Assembly: GCA_949152475.1 (NCBI GenBank)
Contig: OX424559.1
Location: 38,733,119-38,797,118, forward strand
Origin: Terebella lapidaria
Lineage: Eukaryota > Annelida > Polychaeta > Terebellida > Terebellidae
Direction of reading: 5' to 3'
Length of the DNA stretch: 64,000 bases
Position numbers and translations under genes: made by a program. Every line of letters starts with the position of its first letter. Positions within the stretch are counted from its first letter, which is position 1. Below the pieces are notes generated by a model. It did no database searches and was not told the origin of the DNA. It was given only the letters and a program-made list of their open reading frames with translations. Below are positions 1-64,000 of the stretch, in pieces.

Positions 1-775
1 CAAGGTCAAAGTTCATCAATAATTCCCCATAGACATGTTTGTCTAGTGCGACGAGTCCGAAAATAACGTCCGTTTCGCTCTACGACGCACCGTTTCCGAG
101 ATATCGACGAAAACGAAAAATGCCGACTCGGCAAAAAAATTTCGGGTCAAGGTCAAAGTTCATCAATAATTCCCCATAGACATGTTTGTCTAGTGCGACG
201 AGTCCGAAAATAACGTGCGTTTCGCTCTACGACGCACCGTTTCCGAGATATCAACGAAAACGAAAAATGCCGACTCGGCAAAAAAATTTCGGGTCAAGGT
301 CAAAGTTCATCCATAATACCCCTTAGACATGTTTGTCTAGTGCGACGAGTCTGAAAATAACGTCCGTTTCGCTCTAGGACGCACCGTTTCCGAGATATCG
401 ACGAAAACGAAAAATGCCGACTCGGCAAAAAAATTTCGGGTCAAGGTCAAAGTTCATCCATAATACCCCTTAGACATATTTGTCTAGGGCGACGAGTCCG
501 AAAATAACGTCCGTTTCGCTCTACGACGCACCGTTTCCGAGATATGCAGGATGCCTCAAGGATGACTCAGCAAAAAATTATTTCGACCTCTAGGTCAAAG
601 GTCGTTTGAGGTATCGATCCCAAAATCAATAGGGTTCTTCCCTGGTGATATATAAACCTCCGTGCAAAATTCTGCAACTTTTGCCTGAATATTTTTTGAG
701 TTATCGTCCGGAAACCAAGTTCCTCGATTTCATCCTCACGGACCTCACAGACCTCGGAGCCGGATCAAAAAAAAA
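1..775 (+). repeat. Family C element, left part: 147-bp satellite plus 3' module
   Basis: Tandem monomers start at 1, 148, 295 and 442, an exact 147-bp period, each holding CGTTTCGCTCTACGACGCAC and GTCAAGGTCAAAGTTCA. From about 545 the array passes into a single-copy module (GATATGCAGGATGCCTC onward) that also follows the arrays at 51470 and 61720. The element breaks off at about 775, where family A is inserted, and resumes at 6572. The 5' end lies outside the window. Confidence 0.8.
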
Positions 776-2611
776 TTAGCCCAAGGGCTAAGAAAGGTTA
801 CCGGACAATATATATTTTAGATATTAGTATTTTGTCCCGTGACCTTTAAAAAACGTCATTGGTCAATTCAAGGACACGATAATATTCGGCATATGTCATT
901 TCTAGTATGTCCACAATTAATTCCTAAGCTGTCAAGTCAATAATAAGCGAGATATTAGCCATTATGTCCTGTGACCTTGAAAATGAGGTCAAAGGTCGAA
1001 TTCAAGGTCATAGCAATATTCAGCATATATCATTTCCTATATGTTCATAATTGATTCCTAAGCTGTAAAGTCCATAATGAGCAAGTCATTGTCCTGTGAC
1101 CTTGGAAATTAGGTCAAAGGTGAAGTTCAAGGTCATGACAATGTTCAGACTATATCATTTTCTATATGTCCCCAATTGATTGCTAAGCTGTAAAGTCGAT
1201 AAAAAGCGAGATATTACCCATTTCGTTCTCTGACCTTGAAAATGAGGTCAAAGGTCAAATCCAAGGTCATAGCAATATTCAGCATATATCATTTCCTATA
1301 TGTTCATAATTGATTCCTAAGCTGTAAAATTGATAATAAGCGAGATATTAGCTATTTTGTCCTGCGATCTTGAAAAGGAGGTCAAAGGTCAAATTCAAGG
1401 TCATGACAATAATCTGCATATATCATTTCCTATAAGTTCATAATTGATTCCTACACTGTAAAGTCAATAATAAGCAAGATATTAGCCATTTTGTGCTCTG
1501 ACCTTGAAACTGAGGTCAGAAGTCAAATTCAAGGTCACGAGAATATTCAGCATATATCATTATTTTCCTATATGTCCACAATTGATCCCTAAGCTGTAAA
1601 ATCGATAATAAGGGAGATATTAGCCATTCTGTGGTGTGACCTTGAAAATGAGGTCAAAGGTCAAATTCAAGGTCATCAGAATATTCGGCATATATCATTT
1701 CCTATATGTCCACAATTGGTTCCTAAGCTGTAAAGTCGTTAATAAGCGAGATATTAGACATTTTGTGCTCTGACCTTGAAACCGAGGTCAGAGGTCAAAT
1801 TCAAGACCCTGAGAATATTCAGCATATATCATTTCCTATATGTGCACAATTGATTCCTAGTCTCTAATCTCAATAATAAGTGAGATATTAGGCTTAATGT
1901 GTCCCATTGTAAAGCATAGGAGAATTTAACATGGGAAAGTCCCATTTGGGCCGAGTTTGGGCCCAAAATGGCCTACCTCGAGCGATTCAAGGGCAACGAA
2001 ATTTATACGTGTCACAGGGGTACATATGAGGAGTGTTATGCATTGATAAGAAAAATAGTTACTGAACGGATTCTGAGAAAACGACCGTCAAAGTCCAAAA
2101 TTGGCCATTTTTCGACGAAAATGGCCCTCTGACCTTGAAACCGAGGTCAGAGGTCAAATTCAAGGTCACCAGAATATTCAGGATATATCATTTCCTATAT
2201 GTCCACAATTAATTCCTAGTCTCTAATCTCAATATTAAGTGAGATATTAGGCTTAATTGTGTCCCATTATAAAGCATAGGAGAATTTAACATGGGAGAGT
2301 CCCATTTGGGCCGAGTTTGGGCCCAAAATGGCCCACTTCGAGCGATTCAAGGGCAACGAAATTTATACATGTCACAGGGGCACATAAGAGGAGTGTTATG
2401 CATCAATAAGAAAAAAAGTTACTGATAAGATTTTGAGAAAATGACTGTCAAAGTCCAAAATTGGCCATTTTTCGACGAAAACGGCCGCCATTTTGAAAAA
2501 ATTAGCCCAAGGGCTAAGACAGGTTACCGGACAAAATATGTTTTATATTCCTGTGACCTTGAAAATAAGGTCACTGGTCAAAATGCAAAGTCATGAGAAT
2601 ATCCAGCAAAC

Positions 2612-3057
2612 ATATTATGTAAGTATCAATCTATTACAACCAATAGTCAGATTTTGATGATGCCAAAAACAAACGTAAAATAGAACATTTTGGAATAGAA
2701 ACAAAGCCCTACCAAATAGTTTATCCAAAGACACACTGGTGTCATCAGGGGCAGACAGTGTGTTAAATGTAGTTGTTTCTACTGTACACCTGATGGAATT
2801 AGTATACAACTGCCCACAACCTATGAAAATAATTTAGAAATCTGAAACAAACCCCATGGAATAGATATATGACAAATACATAAGTACCTAATCACAAGCC
2901 AGAAGGCTACTGAGTTGATGGTATCCTCGGGGACAGATTCAACGTCCGCCAGCAGTGACACTGACTCAGTGATATGAAAGTAAGTATCAATTTATTACCA
3001 CCAATAGTCAGATTTTGATGATGCCAAAAACAAACGTAAAATAGAACATTTTGGAAT
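2612..3057. repeat. Direct repeat pair, about 75 bp, flanking non-satellite DNA
   Basis: The sequence around 2612-2695 (core CAATAGTCAGATTTTGATG) recurs at 2982-3057 with a few changes, with about 290 bp of non-satellite sequence between. The source is not recognised. It looks like a local duplication or a fragment of another repeat lodged in family A. Confidence 0.6.
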
Positions 3058-3242
3058 CCCGATATGTCCATTGTTTGCTAAGCTGTAAATTCAATAACAA
3101 GTAAAACAAAATAGCAATTTTGTTCCATGACCTTGAAAATAAGGTCGAAGGTCGAATGAATGGTCATCAAAATATTTGGCATGTACACATCATTCCCCAT
3201 AGGTGCACAACTGATTCCTAAGCTGTAAAGTCAATAATAAAT

Positions 3243-3720
3243 AGGGCCTGCACGATTAATGGGTTAACCGCCGACGGCTAGCATTTTTTTAATAACCGCG
3301 AATAACCGTCTGTTAAATCTCCAAACGATTAACCGGTTAACCGTCAAACACCGGTTAACTGTCTTTTATAACCTTGATCAGTGATCACCAAACCGTCTGC
3401 TCATGCTCCTGAGGCATGCTTTTGAGGGCATTTAAACTCGTTAACTTTGTCGCCATGGGGCCATAAAGCAATCTGTGGTTTGTTGCGGTCGCGTGGATGC
3501 GTGCCACCTGTTAAAGGGATTGTGTGTGCATCTTTCACAAATACACAGGCTCGCGGCCTTCTCTCATATTAATACCGAAATTAACGAAGTTAAATAGGGG
3601 AAATACAAGTTTTCTTAAATGAAACATAAAGACACCTACACACACATAGACATATAGCAATCAAAACCATTCGGGGGACGTATTAAGAAGTGAACCCCAA
3701 ACACTTCGCCTCAGGCTTAA
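3243..3720 (+). mobile_element. Possible hAT-type terminal fragment
   Basis: The 134-bp satellite stops after AATAATAAA and is followed by TAGGGCCTGCACGATTAA, which resembles hAT terminal inverted repeats, then a run of TTAACCG/CGGTTAA words. No matching inverted end or 8-bp target duplication was found on the right, so this would be a one-ended fragment. Sequence from about 3600 to 3780 is not recognised. Confidence 0.35.
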
Positions 3721-6367
3721 CTTCGAATGGTAAGGATTGTATATGTGAAAGAATGTGCAATGTCAGGTATAACGCAATCAGAACTGGAAAGAGAACATAT
3801 ATTCAGTAATATGCAAAATATGTACAGTTAATACATCAATAAGAAAAAAAGTTACTGAACAGATTTTGAGAAAACGACCGTCAAAATCCAAAATTGGCCA
3901 TTTTTCGACGAAAACGGCCGCTCTGACCTTGAAACCGAGGTCAGAGGTCAAATTCAAGGTCACGAGAATATTCAGCATAAATCATTTCCTATATGTTCAC
4001 AATTGATTCCTAAGCTGTAAAGTCGATAATAAGCGAGATATTAGCCATTTTTGTCATGTGACCTTGAAAATAAGGTCAAAGGTCAAATTCAAGGTCACGA
4101 GAATATTCAGCATATATCATTTCCGATATGTTCACAATTGATTCCTAAGCTGTAAAGTCGATAATAAGCGAGATATTAGCCATTTTGTGCTCTGACCTTG
4201 AACCCGAGGTCAAAGGTCAAATTCAAGGTCACGACAATGTTCGGCATATATCATTTCCTATATGTCCACAATTGAATACTAGTCTCTAATCTCAATATTA
4301 AGTGAGATATTATGGCTTAATGTGTCCCATTATAAAGCATAGGAGAATTTAACATGGGAAAGTCCCATTTGGGCCGAGTTTGGGCCCAAAATGGCCCACT
4401 TCGAGCGATTCAAGGGCAACGAAATTTATACATTTCACAGGGATACATATGAGGAGTGTTATGCATCAATACAAAAAAAAGTTACTGAACAGATTTTGAG
4501 AAAACAACCGTCAAAGTCCAAAATTGGCCATTTTTCGACGAAAACGGCCGCTCTGACCTTGAAACCGAGGTCAGAGGTCAAATTCAAGGTCACGACAATA
4601 ATCAGCATATATCATTTCCTATATGTCCACAATTGATTCCTAGTCTCTAATCTCAATATTAAGTGAGATATAAGACATAATGTGTCCCATTATAAAGCAT
4701 AGGAGAATTTAACATGGGAAAGTCCCATTTGGGCCGAGTTTGGCCCAAAATGGCCCACTTCGAGCGATTCAAGCGCAACGAAACTTATACACATCACAGG
4801 AGTATATATGAGGAGTGTTATGTATCAAAAAGAAAAAAAGTTACTGAACAGTTTTTGAAAAATGGCCGCGAAAGTCCAAAATCAGGCATTTTTCGACGAA
4901 AACGGCCGCCATTTTGAAAAAAATGCGAAAATCAAAAAACTAAAAAATACCTCCCGCTCGAAATATTTTTAGGCATTTTTGTGCAAAATTTCAGAAAAAT
5001 TCGTCAGTAAACAAAAAATTAGGCCAAGGGCCAAAGATAGGTTACCGGACAATGTTTAATATTTTAGATGTTAGCCAGGTCACTGGTTGAATTCAAGGTC
5101 GAAAGAATATTCAGCATATATAACATTAAGCATATATCATGTCCACAGTTGATTGCTAAGCTGTAAATTCAATAATCAGAGAGATATTAGCAATTTTGTG
5201 CTGTGGCCTTGAAAATGAAGGGGCAAAAGTCAAATTCAAGGTCATCAAAATATTCATTGTATACCATTTTCTATATGATGCCCACAATTGATTCCCAAGC
5301 CATACAGTCAATAGAGGAGCAAGATATGAGCCAGTTTGTCCTTGGACCTTGGAAATGAGGTCAGAGGTCAAATTCAAGGTCACGAGAATATTCAGCATAT
5401 ATCATTTCCTATATGTCCACAATTGATTCCTAAGCTGTAAAATCGAAGATATTAGCCATTTTGTCCTGTGACCTTGAAAATGAGGTCAAAGGTCAAATTC
5501 AAGGTCATGACAATAGTCTGCATATATCATTTCCTATATGTTCATAATTGATTGCTAAGCTATAAAGTCGATAACAAGCGAGATATTAGCCATTTTGTCC
5601 TGTGACCTTGAAAATGAGGTCGAAGGTCAAATTCAAGGTGATCAGAATATTCAGCATATATCATTTCCTATATGTCCACAATTGATTCCTAAGCTGTAGA
5701 GTGGATAATAAGCGAGATATAAGCCATTTTGTTCTCTGACCTTGAAACTGAGGTCAGAGGTCAAATTCAAGGTCATGAGAATGTTCAGCATATATCATTT
5801 CCTATATGTCCACAATTGATTCCTAAGCTGTGGAGTCCATAATAAGCGAGATATAAGCCATTTTGTGCTCTGACCTTGAAACTGAGGTCAGAGGTCAAAT
5901 TCAAGGTCACGAGAATATTCAGCATATATCATTTCCTATGTGTCCACAATTGATTCCTAGTCTCTAATCTCAATATTAAGTGAGATATTAGGCATAATGT
6001 GTCCCATTATAAAGCATAGGAGAATTTAACATGGGAAAGTCCCATCTGGGCCGAGTTTGGGCCAAAATGGCCCACTTCGAGCGATTCAAGTGCAACGAAA
6101 TTTATAGACATCATAGGAGTACATATGATGAGTGTTATGTATCAAAAAGAAAAAAAGTTACTGAACAGATTTTGAGAAAATGGCCGCCAAAGTCCAAAAT
6201 CAGGCATTTTTCGTCGAAAACGGCCGCCATTTTGAAAAAAATGCGAAAATCAAAAAACTAAAAAATACCTCCTTCTTGAATTATTTTTAAGTATTTTTGT
6301 GCAAAATTTCAGAAAAATTAGCCCGTAAACAAAAAAGATAAAAATGTGGACGACGACGACGACGACG

Positions 6368-6402
<35 letters not shown>

Positions 6403-6571
6403 ACGACGGACGACGGACGCAACGCCATGCCAATAGGTTATCGGACCATAGGTCCGGTAACCTAAAAAATAAAAATGTTAACAGACGGACGACGGACGGA
6501 CGGACGGACGGACGGACGACGGACGCAACGCCATGGCAATAGGTTATCGGACCATAGGTCCGGTAACCTAA

Positions 6572-7073
6572 AAAGTACACCCTAGAGATGTTTGTCTAGG
6601 GCGACGAGTCCGAAAATAACGTCCGTTTCGCTCTACGATGCACGGTTTCTGAGATATGCAGGAAGCCTCAAGGATGAATCAGCAAAAAATTATTTTGACC
6701 TCTAGGTCAAAGGTCGTTTGACGGATCGATCCCAAAATCAATAGGGTTCTTCCCTGGTGGCATATGAACCTCCATGCAGAGTTCTGCAACTATTGCATAA
6801 ATATTTTTCCAGTTATCGTCCGGAAACCAAGTCTCAAAATTAGCCTTGATTTCATCCTCACGGACCTCACGGACCTCGGATCCGGCTCAAAAAGAATAGG
6901 GTTCCTCCACATATCATTTCTGACTTGTGGTGAAAATTTGACAAGGATCCGTCAAGGCAATCTAAAGTTATCGTCCGGAAACCAAAAGTGGCGGAAGAAG
7001 AAAAAAAAGAAAAAAAAAAAAAAAAAAAAAAATTCTGCTAAAACCATAAAGGCATTTCTGCCGAAATGCCTTA
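6572..7073 (+). mobile_element. Family C element, right part with 3' terminal hairpin
   Basis: Continues the copy interrupted at 775: GTACACCCTAGAGATGTTTG here corresponds to TACACCCTAGAGATGTTTG in the uninterrupted copy at 61969. It ends in an A-rich tract and a hairpin (GGCATTTC / GAAATGCC) finishing CTTAA at 7073. A family A 5' end follows at once (7075). Confidence 0.7.
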
Positions 7074-7074
7074 A

Positions 7075-8098
7075 TTAGCCCAAGGGCTAAGAAAGGTTAC
7101 CGGACAATATATATTTTAGATATTAGTATTTTGTCCCGTGACCTTGAAAAAAAGGTCATTGGTCAATTCAAGAACATGATAATATTCGGCATATGTCATT
7201 TATAGTATGTCCACAATTGATTCCTAAGCTGTAGAGTCAATAATAAGCGAGATATTAGCCATTATGTATTGTGACCTTGAAAATGAGGTCAAAGGTCGAA
7301 TTCAAGGTCATAGCAATATTCAGCATATATCATTTCCTATATGTTCATAATTGATTCCTAAGCCGCAAAGTCGATAATAAGCTAGCTATTAGCCATTTTG
7401 TCCTGTGACCTTGAAAATTAGGTCAAAGGTGAAGTTCAAGGTCATGACAATGTTCAGAATATATCATTTTCTATATCTCCACCATTGATTGCTAAGCTGT
7501 AAAGTCAATAATAAGCGAGATATTAGCCATTATGTCCTGTGACCTTGAAAATGAGGTCAAAGGTCGAATTCAAAATCATAGCAATATTCAGCATATATCA
7601 TTTCCTATATGTTCATAATTGATTCCTAAGCTGTAAAGTCGATAAGAAGCGAGATATTAGCCATTTTGCCGTGACCTTGAAAATGAGGTCAAAGGTCAAG
7701 TTCAAGGTCATGACAATAATCTGCATATATCATTTCCTATATGTTCATAATTGATTCCTAAGCTGTAAAGTCGATAATAAGTGAGATATTAGCCATTTTG
7801 TCCTGTGACCTTGAAAATGAGGTCAAAGGTCAAATTCAAGGTCATGACAATAATCTGCTTATATCATTTCCTATACGTCCACAATTGATTCCTAAGCTGT
7901 AAAGTCGATAATAAGCGAGATATTAGCCATATTGTTCTCTGACCTTGAAACCGAGGTCAGAGGTCAAATTCAAGGTCACGAGAATATTCAGCATATGCCA
8001 TTTCCTATATGTCCACAATTGATTCCTAGTCTCTAACCTCGATATTAAATGAGATATAAGGCTTAATGTGTCCCATTATAAAGCATAGGAGAATTTAA
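7075..8098 (+). repeat. Family A 5' end and 134-bp satellite array
   Basis: Begins with the family A palindrome and GGTTACCGGAC, then about seven 134-bp monomers. Typical monomer content in order: TGACCTTGA, AGGTCAAAGGTCA, TCAAGGTCA, CATATATCATTTCCTATATG, ATTGATTCCTAAGCTGTAAA, AAGCGAGATATTAGCC. No gene seen. Confidence 0.8.
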
Positions 8099-10726
8099 CA
8101 TGGGAAAGTCCCATTTGGGCCGCGTTTGGGCCAAAATGGCCCACTTCGAGCGATTAAAGCGCAACGAAATTTATAGACATCATAGGAGTACATATGAGGA
8201 GTGTTATGTATCAAAAAGAAAAAAAGTTACTGAACACATTTTGAGAAAATGGCCGCCAAAGTCCAAAATTTGCCGATTTTCGACGAAAACGGCCGCCATT
8301 TTGAAAGAAATGCGAAAATCAAAAAATTAGCCCAAGGGCTAAGAAAGGTTACCGGACAATATACATTTTAGATATTAGTCTTTTGTCCAGTGACCTTGAA
8401 AATAATTTTTCAACAAATATATCACTTCTAGTATGTCCACAATAGCTGTAAAGTCGATAATAAGTGAGATATTAGCCATTCTGTGATCGGTGATGTGACC
8501 TAGAAAATGAGGTCAAAGTTCAAGTTCATGAAAAGATTCAGTATATATCATTCCTCTATATTCGCAATTGATTCCTAAGCTGTAAAGATGATAATAAGCG
8601 ACCTATTAGCCATTTTGTTCTCTGACCTTGAAAATTGGATCAAAGGTCAAATTCTATATCACCAAAATATTCAGCATACATCATTTCCTATATGTTCACT
8701 ATGGACCCCTACGTTGTGAATTTGATAATAAGAGAGATATAAACCATTTTGTATTCTGACCTTGAAAATAAAATGACTGGCCTTGAAATTTAGGTCAAAG
8801 GTCAAATTCAAGGTCATGAGAATATTCAGAATATATCATTTCCTATATGTTCACAATTAATTCCTAAGCTGTAAAGTTGATAATAAGCAAGATATTAGCC
8901 ATTTTGTCCTGTTGACCTTGAAAATGAGGTCAAAAGTCAAATTCAAGGTCACTAGAATATTCAGCATATATAATTTCCTATATGTTCACAATTGATTCAT
9001 AAGGCGTAAAGTCACTAATAAGCAAGATATTGGCCATTTTGTCCTGTGACCTTGAAAATGAGGTCAAAGGTCAAATTCAAGGTCACAAAAATATTCAGCA
9101 TATATCATTTCCTATATGTTCACAATTGTTTCCTAAGCTGTAAAGTCGATAATAAGCGAGATATTAGCAATTTTGTCCTGTGACCTTGGAAATGAGGTCA
9201 AGGTCAAATTCGAGGTCACGAGAAAATTCAGCATATATCATTTCCTATATGTTCAATGTATTCCTAAGCTGTAAAGTCGATAATAAGCGAGATATTAGCC
9301 ATTTTGTCATGTGACCTTGAAAATGAGGTCAAAGGTCAAATTCAAGATCATGAGAATATTCAGCATATATCATTTCCTATATGTTCACAATTGAATCCTA
9401 AGCTGTAAAGTCGATAATAAGCGAGATATTAGCCATTTTGTCCTGTGACCTTGAAAATGAGGTCAAAGGTCAAATTCAAGGTCACGACAATATTCAGCAT
9501 ATATCATTTCCTATATGTCCACAATTGATTCCTAGTCTCTAATCTCAATATTAAGTGAGATATTAGGCTAAACGTGTCCCATTTTAAAGCATAGGAAAAT
9601 TTAACATGGGAAAGTCCCATTTGGGCCGAGTTTGGGCCCAAAATGGCCCACTTCGAGCCATTCAAGGGCAACGAAATTTATACATGTCACAGAGGTACAT
9701 ATGAGGAGTGTTATGCATGAATAAGAAAAAAAGTTACTGAACAGATTTTGAGAAAACGACAGCCAAAGTCCAAAATTGGCCATTTTTCGACGAAAACGGC
9801 AGCCATTTTGAAATAATTGCGAAAATCAAAAATTAGGCCAAGGGCCGAAAATAGGTTACTGGACAATGTTTAATATTTTAGATGTTAGCCAGGTGACTGG
9901 TTGAATTCAAGGTCAAGAGAATATTCAGCATATATAACATTAAGCATATATCATGTCCACAGTTGATTGCTAAGCTGTAAATTCAATAATCAGCGAGATA
10001 TTAGCAATTTTGTGCTGTGGCCTTGAAAATGAAGGGGCAAAGGTCAAATTCAAGGTCATCAAAATATTCAGTGTACATGTGTATATCATTTTCTATATCA
10101 TGTCCACAATTGATTCCCAAGCCATACAGTCAATAGAGGAGCAAGATATGAGCCAGTTTGTCCTTGGACCTTGAAAATGAGGTCAGAGGTCAAATTCAAG
10201 GTCATGAGAATATTCAGCATATATCATTTCCTATATGTCCACAATTGATTCCTAAGCTGTAAAATCGATAATAAGTGAGATATTAGCCTGTTTGACCTGT
10301 GACCTTGAAAATGAGGTCAAAGGTCAAATTCAAGGTCATGACAATAATCTGCATATATCATTTCCTATATGTTCATAATTGATTCCTAAGCTGTAAAGTC
10401 GATAATAAGTGAGATATTAGCCATTTTGTCCTGTGACCTTGAAAATGAGGTCAAAGGTCAAATTCAAGGTCATGACAATAATCTGCATATATCATTTCCT
10501 ATACGTCCACAATTGATTCCTAAGCTGTAAAGTCGATAATAAGCGAGATATTAGCCATATTGTTCTCTGACCTTGAAACCGAGGTCAGAGGTCAAATTCA
10601 AGGTCACGAGAATATTCAGCATATGCCATTTCCTATATGTCCACAATTGATTCCTAGTCTCTAACCTCGATATTAAATGAGATATAAGGCTTAATGTGTC
10701 CCATTATAAAGCATAGGAGAATTTAA
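8099..10726 (+). repeat. 2,628-bp tandem unit, copy 1
   Basis: Starts at CATGGGAAAGTCCC and runs through family A modules and satellite to ...GAATTTAA. The same boundary word recurs at 12746 and 15374. Copies 1 and 2 are both 2,628 bp and differ at only a few bases, for example near 9574. The small repeated ORFs inside are by-products of the repeat. Confidence 0.9.
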
Positions 10727-12741
10727 CCCTATGCCGCCGCGAGTTGCGTTTTGTTGCTACCACTGGCTATCGCGAGTTGCATTTTGTTGCTACCTCCAGC
10801 CATCGCGAGTTGCCGTACGTATGACTTTTGACATTAGGATGCGAGATGTGTCATAAAGGAAGTTTTACTCGCGCAAATTACACAAAACTTCACAGTTTGG
10901 TGGATGAATATATAATAAAAGTATGTGTACTTGGATCATCATGAATTTATCAAAATAAAATTAATGACAGCCCGCAATTAGTTGACAGATTGCTGCACAT
11001 TCCCGCCAAATTTGCCTAGTAAAATGTCACATGTCAGTGCTCTGACACTCGCAAAAACAGAAGTTCGTTTGAATGGTTCTAAAGAACAAACTGACCTGTA
11101 ACTTTATATATTGGTCGCCAGATATGTATTCAGATGTTTGTTTGTCACATTTTTGTGATTCAAACGAAAAAACAACATTTATTTGACCAAGTTTGTCACA
11201 GCAAAGCAGCAGAGCTCTTGTGTCAAAGCTGCCATGATTGATCACATGATCCGATGATGTCATAACACGGGCCCCGGAATCAGGATACATATGGAAAGTA
11301 TGGTGTCCGAAAGGGGTCGTTTAAAATATTCATAACATACAGCAAAGAAAATTATCTCATCAATTAATCAATTACATCTGACAATCCAACTGGAACTGTA
11401 TAAATATTCAGCACATTGGGGAAAGAAAATTCAGTCAAGTTGAAAGTTGTCATACTAGTATATAACCAGATTATCTCCAATGACACATCACAGACTCCGT
11501 AGATTACTGTGACAAGTTGGACAGGTCCATATATGGAATGTTGAGAGGGGGTTATGGGTACTTTTTTTCTCATTTGCTAAGTTTGAAGCAGAATGGAAGT
11601 GTAGGTGGAGGCATTATACAAGTGTGAATCAGAAGCGTTCATGATAGTTTGCTGCTTCATTCCAAGAAAAATAGGGTTGGGCATGGAACATCACTTGGTA
11701 GCTATCACCAGTATCTTGGACACCCCTGTTGGTAATAATGAGTTATCACAAGCCCCTGCAATGCTGGATATTTGGGGGGGGGGGGGGGGGGGAGGTAGGA
11801 ATCCCAACACTAGAGTTGTGATCTATCAGATGAACAGGTGAGAAGCACACAGTAGCAGAAGAGCACTGTAGCTGCACAATGGGCTAAACCTGAGGTCATA
11901 AACAAATCCAAAAGTCATTGAATAATCAATTTTAGATATAATTTGAGTACCTGTATTTATTAATCATTCTGCTTTTGATGCACTGATTTACTCTCAACAT
12001 CTCAAAATCAGTCTAGCTGGAGGTACAACATTTACTTTCAAGGGTCGAATGATTTCACAAAGAAGTATATAATGGCTTCATAGGCCCCCTATTACAATGA
12101 AATAGATCACCATGGTAACCAGATGAGGCAAGCATCATCTATAGGCCTACATCATATATTTATATATATATTAAATGCAATTTGTCTATTAATTGACAGT
12201 CATGGAAACAATTGTTTACACATTGTATGGCACAATGTACGGTCCTCTCGCCTATCGGTTACCGACTTATCACTTGGGTCCGATTTACTGATAGACCTAC
12301 ATGTCTGCACTTAATTTGTAACAAAAACTAATAACCATGTATATTGTTAGTACATGTATCATATGAAAGATTTAGTTCTAATACAATGTGTTTATATGCA
12401 TTAAATTTTATTGTAAGTGATTTGCCCCGAAGATTCCAGGAACTCATGATGTAGAATTATGATGAAAAACTGTTGTATAGCACCTTCTGGGGTGATGGTT
12501 GCCATGGCAACCAGTTTGTTACCAGGGCATATTAAAAGATATCAACTGTCTTGGACACTTATAAACATATGTATGTGTTATATTTATTCAAATATGAGAT
12601 ATGGTGGGTGTACTTCATGATGAACCTGATGAGTAAGGGTTGACCAGTGTTTTTGAAAATTAATTCAGATGCCTGTGAGTCGCTTCATAAAATATCCAGT
12701 CCCTGACGGGTCACCTCGAAAAAAATTCCGGTGTCAAAGGG
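10727..12741. mobile_element. piggyBac-like TTAA transposon, non-autonomous, about 2.0 kb
   Basis: The insert lies between two TTAA words (10723-10726 and 12742-12745) and has ends CCCTATGCC and, read inward from the right, CCCTTTGACACC. The unoccupied junction GAATTTAACATGGGAAAG is seen at 15367-15384, so the boundaries are exact. TTAA duplication with CCC-starting ends is typical of piggyBac. No transposase was recognised; the short ORFs inside (such as 11605-11841) resemble nothing. Near the left end a roughly 33-bp motif (CGCGAGTTGC...TTGTTGCTACC) is repeated about 2.5 times, a possible subterminal binding array. A G-run lies near 11775. Confidence 0.75.
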
Positions 12742-12745
12742 TTAA

Positions 12746-15373
12746 CATGGGAAAGTCCCATTTGGGCCGCGTTTGGGCCAAAATGGCCCACTTCGAGCGA
12801 TTAAAGCGCAACGAAATTTATAGACATCATAGGAGTACATATGAGGAGTGTTATGTATCAAAAAGAAAAAAAGTTACTGAACACATTTTGAGAAAATGGC
12901 CGCCAAAGTCCAAAATTTGCCGATTTTCGACGAAAACGGCCGCCATTTTGAAAGAAATGCGAAAATCAAAAAATTAGCCCAAGGGCTAAGAAAGGTTACC
13001 GGACAATATACATTTTAGATATTAGTCTTTTGTCCAGTGACCTTGAAAATAATTTTTCAACAAATATATCACTTCTAGTATGTCCACAATAGCTGTAAAG
13101 TCGATAATAAGTGAGATATTAGCCATTCTGTGATCGGTGATGTGACCTAGAAAATGAGGTCAAAGTTCAAGTTCATGAAAAGATTCAGTATATATCATTC
13201 CTCTATATTCGCAATTGATTCCTAAGCTGTAAAGATGATAATAAGCGACCTATTAGCCATTTTGTTCTCTGACCTTGAAAATTGGATCAAAGGTCAAATT
13301 CTATATCACCAAAATATTCAGCATACATCATTTCCTATATGTTCACTATGGACCCCTACGTTGTGAATTTGATAATAAGAGAGATATAAACCATTTTGTA
13401 TTCTGACCTTGAAAATAAAATGACTGGCCTTGAAATTTAGGTCAAAGGTCAAATTCAAGGTCATGAGAATATTCAGAATATATCATTTCCTATATGTTCA
13501 CAATTAATTCCTAAGCTGTAAAGTTGATAATAAGCAAGATATTAGCCATTTTGTCCTGTTGACCTTGAAAATGAGGTCAAAAGTCAAATTCAAGGTCACT
13601 AGAATATTCAGCATATATAATTTCCTATATGTTCACAATTGATTCATAAGGCGTAAAGTCACTAATAAGCAAGATATTGGCCATTTTGTCCTGTGACCTT
13701 GAAAATGAGGTCAAAGGTCAAATTCAAGGTCACAAAAATATTCAGCATATATCATTTCCTATATGTTCACAATTGTTTCCTAAGCTGTAAAGTCGATAAT
13801 AAGCGAGATATTAGCAATTTTGTCCTGTGACCTTGGAAATGAGGTCAAGGTCAAATTCGAGGTCACGAGAAAATTCAGCATATATCATTTCCTATATGTT
13901 CAATGTATTCCTAAGCTGTAAAGTCGATAATAAGCGAGATATTAGCCATTTTGTCATGTGACCTTGAAAATGAGGTCAAAGGTCAAATTCAAGATCATGA
14001 GAATATTCAGCATATATCATTTCCTATATGTTCACAATTGAATCCTAAGCTGTAAAGTCGATAATAAGCGAGATATTAGCCATTTTGTCCTGTGACCTTG
14101 AAAATGAGGTCAAAGGTCAAATTCAAGGTCACGACAATATTCAGCATATATCATTTCCTATATGTCCACAATTGATTCCTAGTCTCTAATCTCAATATTA
14201 AGTGAGATATTAGGCTTAACGTGTCCCATTTTAAAGCATAGGAAAATTTAACATGGGAAAGTCCCATTTGGGCCGAGTTTGGGCCCAAAATGGCCCACTT
14301 CGAGCCATTCAAGGGCAACGAAATTTATACATGTCACAGAGGTACATATGAGGAGTGTTATGCATGAATAAGAAAAAAAGTTACTGAACAGATTTTGAGA
14401 AAACGACAGCCAAAGTCCAAAATTGGCCATTTTTCGACGAAAACGGCAGCCATTTTGAAATAATTGCGAAAATCAAAAATTAGGCCAAGGGCCGAAAATA
14501 GGTTACTGGACAATGTTTAATATTTTAGATGTTAGCCAGGTGACTGGTTGAATTCAAGGTCAAGAGAATATTCAGCATATATAACATTAAGCATATATCA
14601 TGTCCACAGTTGATTGCTAAGCTGTAAATTCAATAATCAGCGAGATATTAGCAATTTTGTGCTGTGGCCTTGAAAATGAAGGGGCAAAGGTCAAATTCAA
14701 GGTCATCAAAATATTCAGTGTACATGTGTATATCATTTTCTATATCATGTCCACAATTGATTCCCAAGCCATACAGTCAAGAGAGGAGCAAGATATGAGC
14801 CAGTTTGTCCTTGGACCTTGAAAATGAGGTCAGAGGTCAAATTCAAGGTCATGAGAATATTCAGCATATATCATTTCCTATATGTCCACAATTGATTCCT
14901 AAGCTGTAAAATCGATAATAAGTGAGATATTAGCCTGTTTGACCTGTGACCTTGAAAATGAGGTCAAAGGTCAAATTCAAGGTCATGACAATAATCTGCA
15001 TATATCATTTCCTATATGTTCATAATTGATTCCTAAGCTGTAAAGTCGATAATAAGTGAGATATTAGCCATTTTGTCCTGTGACCTTGAAAATGAGGTCA
15101 AAGGTCAAATTCAAGGTCATGACAATAATCTGCATATATCATTTCCTATACGTCCACAATTGATTCCTAAGCTGTAAAGTCGATAATAAGCGAGATATTA
15201 GCCATATTGTTCTCTGACCTTGAAACCGAGGTCAGAGGTCAAATTCAAGGTCACGAGAATATTCAGCATATGCCATTTCCTATATGTCCACAATTGATTC
15301 CTAGTCTCTAACCTCGATATTAAATGAGATATAAGGCTTAATGTGTCCCATTATAAAGCATAGGAGAATTTAA
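12746..15373 (+). repeat. 2,628-bp tandem unit, copy 2
   Basis: Same length and near-identical sequence to copy 1; a difference is GAGAGG for TAGAGG near 14780. It abuts copy 3 with no insertion at the boundary, giving the empty site for the piggyBac-like element. Confidence 0.9.
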
Positions 15374-17655
15374 CATGGGAAAGTCCCATTTGGGCCGCGT
15401 TTGGGCCAAAATGGCCCACATCGAGCGATTAAAGCGCAACGAAATTTATAGACATCATAGGAGTACATATGAGGAGTGTTATGTATCAAAAAGAAAAAAA
15501 GTTACTGAACACATTTTGAGAAAATGGCCGCCAAAGTCCAAAATTTGCCGATTTTCGACGAAAACGGCCGCCATTTTGAAAGAAATGCGAAAATCAAAAA
15601 ATTAGCCCAAGGGCTAAGAAAGGTTACCGGACAATATACATTTTAGATATTAGTCTTTTGTCCAGTGACCTTGAAAATAATTTTTCAACAAATATATCAC
15701 TTCTAGTATGTCCACAATAGCTGTAAAGTCGATAATAAGTGAGATATTAGCCATTCTGTGATCGGTGATGTGACCTAGAAAATGAGGTCAAAGTTCAAGT
15801 TCATGAAAAGATTCAGTATATATCATTCCTCTATATTCGCAATTGATTCCTAAGCTGTAAAGATGATAATAAGCGACCTATTAGCCATTTTGTTCTCTGA
15901 CCTTGAAAATTGGATCAAAGGTCAAATTCTATATCACCAAAATATTCAGCATACATCATTTCCTATATGTTCACTATGGACCCCTACGTTGTGAATTTGA
16001 TAATAAGAGAGATATAAACCATTTTGTATTCTGACCTTGAAAATAAAATGACTGGCCTTGAAATTTAGGTCAAAGGTCAAATTCAAGGTCATGAGAATAT
16101 TCAGAATATATCATTTCCTATATGTTCACAATTAATTCCTAAGCTGTAAAGTTGATAATAAGCAAGATATTAGCCATTTTGTCCTGTTGACCTTGAAAAT
16201 GAGGTCAAAAGTCAAATTCAAGGTCACTAGAATATTCAGCATATATAATTTCCTATATGTTCACAATTGATTCATAAGGCGTAAAGTCACTAATAAGCAA
16301 GATATTGGCCATTTTGTCCTGTGACCTTGAAAATGAGGTCAAAGGTCAAATTCAAGGTCACAAAAATATTCAGCATATATCATTTCCTATATGTTCACAA
16401 TTGTTTCCTAAGCTGTAAAGTCGATAATAAGCGAGATATTAGCAATTTTGTCCTGTGACCTTGGAAATGAGGTCAAGGTCAAATTCGAGGTCACGAGAAA
16501 ATTCAGCATATATCATTTCCTATATGTTCAATGTATTCCTAAGCTGTAAAGTCGATAATAAGCGAGATATTAGCCATTTTGTCATGTGACCTTGAAAATG
16601 AGGTCAAAGGTCAAATTCAAGATCATGAGAATATTCAGCATATATCATTTCCTATATGTTCACAATTGAATCCTAAGCTGTAAAGTCGATAATAAGCGAG
16701 ATATTAGCCATTTTGTCCTGTGACCTTGAAAATGAGGTCAAAGGTCAAATTCAAGGTCACGACAATATTCAGCATATATCATTTCCTATATGTCCACAAT
16801 TGATTCCTAGTCTCTAATCTCAATATTAAGTGAGATATTAGGCTTAACGTGTCCCATTTTAAAGCATAGGAAAATTTAACATGGGAAAGTCCCATTTGGG
16901 CCGAGTTTGGGCCCAAAATGGCCCACTTCGATTCAGCGAGATTCAAGGTCCAATTTATACATGTCACAGAGGTACATATGAGGAGTGTTATGCATGAATA
17001 AGAAAAAAAGTTACTGAACAGATTTTGAGAAAACGACAGCCAAAGTCCAAAATTGGCCATTTTTCGACGAAAACGGCAGCCATTTTGAAATAATTGCGAA
17101 AATCAAAAATTAGGCCAAGGGCCGAAAATAGGTTACTGGACAATGTTTAATATTTTAGATGTTAGCCAGGTGACTGGTTGAATTCAAGGTCAAGAGAATA
17201 TTCAGCATATATAACATTAAGCATATATCATGTCCACAGTTGATTGCTAAGCTGTAAATTCAATAATCAGCGAGATATTAGCAATTTTGTGCTGTGGCCT
17301 TGAAAATGAAGGGGCAAAGGTCAAATTCAAGGTCATCAAAATATTCAGTGTACATGTGTATATCATTTTCTATATCATGTCCACAATTGATTCCCAAGCC
17401 ATACAGTCAATAGAGGAGCAAGATATGAGCCAGTTTGTCCTTGGACCTTGAAAATGAGGTCAGAGGTCAAATTCAAGGTCATGAGAATATTCAGCATATA
17501 TCATTTCCTATATGTCCACAATTGATTCCTAAGCTGTAAAATCGATAATAAGTGAGATATTAGCCTGTTTGACCTGTGACCTTGAAAATGAGGTCAAAGG
17601 TCAAATTCAAGGTCATGACAATAATCTGCATATATCATTTCCTATATGTTCATAA
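15374..17655 (+). repeat. 2,628-bp tandem unit, copy 3 (partial)
   Basis: Collinear with copies 1 and 2 until about 17655, where it passes into a related satellite variant (GATTGCTAAGCTG...AACAAGCG). One short stretch near 16930-16955 is rearranged relative to the other copies. Confidence 0.85.
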
Positions 17656-18139
17656 TTGATTGCTAAGCTGTAAAGTCGATAACAAGCGAGATATTAGCCT
17701 TTTTGTCCTGTGACCTTGAAAATGAGGTCGAAGGTCAAATTCAAGGTCATCAGAATATTCAGCATTTATCATTTCCTATATGTCCACAATTGATTCCTAA
17801 GCTGTAGAGTCGATAATAAGCGAGATATAAGCCATTTTGTGCTCTGACCTTGAAACTGAGGTCAGAGGTCAAATTCAAGGTCACGAGAATATTCAGCATA
17901 TATTATTTCCTGTATGTCCACAATTGATTCCTAAGCTGTAGAGTCGATAATAAGCGAGATACAAGCCATTTTGTGCTCTGACCTTGAAACTGAGGTCAGA
18001 GGTCAAATTCAAGGTCACGAGAATATTCAGCATATATCATTTCCTATATGTCCACAATTGATTCCTAGTCTCTAATCTCAATATCAAGTGAGATATTAGG
18101 CATAATGTGTCCCATTATAAAGCATAGGAGAATTTAACA
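17656..18139 (+). repeat. Family A satellite and start of the conserved module
   Basis: About three diverged 134-bp monomers, then the CTAGTCTCTAATCTC module, ending at GAATTTAACA where family B begins. No gene seen. Confidence 0.75.
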
Positions 18140-20506
18140 TAGCACCAAGGGTGCTGTAGCTTACCGGCAATCATGAGAAACGCAGAGTATTGATTTTCCA
18201 ACATATACATTGTTACACTGATCTTGAACTCTAATTGTCAAAAAATGTTCGTAAATGTTGCTGGAAACACATTTTCTGTATGGACTATAGTACGAAATCA
18301 AATTACACATCACAAAGGTACATAAAGAGAATCTTATACATGATTTTGAGAAAAACTGTCTGAATAGATTTAGACAAAATGGCCACCAAAGACAAATTTC
18401 ATCGTTTTTGACCTTCCAAGGTCATTATAATAATGAGCATTTTATAGTCTAGGATCACCAACTCAAGTCGGTCTCTCTGACTGCACAATTATTATCCCCG
18501 GCAGACCTGTTCACTCCGACACATACTCAACCTCCTGGGAGGCATACAGCTCCATGTGCAGCCATTATTTGGCGCAGGGAAACTGTGCATACACAATTGT
18601 CATCTCTGTCTATTGCCAGGTGCCCAATTATACTGTTTGGGTGAACAGCATACAGCAGCGCAGGTGAATGCACAAACAGGGTCACCCATCCATGTATTAC
18701 CCACGCCTAGCGTTGCTTAACTTCGGTGATCTTACGGGTACCGGTGTGTCATGCGCTACAAGGCCGTCATTGAAGGTCAAATTCAAGGTCATCACTCAAA
18801 CCGCATTATATGATTTCCCATTTGAATGTGCCAATACTTAGGCTCTATTTTGAAGTCTTTTTTTTTTTTTTTTTTTTTGCTGGAAATGGCTCAAAACGAA
18901 TAGTGACTTGATTTTGGACAAAAAAATTTTTTTTTGCTGACCCGTCAAAAATTTAAAATGGCCGCCACACGCAGACAGGCGATTCAAGGGTAACTAAACT
19001 TATACACATCATAGAGGTACATGAGGGGAATGTTTTAAAACAAAAATCTCGAAACTGATCACACAGTTTTTGAGAAAATGGCCATCAAGTCCAGAATTGG
19101 TCATTTTTCGACAAAAAAAGGTCGTTTTGACCTTCCAAGGTCATTGAAGGTCAAATTCAAGGTCATCACTCAAACCGCAATATATGGTTTCCCATTTGAA
19201 TGTGCCATTACTTAGGCTCTATCTTCAAGTGTTCTATGAGTTTACTCTGCACAGCTCCGATTATGAAGGAAAATTGGGTGAAATTTTCTAAGTCCAAAAA
19301 ATTTTTCAATGGCCAAAAAAAAATTTTTTTTTTTTTGCTGGAAATGGCTCAAAACGAATAGTGACTTGATTTGGGACAAAAAAAATTTTTTTCGCCGACC
19401 CTTCAAAAAATCAAAATGGCCGCCACACGCAGACCGGCAATTCAAGGGCAACAAAACTTATACACATCATAGAGGTACATGAGGGGAATGTTTTAAAACA
19501 AAAATCTCAAAACTGATCAGACAGTTTTTGAGAAAATGGCCATCAAGTCCAAAATTGGTCATTTTTCGACAAAAAAAGGTCGTTTTGACCTTCCAAGGTC
19601 ATTTTTGCTGGAAATGGCTCAAAACGAATAGTGACTTGATTTGGGACAAAAAAAAATTTTTTCGCCGACCCGTCAAAAAATCAAAATGGCCGCCACACGC
19701 AGACCGGCAATTCAAGGGCAACAAAACTTATACACATCATAGAGGTACATGAGGGGAATGTTTTAAAACAAAAATCTCAAAACTGATCAGACAGTTTTTG
19801 AGAAAATGGCCATCGAGTCCAAAATTGGTCATTTTTCGACAAAAAAAGGTCGTTTTGACCTTCCAAGGTCATTGAAGGTCAAATTCAAGGTCATCACTCA
19901 AACCGCAATATATGGTTTCCCATTTGAATGTGCCATTACTTAGGCTCTATCTTCAAGTGTTCTATGAGTTTACTCTGCACAGCTCCCATTATGAAGGAAA
20001 ATTGGGTGAAATTTTCTAAGTCCAAAAAATTTTTCAATGGGCAAAAAAATTTTTTTTTTTTTTTTTTGCTGGAAATGGCTCAAAACGAATAGTGACTTGA
20101 TTTGGGACAAAAAATTTTTTTTTCGCCGACCCGTCAAAAAATCAAAATGGCCGCCACACGCAGACCGGCGATTCAAGGGCAACGAAACTTATACACATCA
20201 TAAAGGTACATAAGAGGAATGTTTTGAAACAAAAATCTCAAAACTGATCAGACAGTTTTTGAGAAAATGGCCTCCAAAGTCCAAAATTGGCAATTTTTCG
20301 TCAAAAATGGCCACCAAATCGGCAAAAACGATTCAATCAAAAAAATTAAAAAAACGTCTTTAGATACTGGCCCAAGGTATGTTCTGACAAATTTATGGGG
20401 AAATTCATCACGTCAAAAAAAAGTTACAGACCCGGACGGACGACGGACGGACGACGGACGAAATACCACGACAATAGCTTATCGGCCCAAAGGGCCGGTA
20501 AGCTAA
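18140..20506 (+). mobile_element. Family B element with both ends
   Basis: Starts TAGCACC-AAG-GGTGCT then TAGCTTACCGGC, and ends with the hairpin AGCTTATCGGCCC / GGGCCGGTAAGCT and AA. The interior has repeated units of about 430 bp around a core (TCAAGGGCAACAAAACTTAT to TTTTTGAGAAAATGGCC) shared with family A, and half-sites such as AGGTCATTGAAGGTCA. It contains a 5S-SINE at 18427-18765. A second copy at 52534-60616 carries other insertions. Confidence 0.7.
18427..18765 (-). mobile_element. 5S rRNA-derived SINE (SINE3 class)
   Basis: On the minus strand the head reads GATCACCGAAGTTAAGCAAC then, after a short gap, ACATGGATGGGTGACC. These are the box A and box C parts of the 5S rRNA internal pol III promoter. 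The body is not recognised and the 3' tail is AT-rich. A GTCATT word sits on both sides (18421-18426 and 18766-18771), a plausible 6-bp target duplication within CCAAGGTCATTGAAGGTC of family B. It is not a functional 5S gene: the first third of 5S rRNA is not intact and an unrelated body follows. Confidence 0.75.
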
Positions 20507-21820
20507 AAATTAGGCCAAGGGCCGAAGATAGGTTACCGGACAATGTTTAATATTTTAGATGATAGCCAGGTCACTGGTTGAATTCAAGGTCAAGAGAATA
20601 TTCATCATATATAACATTAAGCATATATCATGTCCACAGTTGATTGCTACGCTGTACATTCAATAATCAGAGAGATATTAGCAATTTGTGCTGTGGCCTT
20701 GAAAATGAAGGGGCAAAGGTCAAATTCAAGGTCATCAAAATATTCAATGTATATCATTTTCTATATCATGTCCACAATTGATTCCCAAGCCATACATTCA
20801 ATAGAGGAGCAAGATATGAGCCAGTTTGTCTTTGGACCTTGAAAATGAGGTCAGAGGTCAAATTCAAGGTCATGAGAATATTCAGCATATATCATTTCCT
20901 ATATGTCCACAATTGATTCCTAAGCTGTAAAATCGATAATAAGTGAGATATTAGCCTGTTTGTCCTGTGACCTTGAAAATGAGATCAAAGGTCAAATTCA
21001 AAGTCATGATAATAATCTGCATATATCATTTCCTATATGTTCATAATTGATTGCTAAGCTGTAAAGTCGATAACAAGCGAGATATTAGCCATTTTGTCCT
21101 GTGACCTTGAAACTGAGGTTGAAAGTAAAATTCAAGGTCATCAGAATATTCAGCATATATCATTTCCTAATTCCTATATGTCCACAATTGATTCCTAAGC
21201 TGTAGAGTCGATAATAAGCGAGATATAAGCCATTTTGTGCTCTGACCTTGAAACTGAGGTCAGAGGTCAAATTCAAGGTCACGAGAATATTCAGCATATA
21301 TTATTTCCTATATGTCCACAATTGATTCCTAGGCTGTAGAGTCGATAATAAGCGAGATATAAGCCATTTTGTGCTCTGAACTTGAAACTGAGGTCAGAGG
21401 TCAAATTCAAGGTCACGAGAATATTCAGCATATATCATTTCCTATATGTCCACAATTGATTCCTAGTCTCTAATCTCAATATCAAGTGAGATATTAGGCA
21501 TAATGTGTCCCATTATAAAGCATAGGAGAATTTAACATGGGAAAGTCCCATTTGGGTCGAGTTTAGGCCAAAATGGCCAACTTCGAGCGATTCAAGCGCA
21601 ACGAAATTTATAGACATCATAGGAGTCCATATGAGGAGTGTTATGTATCAAAAAGAAAAAAAGTTACTGAACAGATTTTGAGAAAATGGCCGTCAAAGTC
21701 CAAAATCAGGCATTTTTCGTCGAAAACGGCCGCCATTTTGAAAATTTTGAAAATCCTTCTTGAATTATTTTTAAGTATTTTTGTGCAAAATTTCAGAAAA
21801 ATTCGCCTGTAAACAAAAAA
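20507..21820 (+). repeat. Family A variant (TTAGGCC start) with 134-bp satellite
   Basis: Follows the 3' end of family B directly. It begins TTAGGCCAAGGGCC with AGGTTACCGGAC, has about eight 134-bp monomers, then the ATGGGAAAGTCCCATTTGGG module and a fragment of the 3' tail. No gene seen. Confidence 0.7.
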
Positions 21821-23354
21821 TTAGCCCAAAGGATAAGATAGGTTACCGGACAATTTTGGTTTGGCCATGGCAGCATTGGCAGGTTACAGACCTTGAGATT
21901 TACCAATCAAGGTTCGCAGTGTAAATCCCAATCAAGGTCATCCGTATGAACTTCGATGTTACCATTACATGTATGTGTGCGGCATTTGATATTCTATATA
22001 TGTTGGGTGGAATCGTTTAGGCCGCTCAGGTCAATTTACACATTCCAAATCAGACATTTGGCACTCAAGGTCATCTGACGTCAAGTTCAAGGTCATCATT
22101 AGTTGTGCCATATATGTCTTCCTGTTCGTAACATGAGCTCTCTCTGCAAGCATTCCATCTACAGAGGCAAATCTGGGCATTTTTTGACCCCAAAATGGCT
22201 GTTTTGACCTTTCAAGGTCATCGAAGGTCAGATTCAAGGTCACCACACAAGTCGCCATATATGACTTCCCATTTGAAAGTGCCAATTTCTAAGCTCTATC
22301 TTCAAGCGTTCTATGAGTACAGTCTGGACAGCTCCCATTATGAAGGAAAAAAGTGCCGAAAATTTTCTAAGTCTGAAAAAAAATTTTCCCCTAGAAATGG
22401 CCCAAAATGGATAGTAATGCGATTTGGGGCGAAAAAATTTTTTTCGCAGACTCGTCAAAAATTCAAAATGGCCGCCACAAGGAGATCGGCGATTCAAGGG
22501 CAACAAAACTTATACACGTCACAGAGGTATATACGAGGAATCTTTTTAAGCAAAAATCTCAAAACTGATCAGACACTTTTTGAGAAAATACAGACCAGGT
22601 GCAAATTTGAGCGTTTTTCGACCCCAAAATGGCTGTTTTGACCTTTCAAGGTCATCCAAGGTCAAATTCAAGGTCACCACACAAGTCACCATATATGACT
22701 TCCCATTTGAAAGTGCCAATTTCTAAGCTCTATCTTCAAGCGTTCTATGAGTACAGTCTGGACAGCTCCCATTATGAAGGAAAAAAGTGCCGAAAATTTT
22801 CCAAAATTTTTTTCAAAGGGTAAACATTTTTTTGCCCTAGAAATGGCCCAAAATGGATAGTAATGCGATTTGGGGTGAAAAAAAATTTTTACGCCGACCC
22901 GCCAAAAATTAAAAATGGCCACCACACGGAAACCGGCAGATTTAGGGCAACCAAACTTATACATATCACAGAGGTATATGAGGGGAATCTTTTGAAACCA
23001 AAAACTCAAAACTGATCAGACAGTTTTTGAGAAAATGGCTGTCAAAGTCCAAAATTGAGCGTTTTTCGACAAAAACGGCCGCCATTTTGAAAAAAATGCG
23101 AAAATCAAAAAACAAAAAAATACCTCCTTCTCAAAATATTTTTAGGCATTTTTGTGCAAAATTTCAGAAAGATTCGATCGTTAACTTTAAAGATAAAAAT
23201 GTTAACGCCGGACGGACGGACGGACGTCCGTCCGTCCATCCGGCGTTAACATTTTTATCTTTAAAGTTAACAATCGAATCTTTACGGACGGACGGCGGAC
23301 GACGGACGCAACGCCATGCCAATAGGTTATCGGACCAAAGGTCCGGTAACCTAA
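21821..23354 (+). mobile_element. Family A2 element, 434-bp internal units
   Basis: Has the 5' family A end (GGTTACCGGACAATTTTGG), then units with GACCTTTCAAGGTCATC about 434 bp apart (near 22200 and 22634), and the hairpin 3' end at 23322-23354. The 3' half carries a long perfect-centre palindrome (23168-23283). The reading frames inside, of 60-150 codons on both strands, are repeat by-products. Confidence 0.65.
23168..23283. repeat. Palindrome, 58-bp arms, no spacer
   Basis: The arm 23168-23225 (AAAGATTCGATCGTTAAC onward to GGACGGAC) is followed at once by its reverse complement to 23283, with about two mismatches. Other family A copies have a simple (GGAC)n tract here, so this copy arose by an inverted duplication of the tract and its left flank. 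Confidence 0.9.
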
Positions 23355-23365
23355 AAAGATAAAAT

Positions 23366-24692
23366 TAGCCCAAAGGCTAAGATAGGTTACCGGACAATTT
23401 TGGTTTGGCCACGGCAGCATTGGCAGGTAACAGACCTTGAGATTTACCAATCAAGGTTCGCAGTGTAAACATATGACCTTGGGATTTACCAATCAAGGTC
23501 ATCCGTATGAACTTCGATGTAACCATTACATGTATGTGTGCGGCATTTGATATTCTATATGTTGGGTGGAATCGTTTAGGCCGCTCAGGTCAATTTACAC
23601 ATTCCAAGTCAGACATTTGGCACTCAAGGTCATCTGACGTCAAGTTCAAGGCCATCATTAGTTGTGCCATATATGTCTTCCTATATGTTCATAAAGCAAA
23701 CATGAGCTCTATCTGCAAGCATTTCATCTACAAAGGCAAATCTGGGCATTTTTTGACCCCAAAATGGCTGTTTTGACCTTTCAAGGTCAGCCAAGGTCAA
23801 ATTCAAGGTCACCACACAAGTCGCCATATATGACTTCCCATTTGAAAGTGCCAATTTCTAAGCTCTATCTTCAAGCGTTCTATGAGTACAGTCCTGACAG
23901 CTCCCATTATGAAGGAAAAAAGTGCCGAAAATTTTCTAAGTCCAAAATTTTTTTCAAAGGGTGAAAATTTTTTTTTGCCTAGAAATGGCCCAAAATGGAT
24001 AGTAATGTTATTTGGGGCGAAAAAAATTTTTTTCGCCGACTCGTCAAAAATTCAAAATGGCCGCCACACTGAGATCGGTGATTCAAGGGCAACAAAACTT
24101 ATACACGTCACAGAGGTATATAAGAGGAATCTTTTTAAGCAAAAATCTCAAAACTGATCAGACACTTTTTGAGAAAATACAGACCAGGTGCAAATTTGAG
24201 CGTTTTTCGACCCCAAAATGGCTGTTTTGACCTTTCAAGGTCATCCAAGGTCAAATTCAAGGTCACCACACAAGTCGCCATATATGACTTCCCATTTGAA
24301 AGTGCCAATTTCTAAGCTCTATCTTCAAGCGTTCTATGAGTACAGTCCGGACAGCTCCCATTATGAAGGGAAAAAGTACCGAAAATTTTCCAAGTCCAAA
24401 ATTTTTTTCAAAGGGTGAAAATTTTTTTTTGCCCTAGAAATGGCCCAAAATGGATAGTAATGCGATTTGGGGCGAAAAAATTTTTTTTCGCCGACCCGCT
24501 AAAAATTCAAAATGGCCGCCACACGGAAACCGGCAGATTTAGGGCAACCAAACTTTTACATATCACAGAGGTATATGAGGGGAATCTTTTGAAACCAAAA
24601 ACTCAAAACTGATCAGACAGTTTTTGAGAAAATGGCCATCAAAGTCCAAAATTTAGCGTTTTTCGACAAAAACGGCCGCCATTTTGAAAAAA
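23366..24692 (+). repeat. Family A2 copy lacking its own 3' end
   Basis: Same 5' end and internal units as the copy at 21821, with unit starts near 23769 and 24223. It is cut off at 24693 by a new family A start. No gene seen. Confidence 0.65.
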
Positions 24693-25870
24693 TTAGCCCA
24701 AGGGCTAAGAAAGGTTACCGGACAATATATATTTTAGATATTAGTATTTTGTCCCGTGACCTTTAAAAAACGTCATTGGTCAATTCAAGGACACGATAAT
24801 ATTCGGCATATGTCATTTCTAGTATGTCCACAATTAATTCCTAAGCTGTGAAGTCAATAATAAGCGAGATATTAGCCATTATGTCCTGTGACCTTGAAAA
24901 TGAGGTCAAAGGTCGAATTCAAGGTCATAGCAATATTCAGCATATATCATTTCCTATATGTTCATAATTGATTCCTAAGCTGTAAAGTCCATAATGAGCA
25001 AGCCATTAGCCATTTTGTCCTGGGACCTTGGAAATTAGGTTAAAGGTGAAGTTCAAGGTCATGACAATGTTCAGAATACATCATTTTCTATATGTCCCCA
25101 ATTGATTGCTAAGCTGTAAAGTCGATAAAAAGCGAGATATTACCCATTTCGTTCTCTGACCTTGAAAATGAGGTCAAAGGTCAAATTCAAGGTCATAGCA
25201 ATATTCAGCATATATCATTTCCTATATGTTCATAATTGATTCCTAAGCTGTAAAATCGATAATAAGCGAGATATTAGCTATTTTGTCCTGCGACCTTGAA
25301 AAGGAGGTCAAGGTCAAATTCAAGGTCATAGCAATATTCAGCATATATCATTTCCTATATATATGTTCACAATTGATTGCTAAGCTGTAAAGTGGATAAA
25401 AAGCGAGATATCAGCCATTTTGTCCTGTGATCCTGAAAATGAGGTCAAAAGTCAAATTGATAGTCTCGATATTAATCTGCATATACATGTATCATTTCCT
25501 ATATGTCCACAATTGCTCCCTAAGCTGTAGAATCGATAATAAATGAGATATTAGCCATTTTGTCCTGTGACTTTGAAAATGAGGTCAAAGCTCAAATTCA
25601 AGGTCATGACAATAATCTGCATATATCATCTCCTATAAGTTCATAATTGATTCCTACACTGTAAAGTCAATAATAAGCGAGATATTAGCCATTTTGTGCT
25701 CTGACCTTGAAACTGAGGTCAGAAGTCAAATTCAAGGTCACGAGGATATTCAGCATATATCATTTCCTATATGTCCACAATTGATCCCTAAGCTGTAAAA
25801 TCGATAATAAGGGAGATATTAGCCATTCTGTGGTGTGACCTTGAAAATGAGGTCAAAGGTCAAATTCAAG
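24693..25870 (+). repeat. Family A copy, left half, split by the Penelope-like insertion
   Basis: Near-identical to 776-1670 plus extra monomers; it stops at TCAAAGGTCAAATTCAAG (25853-25870) and resumes with the same 18 bases at 35541. The uninterrupted sequence is at about 1655-1690. Confidence 0.85.
25853..25870 (+). repeat. Target-site duplication, left, of the Penelope-like element
   Basis: TCAAAGGTCAAATTCAAG, repeated exactly at 35541-35558. The paralogous empty site near 1655-1672 carries it once. Confidence 0.9.
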
Positions 25871-26517
25871 AATTTGAAAGACGGAGAGGACCCGCAGGTG
25901 ATACGTCCGTGGGGTTCAGGTAGCGACCGTGAACTGAATTTTTGAATTCAGTTTGTTTACAATTCAGAGTGAGCCAACGGATCGATATTATTGTGACGTC
26001 ATGTATGAATTGTCGGTTGACGTTTTTGGGTATGTTGATCGATGGAAGCGCCTAAAATCGATTGTGACGTGGATGACGTCATAGATCGAAGGGGTCTGGG
26101 TCAGGCCCTGGGGCAATGTTGGATATACATGGGGGTCGATCTAATAATGGTAGGCCTGGTAGGCTAAACATGACAGTGGTGCACGGTTTCGTCCTGGTGG
26201 GACTCATCAGGCCAGGATAGGGGAAAGAATTGGAAATAGAGGGGAGGATGCGAAAGTTAGGGGCAAGAAACCATCCTTAGCTGATTTTTGGGTCAGCTCC
26301 CTGTTGTGGGCAAGATCTGAGTGGGTGTTTCAGAAACAGGATGGTCCTCAGGGTATTGAGGAGGAGAGGCTCAGGGCTTTGTGGGCTAAAGAAGGGACAC
26401 ATTTTTAGTGTATCCAGATTTTGTCTGTGAGTGAGGTGAACTGTAAACTGGACGTCTTCCAAGTGTGTTGCACTAGTGGAAGTGGGCTGAGGGTACGACC
26501 TTCACGAGATATATAAA
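25871..26517 (-). promoter_or_regulatory. Terminal non-coding segment (pLTR-like) of the Penelope-like element
   Basis: Holds the 54-bp terminal repeat (25871-25924), two perfect CRE palindromes TGACGTCA (25994-26001 and 26074-26081), a hammerhead core (26186-26210) and about 300 bp of untranslated sequence that also follows each internal RT copy. In Penelope-like elements such segments carry promoter and ribozyme. Use of the CRE sites is inference. Confidence 0.65.
26186..26210 (-). ncRNA. Hammerhead ribozyme core, copy 1
   Basis: The minus strand reads CTGATGA, then stem II GTCC-CACCA-GGAC, then GAAAC: the invariant hammerhead core. Stems I and III and the cleavage base were not placed with confidence. 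Hammerheads are a known part of Penelope-like terminal segments. Confidence 0.8.
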
Positions 26518-27851
26518 CAAGGGCCCATGGGGCGCCGTACTCACCGAAGATGGGTACATATGGGTACATTATGACGGGCTTGTATTAATATACCCATCAT
26601 AATGTACCCATCGTGAACATGCACGCGTGACTGACAAGTTACCTATATGCATATGGCATTGTTTCGACTGCCAGATGGGTTTATCTTGGCACAAGTCTCT
26701 GTGATCTAGGCCGAGCCTTTTGTCCAAAACAACAGAAATATCCACGAAATCAACGAGTTTCAAACCAAAAACACTGTCCATTTTGCCAGTGTTTACATGG
26801 CCTACGTAGCTTTTGCAATGATAACGTTTTCTGTCTTTTTCATGACGTTTTGCTTGACAACCACAGAGATTGCCAGATGGGTTTTTCCTGGCACTGTTCT
26901 CATGGGGCAATGCATTCGGAGTGCCAGAATACACAATATTTCAGTCAATGAAATGCATGGTGTTGTTGATAACTTGTTATTGTACTCTAGATCCAAATTT
27001 CTTCCTTTCAAATATCAAATTATATTATATTCTGATATTAACAGTAACATAGTACAGTATCGCTTTGTAACTGGAAAACAGCACCCACCGTATCTCGCCT
27101 ACTTATTCGGCACGCTTCAAATACTTGGAACGTGTTCGTTCGGTGGATGCGTTGCTATGCAACATCGTAAACATGCACGCGATCTGAGAAACCCGCGCAT
27201 GCTATTGGCTGACTTGTAATTTGCATAATTTATGTACATACAAAGTTCTGCTGTGTCATGGTAAACCCGCAAATGCTATTGGCTAACTGCGTAATTTGCA
27301 TAATTTATGTACATACAAAGTATTGATGTGTCATCCAGCACTCGGTAAATCAATACGGTGGTGAATCAATCTTGACAGGTTGTGAGACAAAAACGAACAC
27401 ATTTATTTGAATAATATGTCTATGATTTGGCCGCAAATTTGTGGTTGCCCGTCGGGCGACTGCTCGTATTTGCTCACTTGCCCTCACCCAATTATTACTT
27501 GCCCCGGGAGGTCGGGAGGTCCTTAGTGTGGAGCCCTGCGTTCGCCCATCTCAGAACCCATAACACACGGCTGTCACGTCTATCATATCTCCCTCCCTCC
27601 GATCTTAGATACATGTTGGCGACTGGCGTTGCGTGCGGAAATTGTCCGACTCGACAATTAAATTTGCAACTACGTCAACATGGATGCACGGAGAAATTCC
27701 AAAGTTGGCATATCGATAGAGGGAGCAGATAGGGCCAGAACGTGCCCCAAATGGAAAAAATCCGTCCCCATACAACAAAACGTGCCACGTTTGTGACATA
27801 CATACATCCAAACATACACACGGTCGATCCCATATACTCACCTTCGGTGAG
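26518..27851 (+). mobile_element. Family D hairpin-ended element nested in the Penelope-like composite
   Basis: Interrupts a sequence that reads GATATATAAAAAAGGAAC in the other two units (29614 and 31384). The left end is CAAGGGCCCATGG...TACTCACC; the right end is a hairpin TACTCACC-TT-CGGTGAGTA followed by AA. TAAA occurs on both sides, either a 4-bp duplication or the end of the element. Inside are a 15-bp-arm inverted repeat (26571-26612, ATGGGTACATTATGA) and a roughly 72-bp tandem duplication (27189-27335). ORFs of 60-140 codons inside match nothing I recognise. The end structure is like families A-C and E. Confidence 0.65.
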
Positions 27852-27873
27852 TAAAAAAGGAACGAGGCAAAGA

Positions 27874-29293
27874 TCAGTTGTACCCTGGACATTCGTCTTC
27901 AGTGTTGAGACCCATGGGGAAGTGAGTGTGTAGCCGGTACTGCCACATTTTCTCGAGAGTTTCTCTCAGGTGTCTATTTTCGTCAGTAGGTGCTCCCTGG
28001 CAGAAGCCGAGTACATACACCCTGACGTCGCGCAGACCCGCATGTTTGTTGGGGGCAGAGTAGTGGAGACCCAGTGCATTGGAAGTGTTGGCGGTCTCGA
28101 TGTTTCGAAAGTGCTCATAAAGCCTTCGTTGTAGGATACGTTTGGTCTGGCCGACATAGAGTTTGTGGCATTTTTGGCATTGGATGGCGTAAATCAGGTT
28201 GTTGCTGAGACAGGATACATTGGTTCTGGCCTTGTATCTGCGTTTGGTGATGGGATCCATAATGGTACCGTCTTTTTGGATTTTGGTACAGTATTTGCAG
28301 TTTGGTTTTTGGCAGTGCACTTTAGGTTGTTTTGGTTTTGGGGTATGGTTAGGGATTTGCGCCCTTACTAGCATGTTCCTAAGGTTGGGGGGACGTCGCT
28401 GTCCAAAGATGATTTGTCTCTGGTGTAGGTGTCTGGTAGCTTTATTCCTGAGGAGAATGTCCCAGTTTTGGGTAATTATCTCCCGGAAGCCATGAAAGCC
28501 TGGTTGGTAAGTAGTGATGGCGAAGAGTTTGTCTGTAGGGGTTGAGGTGGGGGTGTCTGGTTTAGGTTTAGGACGGAGGAGGTTTTCCCTGGACTGTAGT
28601 TGTGCTTTGAGGAGGGAATCATCTAGTAGTTTTTGGGGGTAACCTCTTTTTAGAAAGTGTGTCGAGAGTTCAAGTGCTTTTTGCTTGAAATCGTCTGGAT
28701 CGCTGCAGATGCGGCGTATCCGTAGGAATTGGCTGTAAGGAAGGCCGTTTTTGCAGTGAAGAGGGTGACTGGAGTCATAGTGTAGGTACATATGAGTGTC
28801 AGTGGGTTTACTGAAAAGAGTAGTAAGGATGCTATGGTTGGCATCCAAAGAGACTAGGGTGTCCAGAAAGGGGATGGAACTGGTGGAGGAATCCATAGTG
28901 AATTTGATTGTATCATGACAAGAGTTTAAGTGGTCGAGGAGCTTGTTGAGCTCTGGTTGGCCATGTTGCCACAGGAGGAAGATGTCATCTATATAGCGGA
29001 CCCAAAGGAGAGGTTGTTTGGGGTATGTGTAGACATGGGAATCCTCGAAAGTATTCATCATTATGACAGCGTAGTTTGGTGCTGCTTTGGTTCCCATGGC
29101 GGTTCCTCCTATTTGGAGGTAGTGCTTGCCGTTGAATTGAAAGTTGTTCATCGTGAGAACCATTTTAAGGAGTCTGATGAGTGAGACATTAGAAGGGTAT
29201 TGTCCATTTGGGCGGTATTTGTTGAGGTAAGAGAATACCGCTTTGATACCGTCACTGTTGGGTATGTTCGTGTAAAGGGAGACTACGTCCAGA
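27874..29293 (-). pseudogene. 5'-truncated RT/GIY-YIG copy, unit 1
   Basis: Encodes the C-terminal part of the Penelope-like protein from about residue 360 of the full ORF2 (TLDVVSLYTN) through YIDD and the GIY-YIG domain to the same C-terminus. The RT fingers and the N-terminus are absent. Its sequence equals unit 2 and differs from the full copy by at least one base (ANHSIL against ADHSIL). It is unlikely to be active on its own. Confidence 0.9.
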
Positions 29294-29318
29294 GTTTCGT
29301 CCTGGTGGGACTCATCAG
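29294..29318 (-). ncRNA. Hammerhead ribozyme core, copy 2
   Basis: Same core as at 26186. Here GAAAC joins directly to the truncated RT sequence (ACTCTGGACG), so the ribozyme marks the border of the tandem unit. Confidence 0.8.
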
Positions 29319-29643
29319 GCCAGGATAGGGGAAAGAATTGGAAATAGAGGGGAGGATGCGAAAGTTAGGGGCAAGAAACCATCCTTAGCTGATTTTTGGG
29401 TCAGCTCCCTGTTGTGGGCAAGATCTGAGTGGGTGTTTCAGAAACAGGATGGTCCTCAGGGTATTGAGGAGGAGAGGCTCAGGGCTTTGTGGGCTAAAGA
29501 AGGGACACATTTTTAGTGTATCCAGATTTTGTCTGTGAGTGAGGTGAACTGTAAACTGGACGTCTTCCAAGTGTGTTGCACTAGTGGAAGTGGGCTGAGG
29601 GTACGACCTTCACGAGATATATAAAAAAGGAACGAGGCAAAGA
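29294..29643 (-). other. Non-coding segment between RT units (ribozyme end)
   Basis: About 350 bp from the RT stop of the upstream unit to the hammerhead core; the same segment lies at 31064-31413. The small minus-strand ORF in it (29385-29570) is repeated with the segment and shows no known domain. Confidence 0.7.
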
Positions 29644-31063
29644 TCAGTTGTACCCTGGACATTCGTCTTCAGTGTTGAGACCCATGGGGAAGTGAGTGTG
29701 TAGCCGGTACTGCCACATTTTCTCGAGAGTTTCTCTCAGGTGTCTATTTTCGTCAGTAGGTGCTCCCTGGCAGAAGCCGAGTACATACACCCTGACGTCG
29801 CGCAGACCCGCATGTTTGTTGGGGGCAGAGTAGTGGAGACCCAGTGCATTGGAAGTGTTGGCGGTCTCGATGTTTCGAAAGTGCTCATAAAGCCTTCGTT
29901 GTAGGATACGTTTGGTCTGGCCGACATAGAGTTTGTGGCATTTTTGGCATTGGATGGCGTAAATCAGGTTGTTGCTGAGACAGGATACATTGGTTCTGGC
30001 CTTGTATCTGCGTTTGGTGATGGGATCCATAATGGTACCGTCTTTTTGGATTTTGGTACAGTATTTGCAGTTTGGTTTTTGGCAGTGCACTTTAGGTTGT
30101 TTTGGTTTTGGGGTATGGTTAGGGATTTGCGCCCTTACTAGCATGTTCCTAAGGTTGGGGGGACGTCGCTGTCCAAAGATGATTTGTCTCTGGTGTAGGT
30201 GTCTGGTAGCTTTATTCCTGAGGAGAATGTCCCAGTTTTGGGTAATTATCTCCCGGAAGCCATGAAAGCCTGGTTGGTAAGTAGTGATGGCGAAGAGTTT
30301 GTCTGTAGGGGTTGAGGTGGGGGTGTCTGGTTTAGGTTTAGGACGGAGGAGGTTTTCCCTGGACTGTAGTTGTGCTTTGAGGAGGGAATCATCTAGTAGT
30401 TTTTGGGGGTAACCTCTTTTTAGAAAGTGTGTCGAGAGTTCAAGTGCTTTTTGCTTGAAATCGTCTGGATCGCTGCAGATGCGGCGTATCCGTAGGAATT
30501 GGCTGTAAGGAAGGCCGTTTTTGCAGTGAAGAGGGTGACTGGAGTCATAGTGTAGGTACATATGAGTGTCAGTGGGTTTACTGAAAAGAGTAGTAAGGAT
30601 GCTATGGTTGGCATCCAAAGAGACTAGGGTGTCCAGAAAGGGGATGGAACTGGTGGAGGAATCCATAGTGAATTTGATTGTATCATGACAAGAGTTTAAG
30701 TGGTCGAGGAGCTTGTTGAGCTCTGGTTGGCCATGTTGCCACAGGAGGAAGATGTCATCTATATAGCGGACCCAAAGGAGAGGTTGTTTGGGGTATGTGT
30801 AGACATGGGAATCCTCGAAAGTATTCATCATTATGACAGCGTAGTTTGGTGCTGCTTTGGTTCCCATGGCGGTTCCTCCTATTTGGAGGTAGTGCTTGCC
30901 GTTGAATTGAAAGTTGTTCATCGTGAGAACCATTTTAAGGAGTCTGATGAGTGAGACATTAGAAGGGTATTGTCCATTTGGGCGGTATTTGTTGAGGTAA
31001 GAGAATACCGCTTTGATACCGTCACTGTTGGGTATGTTCGTGTAAAGGGAGACTACGTCCAGA
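29644..31063 (-). pseudogene. 5'-truncated RT/GIY-YIG copy, unit 2
   Basis: Identical layout and start point to unit 1, offset 1,770 bp. The shared breakpoint means the two units came from one truncated copy that was then duplicated in tandem, not from two separate insertions. Confidence 0.9.
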
Positions 31064-31088
31064 GTTTCGTCCTGGTGGGACTCATCAG
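31064..31088 (-). ncRNA. Hammerhead ribozyme core, copy 3
   Basis: Identical core and identical junction to copy 2, exactly 1,770 bp away. Confidence 0.8.
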
Positions 31089-31413
31089 GCCAGGATAGGG
31101 GAAAGAATTGGAAATAGAGGGGAGGATGCGAAAGTTAGGGGCAAGAAACCATCCTTAGCTGATTTTTGGGTCAGCTCCCTGTTGTGGGCAAGATCTGAGT
31201 GGGTGTTTCAGAAACAGGATGGTCCTCAGGGTATTGAGGAGGAGAGGCTCAGGGCTTTGTGGGCTAAAGAAGGGACACATTTTTAGTGTATCCAGATTTT
31301 GTCTGTGAGTGAGGTGAACTGTAAACTGGACGTCTTCCAAGTGTGTTGCACTAGTGGAAGTGGGCTGAGGGTACGACCTTCACGAGATATATAAAAAAGG
31401 AACGAGGCAAAGA
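31064..31413 (-). other. Non-coding segment after full ORF2 (ribozyme end)
   Basis: 3' untranslated segment of the full copy, running into the hammerhead core at 31064-31088 and then into truncated unit 2. Confidence 0.7.
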
Positions 31414-33912
31414 TCAGTTGTACCCTGGACATTCGTCTTCAGTGTTGAGACCCATGGGGAAGTGAGTGTGTAGCCGGTACTGCCACATTTTCTCGAGAGT
31501 TTCTCTCAGGTGTCTATTTTCGTCAGTAGGTGCTCCCTGGCAGAAGCCGAGTACATACACCCTGACGTCGCGCAGACCCGCATGTTTGTTGGGGGCAGAG
31601 TAGTGGAGACCCAGTGCATTGGAAGTGTTGGCGGTCTCGATGTTTCGAAAGTGCTCATAAAGCCTTCGTTGTAGGATACGTTTGGTCTGGCCGACATAGA
31701 GTTTGTGGCATTTTTGGCATTGGATGGCGTAAATCAGGTTGTTGCTGAGACAGGATACATTGGTTCTGGCCTTGTATCTGCGTTTGGTGATGGGATCCAT
31801 AATGGTACCGTCTTTTTGGATTTTGGTACAGTATTTGCAGTTTGGTTTTTGGCAGTGCACTTTAGGTTGTTTTGGTTTTGGGGTATGGTTAGGGATTTGC
31901 GCCCTTACTAGCATGTTCCTAAGGTTGGGGGGACGTCGCTGTCCAAAGATGATTTGTCTCTGGTGTAGGTGTCTGGTAGCTTTATTCCTGAGGAGAATGT
32001 CCCAGTTTTGGGTAATTATCTCCCGGAAGCCATGAAAGCCTGGTTGGTAAGTAGTGATGGCGAAGAGTTTGTCTGTAGGGGTTGAGGTGGGGGTGTCTGG
32101 TTTAGGTTTAGGACGGAGGAGGTTTTCCCTGGACTGTAGTTGTGCTTTGAGGAGGGAATCATCTAGTAGTTTTTGGGGGTAACCTCTTTTTAGAAAGTGT
32201 GTCGAGAGTTCAAGTGCTTTTTGCTTGAAATCGTCTGGATCGCTGCAGATGCGGCGTATCCGTAGGAATTGGCTGTAAGGAAGGCCGTTTTTGCAGTGAA
32301 GAGGGTGACTGGAGTCATAGTGTAGGTACATATGAGTGTCAGTGGGTTTACTGAAAAGAGTAGTAAGGATGCTATGGTCGGCATCCAAAGAGACTAGGGT
32401 GTCCAGAAAGGGGATGGAACTGGTGGAGGAATCCATAGTGAATTTGATTGTATCATGACAAGAGTTTAAGTGGTCGAGGAGCTTGTTGAGCTCTGGTTGG
32501 CCATGTTGCCACAGGAGGAAGATGTCATCTATATAGCGGACCCAAAGGAGAGGTTGTTTGGGGTATGTGTAGACATGGGAATCCTCGAAAGTATTCATCA
32601 TTATGACAGCGTAGTTTGGTGCTGCTTTGGTTCCCATGGCGGTTCCTCCTATTTGGAGGTAGTGCTTGCCGTTGAATTGAAAGTTGTTCATCGTGAGAAC
32701 CATTTTAAGGAGTCTGATGAGTGAGACATTAGAAGGGTATTGTCCATTTGGGCGGTATTTGTTGAGGTAAGAGAATACCGCTTTGATACCGTCACTGTTG
32801 GGTATGTTCGTGTAAAGGGAGACTACGTCCAGAGTTACCAGTAGGGTGTTCTCTGGGACAGTTTGGAACTTGGACAGTATGTTCAGAAAGTGAGTAGTGT
32901 CGCGTAAATAGGATTTCCCTTTTTGGGGCAAGTCCCTGATGAAATGGTCGATAAACTGGGAGATTCTCTCGGTGGGGCTGTTGTTGCCTGAGATGATAGG
33001 GCGACCTGGTGGTGGTAACTTGCCCTTATGTATTTTGGGTAGCATGTAGAAACGAGCTTCCCGCACCTTGAAGTTGGTAAGGTAGTCCAGACATTTTTCT
33101 GATATCTCTCCATTATCGTACATGGAGGTCACTTGTTTGGTGATGAGATCCATGTGAGATTGGGTGAGGTCTAGGGCGGTTTCTTGATAATACTTGGGGT
33201 CTGACAGTTGTCGTAACCCCTCAGTTATATAGTCGTCGGTGTTCAAGATAACTACAGCTGAGCCCTTGTCGGCTGGTTTAATGGTGATGGAATGGTTGTT
33301 CATTAAGTCCCTGAGGGCTGTTTTTTCCTCGGGGGACAAGTTTTGCTTGTGTGGGGATCTGGGGTGGATAGCTTGGACTTTCATCTCGTTGCTAAGTGCC
33401 ATGCTTTCCAGGGTTGGTGGTCCTGGTGGGGGGCGCCATTTGGACTTGTTGCGGAAATTGGCGTGGTCAAAGCCAAGATCATCCGGAAAAATAGATTGTA
33501 GGAGAGAAACGTCTGGATTGGTTGAATCTAGCTCGAGAGGTGGTTTTGCCTCGAAGTAATGTTTTAGGCGTAAGGACCGGTGAAAGCTGTCAAAGTCCGA
33601 TCTTAGGCTACTTAGGTTGATTTCACCTGGTGTCGGACAGAAGTTCAGACCTTTAGAAAGAAGAGAAACATGGTGATTATCAAGTTCAACGTCGGATAGG
33701 TTGATAACCGGTGAGTTGGAGGTGAGTATATCTAAAGAGACTGTAGGTATATTCTGGTTGTTGTTGTTGTTTAGATTGGTGACACTGTATTTGAAAGAGT
33801 GAAGGTGGTTAGCCATGTGTGGTCGGAGTCGAGAGAAGAAGTAGTAAAAAGAGGAAAGTTTATTAAACAGAACCGAGCGAAAGTGGGTAAACATGGTAAA
33901 AAGAACAGGCAA
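31414..33912 (-). CDS. Penelope-like ORF2: reverse transcriptase with GIY-YIG endonuclease, 832 aa
   Basis: The protein copies element RNA at the nicked target. Seen in order: Penelope N-terminal motif LSKGLNFCPTP (about 85-95), DKGSAVVIL (215-223), YMLPKIHKG (289-297), RT motif LDVVSLYTNIP (361-371), GTAMGTKAAP (423-432), the catalytic RYIDDIFLLW (459-468), then a C-terminal GIY-YIG nuclease with LIYAIQ, a CQKC pair (732-735) and LYVGQTKR (738-745). Length and order match endonuclease-bearing Penelope-like elements. The frame is open throughout. The start chosen is the first ATG, 56 nt after ORF1; a later Met (for example residue 33) is possible. The copy looks whole and may be recent. Confidence 0.93.
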   Translation of the reverse strand: MPVLFTMFTHFRSVLFNKLSSFYYFFSRLRPHMANHLHSFKYSVTNLNNNNNQNIPTVSLDILTSNSPVINLSDVELDNHHVSLLSKGLNFCPTPGEINLSSLRSDFDSFHRSLRLKHYFEAKPPLELDSTNPDVSLLQSIFPDDLGFDHANFRNKSKWRPPPGPPTLESMALSNEMKVQAIHPRSPHKQNLSPEEKTALRDLMNNHSITIKPADKGSAVVILNTDDYITEGLRQLSDPKYYQETALDLTQSHMDLITKQVTSMYDNGEISEKCLDYLTNFKVREARFYMLPKIHKGKLPPPGRPIISGNNSPTERISQFIDHFIRDLPQKGKSYLRDTTHFLNILSKFQTVPENTLLVTLDVVSLYTNIPNSDGIKAVFSYLNKYRPNGQYPSNVSLIRLLKMVLTMNNFQFNGKHYLQIGGTAMGTKAAPNYAVIMMNTFEDSHVYTYPKQPLLWVRYIDDIFLLWQHGQPELNKLLDHLNSCHDTIKFTMDSSTSSIPFLDTLVSLDADHSILTTLFSKPTDTHMYLHYDSSHPLHCKNGLPYSQFLRIRRICSDPDDFKQKALELSTHFLKRGYPQKLLDDSLLKAQLQSRENLLRPKPKPDTPTSTPTDKLFAITTYQPGFHGFREIITQNWDILLRNKATRHLHQRQIIFGQRRPPNLRNMLVRAQIPNHTPKPKQPKVHCQKPNCKYCTKIQKDGTIMDPITKRRYKARTNVSCLSNNLIYAIQCQKCHKLYVGQTKRILQRRLYEHFRNIETANTSNALGLHYSAPNKHAGLRDVRVYVLGFCQGAPTDENRHLRETLEKMWQYRLHTHFPMGLNTEDECPGYN

Positions 33913-33968
33913 CAGGAGTAGACAAAAGCTAAAGAACTGTTGGTTGAAGAAGAAAGAATAGGCAAAGT

Positions 33969-35429
33969 TTAGAGGTTGAGTAGTTTGAGAAGTTGTCGTT
34001 TCTGGTAGGCATTGAGTGGTGTGTCCCTCCTTCGGCTTTGGCGGGGTCCCGACGAGTTGGCGCGGTTCCTGGGAGGTTGGGGACTGGGGTTCTTGCGTGA
34101 TGGTTGTCGAGGGCTGCGGGATCTGGGTCTCCTGTTGGAGGGTTCCTGTCCCCGGCGTGAAGAGGGGCCCGGTTGGGGACTCGTCCCACGCCTCCCTTGA
34201 AAAGGGCGTGATTTAGCTGATTGATTGGATGCTGTGGTCCCCATGCGGGTGGCGGCGTATGCATTGACATCTAGGGGTCGGTCTTTAGTTTCCTTTTCCC
34301 TGCTTTCTAGTGTGGATTGCAGTTTGGCAGTCTCCTTCCGGACGACGTCCTGCAGCTGGAATACGTATTGTTGCAGGGTATCCGGGGAATCTTTCATGAG
34401 ATATTCCAGAGTGGTGGTGTGGGCATTGGCCTGGGCGACTTGGCGGAAGCTGTATTCTCGTAGAGTGTCAGCCAGCTGGAGGAGGGTGTCCTCTGCTTGC
34501 TTGCGGAACAGTGCCGAGATCTCCTGTGTGGCTTGTTTATCAAGGTGGCTGTTCCCTGGGATGATATTGTTGCCCAGGGTCCAGACGGGGATGGTGCCCG
34601 TCGTTGCCATCCTACGGAGGGTGTTTGAACGTAGGAGGGCCTTGTCAGCGGTAATTTGGCAGCTACGGGCCTGTCTCCAGGTAGGTAGCACATCCTCTCG
34701 GATGGGGATGTGGGTGATCTGACTGGCATCATTGGGTGTCAGTCCAAAGGAGTTGATCAGGCTGTCCTGTGGCAGTTTTGTGGCCATGAGGTGTGTGTTT
34801 GGGGCCTGGGAAGAAGAGAAGGGAGGCTGGTTAGAGGCTAGAGAGTGGTCAGAAACAGAAACAGAAGGGGCAAGGTTGTTGCCGAGAGAGTCTCCCAAGG
34901 GGGTGTCTGTTTCTGAGAGAACTCGTCTTCTTTTGGAGGACGGTTTAAAAGTGACAGATGACTGGTCGTCAAAATTGTCCGTATTGCTGTCAGTGGGTTT
35001 GGATGTGACAATAATTGTAGGGACAGCTGTGTTAACAGCCGTGTTCGAGTCGTAGTGAAAGATATGAGAAACGTGGATATTATTAAGTTGTGATGAAGTA
35101 GATTCATCAAGTTTGAGTGCTGATAAGTCGAGCGACTGGCTGACAGACTGGGTCGGCTCGGACAGCACGTGGTTTTGTTTACAATTACTGCTGTCTAGCG
35201 GGACCGCACTGAATGTGCTCAAATCTTCCTGGCTGGAATTGGGTGTGACGAAGGGTGTGTCTGGGTCAGATGACGCGAGACAGCCAATCGCGTTCGCGCT
35301 TGCAAAAGGCGATTGGAGCGCTTGGAAGATGGCGGTGCTTACCTTGTTGGCAGTGCCGAGTACATTGGGATTTTCCGTAGTACTGTTTTGTAGGGTCAGA
35401 GCTGGCTGCGATTTTTGCGTTGAAGCCAT
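33969..35429 (-). CDS. Penelope-like element ORF1, unknown function, 486 aa
   Basis: This open frame lies just upstream of ORF2 on the same strand and within the same target-site duplications, so it belongs to the element. I recognise no domain. Residues 1-200 are rich in Ser, Thr, Asn and Gln; about 245-390 look helical (ISALFRKQAEDTLLQLADTL and following); about 395-475 are strongly basic with Arg, Ser, Pro and Gln (RGQEPSNRRPRSRSP), suggesting nucleic-acid binding. No zinc knuckle is seen. Many Penelope-like elements have a single ORF, so a long separate ORF1 is notable. A role in RNA packaging or delivery is inference only. The start follows a short 5' leader (35430-35523). Confidence 0.8.
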   Translation of the reverse strand: MASTQKSQPALTLQNSTTENPNVLGTANKVSTAIFQALQSPFASANAIGCLASSDPDTPFVTPNSSQEDLSTFSAVPLDSSNCKQNHVLSEPTQSVSQSLDLSALKLDESTSSQLNNIHVSHIFHYDSNTAVNTAVPTIIVTSKPTDSNTDNFDDQSSVTFKPSSKRRRVLSETDTPLGDSLGNNLAPSVSVSDHSLASNQPPFSSSQAPNTHLMATKLPQDSLINSFGLTPNDASQITHIPIREDVLPTWRQARSCQITADKALLRSNTLRRMATTGTIPVWTLGNNIIPGNSHLDKQATQEISALFRKQAEDTLLQLADTLREYSFRQVAQANAHTTTLEYLMKDSPDTLQQYVFQLQDVVRKETAKLQSTLESREKETKDRPLDVNAYAATRMGTTASNQSAKSRPFQGRRGTSPQPGPSSRRGQEPSNRRPRSRSPRQPSRKNPSPQPPRNRANSSGPRQSRRRDTPLNAYQKRQLLKLLNL

Positions 35430-35540
35430 GCTAGAGAGCCCGAAATCGTTGCGAGTGTAAAAGAGAAGAATTTGAAAGACGGAGAGGACCCGCAGGTGAT
35501 ATGTCCGTGGGGTTCAGGTAGCATTTTTTTTTTTTTTTTT
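35430..35540 (-). promoter_or_regulatory. 5' leader of the Penelope-like element with 54-bp terminal repeat
   Basis: 35469-35522 repeats 25871-25924 with one or so base change. Outside it lies a T-run (A-run on the element strand) abutting the target duplication. Only a short piece of the longer terminal segment is kept here. Confidence 0.75.
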
Positions 35541-35558
35541 TCAAAGGTCAAATTCAAG
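35541..35558 (+). repeat. Target-site duplication, right, of the Penelope-like element
   Basis: Exact copy of 25853-25870; it follows a T-run (35524-35540) that belongs to the element end. Confidence 0.9.
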
Positions 35559-36576
35559 GTCATCAGAATATTCGGCATATATCATTTCCTATATGTCCAC
35601 AATTGGTTCCTAAGCTGTAAAGTCGTTAATAAGCAAGATATTAGACATTTTGTGCTCTGACCTTGAAACCGAGGTCAGAGGTCAAATTCAAGACCCTGAG
35701 AATATTCAGCATATATCATTTCCTATATGTCCACAATTGATTCCTAGTCTCTAATCTCAATATTAGATGAGATTTAGGCTTAATGTGTCCCATTGTAAAG
35801 CATAGGAGAATTTAACATGGGAAAGTCCCATTTGGGCCGAGTTTGGGCCCAAAATGGCCCACTTCGAGCGATTCAAGGGCAACGAAATTTATACATGTCA
35901 CAGGGGCACATAGGAGGAGTGTTATGCATCAATAAGAAAAATAGTTACTGAACTGATTCTGAGAAAACGACCGTCAAAGTCCAAAATTGGCCATTTTCGA
36001 CGAAAATGGCCCTCCGACCTTGAAACCGAGGTCAGAGGTCAAATTCAAGGTCACCAGAATATTCAGGATATATCATTTCCTATATGTGCACAATTGATTC
36101 CTAGTCTCTAATCTCAATATTAAGTGAGATATTAGGCTTAATTGTGTCCCATTATAAAGCATAGGAGAATTTAACATGGGAGAGTCCCATTTGGGCCGAG
36201 TTTGGGCCCAAAATGGCCCACTTCGAGCGATTCAAGGGCAACGAAATTTATACATGTCACAGGGGCACATAGGAGGAGTGTTATGCATCAATAAGAAAAA
36301 AAGTTACTGATAAGATTTTGAGAAAATGACTGTCAAAGTCCAAAATTGGCCATTTTTCGACGAAAACGGCCGCCATTTTGAAAAAAATTGGAAAATCAGA
36401 AAACTAAAAAAACCCTTTCCTGGAAATATTTTTAGGTATTTTTGTGCAAAATTTCAGAAATATTCCATCATAAACTTTAAAGATAAAAATGTGAACGGAC
36501 GGACGGACGGACGGACGACGGACGACGGACGCAACGCCATGGCAATAGGTTATCGGACCAAAGGTCCGGTAACCTA
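35541..36576 (+). repeat. Family A copy, right half, with 3' hairpin
   Basis: Continues the copy interrupted at 25870 and matches 1655-2510: two monomers, two ATGGGAAAGTCCC or ATGGGAGAGTCCC modules, (GGAC)n, and the hairpin ending CTAA at 36576. Confidence 0.85.
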
Positions 36577-36862
36577 AAAATGCGAAAATCAAAAAACAAA
36601 AAAATACCTCCTTCTCAAAATATTTTTAGGCATTTTTGTGCAAAATTTCAGAAAGATTCGATCGTTAACTTTAAAGATAAAAATGTCAACGCCAGACGGA
36701 CGGACGAACGGACGGACGGACGGACGACGAACGCAACGCCATGCCAATAGGTTATCGGACCAAAGGTCCGGTAACCTAAAAATGTGGACGACGACGACGA
36801 CGGACGACGACGGACGCAACGCCACGCCAATAGGTTATCGGACCATAGGTCCGGTAACCTAA
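36577..36862 (+). repeat. Two stacked family A 3' ends
   Basis: Two further 3' tails follow, each with a (GGAC)n or (GAC)n tract and the hairpin, finishing near 36776 and 36860. Stacked ends also occur at 6434-6571 and 39250-39474, so tails seem to insert at or recombine with earlier tails. Confidence 0.75.
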
Positions 36863-36869
36863 AAATAAA

Positions 36870-37738
36870 AATTAGCCCAATGGGCTAGAAAGGTTACAAT
36901 TTTGGTTTGGCCATGGCAGCATTGGCAGGTAACAGACCTTGAGATTTACCAATCAAGGTTCGCAGTGTAAACATATGACCTTGGGATTTACCAATCAAGG
37001 TCATCCGTATGAACTTCGATGTAACCATTACATGTATGTGTGCGGCATTTGATATTCTATATGTTGGGTGGAATCGTTTAGGCCGCTCAGGTCAATTTAC
37101 ACATTCCAAGTCAGACATTTGGCACTCAAGGTCATCTGACGTCAAGTTCAAGGCCATCATTAGTTGTGCCATATATGTCTTCCTATATGTTCATAAAGCA
37201 AACATGAGCTCTATCTGCAAGCATTTCATCTACAAAGGCAAATCTGGGCATTTTTTGACCCCAAAATGGCTGTTTTGACCTTTCAAGGTCAGCCAAGGTC
37301 AAATTCAAGGTCACCACACAAGTCGCCATATATGACTTCTCATTTGAAAGTGCCAATTTCTAAGCTCTATCTTCAAGCGTTCTATGAGTACAGTCCGGAC
37401 AGCTCCCATTATGAAGGAAAAAAGTGCCGAAAATTTTCCAAGTCCAAATTTTTTTCAAAGGGTGAAAATTTTTTTTTGCCCTAGAAATAGCCCAAAATGG
37501 ATAGTAATGCGATTTGGGGCGAAAAAAATTTTTTTCGCCGACCCGACAAAAATTCAAAATGGCCGCCACACGGAAACCGGCGAATTTAGGGCAACCAAAC
37601 TTATACATATCACAGAGGTATATGAGGGGAATCTTTTGAAACCAAAAACTCAAAACTGATCAGACAGTTTTTGAGAAAATGGCCGTCAAAGTCCAAAATT
37701 GAGCGTTTTTCGACAAAAACGGCCGCCATTTTGAAAAA
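36870..37738 (+). repeat. Family A2 copy, 3' truncated
   Basis: Same 5' end (TTAGCCCAATGGGCTA) and a single internal unit, near-identical to 23366-24230. It is cut by a family A start at 37740. Confidence 0.65.
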
Positions 37739-37739
37739 A

Positions 37740-39474
37740 TTAGCCCAAGGGCTAAGAAAGGTTACCGGACAATGAATATTTTAGATATTAGCCTTTTGTC
37801 CCATGACCTTGAAAGTAAGGTAGTTGGTCAATTCTAGGTCACGAGAATATTCTGCCCATATCATTTCTAGCATGTCCACAATTGATTCCTAAGCTGTAAA
37901 GTCGATATTAAGTGAGATATTATCCATTTTGTGATCTGACCTTGAAAATGAGGTCAAAGGTCAAATTCTAGGTCATGACAATAATCTGCATATATCATTT
38001 CCTATAAGTTCATAATTGACTCCTACACTGTAAAGTCAATAATAAGCGAGATATTACCCATTTTGTACTCTGACCTTGAAACTGAGGTCAGAAGTCAAAT
38101 TCAAGGTCACGAGAATATTCAGCATATATCATTTCCTATATGTCCACAATTGATCCCTAAGCTGTAAAATCGATAATAAGTGAGATATTAATCATTTTGT
38201 GGTGTGACCTTGAAAATGAAGTCAAAGGTCAAATTCAAGGTCATCAGAATATTCGGCATATATCATTTCCTATATGTCCACAATTGATTCCTAAGCTGTA
38301 AAGTCGATAATAAGCAAGATATTAGACATTTTATGCTCTGACCTTGAAACCGAGGTCAGAGGTCAAATTCAAGACCCTGAGAATATTCAGCATATATCAT
38401 ATCCTATATGTCCACAATTGATTCCTAGTCTCTAATCTCAAGATTAAGTGAGATATTAGGCTTAATGTGCCCCATTATAAACCATAGGAGAATTTAACAT
38501 GGGAAAGTCCCATTTGGGCCGAGTTTGGGCCCAAAATGGCCCATTTCGAGCGATTCAAGGGCAACGAAATTTATACGTGTCACAGGGGTACATATCAGGA
38601 GTGTTATGCATTGATAAGAAAAAAAGTTACTGAACAGATTCTGAGAAAACGACCGTCAAAGTCCAAAATTGGCCATTTTTCGACGAAAATGGCCCTCTGA
38701 CCTTGAAACCGAGGTCAGAGGTCAAATTCAAGGTCACCAGAATATTCAGGATATATCATTTCCTATATCTCCACAATTGATCCCTAGTCTCTAATCTCAA
38801 TATTAAGTGAGATATTAGGCTTAATGTGTCCCATTATAAAGCATAGGAGAATTTAACATGGGAAAGTCCCATCTGGGCCGAGTTTGGGCCCAAAATGGCC
38901 CACTTCGAGCGATTCAGGGGCAACGAAATTTATACATGTCACAGGGGTACCTATGAGGAGTGTTATGCATCGATAAGAAAAAAAGTTACTGAACAGATTT
39001 TGAGAAAACGACCGTCAAAGTCCAAAATTGGCCATTTTTTGACGAAAGCGGCCGCCATTTTGAAAAAAATTCGAAAATCAGAAAACTAAAAAAAACCTTT
39101 CCTGGAAATATTTTTAGGTATTTTTGTGCAAAATTTCAGAAATATTCCATCATAAACTTTAAAGATAAAAATGTGAACGGACGGACGGACGGACGACGGA
39201 CGCCGGACGCAACGCCATGGCAATAGGTTATCGGACCAAAGGTCCGGTAACCTAAAAAATGCGAAAATCAAAAAACAAAAAAATACCTCCTTCTCAAAAT
39301 ATTTTTAGGCATTTTTGTGCAAAATTTCAGAAAGATTCGATCGTTAACTTTAAAGATAAAAATGTTAACGCCGGACGGACGGACGGACGGACGGACGGAC
39401 GGACGGACGGACGGACGGATGACGGACGCAACGCCATGCCAATAGGTTATCGGACCAAAGGTCCGGTAACCTAA
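37740..39474 (+). repeat. Family A copy with satellite, modules and two 3' ends
   Basis: Five 134-bp monomers, two ATGGGAAAGTCCC modules (38490 and 38850), then hairpin ends at about 39253 and 39474. The second has a long (GGAC)n tract (39375-39418). No gene seen. Confidence 0.75.
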
Positions 39475-39712
39475 AAAAGGTGATCGGGTAAGAATTGCGG
39501 CCTGTAGCATGTTCACAAGAAAATCTCTCCGGACGCGGGCGCGAACGCGGACGACGAAGCCAAATCCATAGTATCCGCCGAACTTTGTTCGGGGGATACA
39601 ATAATGTCGTAACTGTGGGCGGTATGACGCTAACAAATAAACATACAAACAGACAGACAGACATACCGAACCGATCAACATACTTGCCAAATCTTCGATT
39701 CCGGCAAGTAAA
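39475..39712 (+). mobile_element. Family E hairpin-ended fragment
   Basis: Ends with ATACTTGCC...GGCAAGTAA (about 39681-39711) after a run of ACATACAAACAGACAGACAG, like the right end of family D. It also holds a hairpin GTATCC...GGATAC around CCGAAC-TTT-GTTCGG (39571-39599). The left end is not defined. Confidence 0.5.
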
Positions 39713-39910
39713 AAACGTACTGACCAACATACTTGACGAAATGTTATTTTGTCCAGTAATAATAGAATCAATTCAGATTTGTATACCCCAGAGCATTGAC
39801 AAGAACATCTCGACGGCACCGGCATGACATCGCAAATCCATTATATTCGCTGAAATTTGTTCAGGGAATACAATCTCTTTTATAAGATGGTAGGTGGTGC
39901 TGTGACATAC
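39713..39910. other. ZPR1 intron 4 start with a second hairpin
   Basis: Mostly unrecognised sequence after the exon 4 donor (GTATGT on the minus strand). A hairpin at 39844-39870 resembles the one at 39571-39599. No further ZPR1 exon was found to the left. Confidence 0.5.
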
Positions 39911-39981
39911 CCGTCTGATCGGCTGCTCTTGTTCCAGACCTCGCACAATGCCATCAACCAGTCCCTCCACCGTGTTAATCT
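39911..39981 (-). CDS. ZPR1: ZPR1 exon 4
   Basis: 71 bp between a CAG acceptor and a GTATGT donor. Joined to exon 3 in phase 1 it reads EINTVEGLVDGIVRGLEQEQ then PIRR, matching the ZPR1 motif known in human as TTVEG...GLEQDQPARR just after the first zinc finger. It leaves in phase 0. The next exon, expected to continue into the helical hairpin region, is not seen in the window. Confidence 0.85.
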
Positions 39982-40192
39982 CTGTCAGTAGTGACAAGTG
40001 TAAGCTGATGTACATCATGAATATTGCGGATAAACTCGATTTCTCCTTTGCCATGCATGATACTTACAATGTATGTTAGCCAACTGAGAAATGTGTGTAA
40101 TCAGTCAGATCAGAACCACTTGACCACAACAACAAAATTAAAATATGTATGTAGTAATCCAATGATTTACCATCACAAAAAAATGTGCTCAC

Positions 40193-40280
40193 CTCCTTTC
40201 TTGCCCTGAGGCTGTTCGAATTCCAGGGAAGGAATGGAAAACGAAGCACTGTCTGACTTGACAACTTGTCTGTTTAAATC
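40193..40280 (-). CDS. ZPR1: ZPR1 exon 3
   Basis: 88 bp with TTCCCAG acceptor and GTGAGC donor. Translation is DLNRQVVKSDSASFSIPSLE then FEQPQGKKG, equivalent to the DMNREVVKTDSA...IPELDFEIP segment of other ZPR1 proteins. It enters in phase 0 and leaves in phase 1. Intron 3 (39982-40192) is a normal 211 bp, in sharp contrast to introns 1 and 2. Confidence 0.88.
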
Positions 40281-40945
40281 CTGGGAACAAAACTTGTCGA
40301 CTTAAAGAATACATCAGAGAACTAGACGTAAAGCCTAGTGGCCTTGGGGCATTTCGATACACAACACAATCACAGGTGAACTGATAATTACAGACAACTC
40401 TGCAACCAAAATGATTATGTAGATACATCCATTTCACTCCAAGACGACGGTTTCTGAGATATAAATGAAAATAAACGAGATATGGCCTAAAATGAAAAAT
40501 GCCGACTCAGCAGAAGAAACAATTTGGCCCAGGGACAATTTCACCCAACATACCCCTAAGACATGTTTGTCTGGTACCACGAGTCCCAAAATAACATCCG
40601 TTTCATTCAACGACTCATCGTTTCCGAGTTACGGCCGAAAATGAAAAATGTCAAGAGTGCAAAAAAAATTTGGCCCCCGAGTTCACCCAACATACCCCCA
40701 AGACATGTTTGCCTAGGGTCACGAGTCCGAAAATAACGTTGGTTTCGCTCTACGATGCACCGTTTCCGGAATATGGCCAAAAATGAAAAACGCCGACTCA
40801 GCAAAAAAAAAAAAAATTGGCCCAGGTTCACCCAAGATACACATAAGACATGTTTGCCCAGTGGCACGAGTCCGAAAATAACGTCTGTATCGCTCTACGA
40901 CACACCGTTTCCGAGATATGGCAGAAAATGAACAAGTATAAGTCG

Positions 40946-42140
40946 CGCCCGCGACAATTGGGCGGGTTGCATCGAGGAGGGCTGTTAGTGAAGGAATTGG
41001 CATTGTTCTCATGTATTATCAAGTTCGAAGTCCTGCCACGATTTGAAAAATAGGTCAAGGTCACCCATCATCGAACTTGTCCGAGATCTGCTCATGATGC
41101 ACCTCCGATATGATTTTGGCGGTATTTCGTTAAAAACTTTGTAAGTTATCGCGTTCACAAGGTACAAATCCTGTTTTCATGTATTGTCAAGTTCGAAGTC
41201 CTGCCACGACCTGAAAAATAGGTCAAGGTCACCCACCATCGAACTTGTCCGAGATCTGCTCATGATGCACCTCTGGTATGATTTTGGCGGTATTTCGTTA
41301 AAAACTTTGTAAGTTATCGCGTTCACAAGGTACAAAGTCCTGTTTTCATGTATTGTCAAGTTCGAAGTCCTGCCACGACCTGAAAAATAGGTCAAGGTCA
41401 CCCATCATCGAACTTGTCCGAGATCTGTTCACCTCTGGTATGATTTGGGCGGTATTTCGTTAAAAACTTTGTAAGTTATCGCGTTCACAAGGTACAAAGT
41501 CCTGTTTTCATGTTTGTCAAGTTCGAAATCCTGCCACGACCTGGAAAATAGGTCAAGGTCACCCACCATCGAACTTGTCCGAGATCTGCTCATGATGCAC
41601 CTCTGGTATGATTTTGGCGGTATTTCGTTAAAAACTTTGTAAGTTATCGCGTTCACAAGGTACAAAGTCCTGTTTTCATGTATTGTCAAGTTCGAAGTCC
41701 TGCCACGACCTGAAAAATAGGTCAAGGTCACCCATCATCGAACTTGTCCGAGATCTGCTCATGATGCACCTCTGGTATGATTTTGGCGGTATTTCGTTAA
41801 AAACTTTGTAAGTTATCGTGTTCACAAGAAATTGTTGACGGACAAACCGCCGGACGGGCAGACGGAACGGACTTACGGGCCTTTCCCATGTTAAATTTCC
41901 TATCTCGACTGGCCCCTAAAATTGCAAAACTGGCCCCTAAAATCTAACTTTTGGCCTAAACCATAGTTAGGGGCCGTTTTCAGCTTTTCCCAGGCCCCCA
42001 ACTCCGTTCCGTTAGCCCGGACAGACGGACGGACGGACGGACGGACGGACGGACGGACGGACGGACGGACGGACGGACGGACGGACGACGGACGCAACGC
42101 CATGCCAATAGGTTATCGGACCAAAGGTCCGGTAACCTAA
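40946..42140 (+). repeat. 170-bp tandem repeats and a (GGAC)n family A 3' end
   Basis: After a palindrome GTCGCGCCCGCGAC, about four and a half units with a period near 170 bp run to 41840; each has TCAAGTTCGAAGTCCTGCC, AGGTCAAGGTCACCCA and GTAAGTTATCGCGTTCACAA. Then comes an odd C/T-rich stretch (41870-42004, with GGCCCCTAA words), a long (GGAC)n tract (42009-42086) and a family A 3' hairpin. No gene seen. Confidence 0.7.
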
Positions 42141-44696
42141 AAAGTTACTGAACAGATTTTGAGAAAATGGCTGCCAAAGTCCAAAATCAGGCATTTTTCG
42201 TCGAAAACGGCCGCCATTTTGAAAAAAATGCAAAAATAAAAAAACTAAAAAAATTAGCCCAATGGGCTAGTAAGGTTACCGGAGAAATATACAGAGTTAA
42301 GCCGAGAAAGTTGAAAGTCAAATTCAAGGTGAAGACTGAAATCGCCATATCTCTAACCTTGAAAATGGGATCAAAGGTTAAATTCTAGATCACCAAACTA
42401 TTCAGCATACATCATTTCCTATATGTTCACTATGGACCCCTAAGCTGTAAATTTGATAATAAGCGAGATATAAGCCATTTTGTAATCTGACTTTGAAAAT
42501 AAAATGACTGACCTTGAAATTTAGGTCAAAGGTCAAATTCAATATCATTAAAATATTCAGAATATACCATTTCCTATATGTTCACAATTGATTCCTAAGC
42601 TGTAAAGTCGATAATAAGCAAGATATTAGCCATTTTGTCCTGTTGACCTTGAAAATGAAGTCAAAGGTCAAATTCAAGGTAATGAAAATTTTCAGCATAT
42701 ATCATTTCCTATATGTTCACAATTAATTCCTAAGCTGTAAAGTCGCCAATAAGCAAGATATTGGCCATTTTGTCCTGTGACCTTGAAAATAGGTCAAAGG
42801 TCAAATTCAAGGTCCCGAGCATTTTCAGCATATATCATTTCCTATATGTTCACAATTGATTCCTAAGCTGTAAAGTCGCGAATAAGCAAGATATTGGCCA
42901 TTTTGTCCTGTGACCTTGAAAATAGGTCAAAGGTCAAATTCAAAATCACGAGCATTTTCAGCATATATCATTTCCTATATGTTCACAATTGATTCCTAAG
43001 CTGTAAAGTCGCTAATAAGCAAGATATTGGCCATTTTGTCCGGTGACCTTGAAAATGAGGTCAAAGGTCAAATTCAAGGTCACGAGAATATTCAGCATAT
43101 ATCATTTCCCATATGTTCACAATTGATTCCTAAGCTGTAAAGTCGATAATAAGCGAGATATCAGCAATTTTGTCCTGTGACCTTGGAAATGAGGTCAAAG
43201 GTCAAATTCAAGGTCACAAGAATATTCAGCATATATCATTTCCTATATGTTCACAATTGATTCCTAAGCTGTAAAGTCGATAATAAGCGAGATATTAGCC
43301 ATTTTGTCCTGTGACCTTGAAAATGAGGTCAAAGGTCAAATTCAAGGTCACCAGAATTTTCAGCATATATCATTTCCTATATGTTCACAATTGATTCCTA
43401 AGCTGTAAAGTCGCTAATAAGCAAGATATTGGCCAATTTGTCCTGTGACCTTGAAAATGAGGTCAAAGGTCAAATTCAAGGTCATGAGAATATTCAGCAT
43501 ATATCATTTCCTATATGTTCACAATTGATTCCTAAGCTGTAAAGTCGATAATAAGCGAGATATTAGCAATTTTGTCCTGTGACCTTGGAAATGAGGTCAG
43601 GGTCAAATTCAAGGTCATGAAAATATTCAGCATATATCATTTCCTATATGTTCAGGTCAAATTCAAGGTCACGAGAATATTTAGCATATATCATTTCCTA
43701 TATGTTCACAATTGATTCCTAAGCTGTAAAGTTGATAATAAGCAAGATATTAGCCATTTTGTCCTGTTGACCTTGAAAATGAGGTCAAAAGTCAAATTCA
43801 AGGTCACTAGAATATTCAGCATATATCATTTCCTATATGTTCACAATTGATTCCTAAGCTGTAAAGTCGCTAATAAGCAAGATATTGGCCATTTTGTCCT
43901 GTGACCTTGAAAATGAGGTCAAAGGTCAAATTCAAGGTCACAAAAATATTCAGCATATATCATTTCCTATATGTTCACAATTGATTCCTAAGCTGTAAAG
44001 TCGATAATAAGCGAGATATTAGCAATTTTGTCCTGTGATCTTGGAAATGAGGTCAAGGTCAAATTCGAGGTCACGAGAAAATTCAGCATATATCATTACC
44101 TATATGTTCACAATGTTTTCCTAAGCTGTAAAGTCGATAATAAGCGAGATATTAGCCATTTTGTCATGTGACCTTGAAAATGAGGTCAAAGGTCAAATTC
44201 AAGGTCATGAGAATATTCAGCATATATCATTCCCTATATGTTCACAATTGAATCCTAAGCTGTAAAGTCGATAATAAGCGAGATATTAGCCATTTTGTCC
44301 TGTGACCTTGAAAATGAGGTCAAAGGTCAAATTCAAGGTCACGACAATATTCAGCATATATCATTTCCTATATGTCCACAATTGATTCCTAGTCTCTAAT
44401 CTCAATATTAAGTGAGATATTAGGCTTAATGTGTCCCATTATAAAGCATAGGAGAATTTAACATGGGAAAGTCCCATTTGGGCCGAGTTTGAGCCCAAAA
44501 TGGTCCACTTCGAGCGATTCAAGGGCAACGAAATTTATACATGTCACAGAGGTACATATGAGGAGTGTTATGCATGAATAAGAAAAAAAGTTACTGAACA
44601 GATTTTGAGAAAACGACAGCCAAAGTCGAAAATTGGCCATTTTTCGACGAATACGGCCGCCATTTTGAAATAATTGCGAAAATCAAAAAACTAAAA
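42141..44696 (+). repeat. Family A 5' end and long 134-bp satellite array
   Basis: Family A start at about 42255 (TTAGCCCAATGGGCTA, GGTTACCGG), then roughly sixteen 134-bp monomers, the most regular array in the window (unit starts at 43043 and 43177), then the ATGGGAAAGTCCC module. 42141-42250 is a leftover 3' module fragment. Confidence 0.8.
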
Positions 44697-45718
44697 ATTA
44701 GCCCAAAGGCTAAGATAGGTTACCGGACAATTTTGGTTTGGCCATGGCAGCATTGGCAGGTAACAGACCTTGAGATTTACCAATCAAGGTTCGCAGTGTA
44801 AACATATGACCTTGGGATTTACCAATCAAGGTCATCCGTATGAACTTCGATGTAACCATTACATGTATGTGTGCGGCATTTGATATTCTATATGTTGGGT
44901 GGAATCGTTTAGGCCGCTCAGGTTAATTTACACATTCCAAGTCAGACATTTGGCACTCAAGGTCATCTGACGTCAAGTTCAAGGCCATCATTAGTTGTGC
45001 CATATATGTCTTCCTATATGTTCATAATGCAAACATGAGCTCTATCTGCAAGCATTTCATCTACAAAGGCAAATCTGGGCATTTTTTGACCCCAAAATGG
45101 CTGTTTTGACCTTTCAAGGTCATCCAAGGTCAAATTCAAGGTCACCACACAAGTCGCCATATATGACTTCCCATTTGAAAGTGCCAATATCTAAGCTCTA
45201 TCTTCAAGCGTTCTATGAGTACAGTCCGGGCAGCTCCCATTATGAAGGAAAAAGGTGCCGAAAATTTTCTCAGTCCAAAATTTTTTTCAAAGGGTGAAAA
45301 ATTTTTTTTTGCCTAGAAATGGCCCGAAATGGATAGTAACGCGATGGCCGCCACACGGAGACCGGCGATTCAAGGGCAACAAAACTTATACACATCATAA
45401 AGGTACATAAGGGGAATCTTTTGAAACAAAAATCTCAAAACTGATCAGACAGTTTTTGAGAAAATGGCCGCCAAAGTCCAAAATTGGCCATTTTTCGTCA
45501 AAAATGGCCGCTATTGTGAGAAAAAAGCGAAAATCAAAAAACTAAAAAAAAAACCCCTCTTGAAATATTTTTAGGCATTTTTGTGCAAAATTTCAGAAAA
45601 ATCCGCCTGTAAACTTTAAAGATACAGCTGTGGACGGACGACGGACGCCGGACGACGGACGGACGACGGACGCAACGCCATGCCAATAGGTTATCGGACC
45701 AAAGGTCCGGTAACCTAA
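44697..45718 (+). mobile_element. Family A2 copy with 5' and 3' ends
   Basis: Begins TTAGCCCAAAGGCTAAGATAGG, carries one A2 unit fused near 45345 to a family B-like core, and ends with the family A hairpin at 45718. After it, family C sequence resumes. Confidence 0.65.
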
Positions 45719-46308
45719 AAACGTCCGTTTCGCCCTTATGACACACCATTTCCGAGATATGGCCGAAAATGAAGAACGCCGACTCAGCAAAGAAAAATTT
45801 GGCTTAGGGCCAAGTTCACCCAACATACCGTTAAAACATGTTTCTCTAGTGTCACGAATAACGTCCGTTTCGCTCTATGATGCACCGTTTCTGAGATGCA
45901 ATGAGCCTCAAGGATGACTCGCCAAAATTGTTTTCGGACCCTGTGTCAGAGGTCGTTTGAGGGATTGACCCCATAATCGATAGGGTTCCTCTGCGACACT
46001 ATATCAATATATATGCCAAGTTTCAGAGTGGTAGCACAAGTACTTTTTGAGTTATTATCCGAAAACCGAAAAATGAAAAAAAAAAAAAAGAATTCTGACA
46101 AAACCATAACGGCATTTCATGCCGAAATGACCTAATAAGATATTATTCTCTTATTTTCTCATGTAAACTATCTTTGTCGTTATTCAGCAATTCAGAAAAA
46201 TGTGAGTGATCTTGACATTACCACTTTTTACATCTGAGCTTTTCAATAGGATCTATCCCATGACAGAAATAAATCAAACATTTCCACAATAACCTGCGCC
46301 CAACTCAC

Positions 46309-46470
46309 ACGAGTGGTCTGCACGAGCAGCTCATACTTGACGCCTTTCTCCTGTAAGCGGCCACCGTGTTGGATGTCAGTGTCTGTGTAGTGACAATGGT
46401 CGCAGCTAAACGATGACACAATCACCTCACGGAAAAATGGGATCCGTGTTAGCAGCAACCGCGTCGTGCC
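46309..46470 (-). CDS. ZPR1: ZPR1 exon 2 (second half of zinc finger 1)
   Basis: 162 bp, 54 codons, phase 0 on both sides, with TTTCAG acceptor and GTGAGT donor. It reads [20 protein letters not shown], then [18 protein letters not shown] and on to ELLVQTTR. This is the signature of the ZPR1-type zinc finger, with the second CxxC (CDHC). ZPR1 is a conserved eukaryotic protein that assists eEF1A folding and binds SMN and receptor tyrosine kinase tails. The other CxxC of the finger is in exon 1, 16 kb away. Confidence 0.93.
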
Positions 46471-46795
46471 CTGAAACACCAATAAAGTGGTGATTTTTAG
46501 GAATTAAAATTTTTGATATAGTTTTCATTTTGATACCATGCATACTCATACAGTACACTCATACTGTACCTCTATTTCTAGGGTGCTTTGATTAGGCAGC
46601 ACTCATTTGCCAACCGCACATGAAATAGGGGTGAACTGAACTAAATCTAGACATTACGGGTGACAAGATTGTACACATATCTCCTTATCGCACCAAACAG
46701 GTATATCACATCTTTCCTGTAATGAAGACTGACATACTTTGAACCAATTTGAACCAATGGTTATTTAGGAAGACACGTGTGAATCGAGCATAACT
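46471..46795. other. ZPR1 intron 1, proximal part
   Basis: Unique-looking AT-rich intron sequence upstream of the exon 2 acceptor; I see no gene or repeat in it. Confidence 0.6.
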
Positions 46796-48970
46796 TGGGG
46801 CGACCCATGGTGTCATGAGCCTAATGTCTCATGGGGTGATCCATGGTGTCATGAGCCTGATGGTCTCATGGGGTGATCCATGCTGCCATGAGCCTGATGG
46901 TCTCATGGAGTGATCCATGCTGCCATGGGCCTGATGGTTTCATGGGGTGATCCATGGTGTCAAGAGTCTGATAGTCTCATGGGGTGATCCACGGTGTCAT
47001 GAGGTTAATGGTCTCATGGGGTGATCTATGGTGTCATGAGCCTGATGGTCTCATGGGGTGATCCATGGTGTCATGAGTCTGATAGTCTCATGGGGTGATC
47101 CATGGTGTCATAAGGTTAATGGTCTCATGGGGTGATCTATGGTGTCATGAGCCTGATGGTCTCATGGGGTGATCCATGGTGTCATGAGTCTGATGGTCTC
47201 ATGGGGTGATCTATAGTGTCATGAGGTTAATGGTCTCATGGAGTGATCTATGGTGTCATGAGCCTGATGGTCTCATGGGGTGATCTATGGTGTCATGAGC
47301 CTGATCGTCTCATGGAGTGATCCATGGTGTCATGAGCCTGATGGTCTCATGGGGTGATCCATGGTGTCAAGAGTCTCATAGTCTCATGGGGTGATCCATG
47401 GTGTCATGAGTTTAATGGTCTCATGGAGTGATCAATGGTGTCACGAGTCTGATGGTCTCATGGGGTGATCCTTGGTGTCATGAGCCTGATGGCCTCATGG
47501 GGTGATCCATGGTGTCATGACGTTAATGGTCTCATGGGGTGTCCTATGGTGTCATGAGAATGATGGTTTTATGGGGTGATTCATGGTGTCATGAGCCTGA
47601 TGGTCTCATGGAGTGATCGATGGTATCATGAGTCTGATGATCTCATAAGAAAATCCATGATGCCATGAGGTTAATGGTCTCATGGGGTGATCTATGGTGA
47701 CATGAGCATGATCGTCTCATGGGGGTGATCCATGGTGTCATGAGGTTAATGGTCTCATGGGGTGATCCATGGTGCCATGAGCCTGATGGTCTCATGGGGT
47801 GATCCATGGTGTCATGAGCCTGATGGTCGCATGGGGTGATCCATGGTGTCATGAGCCTGATGGTCGCATGGGGTGATCCATGGTGTCATGAGCCTGATGG
47901 CCTCATGGGGTGATCCATGGTGTCATGAGCCTAATTGTCTCATGGGGTGATCCATGGTGTCATGAGTCTAATGGTCTCATTGGGTGATCCATGGTGTCAT
48001 GAGCCTAATTGTCTCATGGGGTGATCCATGGTGTCATGAGTCTAATGGTCTAATGGGGTGATCCATGGTGTCATGAGCCTAATGGTCTAATGGGGTGATC
48101 CATGGTGTCATGAGCCTAATGTCTTATGGGGTGATCCATGGTGTCATGAGCCTGATGGTCTCATGGGGTGATCCATGGTGTCATGAGCCTAATGGTCTCA
48201 TGAGGTGATCCAAGGTGTCATGAGCCTGATGGTCTCATGGAGTGATCCATGGTGTCATGAGCCTAATGTCTCATGGGGTGATCCATGGTGTCATGAGCCT
48301 GATGGTCTCATGGGGTGATCCATGGTATCATGAGCCTAATAGTCTCATGAGGTGATCCATGGTATCATGAGCCTAATAGTCTCATGAGGTGATCCATGGT
48401 GTCATGAGCCTAATGTCTTATGGGGTGATCCATGGTGTCATGAGCCTGATGGTCTCATGGGGTGATCCATGGTGTCATGAGCCTAATGTCTTATGGGGTG
48501 ATCCATGGTGTCATGAGCCTGATGGTCTCATGGGGTGATCCATGGTGTCATGAGCCTAATGTCTTATGGGGTGATCCATGGTGTCATGAGCCTAATGTCT
48601 TATAAGGTGATCCATGGTGTCATGAGCCTGATGGTCTCATGGGGTGATCCATGGTGTCATGAGCCTAATGTCTTATGGGGTGATCCATGGTGTCATGAGC
48701 CTGATGGTCTCATGGGGTGATCCATGGTGTCATGAGCCTAATGGTCTCATGGGGTGATCCATGGTGTCATGAGCCTGATGGTCTCATGGGGTGATCCATG
48801 GTATCATGAGCCTAATAGTCTCATGGGGTGACCCATGGTGTCATGAGTCTAATGGTCTAAAGGGGTGATCCATGGTGTCATGAGCCTAATGGTCTAAAGG
48901 GGTGATCCATAGTGTCATGAGCCTAATGTCTCACGGGGTGATCCATGGTGTCACGAGCCTGATGGTCCTC
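46796..48970 (+). repeat. 37-bp minisatellite, about 58 units
   Basis: Unit of 36-37 bp around GGTGATCCATGGTGTCATGA and GCCTGATGGTCTCATGG. Each unit contains CATGAG...CTCATG, a 6-bp-arm hairpin. From about 48110 to 48720 two variants alternate (CCTGATGGTCTCATGG and CCTAATGTCTTATGG), giving a 73-bp higher-order repeat. It lies in ZPR1 intron 1 about 330 bp from exon 2. Long ORFs in it are by-products. Confidence 0.95.
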
Positions 48971-49223
48971 TTCCGAAATGCCTTAATTATGCCTCATCAG
49001 GGAAGAACACTCGAAGCAAACTCGTAAAGGACTAGCAAATACTGGGATTTTCCAGTTTCAGTTTCTCACTGTCAACTGAGACGCGGCAATAACGGGAGAG
49101 CCGCGACTGACTAACGAATCCTATTTGGACGGAAAATGCTTTCTGGCAGCATTTAAAGCTCGTTTGAATTAAACGTGGTCGCGTTTATTCAGCCACAATT
49201 CATTGACGCGTCCACAGTCACAA
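48971..49223. other. Intergap with a fragment of a family C 3' end
   Basis: CGAAATGCCTTAA at 48978-48990 looks like the last part of a family C hairpin; the remaining 230 bp is unrecognised. Confidence 0.4.
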
Positions 49224-51805
49224 CTAGACGTCAAGGCCTGAAGATGCCTTGGGGCATTTCATGTGAGTTCTATTCCTAGCTAACATATACCTAAGAGACC
49301 GTGTCTAGAACCATGATGACTCTGAAACTGTCCGTGGTCAAAGTTTAAGTGACATACCCCACCCTAAGGCATCTTTGCGTTTTGCTCTACGACGCACCGT
49401 TTCCGAGATACGGCAAACAGGAAGTGCTGAGTCGGTGAAAAAAAATTCGACACCAGAAGTCGTCTCGACCCAAGATACCCTCTAGACTAGTTAGTCTAGT
49501 GCCAGGAGGCTGAAATTAAGCTCCGTTTCGCTGTACGACGCATCGTTTCCGACATAACACCAAACAGAAAGTGCCGAGTCGGTGAAAAAACAAATTTGAC
49601 ACCAGAAGACATCTCAGCCCAAGATACTCCCTAGACTAGTTTGACTAGTGCCAGGAGGCCGAAATTGAGCTCCGTTTCGCTCTACGACGCACCGTTTCCG
49701 AGATACGGCCGAACAGGAAGTGCCGAGTCGGCAAAAAAAAATTCGACACCAGGGGTCGTTTCGACCCAAGATACCCACTAGACTAGTTTGTCTAGTGCCA
49801 GCAGGCCGAAATTGAGCTCCGTTTCGCTCTACGACGCACCGTTTCCGAGATACGGCCCAACAGGAAGTGCAGAGTCGGCGAAAATAAATTCGACACCAGG
49901 GGTCGTCTCGACCCAAAATATCCCCTAGACTTGTTTGTCTAGTGCCAGAAGCCGGAATTGAGCTCCGTTTCGCTCTACGACGCACCGTTTCCGAGATACG
50001 GCCCAACAGGAAGTGCAGAGTCGGCGAAAATAAATTCGACACCAGGGGTCGTCTCGACCCAAAATATCCCCTAGACTTGTTTGTCTAGTGCCAGAAGCCG
50101 GAATTGAGCTCCGTTTCGCTCTACGACGCACCGTTTCCGAGATACGGCCAAACAGGAAGTTCCGAGTCGGCGAAAAAAAAATTGACACCAGGTGTCGTCT
50201 CAACCCAAAATACCCACTAGACTAGTTTGTCTAGTGCCAGAAGTCCGGAATTGAGCTCCGTTTCGCTCTACGACGCACCGTTTCCGAGATACGGTCGAAC
50301 AGGAAGTGCCGAGTCGGCGAAAATAAATTCGACACCAGGGGTCGTCTCGACCCATAATACCCACTAGACTAGTTTGTCTAGTGCCAGAAGTCCGGAATTG
50401 AGCTCCGTTTCGCTCTACGACGCACCGTTTCCGAGATACGGTCGAACAGGAAGTGACGAGTCGGCGAAAATAAATTCGACACCAGGGGTCGTCTCGACCG
50501 ATAATACCCACTAGACTAGTTTGTCTAGTGCCAGAAGTCCGGAATTGAGCTCCGTTTCGCTCTATGACGCACCGTTTCCGAGATACGGTCGAACAGGAAG
50601 TGACGAGTCAGCGAAAATAAATTCGACACCAGGGGTCGTCTCGACCCAAAATACCCACTAGACTAGTTTGTCTAGTGCCAGAAGGCCGGAATTGAGCTCC
50701 GTTTCGCTCTACGACGCACCCTTTCCGAGATACGGCCCAACAGGAAGTGCCGAGTCGGCGAAAATAAATTCGACACCAGGGGTCGTCTCGACCCAAAATA
50801 CCCCCTAGACTTGTTTGTCTAGTAACCTAAGGCCGGAATTGAGCTCCGTTTCGCTCTACGACGCACCGTTTCCGAGATACGGCCAAACAGGAAGTTCCGA
50901 GTCGGCAAAAAAAAAAATTGACACCAGGTGTCGTCTCGACCCAAAATACCCACTAGACTAGTTTGTCTAGTGCCAGAAGGCCGGAATTGAGCTCCGTTTC
51001 GCTCTACGATGCACCGTCTCCGAGATACGGTCGAACAGGAAGTGCCGAGTCGGCGAAAATAAATTCGACACCAGGGGTCGTCTCGACCCATAATACCCAC
51101 TAGACTAGTTTGTCTAGTGCCAGAAGTCCGGAATTGAGCTCCGTTTCGCTCTACGACACACCGTTTCCGAGATACGGTCGAACAGGAAGTGCCGAGTCGG
51201 CGAAAAAATAAATTCGACACCAGGGGTCGTCTCGACCCAAAATACCCCCTAGACTAGTTGTCTAGTGCCAGGAGGCCGAAATTGAGCTCTGTTTCGCTCT
51301 ACGACGCACCGTTTCCGAGATACGGCCGAACAGGAAGTGCCGACTCGGCAAAAAAAAATTCGACACCAGGGGTCGTTTCGACCCAAGATACCCCCTAGAC
51401 TAGTTTGTCTAGTGCCAGGAGGCCGAAATTGAGCTCCGTTTTGCTCTACGACGCACCGTTTCCGAGATATGCATGAAAGCCTCAAGGATGAATCAGCAAA
51501 AATTCTTCCGAGCTCTAGGTCAGAGGTCGTTCGGCGGATTGATCCCAAAATCAATAGGGTTCTTCCCTGGTGGTATATGAACTCCCATGCATAGAATACT
51601 TGCCATTGCATGAATACTTTTTGAGTTATCGATCGGAAACCAAGTCTCAAAATAAACCTTGATTTCATCCTCACAGACCTCACGGACCCCGGAGCCGCCT
51701 CCAAAACAATAGGGGTCTTCCATGTAATATTTCTGACCAGTGGTGTAAATTTGGACAAGATCCATTCAGGCGTTCCCGAGTTATTGATCGGAAACCAAAA
51801 CGGCG

Positions 51806-51846
<41 letters not shown>

Positions 51847-51886
51847 AGACAAAACCATAAGGGCATTTCAGGCTGAAATGCCCTAA
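49224..51886 (+). mobile_element. Family C element, both ends, 146-147-bp satellite
   Basis: 5' end CTAGACGTC-AAGGC...GCCTT-GGGGCATTTC; 3' end AGGGCATTTCA-GGC-TGAAATGCCCTAA at 51886. Between them are about fourteen monomers of 146-147 bp (for example GGTCGTCTCGACCC at 49901, 50047 and 50340), then the single-copy 3' module from about 51470 and an A-run (51811-51843). Because 147 is divisible by three, the array gives long empty reading frames on the minus strand. Confidence 0.8.
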
Positions 51887-52005
51887 TTAGATGGATGTGT
51901 CCTGCCAAAAAATGGTCTCGTTTGCTTTTTCAGTCGGACACGTCCTCTGCATGGGACGCTCGTTTAGGACGGTCGCAAACGAAACTATCCCATGAGCAAA
52001 CCCGT
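51887..52005. other. Unrecognised spacer
   Basis: Contains an imperfect inverted pair (GGTCTCGTTTGC and GCAAACGAAACTATCCC) about 60 bp apart; possibly another small element end. No gene. Confidence 0.3.
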
Positions 52006-52370
52006 CCTAAATGCAGTAGGTCGCGCTAAACTAGTTCGGCTAGTGAACTTTGTGAAAAACACCATTGTAGAACCAGAGATTCACAGCCCATGCTCAGGCT
52101 GTGGAAGTCGCTTGTACTATATACATGTACTGTATAGACTGGATTATTGCAGCCAGCTGTGGTGTCCTCTACAGACCGGAAATACATGTATACAGTCCTT
52201 GGAAGCTGTCAAGAGATCCTTCATCATGTTCACTGCAAAGATCGCTGGAGTACTGAGTTTGCAAACTCACACATGAGCAGCACCTCGACAAACTTCACCT
52301 GTACTTCGCCTGAGTACGGTGTCCTTGTCCTTGTTGAGGCCAGTAATAAAATGTAATAAATGCCACCTCT
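52006..52370 (+). pseudogene. LINE reverse transcriptase C-terminal remnant
   Basis: The plus-strand frame LYRLDYCSQLWCPLQ, then SLEAVKRSFIMFTAKIAG, and in another frame LDKLHLYF, match the C-terminal part of non-LTR retrotransposon RT (typical LDYC.QLW.P...ESVQRSFT...L..L.LY). It is short and out of frame in at least one place, so it is a decayed fragment. CR1/Jockey-like is a guess. Confidence 0.7.
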
Positions 52371-52533
52371 CCTGCTCGACTCGACTTATAAAAAAGTTAT
52401 TATTAACTACATCAGTTATATCAATATTATTCGAGCCATAAAATCTCTCCTGGACAGAACACTTTCCTTGATGAGCTGAATGATTCTGAAATGATCACAG
52501 AAGACCGGGGAATTTCGATGGGAGTTATAAACA
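52371..52533. other. Unrecognised AT-rich spacer
   Basis: No feature seen between the LINE remnant and the family B end. Confidence 0.4.
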
Positions 52534-52732
52534 TAGCACCAAGGGTGCTGTAGCTTACCGGCAATCATGTGAATGGGCTTCTCTGGGAGTAGTTAAAACG
52601 TCATTCGACAGGCGGCAGCACCTACGACTAGGTCCCACTGGCGGACCAAAGAAAAAACGGCGCACGATCGTTCGGACATTTCAAAACATTCACTCTCGGT
52701 AAACTTGAAAGTTAATTTATGACACAGAGAGG

Positions 52733-52827
52733 ATGGAATATGGATCGTGGGACTTAAAACGTTTGAAAGAAGAGTTGGGGAACCGTAATGCTAAGAAATC
52801 TGGGAGGAAACACGAACTTGTCAAACG
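52733..52827 (+). CDS. Nuclease gene exon 1, SAP domain start
   Basis: From ATG at 52733: MEYGSWDLKRLKEELGNRNA then KKSGRKHELVK, ending CG before a GTGAGC donor. The pattern L..EL..R....SG.K.EL..RL is a SAP DNA-binding motif, completed by exon 2 (RLEDYDRN). This exon was found by splicing logic and is too short to stand out as an ORF. Confidence 0.8.
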
Positions 52828-53752
52828 GTGAGCGATATTAGGTGAAAATTCCTATGACTATCACTATGTAAACAATGATAGCATTCGATTCGAACTTAGT
52901 GGTTCCGTTTGAACTTACACCTGCTTTTTTTCAGTTGTTTGTTCCTGTGCATTTTTAATAAGTTTTGTGTTTTGTTGGGTTCATTACTGTGCCAGGATTG
53001 ACATTACTGTGCCAGGAAGAAACCTGGATGAATTGGCCTGTGACACTGTGAGTAGTTACTCAGACTCAGAGACAGAGTAGCCAAAGTTGCTGCCAAGCCA
53101 TAGTCCCCACATGGCTGATCATCACTGATCATTCATGGTAAGCTGGTAAGTAAGTGTTAGATCTGATACCCAATGCCAATGGTTAGACATTGATTTTTTT
53201 TTTTGGAATTGTGGCTAGAACAGATAGATCTAATTGTTCTTGTATTGAATGATTGGTGTCACCAAAGCTTATAAATATTAGAGGAATTTATTAGTCTAAA
53301 TCCGAAATTGTTAATGACCCCTCTGTATGAGATATGTATCAATAGTGAACAAAAATACAAACTGTTTCTTTGAACAGAAAATCATGCTAATTTGACGTTG
53401 ACTAATTTGATCTACATGATCTAGTTTAAAAATATATAATGTGGTTTTCTGTGATTTACACTGTACAGTGGCCACACCAGGATCACACTGAGATAACTGT
53501 TCATTTTCACAATTGTTATGATTTTAGCACAGAGTGAATCAACTAAATTCTTATTTGAGCCATTTGCTGTTTCAAGTATGGAAATTAATTTCATGCTTTT
53601 TCTGAGAATCACCCTTTTCTCAAAACTTTATCATGAGCATGAACAAATATATTATCTTGAATCACAACTCTTGTCATAGGTATATTCTCATGAATCTGTA
53701 AGCATGTTAAGATGGTTGAGCTGTGAATTAAAACTTATTCTTGTTCTTTCAG

Positions 53753-53867
53753 ACTCGAAGATTATGATCGTAACAAGGATTTCGGGCGAACCCTTGTGGA
53801 TGAGGATGCCTACAGCATGGCTACACCTGATGTCCGCTTGTACAAGGATATCAACGCTTCCACTGAT
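53753..53867 (+). CDS. Nuclease gene exon 2
   Basis: Follows a CTTTCAG acceptor and ends before GTAGGT. Joined to exon 1 it reads RLEDYDRNKDFGRTLVDEDA and on to LYKDINASTD, keeping one frame into exon 3. It completes the SAP domain and adds a linker. Confidence 0.8.
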
Positions 53868-55172
53868 GTAGGTTCAAAGGGTTGTGACATTCCCATAAAA
53901 TTTGTCTTAGTGATAAAAGTGTATCTAATAGTAATTCCTACAACATAGGAAACTACCTGATTCTGAGAATGCATTCACGTTTTGGATAATTTGTATATGA
54001 ATATTCCATTTCCTTAAAGTCAAACATATCCAACATTTCAAAAGCCATAAGTTTTATTTTGCCAATAAGTTTTGCGATTAAAAAAAAATACTGCCGTTGT
54101 ATATGAGTCTAAACAAAATAACAAAAGTGTATTTCTGCAGAAATACCATATTCTGTATTGCTGCAGAAATATGAAATATGGTATTCAGATTGTACGAAAA
54201 TTTGAAAGTGTATTCCTGTTGTTGGAACAAAATACATAATATCGTATTTGTAAACTCCGAAACCTGTGAATTCTTCCAACTTCATGGAACACTGTCAACA
54301 CTTGGAACATATCTATTATCCCGCTTGGCAATTCTGATAGACTATCACTCAAAGAACCTCTCTTAATTTGTATCAATCTATATCCAGCACTTCATGTTGA
54401 AATGGGCTGAAAAGAGCTCTTCAACATGAACAGCTGGATCATCATGTAGATGTCTGCCCACTTCTCGGTTTTCTGGACCAACGCATGATAATTATGCCCA
54501 ATATTAGATAACATAACTGGTATTACTATTTCTATCAATATCAACCACTGATTTTGACTTCGATTACCGTTTCTTTGCATTTTCGTTGAAAAATGCCCAA
54601 TTTTGGACTTTGACGGCCATTTTCTCAAAAACTGTTCAGACAATTTTGAAATTTTTGTTTCAAGAGATTCCTCTTGTATACCTCTGTGAGGTGTATAGGA
54701 TTGGTTGCCCTTGAATCGCCGGTCTCCCGTGTGGTGGCTAATCACCTTACCATCCATTTTGGGCCATTTCGAGGCAAGCATTTTTTTCACCCTTGCCAAA
54801 AAAATTTGGACTTAGAAAATTTTCGCCGTTTTTTCCTTCATAATGGGAGCTGCCACCACTGTACTCATAGAACGCTTGAAGATAGAGCATAGATATTGCC
54901 ACTCCCAAATAGGAAGTCATTTATGGCGATTTGTGAGGTGACCTTGAATTTGACCCTTCGATGACCTTGAAAGGTCAAAACAGCCATTTTTGGGTTATAA
55001 GATGCCCAAATTTGCCTCTACAGATGAAATGCTTGTAGATAGATCTTAAGTTTGCATTATGAGCATACAGGACATCATATATAGCACAACTAATGTTGAC
55101 CTTGAGCTTGACCTCGAATGACCTTGAGTGATATGTTATGTTTCATCACTTGCTTCTTTGTTTATTTTTCAG
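53868..55172 (+). other. Nuclease gene intron 2 with a reverse-oriented family A/B repeat
   Basis: GTAGGT to TTTTCAG, 1.3 kb. From about 54550 to 55125 it holds an A2/B-type repeat on the opposite strand (TGACCTTGAAAGGTCAAAAC at 54960). So repeats of this group also inserted into the transposon that itself inserted into one of them. Confidence 0.7.
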
Positions 55173-56342
55173 CTGCCGCCTGTCTGTTTGGAGAACATGG
55201 AAGCCTACCTCGCGCCATTCGACAAGAAACTGGAGGACAAGGTCAAGAACCTTTATCATGAGAGATTTCTGCTCTGCGTTCGTGCCTCAAGAGACGGACA
55301 GAAAAACTTCATCATGGGCCGTTGTGCAGCAGAGATGAAAAAATCTACTGTTTACCGGATGGATGTGCTACTGGATGACACGGGGACAGTCTGTGAGTGC
55401 CAGTGTGAATGTGCAGTGGGAATGGGTCCTGGTGCACACTGCAAACATGTTGTTTGTTTGTTGTACGACCTTGTGTCATTCACTTCCACCAAGTCTATCA
55501 CTGTGCACGAGACCTGCACACAGAAGTTGCAAACATTCCACAAGTGCAAGCCATACAAAGGGTCACCGTTGAAGACATGCCAACTCAAGTTGACCGAAGG
55601 CAAATCAAGTGGAATCTTCAACTACAGTGATGCTGATCCCAGGCCGGCGGACTTGGTGGGACAACCAGGCTATGCTGCCTACTTCAGCAACCTCTGCATA
55701 GGCTTCGAGGCAGCTCGCTCAGGTGCAGAAGCTGCCATGCCCATTGTCCAGAACATTCCGCCAGCCAACATATATGGAGTAGCGAATGACCACGATTATC
55801 TCTGCAAGCACGCAGAAGATGTGTTCTTGGAAGCTTTCGGTATTCAAAGCATATCGAGTGAGGAGAGGTGTGCTATAGAATCGAAAACTCGAAAACAACA
55901 GGCTAGCCAACTGTGGCGAGAAGAACGCATGAAGAGAATGCAGTCCTCAAACTTCGACAGAATCTGCAAGGCTACCCCACGGACTGATCATCCGAACCTA
56001 GCAGCCTCATTCCTCGAAACAAAGGACCTACGAACAGCTCCAATCCTACACGGCAAGAAGTACGAGCCCGTGGCAGTCGCAGCGTATGAAGCTCAGCGGT
56101 CAGTCAGCACATCGCCCTGTGGACTATTCGTATGTTCTGACTATCCGTTCCTTGGGTCCTCGCCAGATCATGTCGTGGACGACAGCACCTTGCTGGAGGT
56201 CAAGTGCCCCTATGTGAGTCGTGACAAAGAGATCGACGAGGTCATGGTGCCGTACCTGAAAAAGGTAGATGGCGAGTTCACCCTGGATAGAAAGCACGAC
56301 TACTACTACCAGGTTCAGGGACAGCTTCTGTGTGCTAACTGA
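55173..56342 (+). CDS. Nuclease gene exon 3: SWIM zinc finger plus YqaJ-type exonuclease, cut by a stop
   Basis: Begins LPPVCLENMEAYLAPF after the acceptor. A SWIM finger, CQCECAVGMGPGAHCKHVVC, lies about 80 residues in. The C-terminal half is a YqaJ/lambda-exonuclease fold: GKKYEPVAVAAYE, then LGSSPDHVVD, LLEVKCPY (the E-x-K pair) and YYYQVQGQLLC. A TGA at 56340-56342 ends the frame inside the domain; the same frame goes on as QCCDFVVFTMKDLKICQIPR to a stop at 56505-56507, as the family would. CGA to TGA is a likely cause. The enzyme is thus probably dead or shortened. Its role in ISL2EU transposition is unknown. Confidence 0.88.
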   Translation: MPPVCLENMEAYLAPFDKKLEDKVKNLYHERFLLCVRASRDGQKNFIMGRCAAEMKKSTVYRMDVLLDDTGTVCECQCECAVGMGPGAHCKHVVCLLYDLVSFTSTKSITVHETCTQKLQTFHKCKPYKGSPLKTCQLKLTEGKSSGIFNYSDADPRPADLVGQPGYAAYFSNLCIGFEAARSGAEAAMPIVQNIPPANIYGVANDHDYLCKHAEDVFLEAFGIQSISSEERCAIESKTRKQQASQLWREERMKRMQSSNFDRICKATPRTDHPNLAASFLETKDLRTAPILHGKKYEPVAVAAYEAQRSVSTSPCGLFVCSDYPFLGSSPDHVVDDSTLLEVKCPYVSRDKEIDEVMVPYLKKVDGEFTLDRKHDYYYQVQGQLLCAN

Positions 56343-56507
56343 CAGTGTTGTGATTTCGTTGTGTTTACCATGAAGGACTTGAAAATATGTCAAATACCAA
56401 GAAATGAAGAATTCATTTCCGACATGGTACAGAAGTTTGTCAGCTGCAGTGTACATGCACCTTTGGGTTGGATGGAGATTGAGGAAATAAATGACTTACT
56501 TAGATGA
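56343..56507 (+). pseudogene. C-terminal tail of the YqaJ nuclease beyond the stop
   Basis: In frame with exon 3: QCCDFVVFTMKDLKI and EEFISDMVQKFVSC up to DLLR. CDFVV is the usual strand after the QGQL helix in YqaJ domains. Confidence 0.75.
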
Positions 56508-56566
56508 AAAAGTTTTCAACAATTATCTGTGTTCAACATGACATTTATTCGGTGAATTTCAGTCAT

Positions 56567-57636
56567 TCATTCTTGTGCATTAAGCATGTTTAGGTACAAT
56601 GCAGGGTATATGATATCTGATGCTAGTTGGGTTTCAGATATGTTCATTGGCTGCTCAAGAATTTTATACGTTTTTGCTAGCCCAATAAACCTTTCCACAT
56701 GTACGCGTTTTGACGAGATCCGACGATCTCTCAAGACAGTTTGTCCAGACATCCTGTTCTGTTTCTTGAAAAATGTCGGAATGTTCACAGTGACGTTGTA
56801 TGGTGAAAATATATCTTGCACATCGAAGCCTTTGTCCGACATAACAGAGTCTCCTGTGTCACACTGGCTGGGCAGGTCACTCCTTTCAACAATCTGCCTG
56901 TCACTTGTTGAGCCACCATAGGCTGGGGACACATATGAGCACATGCCACCAGGAGTCACACCCACCAGAACCTTCACAGTGTTCCTGTTTTTGTATGTAC
57001 TGTAGGTGGACTGCTTTGCCACTGGAAACTTAGGTTTCTGCACTGGGCATTCCGTTCCGTCCACAATAACCCTAGTTGTTGGGAAATCTGCTCTGAATCC
57101 TGCTGGGGAATAATATTTCACCATGTCCCTTGATGGCCACATGTCTGTTTCTCGCCATTGCAAAGACATAAATCGGATCCAAGTGCAAAATATATTGTAC
57201 ACATCTGCCTCACTCACATTAAAATTTCTGCTCAGCTCAAAATTAGGGGTATGTCTCCTCAACTTAACCAAAACCAAAAAGAACTGATCCTCCACCGAGA
57301 TATTTTGAACAGAACCGTACAAGTATGATAACCTGAACGCAGCAGGCCCCAAAGTACACAAGACAAAACGTAAACGTTAGAAGGAAATTAGCCCAGTGTA
57401 GTAGTGGATCGCAGCATCATCGTTCTGGAACCGTGACAGCGTGAGGGGTGGCGGTGTAGCAGTTGATGTGATGGTCGAGCTGTCCTTGGTCAAGATGACT
57501 CCAGACTGGTCTGTCTGTACCGAGGTGCTGTTGAAGCGGTCCTCTTAGACATCATAGGTCAGCTCGGACACGGCTGCCACTTCCATCTCCCCTCCAATCT
57601 CCAGGTCGCCCGCCTTAACCACCAGTTGGTCTTCTG
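56567..57636 (-). pseudogene. ISL2EU transposase, exon 3 (HTH and DDE domain)
   Basis: The minus strand carries, after an AACAG acceptor near 57637, a linker (EDQLVVKAGDLEIGGEMEVA), then YYTGL, LGPAAFRLSYLYGS, an HTH (FELSRNFNVSEADVYNIFCT) and a DDE_Tnp_4/IS5-like catalytic core: VIVDGTECPVQKP (first D), VMSDKGFDVQD (second D) and VHVERFIGLAKTYKIL (E). Two in-frame stops lie in the linker, one after LTYDV and one after YTGLISF, so the catalytic part survives as a 264-codon open frame only. Convergent with the nuclease gene; the two stop about 60 bp apart. Confidence 0.85.
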
Positions 57637-57921
57637 CTGTTGAAATAATTGTACATGTTGGAAATTATTTGAGGTGCAACACCCAGCGCTGTCGTTATAA
57701 CTGATATTATTTGTGTCAGATTTATATTCTAAATTGAATATTCCCTATTATTGACGTCATTAGAAGCAGCAATCAAAACATGTGCAATTTACCATGTTCT
57801 CACATTTACCAGCAAAGTAAACTAGTATAGAATTCTCATTAGACGCAAAATATACATGAATCAGATTAATAATATATTTTTCAGGGGGTCGGATATGTTT
57901 AATATTAGGGGTTCTGCATAC
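57637..57921 (-). other. Transposase intron 2
   Basis: Intron by splice signals; no other feature seen. It is AT-rich like the rest of the spacer DNA. Confidence 0.5.
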
Positions 57922-58041
57922 TTCTCATCCGAGTTTTGGCTCGTCTTCGCCTAGAAAGGGCTGCATCAGTCGCCTGCTTTTTCCAGGAAAACACACTTGG
58001 TACTGCTGTCTTCTTTAGCCTTTGTTGATCAGGATTGGTGC
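57922..58041 (-). pseudogene. ISL2EU transposase, exon 2 (linker)
   Basis: 120 bp between TTCCTAG and GTATGC. It reads TNPDQQRLKKTAVPSVFSWK then RRRRAKTR; the RLKKxAVPS motif is the usual sequence after a THAP domain. The junction with exon 1 gives VYG-TNPDQQ. Confidence 0.7.
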
Positions 58042-58273
58042 CTAGGAAGAAAAATATTTTGCATGTAAAACATTGGGAGTATTGTTAAAAAGTCAATTCA
58101 ATATTATACTAACTCATGATTTCTGCCCAATTCTAGGGCCTAGTCCATATATAGATCTATACATTTTGCCCAATTCTAGTCCATATAGGTAATAGCCTGT
58201 AAACGAATATTGACCACATTACAGTATGTAGATCTAGTAAAATTTCCCGATTTTGAATATCTCACCACCTTAC

Positions 58274-58480
58274 CATAGACAGTCTCGGCAATATAATCAT
58301 CGGGAAGGAAGTGCTTCTTGCACACGACGCTGGTAGGGGAAGGCTGCCATATCTTGGCCTTCCCATCGCTCGCGATCTCTTTATCGCCAATAGCCACAAC
58401 TTTCTCCTGGCCTCGTCCTTTGGAAAAGTATGCCCGCCTCTGTTACTGCAGAGCGGGACACAACAAGTTGTAGATGGCAT
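58274..58480 (-). pseudogene. ISL2EU transposase, exon 1 (THAP domain, frame-shifted)
   Basis: Starts MPSTTCCVPLCSNRGGHTFP; the C2CH zinc ligands are C-x4-C here (with CCVPLC), followed by the W of RRKLWLLAIKR. The remaining ligands are in another frame, IWQPSPTSVVCKKHFLPDDY, so one frame change lies between about 58360 and 58395. The domain binds transposon ends in THAP transposases. Donor GTAAGG at 58273. Confidence 0.8.
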
Positions 58481-59760
58481 GTTTATGTTCTGTCAAAATA
58501 CGCGCGTCTGCCAGATGTGACAGCTAGGCGGATGTTTACGTTTGGTTGTCAAGCGGGACCGCGTCGATAGTGGCGCCGCCACGCGAATGGATTTCTGCCG
58601 AGAAGCCCATTGCATAGAATACTGAATACATATAAATTGTTACACTGATGTTAAAATCAATATGTTAAAACATCTTCGTAAATGTTGATAGAAACACATT
58701 TTCTGTATGGACTATAATACGAAATCAAGTTACATCTTGAAAGATTTTTTTTTGTTACCGGTAATGACAAATTTTCACAGATAGTCGATTCAAAGGCAAC
58801 AAAACTTATACACATCACAAACGTACATAAGGATAATCTTATACATGATTTTGAGGAAAACTGTCTGAATAGATTTCGATAAAATGACCATCAAAAGCAA
58901 AATTCATCGTTTTTTTGACTAAAAGGGTCGTTTTGACCTTTCAAGGTCATTAAAGGTCAAATTCAAGGTCACCACTCAAACCGCAATATATGATTTCCCA
59001 TTTGAATGTGCCAGTACTTAAGCTCTATCTTGAAGTGTTCTAAGAGATTACTCTGCATATCTCCCATTATGAAGGAAAAATTGTGTGAAATTTTCCGAGT
59101 CAAAAAAAATTTTCAATGGTCAAAAACAAAATTTTTTTTTTTTGCTGGAAATGGCTCAAAACGAATAGTGACTTGATTTGGGACAAAAAAATTGTTTTTG
59201 CCGACTCGTCAAAAAATCAAAATGGCCGCCCCACTCAGACCGTCATTTCAAAGGCAACGAAATTTATACACATCACAAAGGTACATAAGGAGAATCTTAT
59301 ACATGATTTTGAGGAAAACTGTCTGAATAGATTTCGAGAAAATGACCATCAAAGGCAAAATTCATCGTTTTTTCGACAAAAAAGGTCGTTTTGACCTTTC
59401 AAGGTCATTGAAGGTCAAATTCAAGGTCACCACTCAAACCGCAATATATGATTTCCCATTTGAAGGTGCCAATAATACTTAGGCTATATCTTGAAGTGTT
59501 CTATGAGATTACTCTGCATATCTCCCATTATGAAGGAAAAATTGGGTGAAATTTTTTTTTTGCTGGAAATGGCTCAAAACCATGAAAACGAAGTGACTTG
59601 GTTTGGGACAAAAAACATTTTTTTCGCCGACCCGTCAAAAAATCAAAATGGCCGCCACATGCAGACCGGCGATTCAAGGGCAACGAAACCTATACATGTC
59701 ATAGAGGTACATGAGAGGAATGTTTTGAAACAAAAATCTCAAAACTGATCAGACAGTTTT

Positions 59761-60371
59761 AGTCCAGCAGAACTGCAGAAAAGCATGTTTTGGCGTCATT
59801 ATGAACTTTTTTTGCTGATTCATCATCTCTGAGCATTCTTGAATCAGAATCAGCCGGGTGCCAACTTGGCACCCTTGGGGAATTTTTTCCAGAGCCGAAA
59901 AACAAAATGGCTGCCACTGAATACCGCTAAATTTACTTCTTTGACAATATCTCCGCTTCTAGGCCACTTAGAAGCACAAACTTGGTGTCTACTACTAGGT
60001 TTTCATGGTCAAGGATTCCAAATATAATACTACCAAACTTGTATATATAACAGCTTATCCGGTTTTTGAGATTGACGAACCCAATTCTTAAAAAAAAATT
60101 GGTTCTGTACAAGTCATATGCATTTTCCACTTTAATCAACAATCTTGGTGTTCACTACTGGGTTAGTGAATCTATAGTACTGACCCAACAAAAGCTCTAT
60201 GATTTTAACTCATCACATTCAAATTGTCACATTCAAATTCCCCAAGGGTGCCAAGGTGGCACCCGGCTGATTCTGATTCAGGAATGCTCAGAGATCATGA
60301 ATCAACAAAAAAAGTTCATAATGACGCCAAAACATGCTTCACAAGAAAATAGTCATTTAGCAACTGGACTA
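59761..60371. mobile_element. Inverted-repeat (MITE or fold-back) element, 611 bp
   Basis: Sequence from GCATGTTTTGGCGTCATTAT (59783) to about 59885 is repeated inverted at about 60238-60340 with few mismatches, about 103-bp arms. Outer ends are AGTCCAG and CTGGACT. It splits the family B word CAGTTTTTGAGAAAATGG, with TTTT on both sides. Each arm also holds an inner hairpin, GGGTGCC...GGCACCC. The middle, about 350 bp, has no recognised coding content. Confidence 0.8.
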
Positions 60372-60616
60372 TTTTTGAGAAAATGGCCACCAAAGTCCAA
60401 AATTGGCAATTTTTCGTCAAAAATGGCCGCCAAATCGGCAAAAACGATTCAATCAAAAAAATTTTAAAAATGTTTTTAGATATTGGCCCAAGGTATATTC
60501 TGACAAATTTATGGGGAAATTCATCATGCCAAAAATGTTACAGATCCGGACGGATGACGGACGCCGGACGAAAAACCACGATAATAGCTTATCGGCCCAA
60601 AGGGCTAATAAGCTAG

Positions 60617-61060
60617 GCACCAAAAAGCTAATAAACACATCATGCATATCCATGATTTCATTAGAATGTCTCATAAATTTTGCATATTTTTCGGTGTGTT
60701 CGTTAATGTTGTCGTGTCTTTTAGAGTGTCGTTCTTCTATTACATGCATTAGGATCAATAACCATGATAACCGTAAATATATCCAGAAAGCGCAAGGAGT
60801 GTGAGTCATGAGGCAGACAATCGGGAACAGTTTCAGCACAAAAATTTTCTAACCAGAACAATCCAAAGGATGGAAAAGGAACGTGTAGTAGTTTAGATTG
60901 GAGATGTTTAAAATAATCATTCTTCAGGCAGAGATTTCCACCAACAGAGGACAGATGGACGGCTCAATGGCTGGACTTAAGACATAATTCAGACGGACAG
61001 ATGCCGGATCCCAACTGACAACATAAGCTTACCGGACTGTCTTACAAGAACTGTCAAAAA
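60617..61060. other. Unrecognised intron sequence
   Basis: About 440 bp of AT-rich ZPR1 intron 1. An AAGCTTACCGGACTGTC word at 61024 resembles the family A/B 5' word but has no hairpin before it. No gene. Confidence 0.45.
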
Positions 61061-62453
61061 CTAGACGTCAAGGCCTAAAGATGCCTTGGAGGCATTTCGG
61101 TGTGATGATTAATTTATAATATCTACTAGATATCGAAGAATATGAAAAATGTCGACTCAGCCAAAAAAATTTCAGGTCAAGTTCAAAGTTCATCCGTAAT
61201 ACCCTTTAGACATGTTTGTCTAGGACGACGAGTCCGAAAATAACTTCCGTTTCGCTCTACGACGCACCGTTTCCCAGATCTCGACGAAAACGAAAAATGC
61301 CGACTCGGCAAAAAAATTTCGGGTCAAGGTCAAGTTCATCCATAATACCCTCTAGACATGTTTGTCTAGGGCGACTGGTCCGAAAATAACGTCTGTTTCG
61401 CTCTACGACGCACCGTTTCCGAGATATCGACGAAAACGAAAAATGCCGACTCGGCAAAAAAAATTCGGGTCAAGGTCAAAGTTCATCCATAATACCCCTT
61501 AGACATGTTTGTCTAGGGCGACGAGTCCGAAAATAACGTCCGTTTCGCTCTACGAAGCACCGTTTCCGAGATATCGACGAAAACGAAAAATGCCGACTCG
61601 GCAAAAAAAATTCGGGTCAAGGTCAAAGTTCATCCATAATACCCCTTAGACATGTTTGTCTAGGGCGACGAGTCCAAAAATAACGTCCGTTTCGCTCCAC
61701 GACGCACCGTTTCCGAGATATGCAGGATGCCTCAAGGATGACTCAGCAAAAAATTATTTCGACCTCTAGGTCAAAGGTCGTTTGACGTATCGATCCCAAA
61801 ATCAATAGGGTTCTTCCCTGTTGATATATAAACCTCCGTGCAAAATTCTGCAACTATTGCCTGAATATTTTTCGAGTTATCGTCCGGAAACCAAGTTTCA
61901 AGATCAGCCTCAATTTCATCCTCAAGGACCTCACGGACCTCGGAGCCGGATCAAAAAAAATAATACACCCTAGAGATGTTTGTCTAGGGCGACGAGTCCG
62001 AAAATAACGTCCGTTTCGCTCTACGATGCACGGTTACTGAGATATGCAGGAAGCCTCAAGAATGAATCAGCAAAAAATTATTTCGACCTCTAGGTCAAAG
62101 GTCGTTTGACGGATCGATCCCAAAATCAATAGGGTTCTTCCCTGGTGGCATATGAACCTCCATGCAGAGTTCTGCAACTATTGCGTAAATATTTTTCCAG
62201 TTATCGTCCGGAAACCAAGTCTCAAAATTAGCCTTGATTTCATCCTCACGGACCTCACGGACCTCGGATCTGGCTCAAAAAGAATAGGGTTCTTCCACAT
62301 ATCATTTCTGACTTGTGGTGAAAATTTGACGAGGATCCGTCAAGGCAATCTAAAGTTATCGTCCGGAAACCAAAAGTGGCGGAAGAAGAAAAAAAAAAAA
62401 AAAAAAAAAAAAAAATTCTGCTAAAACCATAAAGGCATGCCGAAATGCCTTAA
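61061..62453 (+). mobile_element. Family C element, both ends, uninterrupted
   Basis: CTAGACGTCAAGGCC...GGCATTTC at the left and AAAGGCATGCCGAAATGCCTTAA at 62453. It has four 147-bp monomers, then two rounds of the 3' module and an A-run. This copy is the empty-site partner of the one split at 775/6572. Confidence 0.8.
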
Positions 62454-62608
62454 CAATGACAACTTGTCAACATCAAAAAAGCTAAACAAAATTTGACCAA
62501 ATCACAGTATTTGGCAAAGGCATAAAAAAACAGTTAAATGGTTTCACTGGAACTTTGACTCTAAATCATGGAAATCTAAACTAAAGATATTTATTTGCAT
62601 AACAAGAC

Positions 62609-62728
62609 CTGTTCGTGGCAGTTCATGCAGAGCCCCTCCACTTCTGTGATCTGTTGTCCTTCATCATCAGCACTCAAGTCTGCAAACAGTGGCCCACCTC
62701 TCCCTGAATCCTGACCCTCGGTCTCCAT
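62609..62728 (-). CDS. ZPR1: ZPR1 exon 1 (start and first half of zinc finger 1)
   Basis: From ATG at 62728 it reads METEGQDSGRGGPLFADLSA, then DDEGQQITEVEGLCMNCHEQ, 40 codons in phase 0. PLF..LSADDE..Q.TE.E.LCMNC is the ZPR1 N-terminal signature, with the first CxxC (CMNC) of the zinc finger. The donor CAG|GTCTTG is weak. The frame is open further upstream, but family similarity begins at this Met. ZPR1 acts in cytoplasm and nucleus as an eEF1A-folding factor and SMN partner (family knowledge). Confidence 0.9.
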
Positions 62729-64000
62729 AGCAACCGGGCAAACTTCACCTGAACCGGAATACAGGTCAAGTCTCACAGAGCAGCATATAACTTCACTATT
62801 TGACCTTGACCTGTGCAGGAATGAGGCAAAAATGATTGTTATCACTATATGTTGTAGTTTAGGTGAGATATAGTGACTTTAGCAAGTAGGAATCAACAAA
62901 AATATTAGTTCGACATCTATGTTTGAATGGTGTAAATCAATTTCCTGCACATGGGCATGAGTATTACCACTATCAGAATCATGGTGACATAAGCGTCACC
63001 AGCATCAGTCAGGCACATTCCAAATTTGGTACCAGTAATTGCTATGAATTACTAAAATAGGAAATTTTATCATTAATGATGATTTACACAAAAAGTAAAT
63101 TGCAAACATGAATCACCGTTTTGTTATACTCCAGCAGTTTGGTTTTAAGGTGTGATTGCACGAAACTTACCGGTGACTGCACTGAGGCACTTTTCCATTG
63201 ACTTATAATGTGAAAGTAAAGGTAACAAAATCACCAAAACAGTACAATCCCCTGACCTAAAACTTGGCTAGCACACACACATATATTCATGGATGATGAA
63301 CCGAGACATGGTTTCATAAATGATATCACGAAAGCTGTGCAATTTGATGATTAGATAAATAATTTTATACGTTTCACCAAAACGAAGATTCGAGTGTTCT
63401 GTTTGACAAGCACTGGCTGTTGCATATATTTATTCCTTGCTGTCGTCAAAATAATGAAAATATCTAGGGCTATACTTTCTGTGAGATGAATACAATGAGC
63501 TGAACATTCATAATCCCAAACACCTCGGTGCACCCGAGTGCATATCACCTGTGAGTTTTACTGGCCTCACTAGCTATTTGCTGCACAGCATAATCCCTTC
63601 GCTCGCCCTGTTGTGAGTGTATTTTGTAGACTGAGAAATAGGTCGGAAAATGACATATGAAAACGATGAATTTAACAAATTTAACATTGCTTAGTGAGAA
63701 ACAGAGTCTCGGTTAGTAATCCTTGATGGCTAACAATCATAAAGGCAAAGTTTCACGTTGATTGGAAGTGTGTAAAATCATGAATTTGTTACCTTTTTAT
63801 TTACATTATAAGTGAATGGACAGCTGGTCACTGCAAGGTTCATGACAATCACATGCAATCAATCCTTAACAGTTACAATTGTACCACTTTTGGTAACTTC
63901 AGTCCGACTTTCTTGCACAGAAAACAACGAGGGTTCTTGTCTGCACCTAGGCCAATGTCTACCTTTCACATACATACATTACTGAATATGCCATGTAAAA
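62729..64000 (-). promoter_or_regulatory. ZPR1 5' flank / possible 5' UTR
   Basis: No promoter motif or further gene stands out. A CTGCACAG word on the minus strand near 62811-62818 could be a splice acceptor of a 5' UTR exon. A TCAAGGTCA half-site pair lies just beside it (GGTCAAGGTCAAATAG on the minus strand). The remainder is AT-rich and looks free of the satellites that fill the introns. Confidence 0.4.

Follow-up and report, generated by a model that had tools for sequence, protein, structure and literature searches.

Two families of non-autonomous Helitron2/Helentron elements in an annelid genome, with co-varying ends and a near-invariant mispair in the 5′ hairpin

The repeat families A and B belong to a known kind of mobile element, the non-autonomous Helitron2/Helentron elements (HINEs), and the co-variation of their two ends is a known property of that class, compensatory change at such ends having been described along with a pairing model in the text of Bao and Jurka 2013 (PMC3627910). 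To this the present analysis adds the concordance of the ends among genomic copies, a Rep-helicase family with a matching 3′ end, and a mispair in the 5′ hairpin that is close to invariant. It is highly probable that A and B are HINEs lying on the minus strand, probably copied by a Rep-helicase, with ends that are likely to co-vary through the pairing envisaged by Bao and Jurka and with a hairpin that is weakened by the mispair. A repeat family of very high copy number (13,524 5′ hairpins) is now placed in a known class, and its two natural end codes, together with the mispair, provide material for testing the published model of Helitron2 end pairing.

In Helitron2, as laid out in the text of PMC3627910, the 5′ repeat lies 0–2 bp from the 5′ end and forms part of a hairpin, and the 3′ repeat lies ~20–30 bp from the 3′ end, directly upstream of a hairpin. 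Since this published layout fits A and B when they are read on the minus strand, the elements run on that strand: a T-run precedes the palindromic 5′ subterminal repeat, a GTCC-type microsatellite and an internal part that in many A copies contains 134-bp repeats come next, and the 3′ subterminal repeat and the 3′ hairpin are followed by a T-rich flank. The 5′ end of A on the minus strand is a T-run followed by TAGGTTACCGGACC-TTT-GGTCCGATAACCTA, of which B has its own form, and the 3′ hairpins on the same strand are TTAGCCC-CTT-GGGCTAA (A) and AGCACC-CTT-GGTGCT (B). An earlier note on this DNA, made from the letters alone, had named the ends the other way round: what it called a "3′ hairpin" is in fact the palindromic subterminal repeat of the 5′ end, and its "small palindrome" is, by the published Helitron2 layout, the 3′ terminal hairpin. 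The likeness to Helitron2/Helentron elements that it proposed holds, both in the fit of the minus-strand layout and in the existence, in the same genome, of a Rep-helicase family whose 3′ end is of A type, but the polarity that it gave does not.

The window (the whole stretch of 64,000 nucleotides that was analysed, C5:38733119-38797118 of the host assembly) contains 11 intact 5′ hairpins (10 A, 1 B), all of the form 14 + 3 + 14 and with the + strand consensus TAG[G/C]TTATCGG[A/C]CC-NNN-GG[T/G]CCGGTAA[C/G]CTA, in which the bracketed positions vary jointly. An A-run, which is the T-run of the element strand, adjoins all 11, so that the 5′ repeat sits inside a hairpin at the 5′ end; the 3′ subterminal repeat lies ~19–25 bp from the flank with the 3′ hairpin in between, as is characteristic of Helitron2 and HINEs. 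The word does form a hairpin arm, as had been claimed, but the pairing is imperfect, with one T-G pair on the + strand in 11 of 11 intact hairpins, and the ending CTAG, given as one of two possible endings, occurs only at a degenerate copy (60589). Helitron1 is ruled out by the presence of a 5′ hairpin in every intact copy examined, whereas Helitron1 elements lack this hairpin and have the ends 5′-TC and CTRR-3′. The proposed extent of element B (18140–20506) is borne out in the window sequence; a conserved AACA at 18136–18139 may also belong to its 3′ end.

Table 1. Positions of the parts of elements A and B in the window
Feature	Position	Strand	Basis
Element B, complete	18140..20505	-	Window sequence, hairpin layout
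B 5′ end: palindromic subterminal repeat, hairpin 14 + 3 + 14 with one mispair	20475..20505	-	Sequence and folding
B microsatellite, GTCC-type on the element strand	20431..20464	-	Sequence
B 3′ subterminal repeat, + strand word AGCTTACCGGC	18158..18168	-	Word search
B 3′ terminal hairpin, 6 + 3 + 6	18141..18155	-	Sequence and folding
5S rRNA-derived piece in element B	18650..18771	-	Rfam RF00001, 46.8 bits (gathering score 38)
Element A, complete, empty site elsewhere	37740..39254	-	Hairpin layout, joined-flank comparison
A 5′ end hairpin with mispair	39224..39254	-	Hairpin layout
Further A 5′ hairpins	6434, 6540, 23323, 36546, 36748, 36831, 39443, 42109, 45687		
A 3′ subterminal repeat, + strand word AGGTTACCGGA	37759..37769	-	17 A-type words in window
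A 3′ terminal hairpin, + strand TTAGCCC-AAG-GGGCTAA	37740..37756	-	
Element A; second A-type 3′ end next on the + strand at 23384	21821..23353	-	
134-bp central repeats adjoining an A-type 3′ end	20581..21501	-	One of many window arrays

The end words of both families, reported earlier by inspection, are real and far above chance. In the window GGTTACCGGAC, with at most one mismatch, has 45 matches versus 0.49 expected from shuffles (six of the 45 read GGTTTCCGGAC and resemble another repeat), and AGCTTACCGGC has six versus 0.41. In the host assembly as searched (761.6 Mb, 438 contigs), the 5′ hairpin pattern including the mispair occurs 13,524 times (6,616 + 6,908; control 0), and there are 17,425 matches to the pattern of the 3′ word (8,579 + 8,846; control 12); the two totals were not used to argue for one-ended transposition, as the patterns are unequal in strictness. 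In the window 17 A-type 3′ ends compare with 10 intact A 5′ hairpins, a surplus due in part to the tandem repetition of 3′-end blocks (795–24712; for example at 12993, 14500, 15621 and 17130).

Empty sites were sought by comparison with joined flanks, in 13 rows that represent 12 distinct elements (L018 and L019 being the same element). The complete A element at 37740–39254 has an empty site of 99.3% identity over 147 nt in L026 and another of 98.6% at window positions 23020–23166; further empty sites belong to L013 (95.9%), the L018/L019 element (85.2%) and the window element at 5039 (83.8%). The spanning matches of L020 and of the element at window 21840 were rejected because they represent a neighbouring second 3′ end, and for six of the 13 rows there was no spanning empty site in the sequence compared. 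In the best case, that of 37740–39254, the breakpoints fall in A-runs beside the hairpins; because they sit in A/T runs the exact insertion base (T/T) cannot be fixed, and a short target duplication would be hidden by the A-runs on both sides.

Two positions distinguish A from B, the third base (G/C) and the eleventh (A/C), and at both of them the difference is complemented at the opposite end and inside the hairpin, in agreement with the matched base changes that the earlier note had pointed out. The co-variation is upheld by genomic copies: among the 82 hairpins and 100 words listed for C1:1-3.02 Mb, with neighbours less than 6 kb apart taken as pairs, word-to-hairpin pairs were A-A in 45 cases, B-B in seven and mixed in none (52/52; Fisher p 7.5e-9), a tally and a p value that count copies, which trace back to few independent base changes. 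Within that distance and region, 72 neighbouring words and hairpins shared a strand and three were on opposite strands. The first 100 listed 3′ words comprise 86 A, 14 B and no hybrid, and the inner pair is kept in 99 among the first 100 listed hairpins. A third combination, with the outer pair B-like and the inner pair A-like, is represented by one of the 31 distinct hairpins at the fetched loci; its stem is paired and its mispair kept, and the 3′ word of this element was looked for and not found. Compensated variants beyond A and B are rare, with outer A-T forms of the hairpin in two copies and altered inner pairs in 13, numbers that argue against a wide code. From the paired change we infer that both ends are jointly recognised, and put this no more strongly because the difference between A and B reflects few evolutionary events and because base 12 of the Rep family breaks the pattern.

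The mispair is C-A on the element strand and T-G on the other strand. As the left arm of the hairpin is one base off from the opposite-end word (TTACCGG), only the right arm is an exact partner of that word. In the host assembly 13,524 hairpins carry the mispair, as against 32 sites repaired on one arm and 73 on the other. With at most one mismatch the hairpin pattern has 19,488 matches, which gives 5,964 single-base variants; the repaired sites match on both strands, so that 64 + 146 were subtracted, and the remaining 5,754 correspond to ~111 copies for each of the 52 other single changes, a mean and not a set of per-position rates. Repair of the mispair is not favoured. For the A hairpin, DNA folding gave energies (kcal/mol) of -10.2 for the element strand, -11.6 for its complement and -15.0 if closed, the corresponding values for B being -11.8, -13.2 and -16.6; the end-to-end duplex came to -15.0 (A) and -15.4 kcal/mol (B), and the A/B hybrid duplexes to -11.1 and -8.7 kcal/mol. 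These computed energies are compatible with, and no proof of, a switch in which the hairpin gives way to end-to-end pairing, and which the mispair could tune.

A Rep-helicase gene between A or B ends, which the earlier note proposed to look for, was recovered with respect to its 3′ end, with 34 matches reaching an A-type terminus and 26 of them accompanied by Rep; its 5′ end was not reached. A profile search with PF14214 returned at least 150 matches (the best 150 of 234 candidates), the Rep open frames reaching up to 2,866 codons. Behind one such gene, C9:36049350 (L077), stands CTCCGGTAACCTTTCTAGCCCTTGGGCTAATTTT, and a 436-nt query made of the gene tail and this end gave 42 matches, as listed from the best 40 of 589 candidates. 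Among those listed, 32 end at base 434, one at 435 and the source itself at 436, the shorter ones ending at 156 (seven) or 259 (one), so that 34 of the 42 attain the terminus. For 26 of these 34, Rep is found at most 25 kb upstream in the same orientation, and for 23 of them at most 9 kb upstream, in a tally that took the source copy as ending at base 434 and left out one 50-base match of the query. The 3′ word of the Rep family is AGGTTACCGGAG, not GAC; it has 11 of 12 bases as in A and differs at base 12. The hairpin predicted from it under full co-variation had no hit, and the 5′ end of this A-type family was not in the upstream stretches read. Judged from these sequence matches, its link to A is probable.

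Around the Rep genes, no A or B word was found upstream at ten loci (3.5–5 kb each), and no inverted pair joined the Rep flanks (ten loci upstream, nine downstream with 4–4.5 kb). Of the nine stretches read downstream, L077 and L078 contain an A-type 3′ end; that of L078 was rejected as a Rep terminus, as it is part of an independent A element that had inserted behind the gene, and L079 has a weaker A-like match (84% over 44 nt). Another Rep family, represented by two nearly identical copies, showed no ends in the stretches read, and Pfam returned no match for a 100-aa endonuclease-like segment from a Rep family other than the A-type one; an endonuclease domain fused to the Rep-helicase is the mark that sets Helentron apart from Helitron2. 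Upstream of Rep in the A-type family (L069, L086) there are a DUF6570 match and a sub-threshold match of herpesvirus tegument type and, further upstream, a frame that by eye resembles the end of a retrotransposon, the sequence directly behind which recurs near several Rep copies.

On the preferred reading, A and B are probably copied by Helentrons of the same genome that encode Rep-helicase, through rolling-circle replication. Late in replication, following the model of Bao and Jurka (2013), the 3′ repeat would pair with the 5′ repeat and thereby open the 5′ hairpin, marking the end of the element. A base change would then need its match in the 5′ repeat, in the hairpin partner and in the 3′ repeat, and the mispair, according to the computed energies, leaves the 5′ hairpin less stable than the duplex between the ends, which may be its role. 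Agreement by descent only, with a few master elements that had matched ends and with functional pairing unneeded today, is a possible but rather unlikely alternative. Nearly everything falls into two families (86 A and 14 B among the first 100 listed words), so that the 52 concordant copies reflect few events, and base 12 of the Rep family departs from the co-variation pattern. However, the passage from A to B took matched changes at two positions in each of three places (left arm, right arm and other end), and the third combination likewise retains a paired stem; comparable compensatory change is known from Culex elements, according to the text of PMC3627910, and DINE-1 structure is described as retained despite sequence change (PMC2374699). 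It is very improbable indeed that A and B are MITEs of a cut-and-paste transposon with inverted ends, even though they are small, non-coding and very numerous, carry inverted words at either end, and resemble in this DINE-1, which the text of PMC2374699 describes as formerly classed that way: their repeats are asymmetric and lie at unequal distances from the ends, where a MITE or TIR transposon would have symmetric terminal inverted repeats, each end has a separate hairpin, and the A-type 3′ end terminates a Rep-helicase family.

For the mispair, a frozen ancestral base without function is a reasonably likely explanation, since one ancestor that had it may underlie all copies. Less easily reconciled with a frozen base are its retention in A, B and the third combination while other stem pairs changed, and the numbers of repaired forms (32 and 73 sites), which fall below the ~111-copy mean per other single change. 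We consider it doubtful that the mispair goes as far as acting as an end sensor, such that a matching 3′ repeat would open the hairpin for the right partner alone and on one strand only, A and B then serving as end codes that are read separately; if it did, the hairpin would be weaker (C-A) on the element strand than the duplex between the two ends, and the mispair better tolerated (T-G) on the other strand.

Several other features lie in or near the elements. A 341-nt stretch around the 5S-derived piece of element B (18440–18780) recurs at 99–100% identity in 40 of the 40 best of 511 candidates, the window included, and since such copies are found on many contigs this stretch has spread recently. 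The left flank of element B (18130–18140), GAATTTAACA, equals the sequence beside a palindrome, AACATGGGA-AAG-TCCCAT (21530–21550), which sits inside A copies and is built like the 3′ end of a B-like element; it is possibly the end of a third family, replaced by that of B. Minus-strand open frames at 27874–34212, with a GIY-YIG domain, a YIDD reverse transcriptase motif recognized by eye and a last portion of 496 codons present three times, belong to what we take to be a Penelope-like element. A second B-type element of ~8 kb (52552–60612), whose 3′ word is intact and whose 5′ hairpin is degenerate, encloses genes for YqaJ and for a DDE_Tnp_4 transposase, presumably a nested ISL2EU-type transposon. 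Tandem repeats of 37 bp (~59 copies) and 147 bp (~14 copies) occupy 46796–48967 and 49378–51469, respectively.

With Helitron2, as described in the text of PMC3627910, A and B share asymmetric terminal inverted repeats, a 5′ hairpin that contains the 5′ repeat, a 3′ repeat followed by a hairpin, apparently a T-rich target, and compensatory changes; the same text proposes the switch from hairpin to end pairing and reports compensatory changes in two related elements. A and B have a mispair in the 5′ hairpin and that text, its figure aside, mentions none; nor was a conserved mispair of this kind found in the texts of PMC3627910, PMC4067079, PMC5148889, PMC7492417 and PMC2374699, figures and supplements aside, so that it may be the one new detail here. 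The texts on Helentrons and HINEs (PMC4067079), with T-runs at the borders, and on fungal Helitron2 elements (PMC5148889) present the same plan. Cg_HINE of Crassostrea gigas (text of PMC7492417), compared by architecture and not by sequence, resembles A and B in its 11–12 bp 5′ subTIR with an adjoining complementary repeat, its GTCY/GTCC microsatellite, its satellite-like central repeats, and a 3′ subTIR followed by a palindrome. No autonomous partner is tied to Cg_HINE in that text, which leaves the link unresolved in the oyster, whereas for the HINE family A a Rep-helicase candidate can be named that has the 3′ end in common, the 5′ end not yet. Helentron/HINE elements and DINE-1, in the accounts of PMC4067079 and PMC2374699, likewise have a palindromic or partly repeated 5′ subTIR, a microsatellite, central repeats and a 3′ stem-loop, and they insert at TT with T-runs at the borders, the breakpoints of A and B lying in A/T runs. 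DINE-1 copy numbers reach at least 5,424 in PMC2374699, compared with 13,524 hairpin patterns for A and B, figures obtained by differing counting methods.
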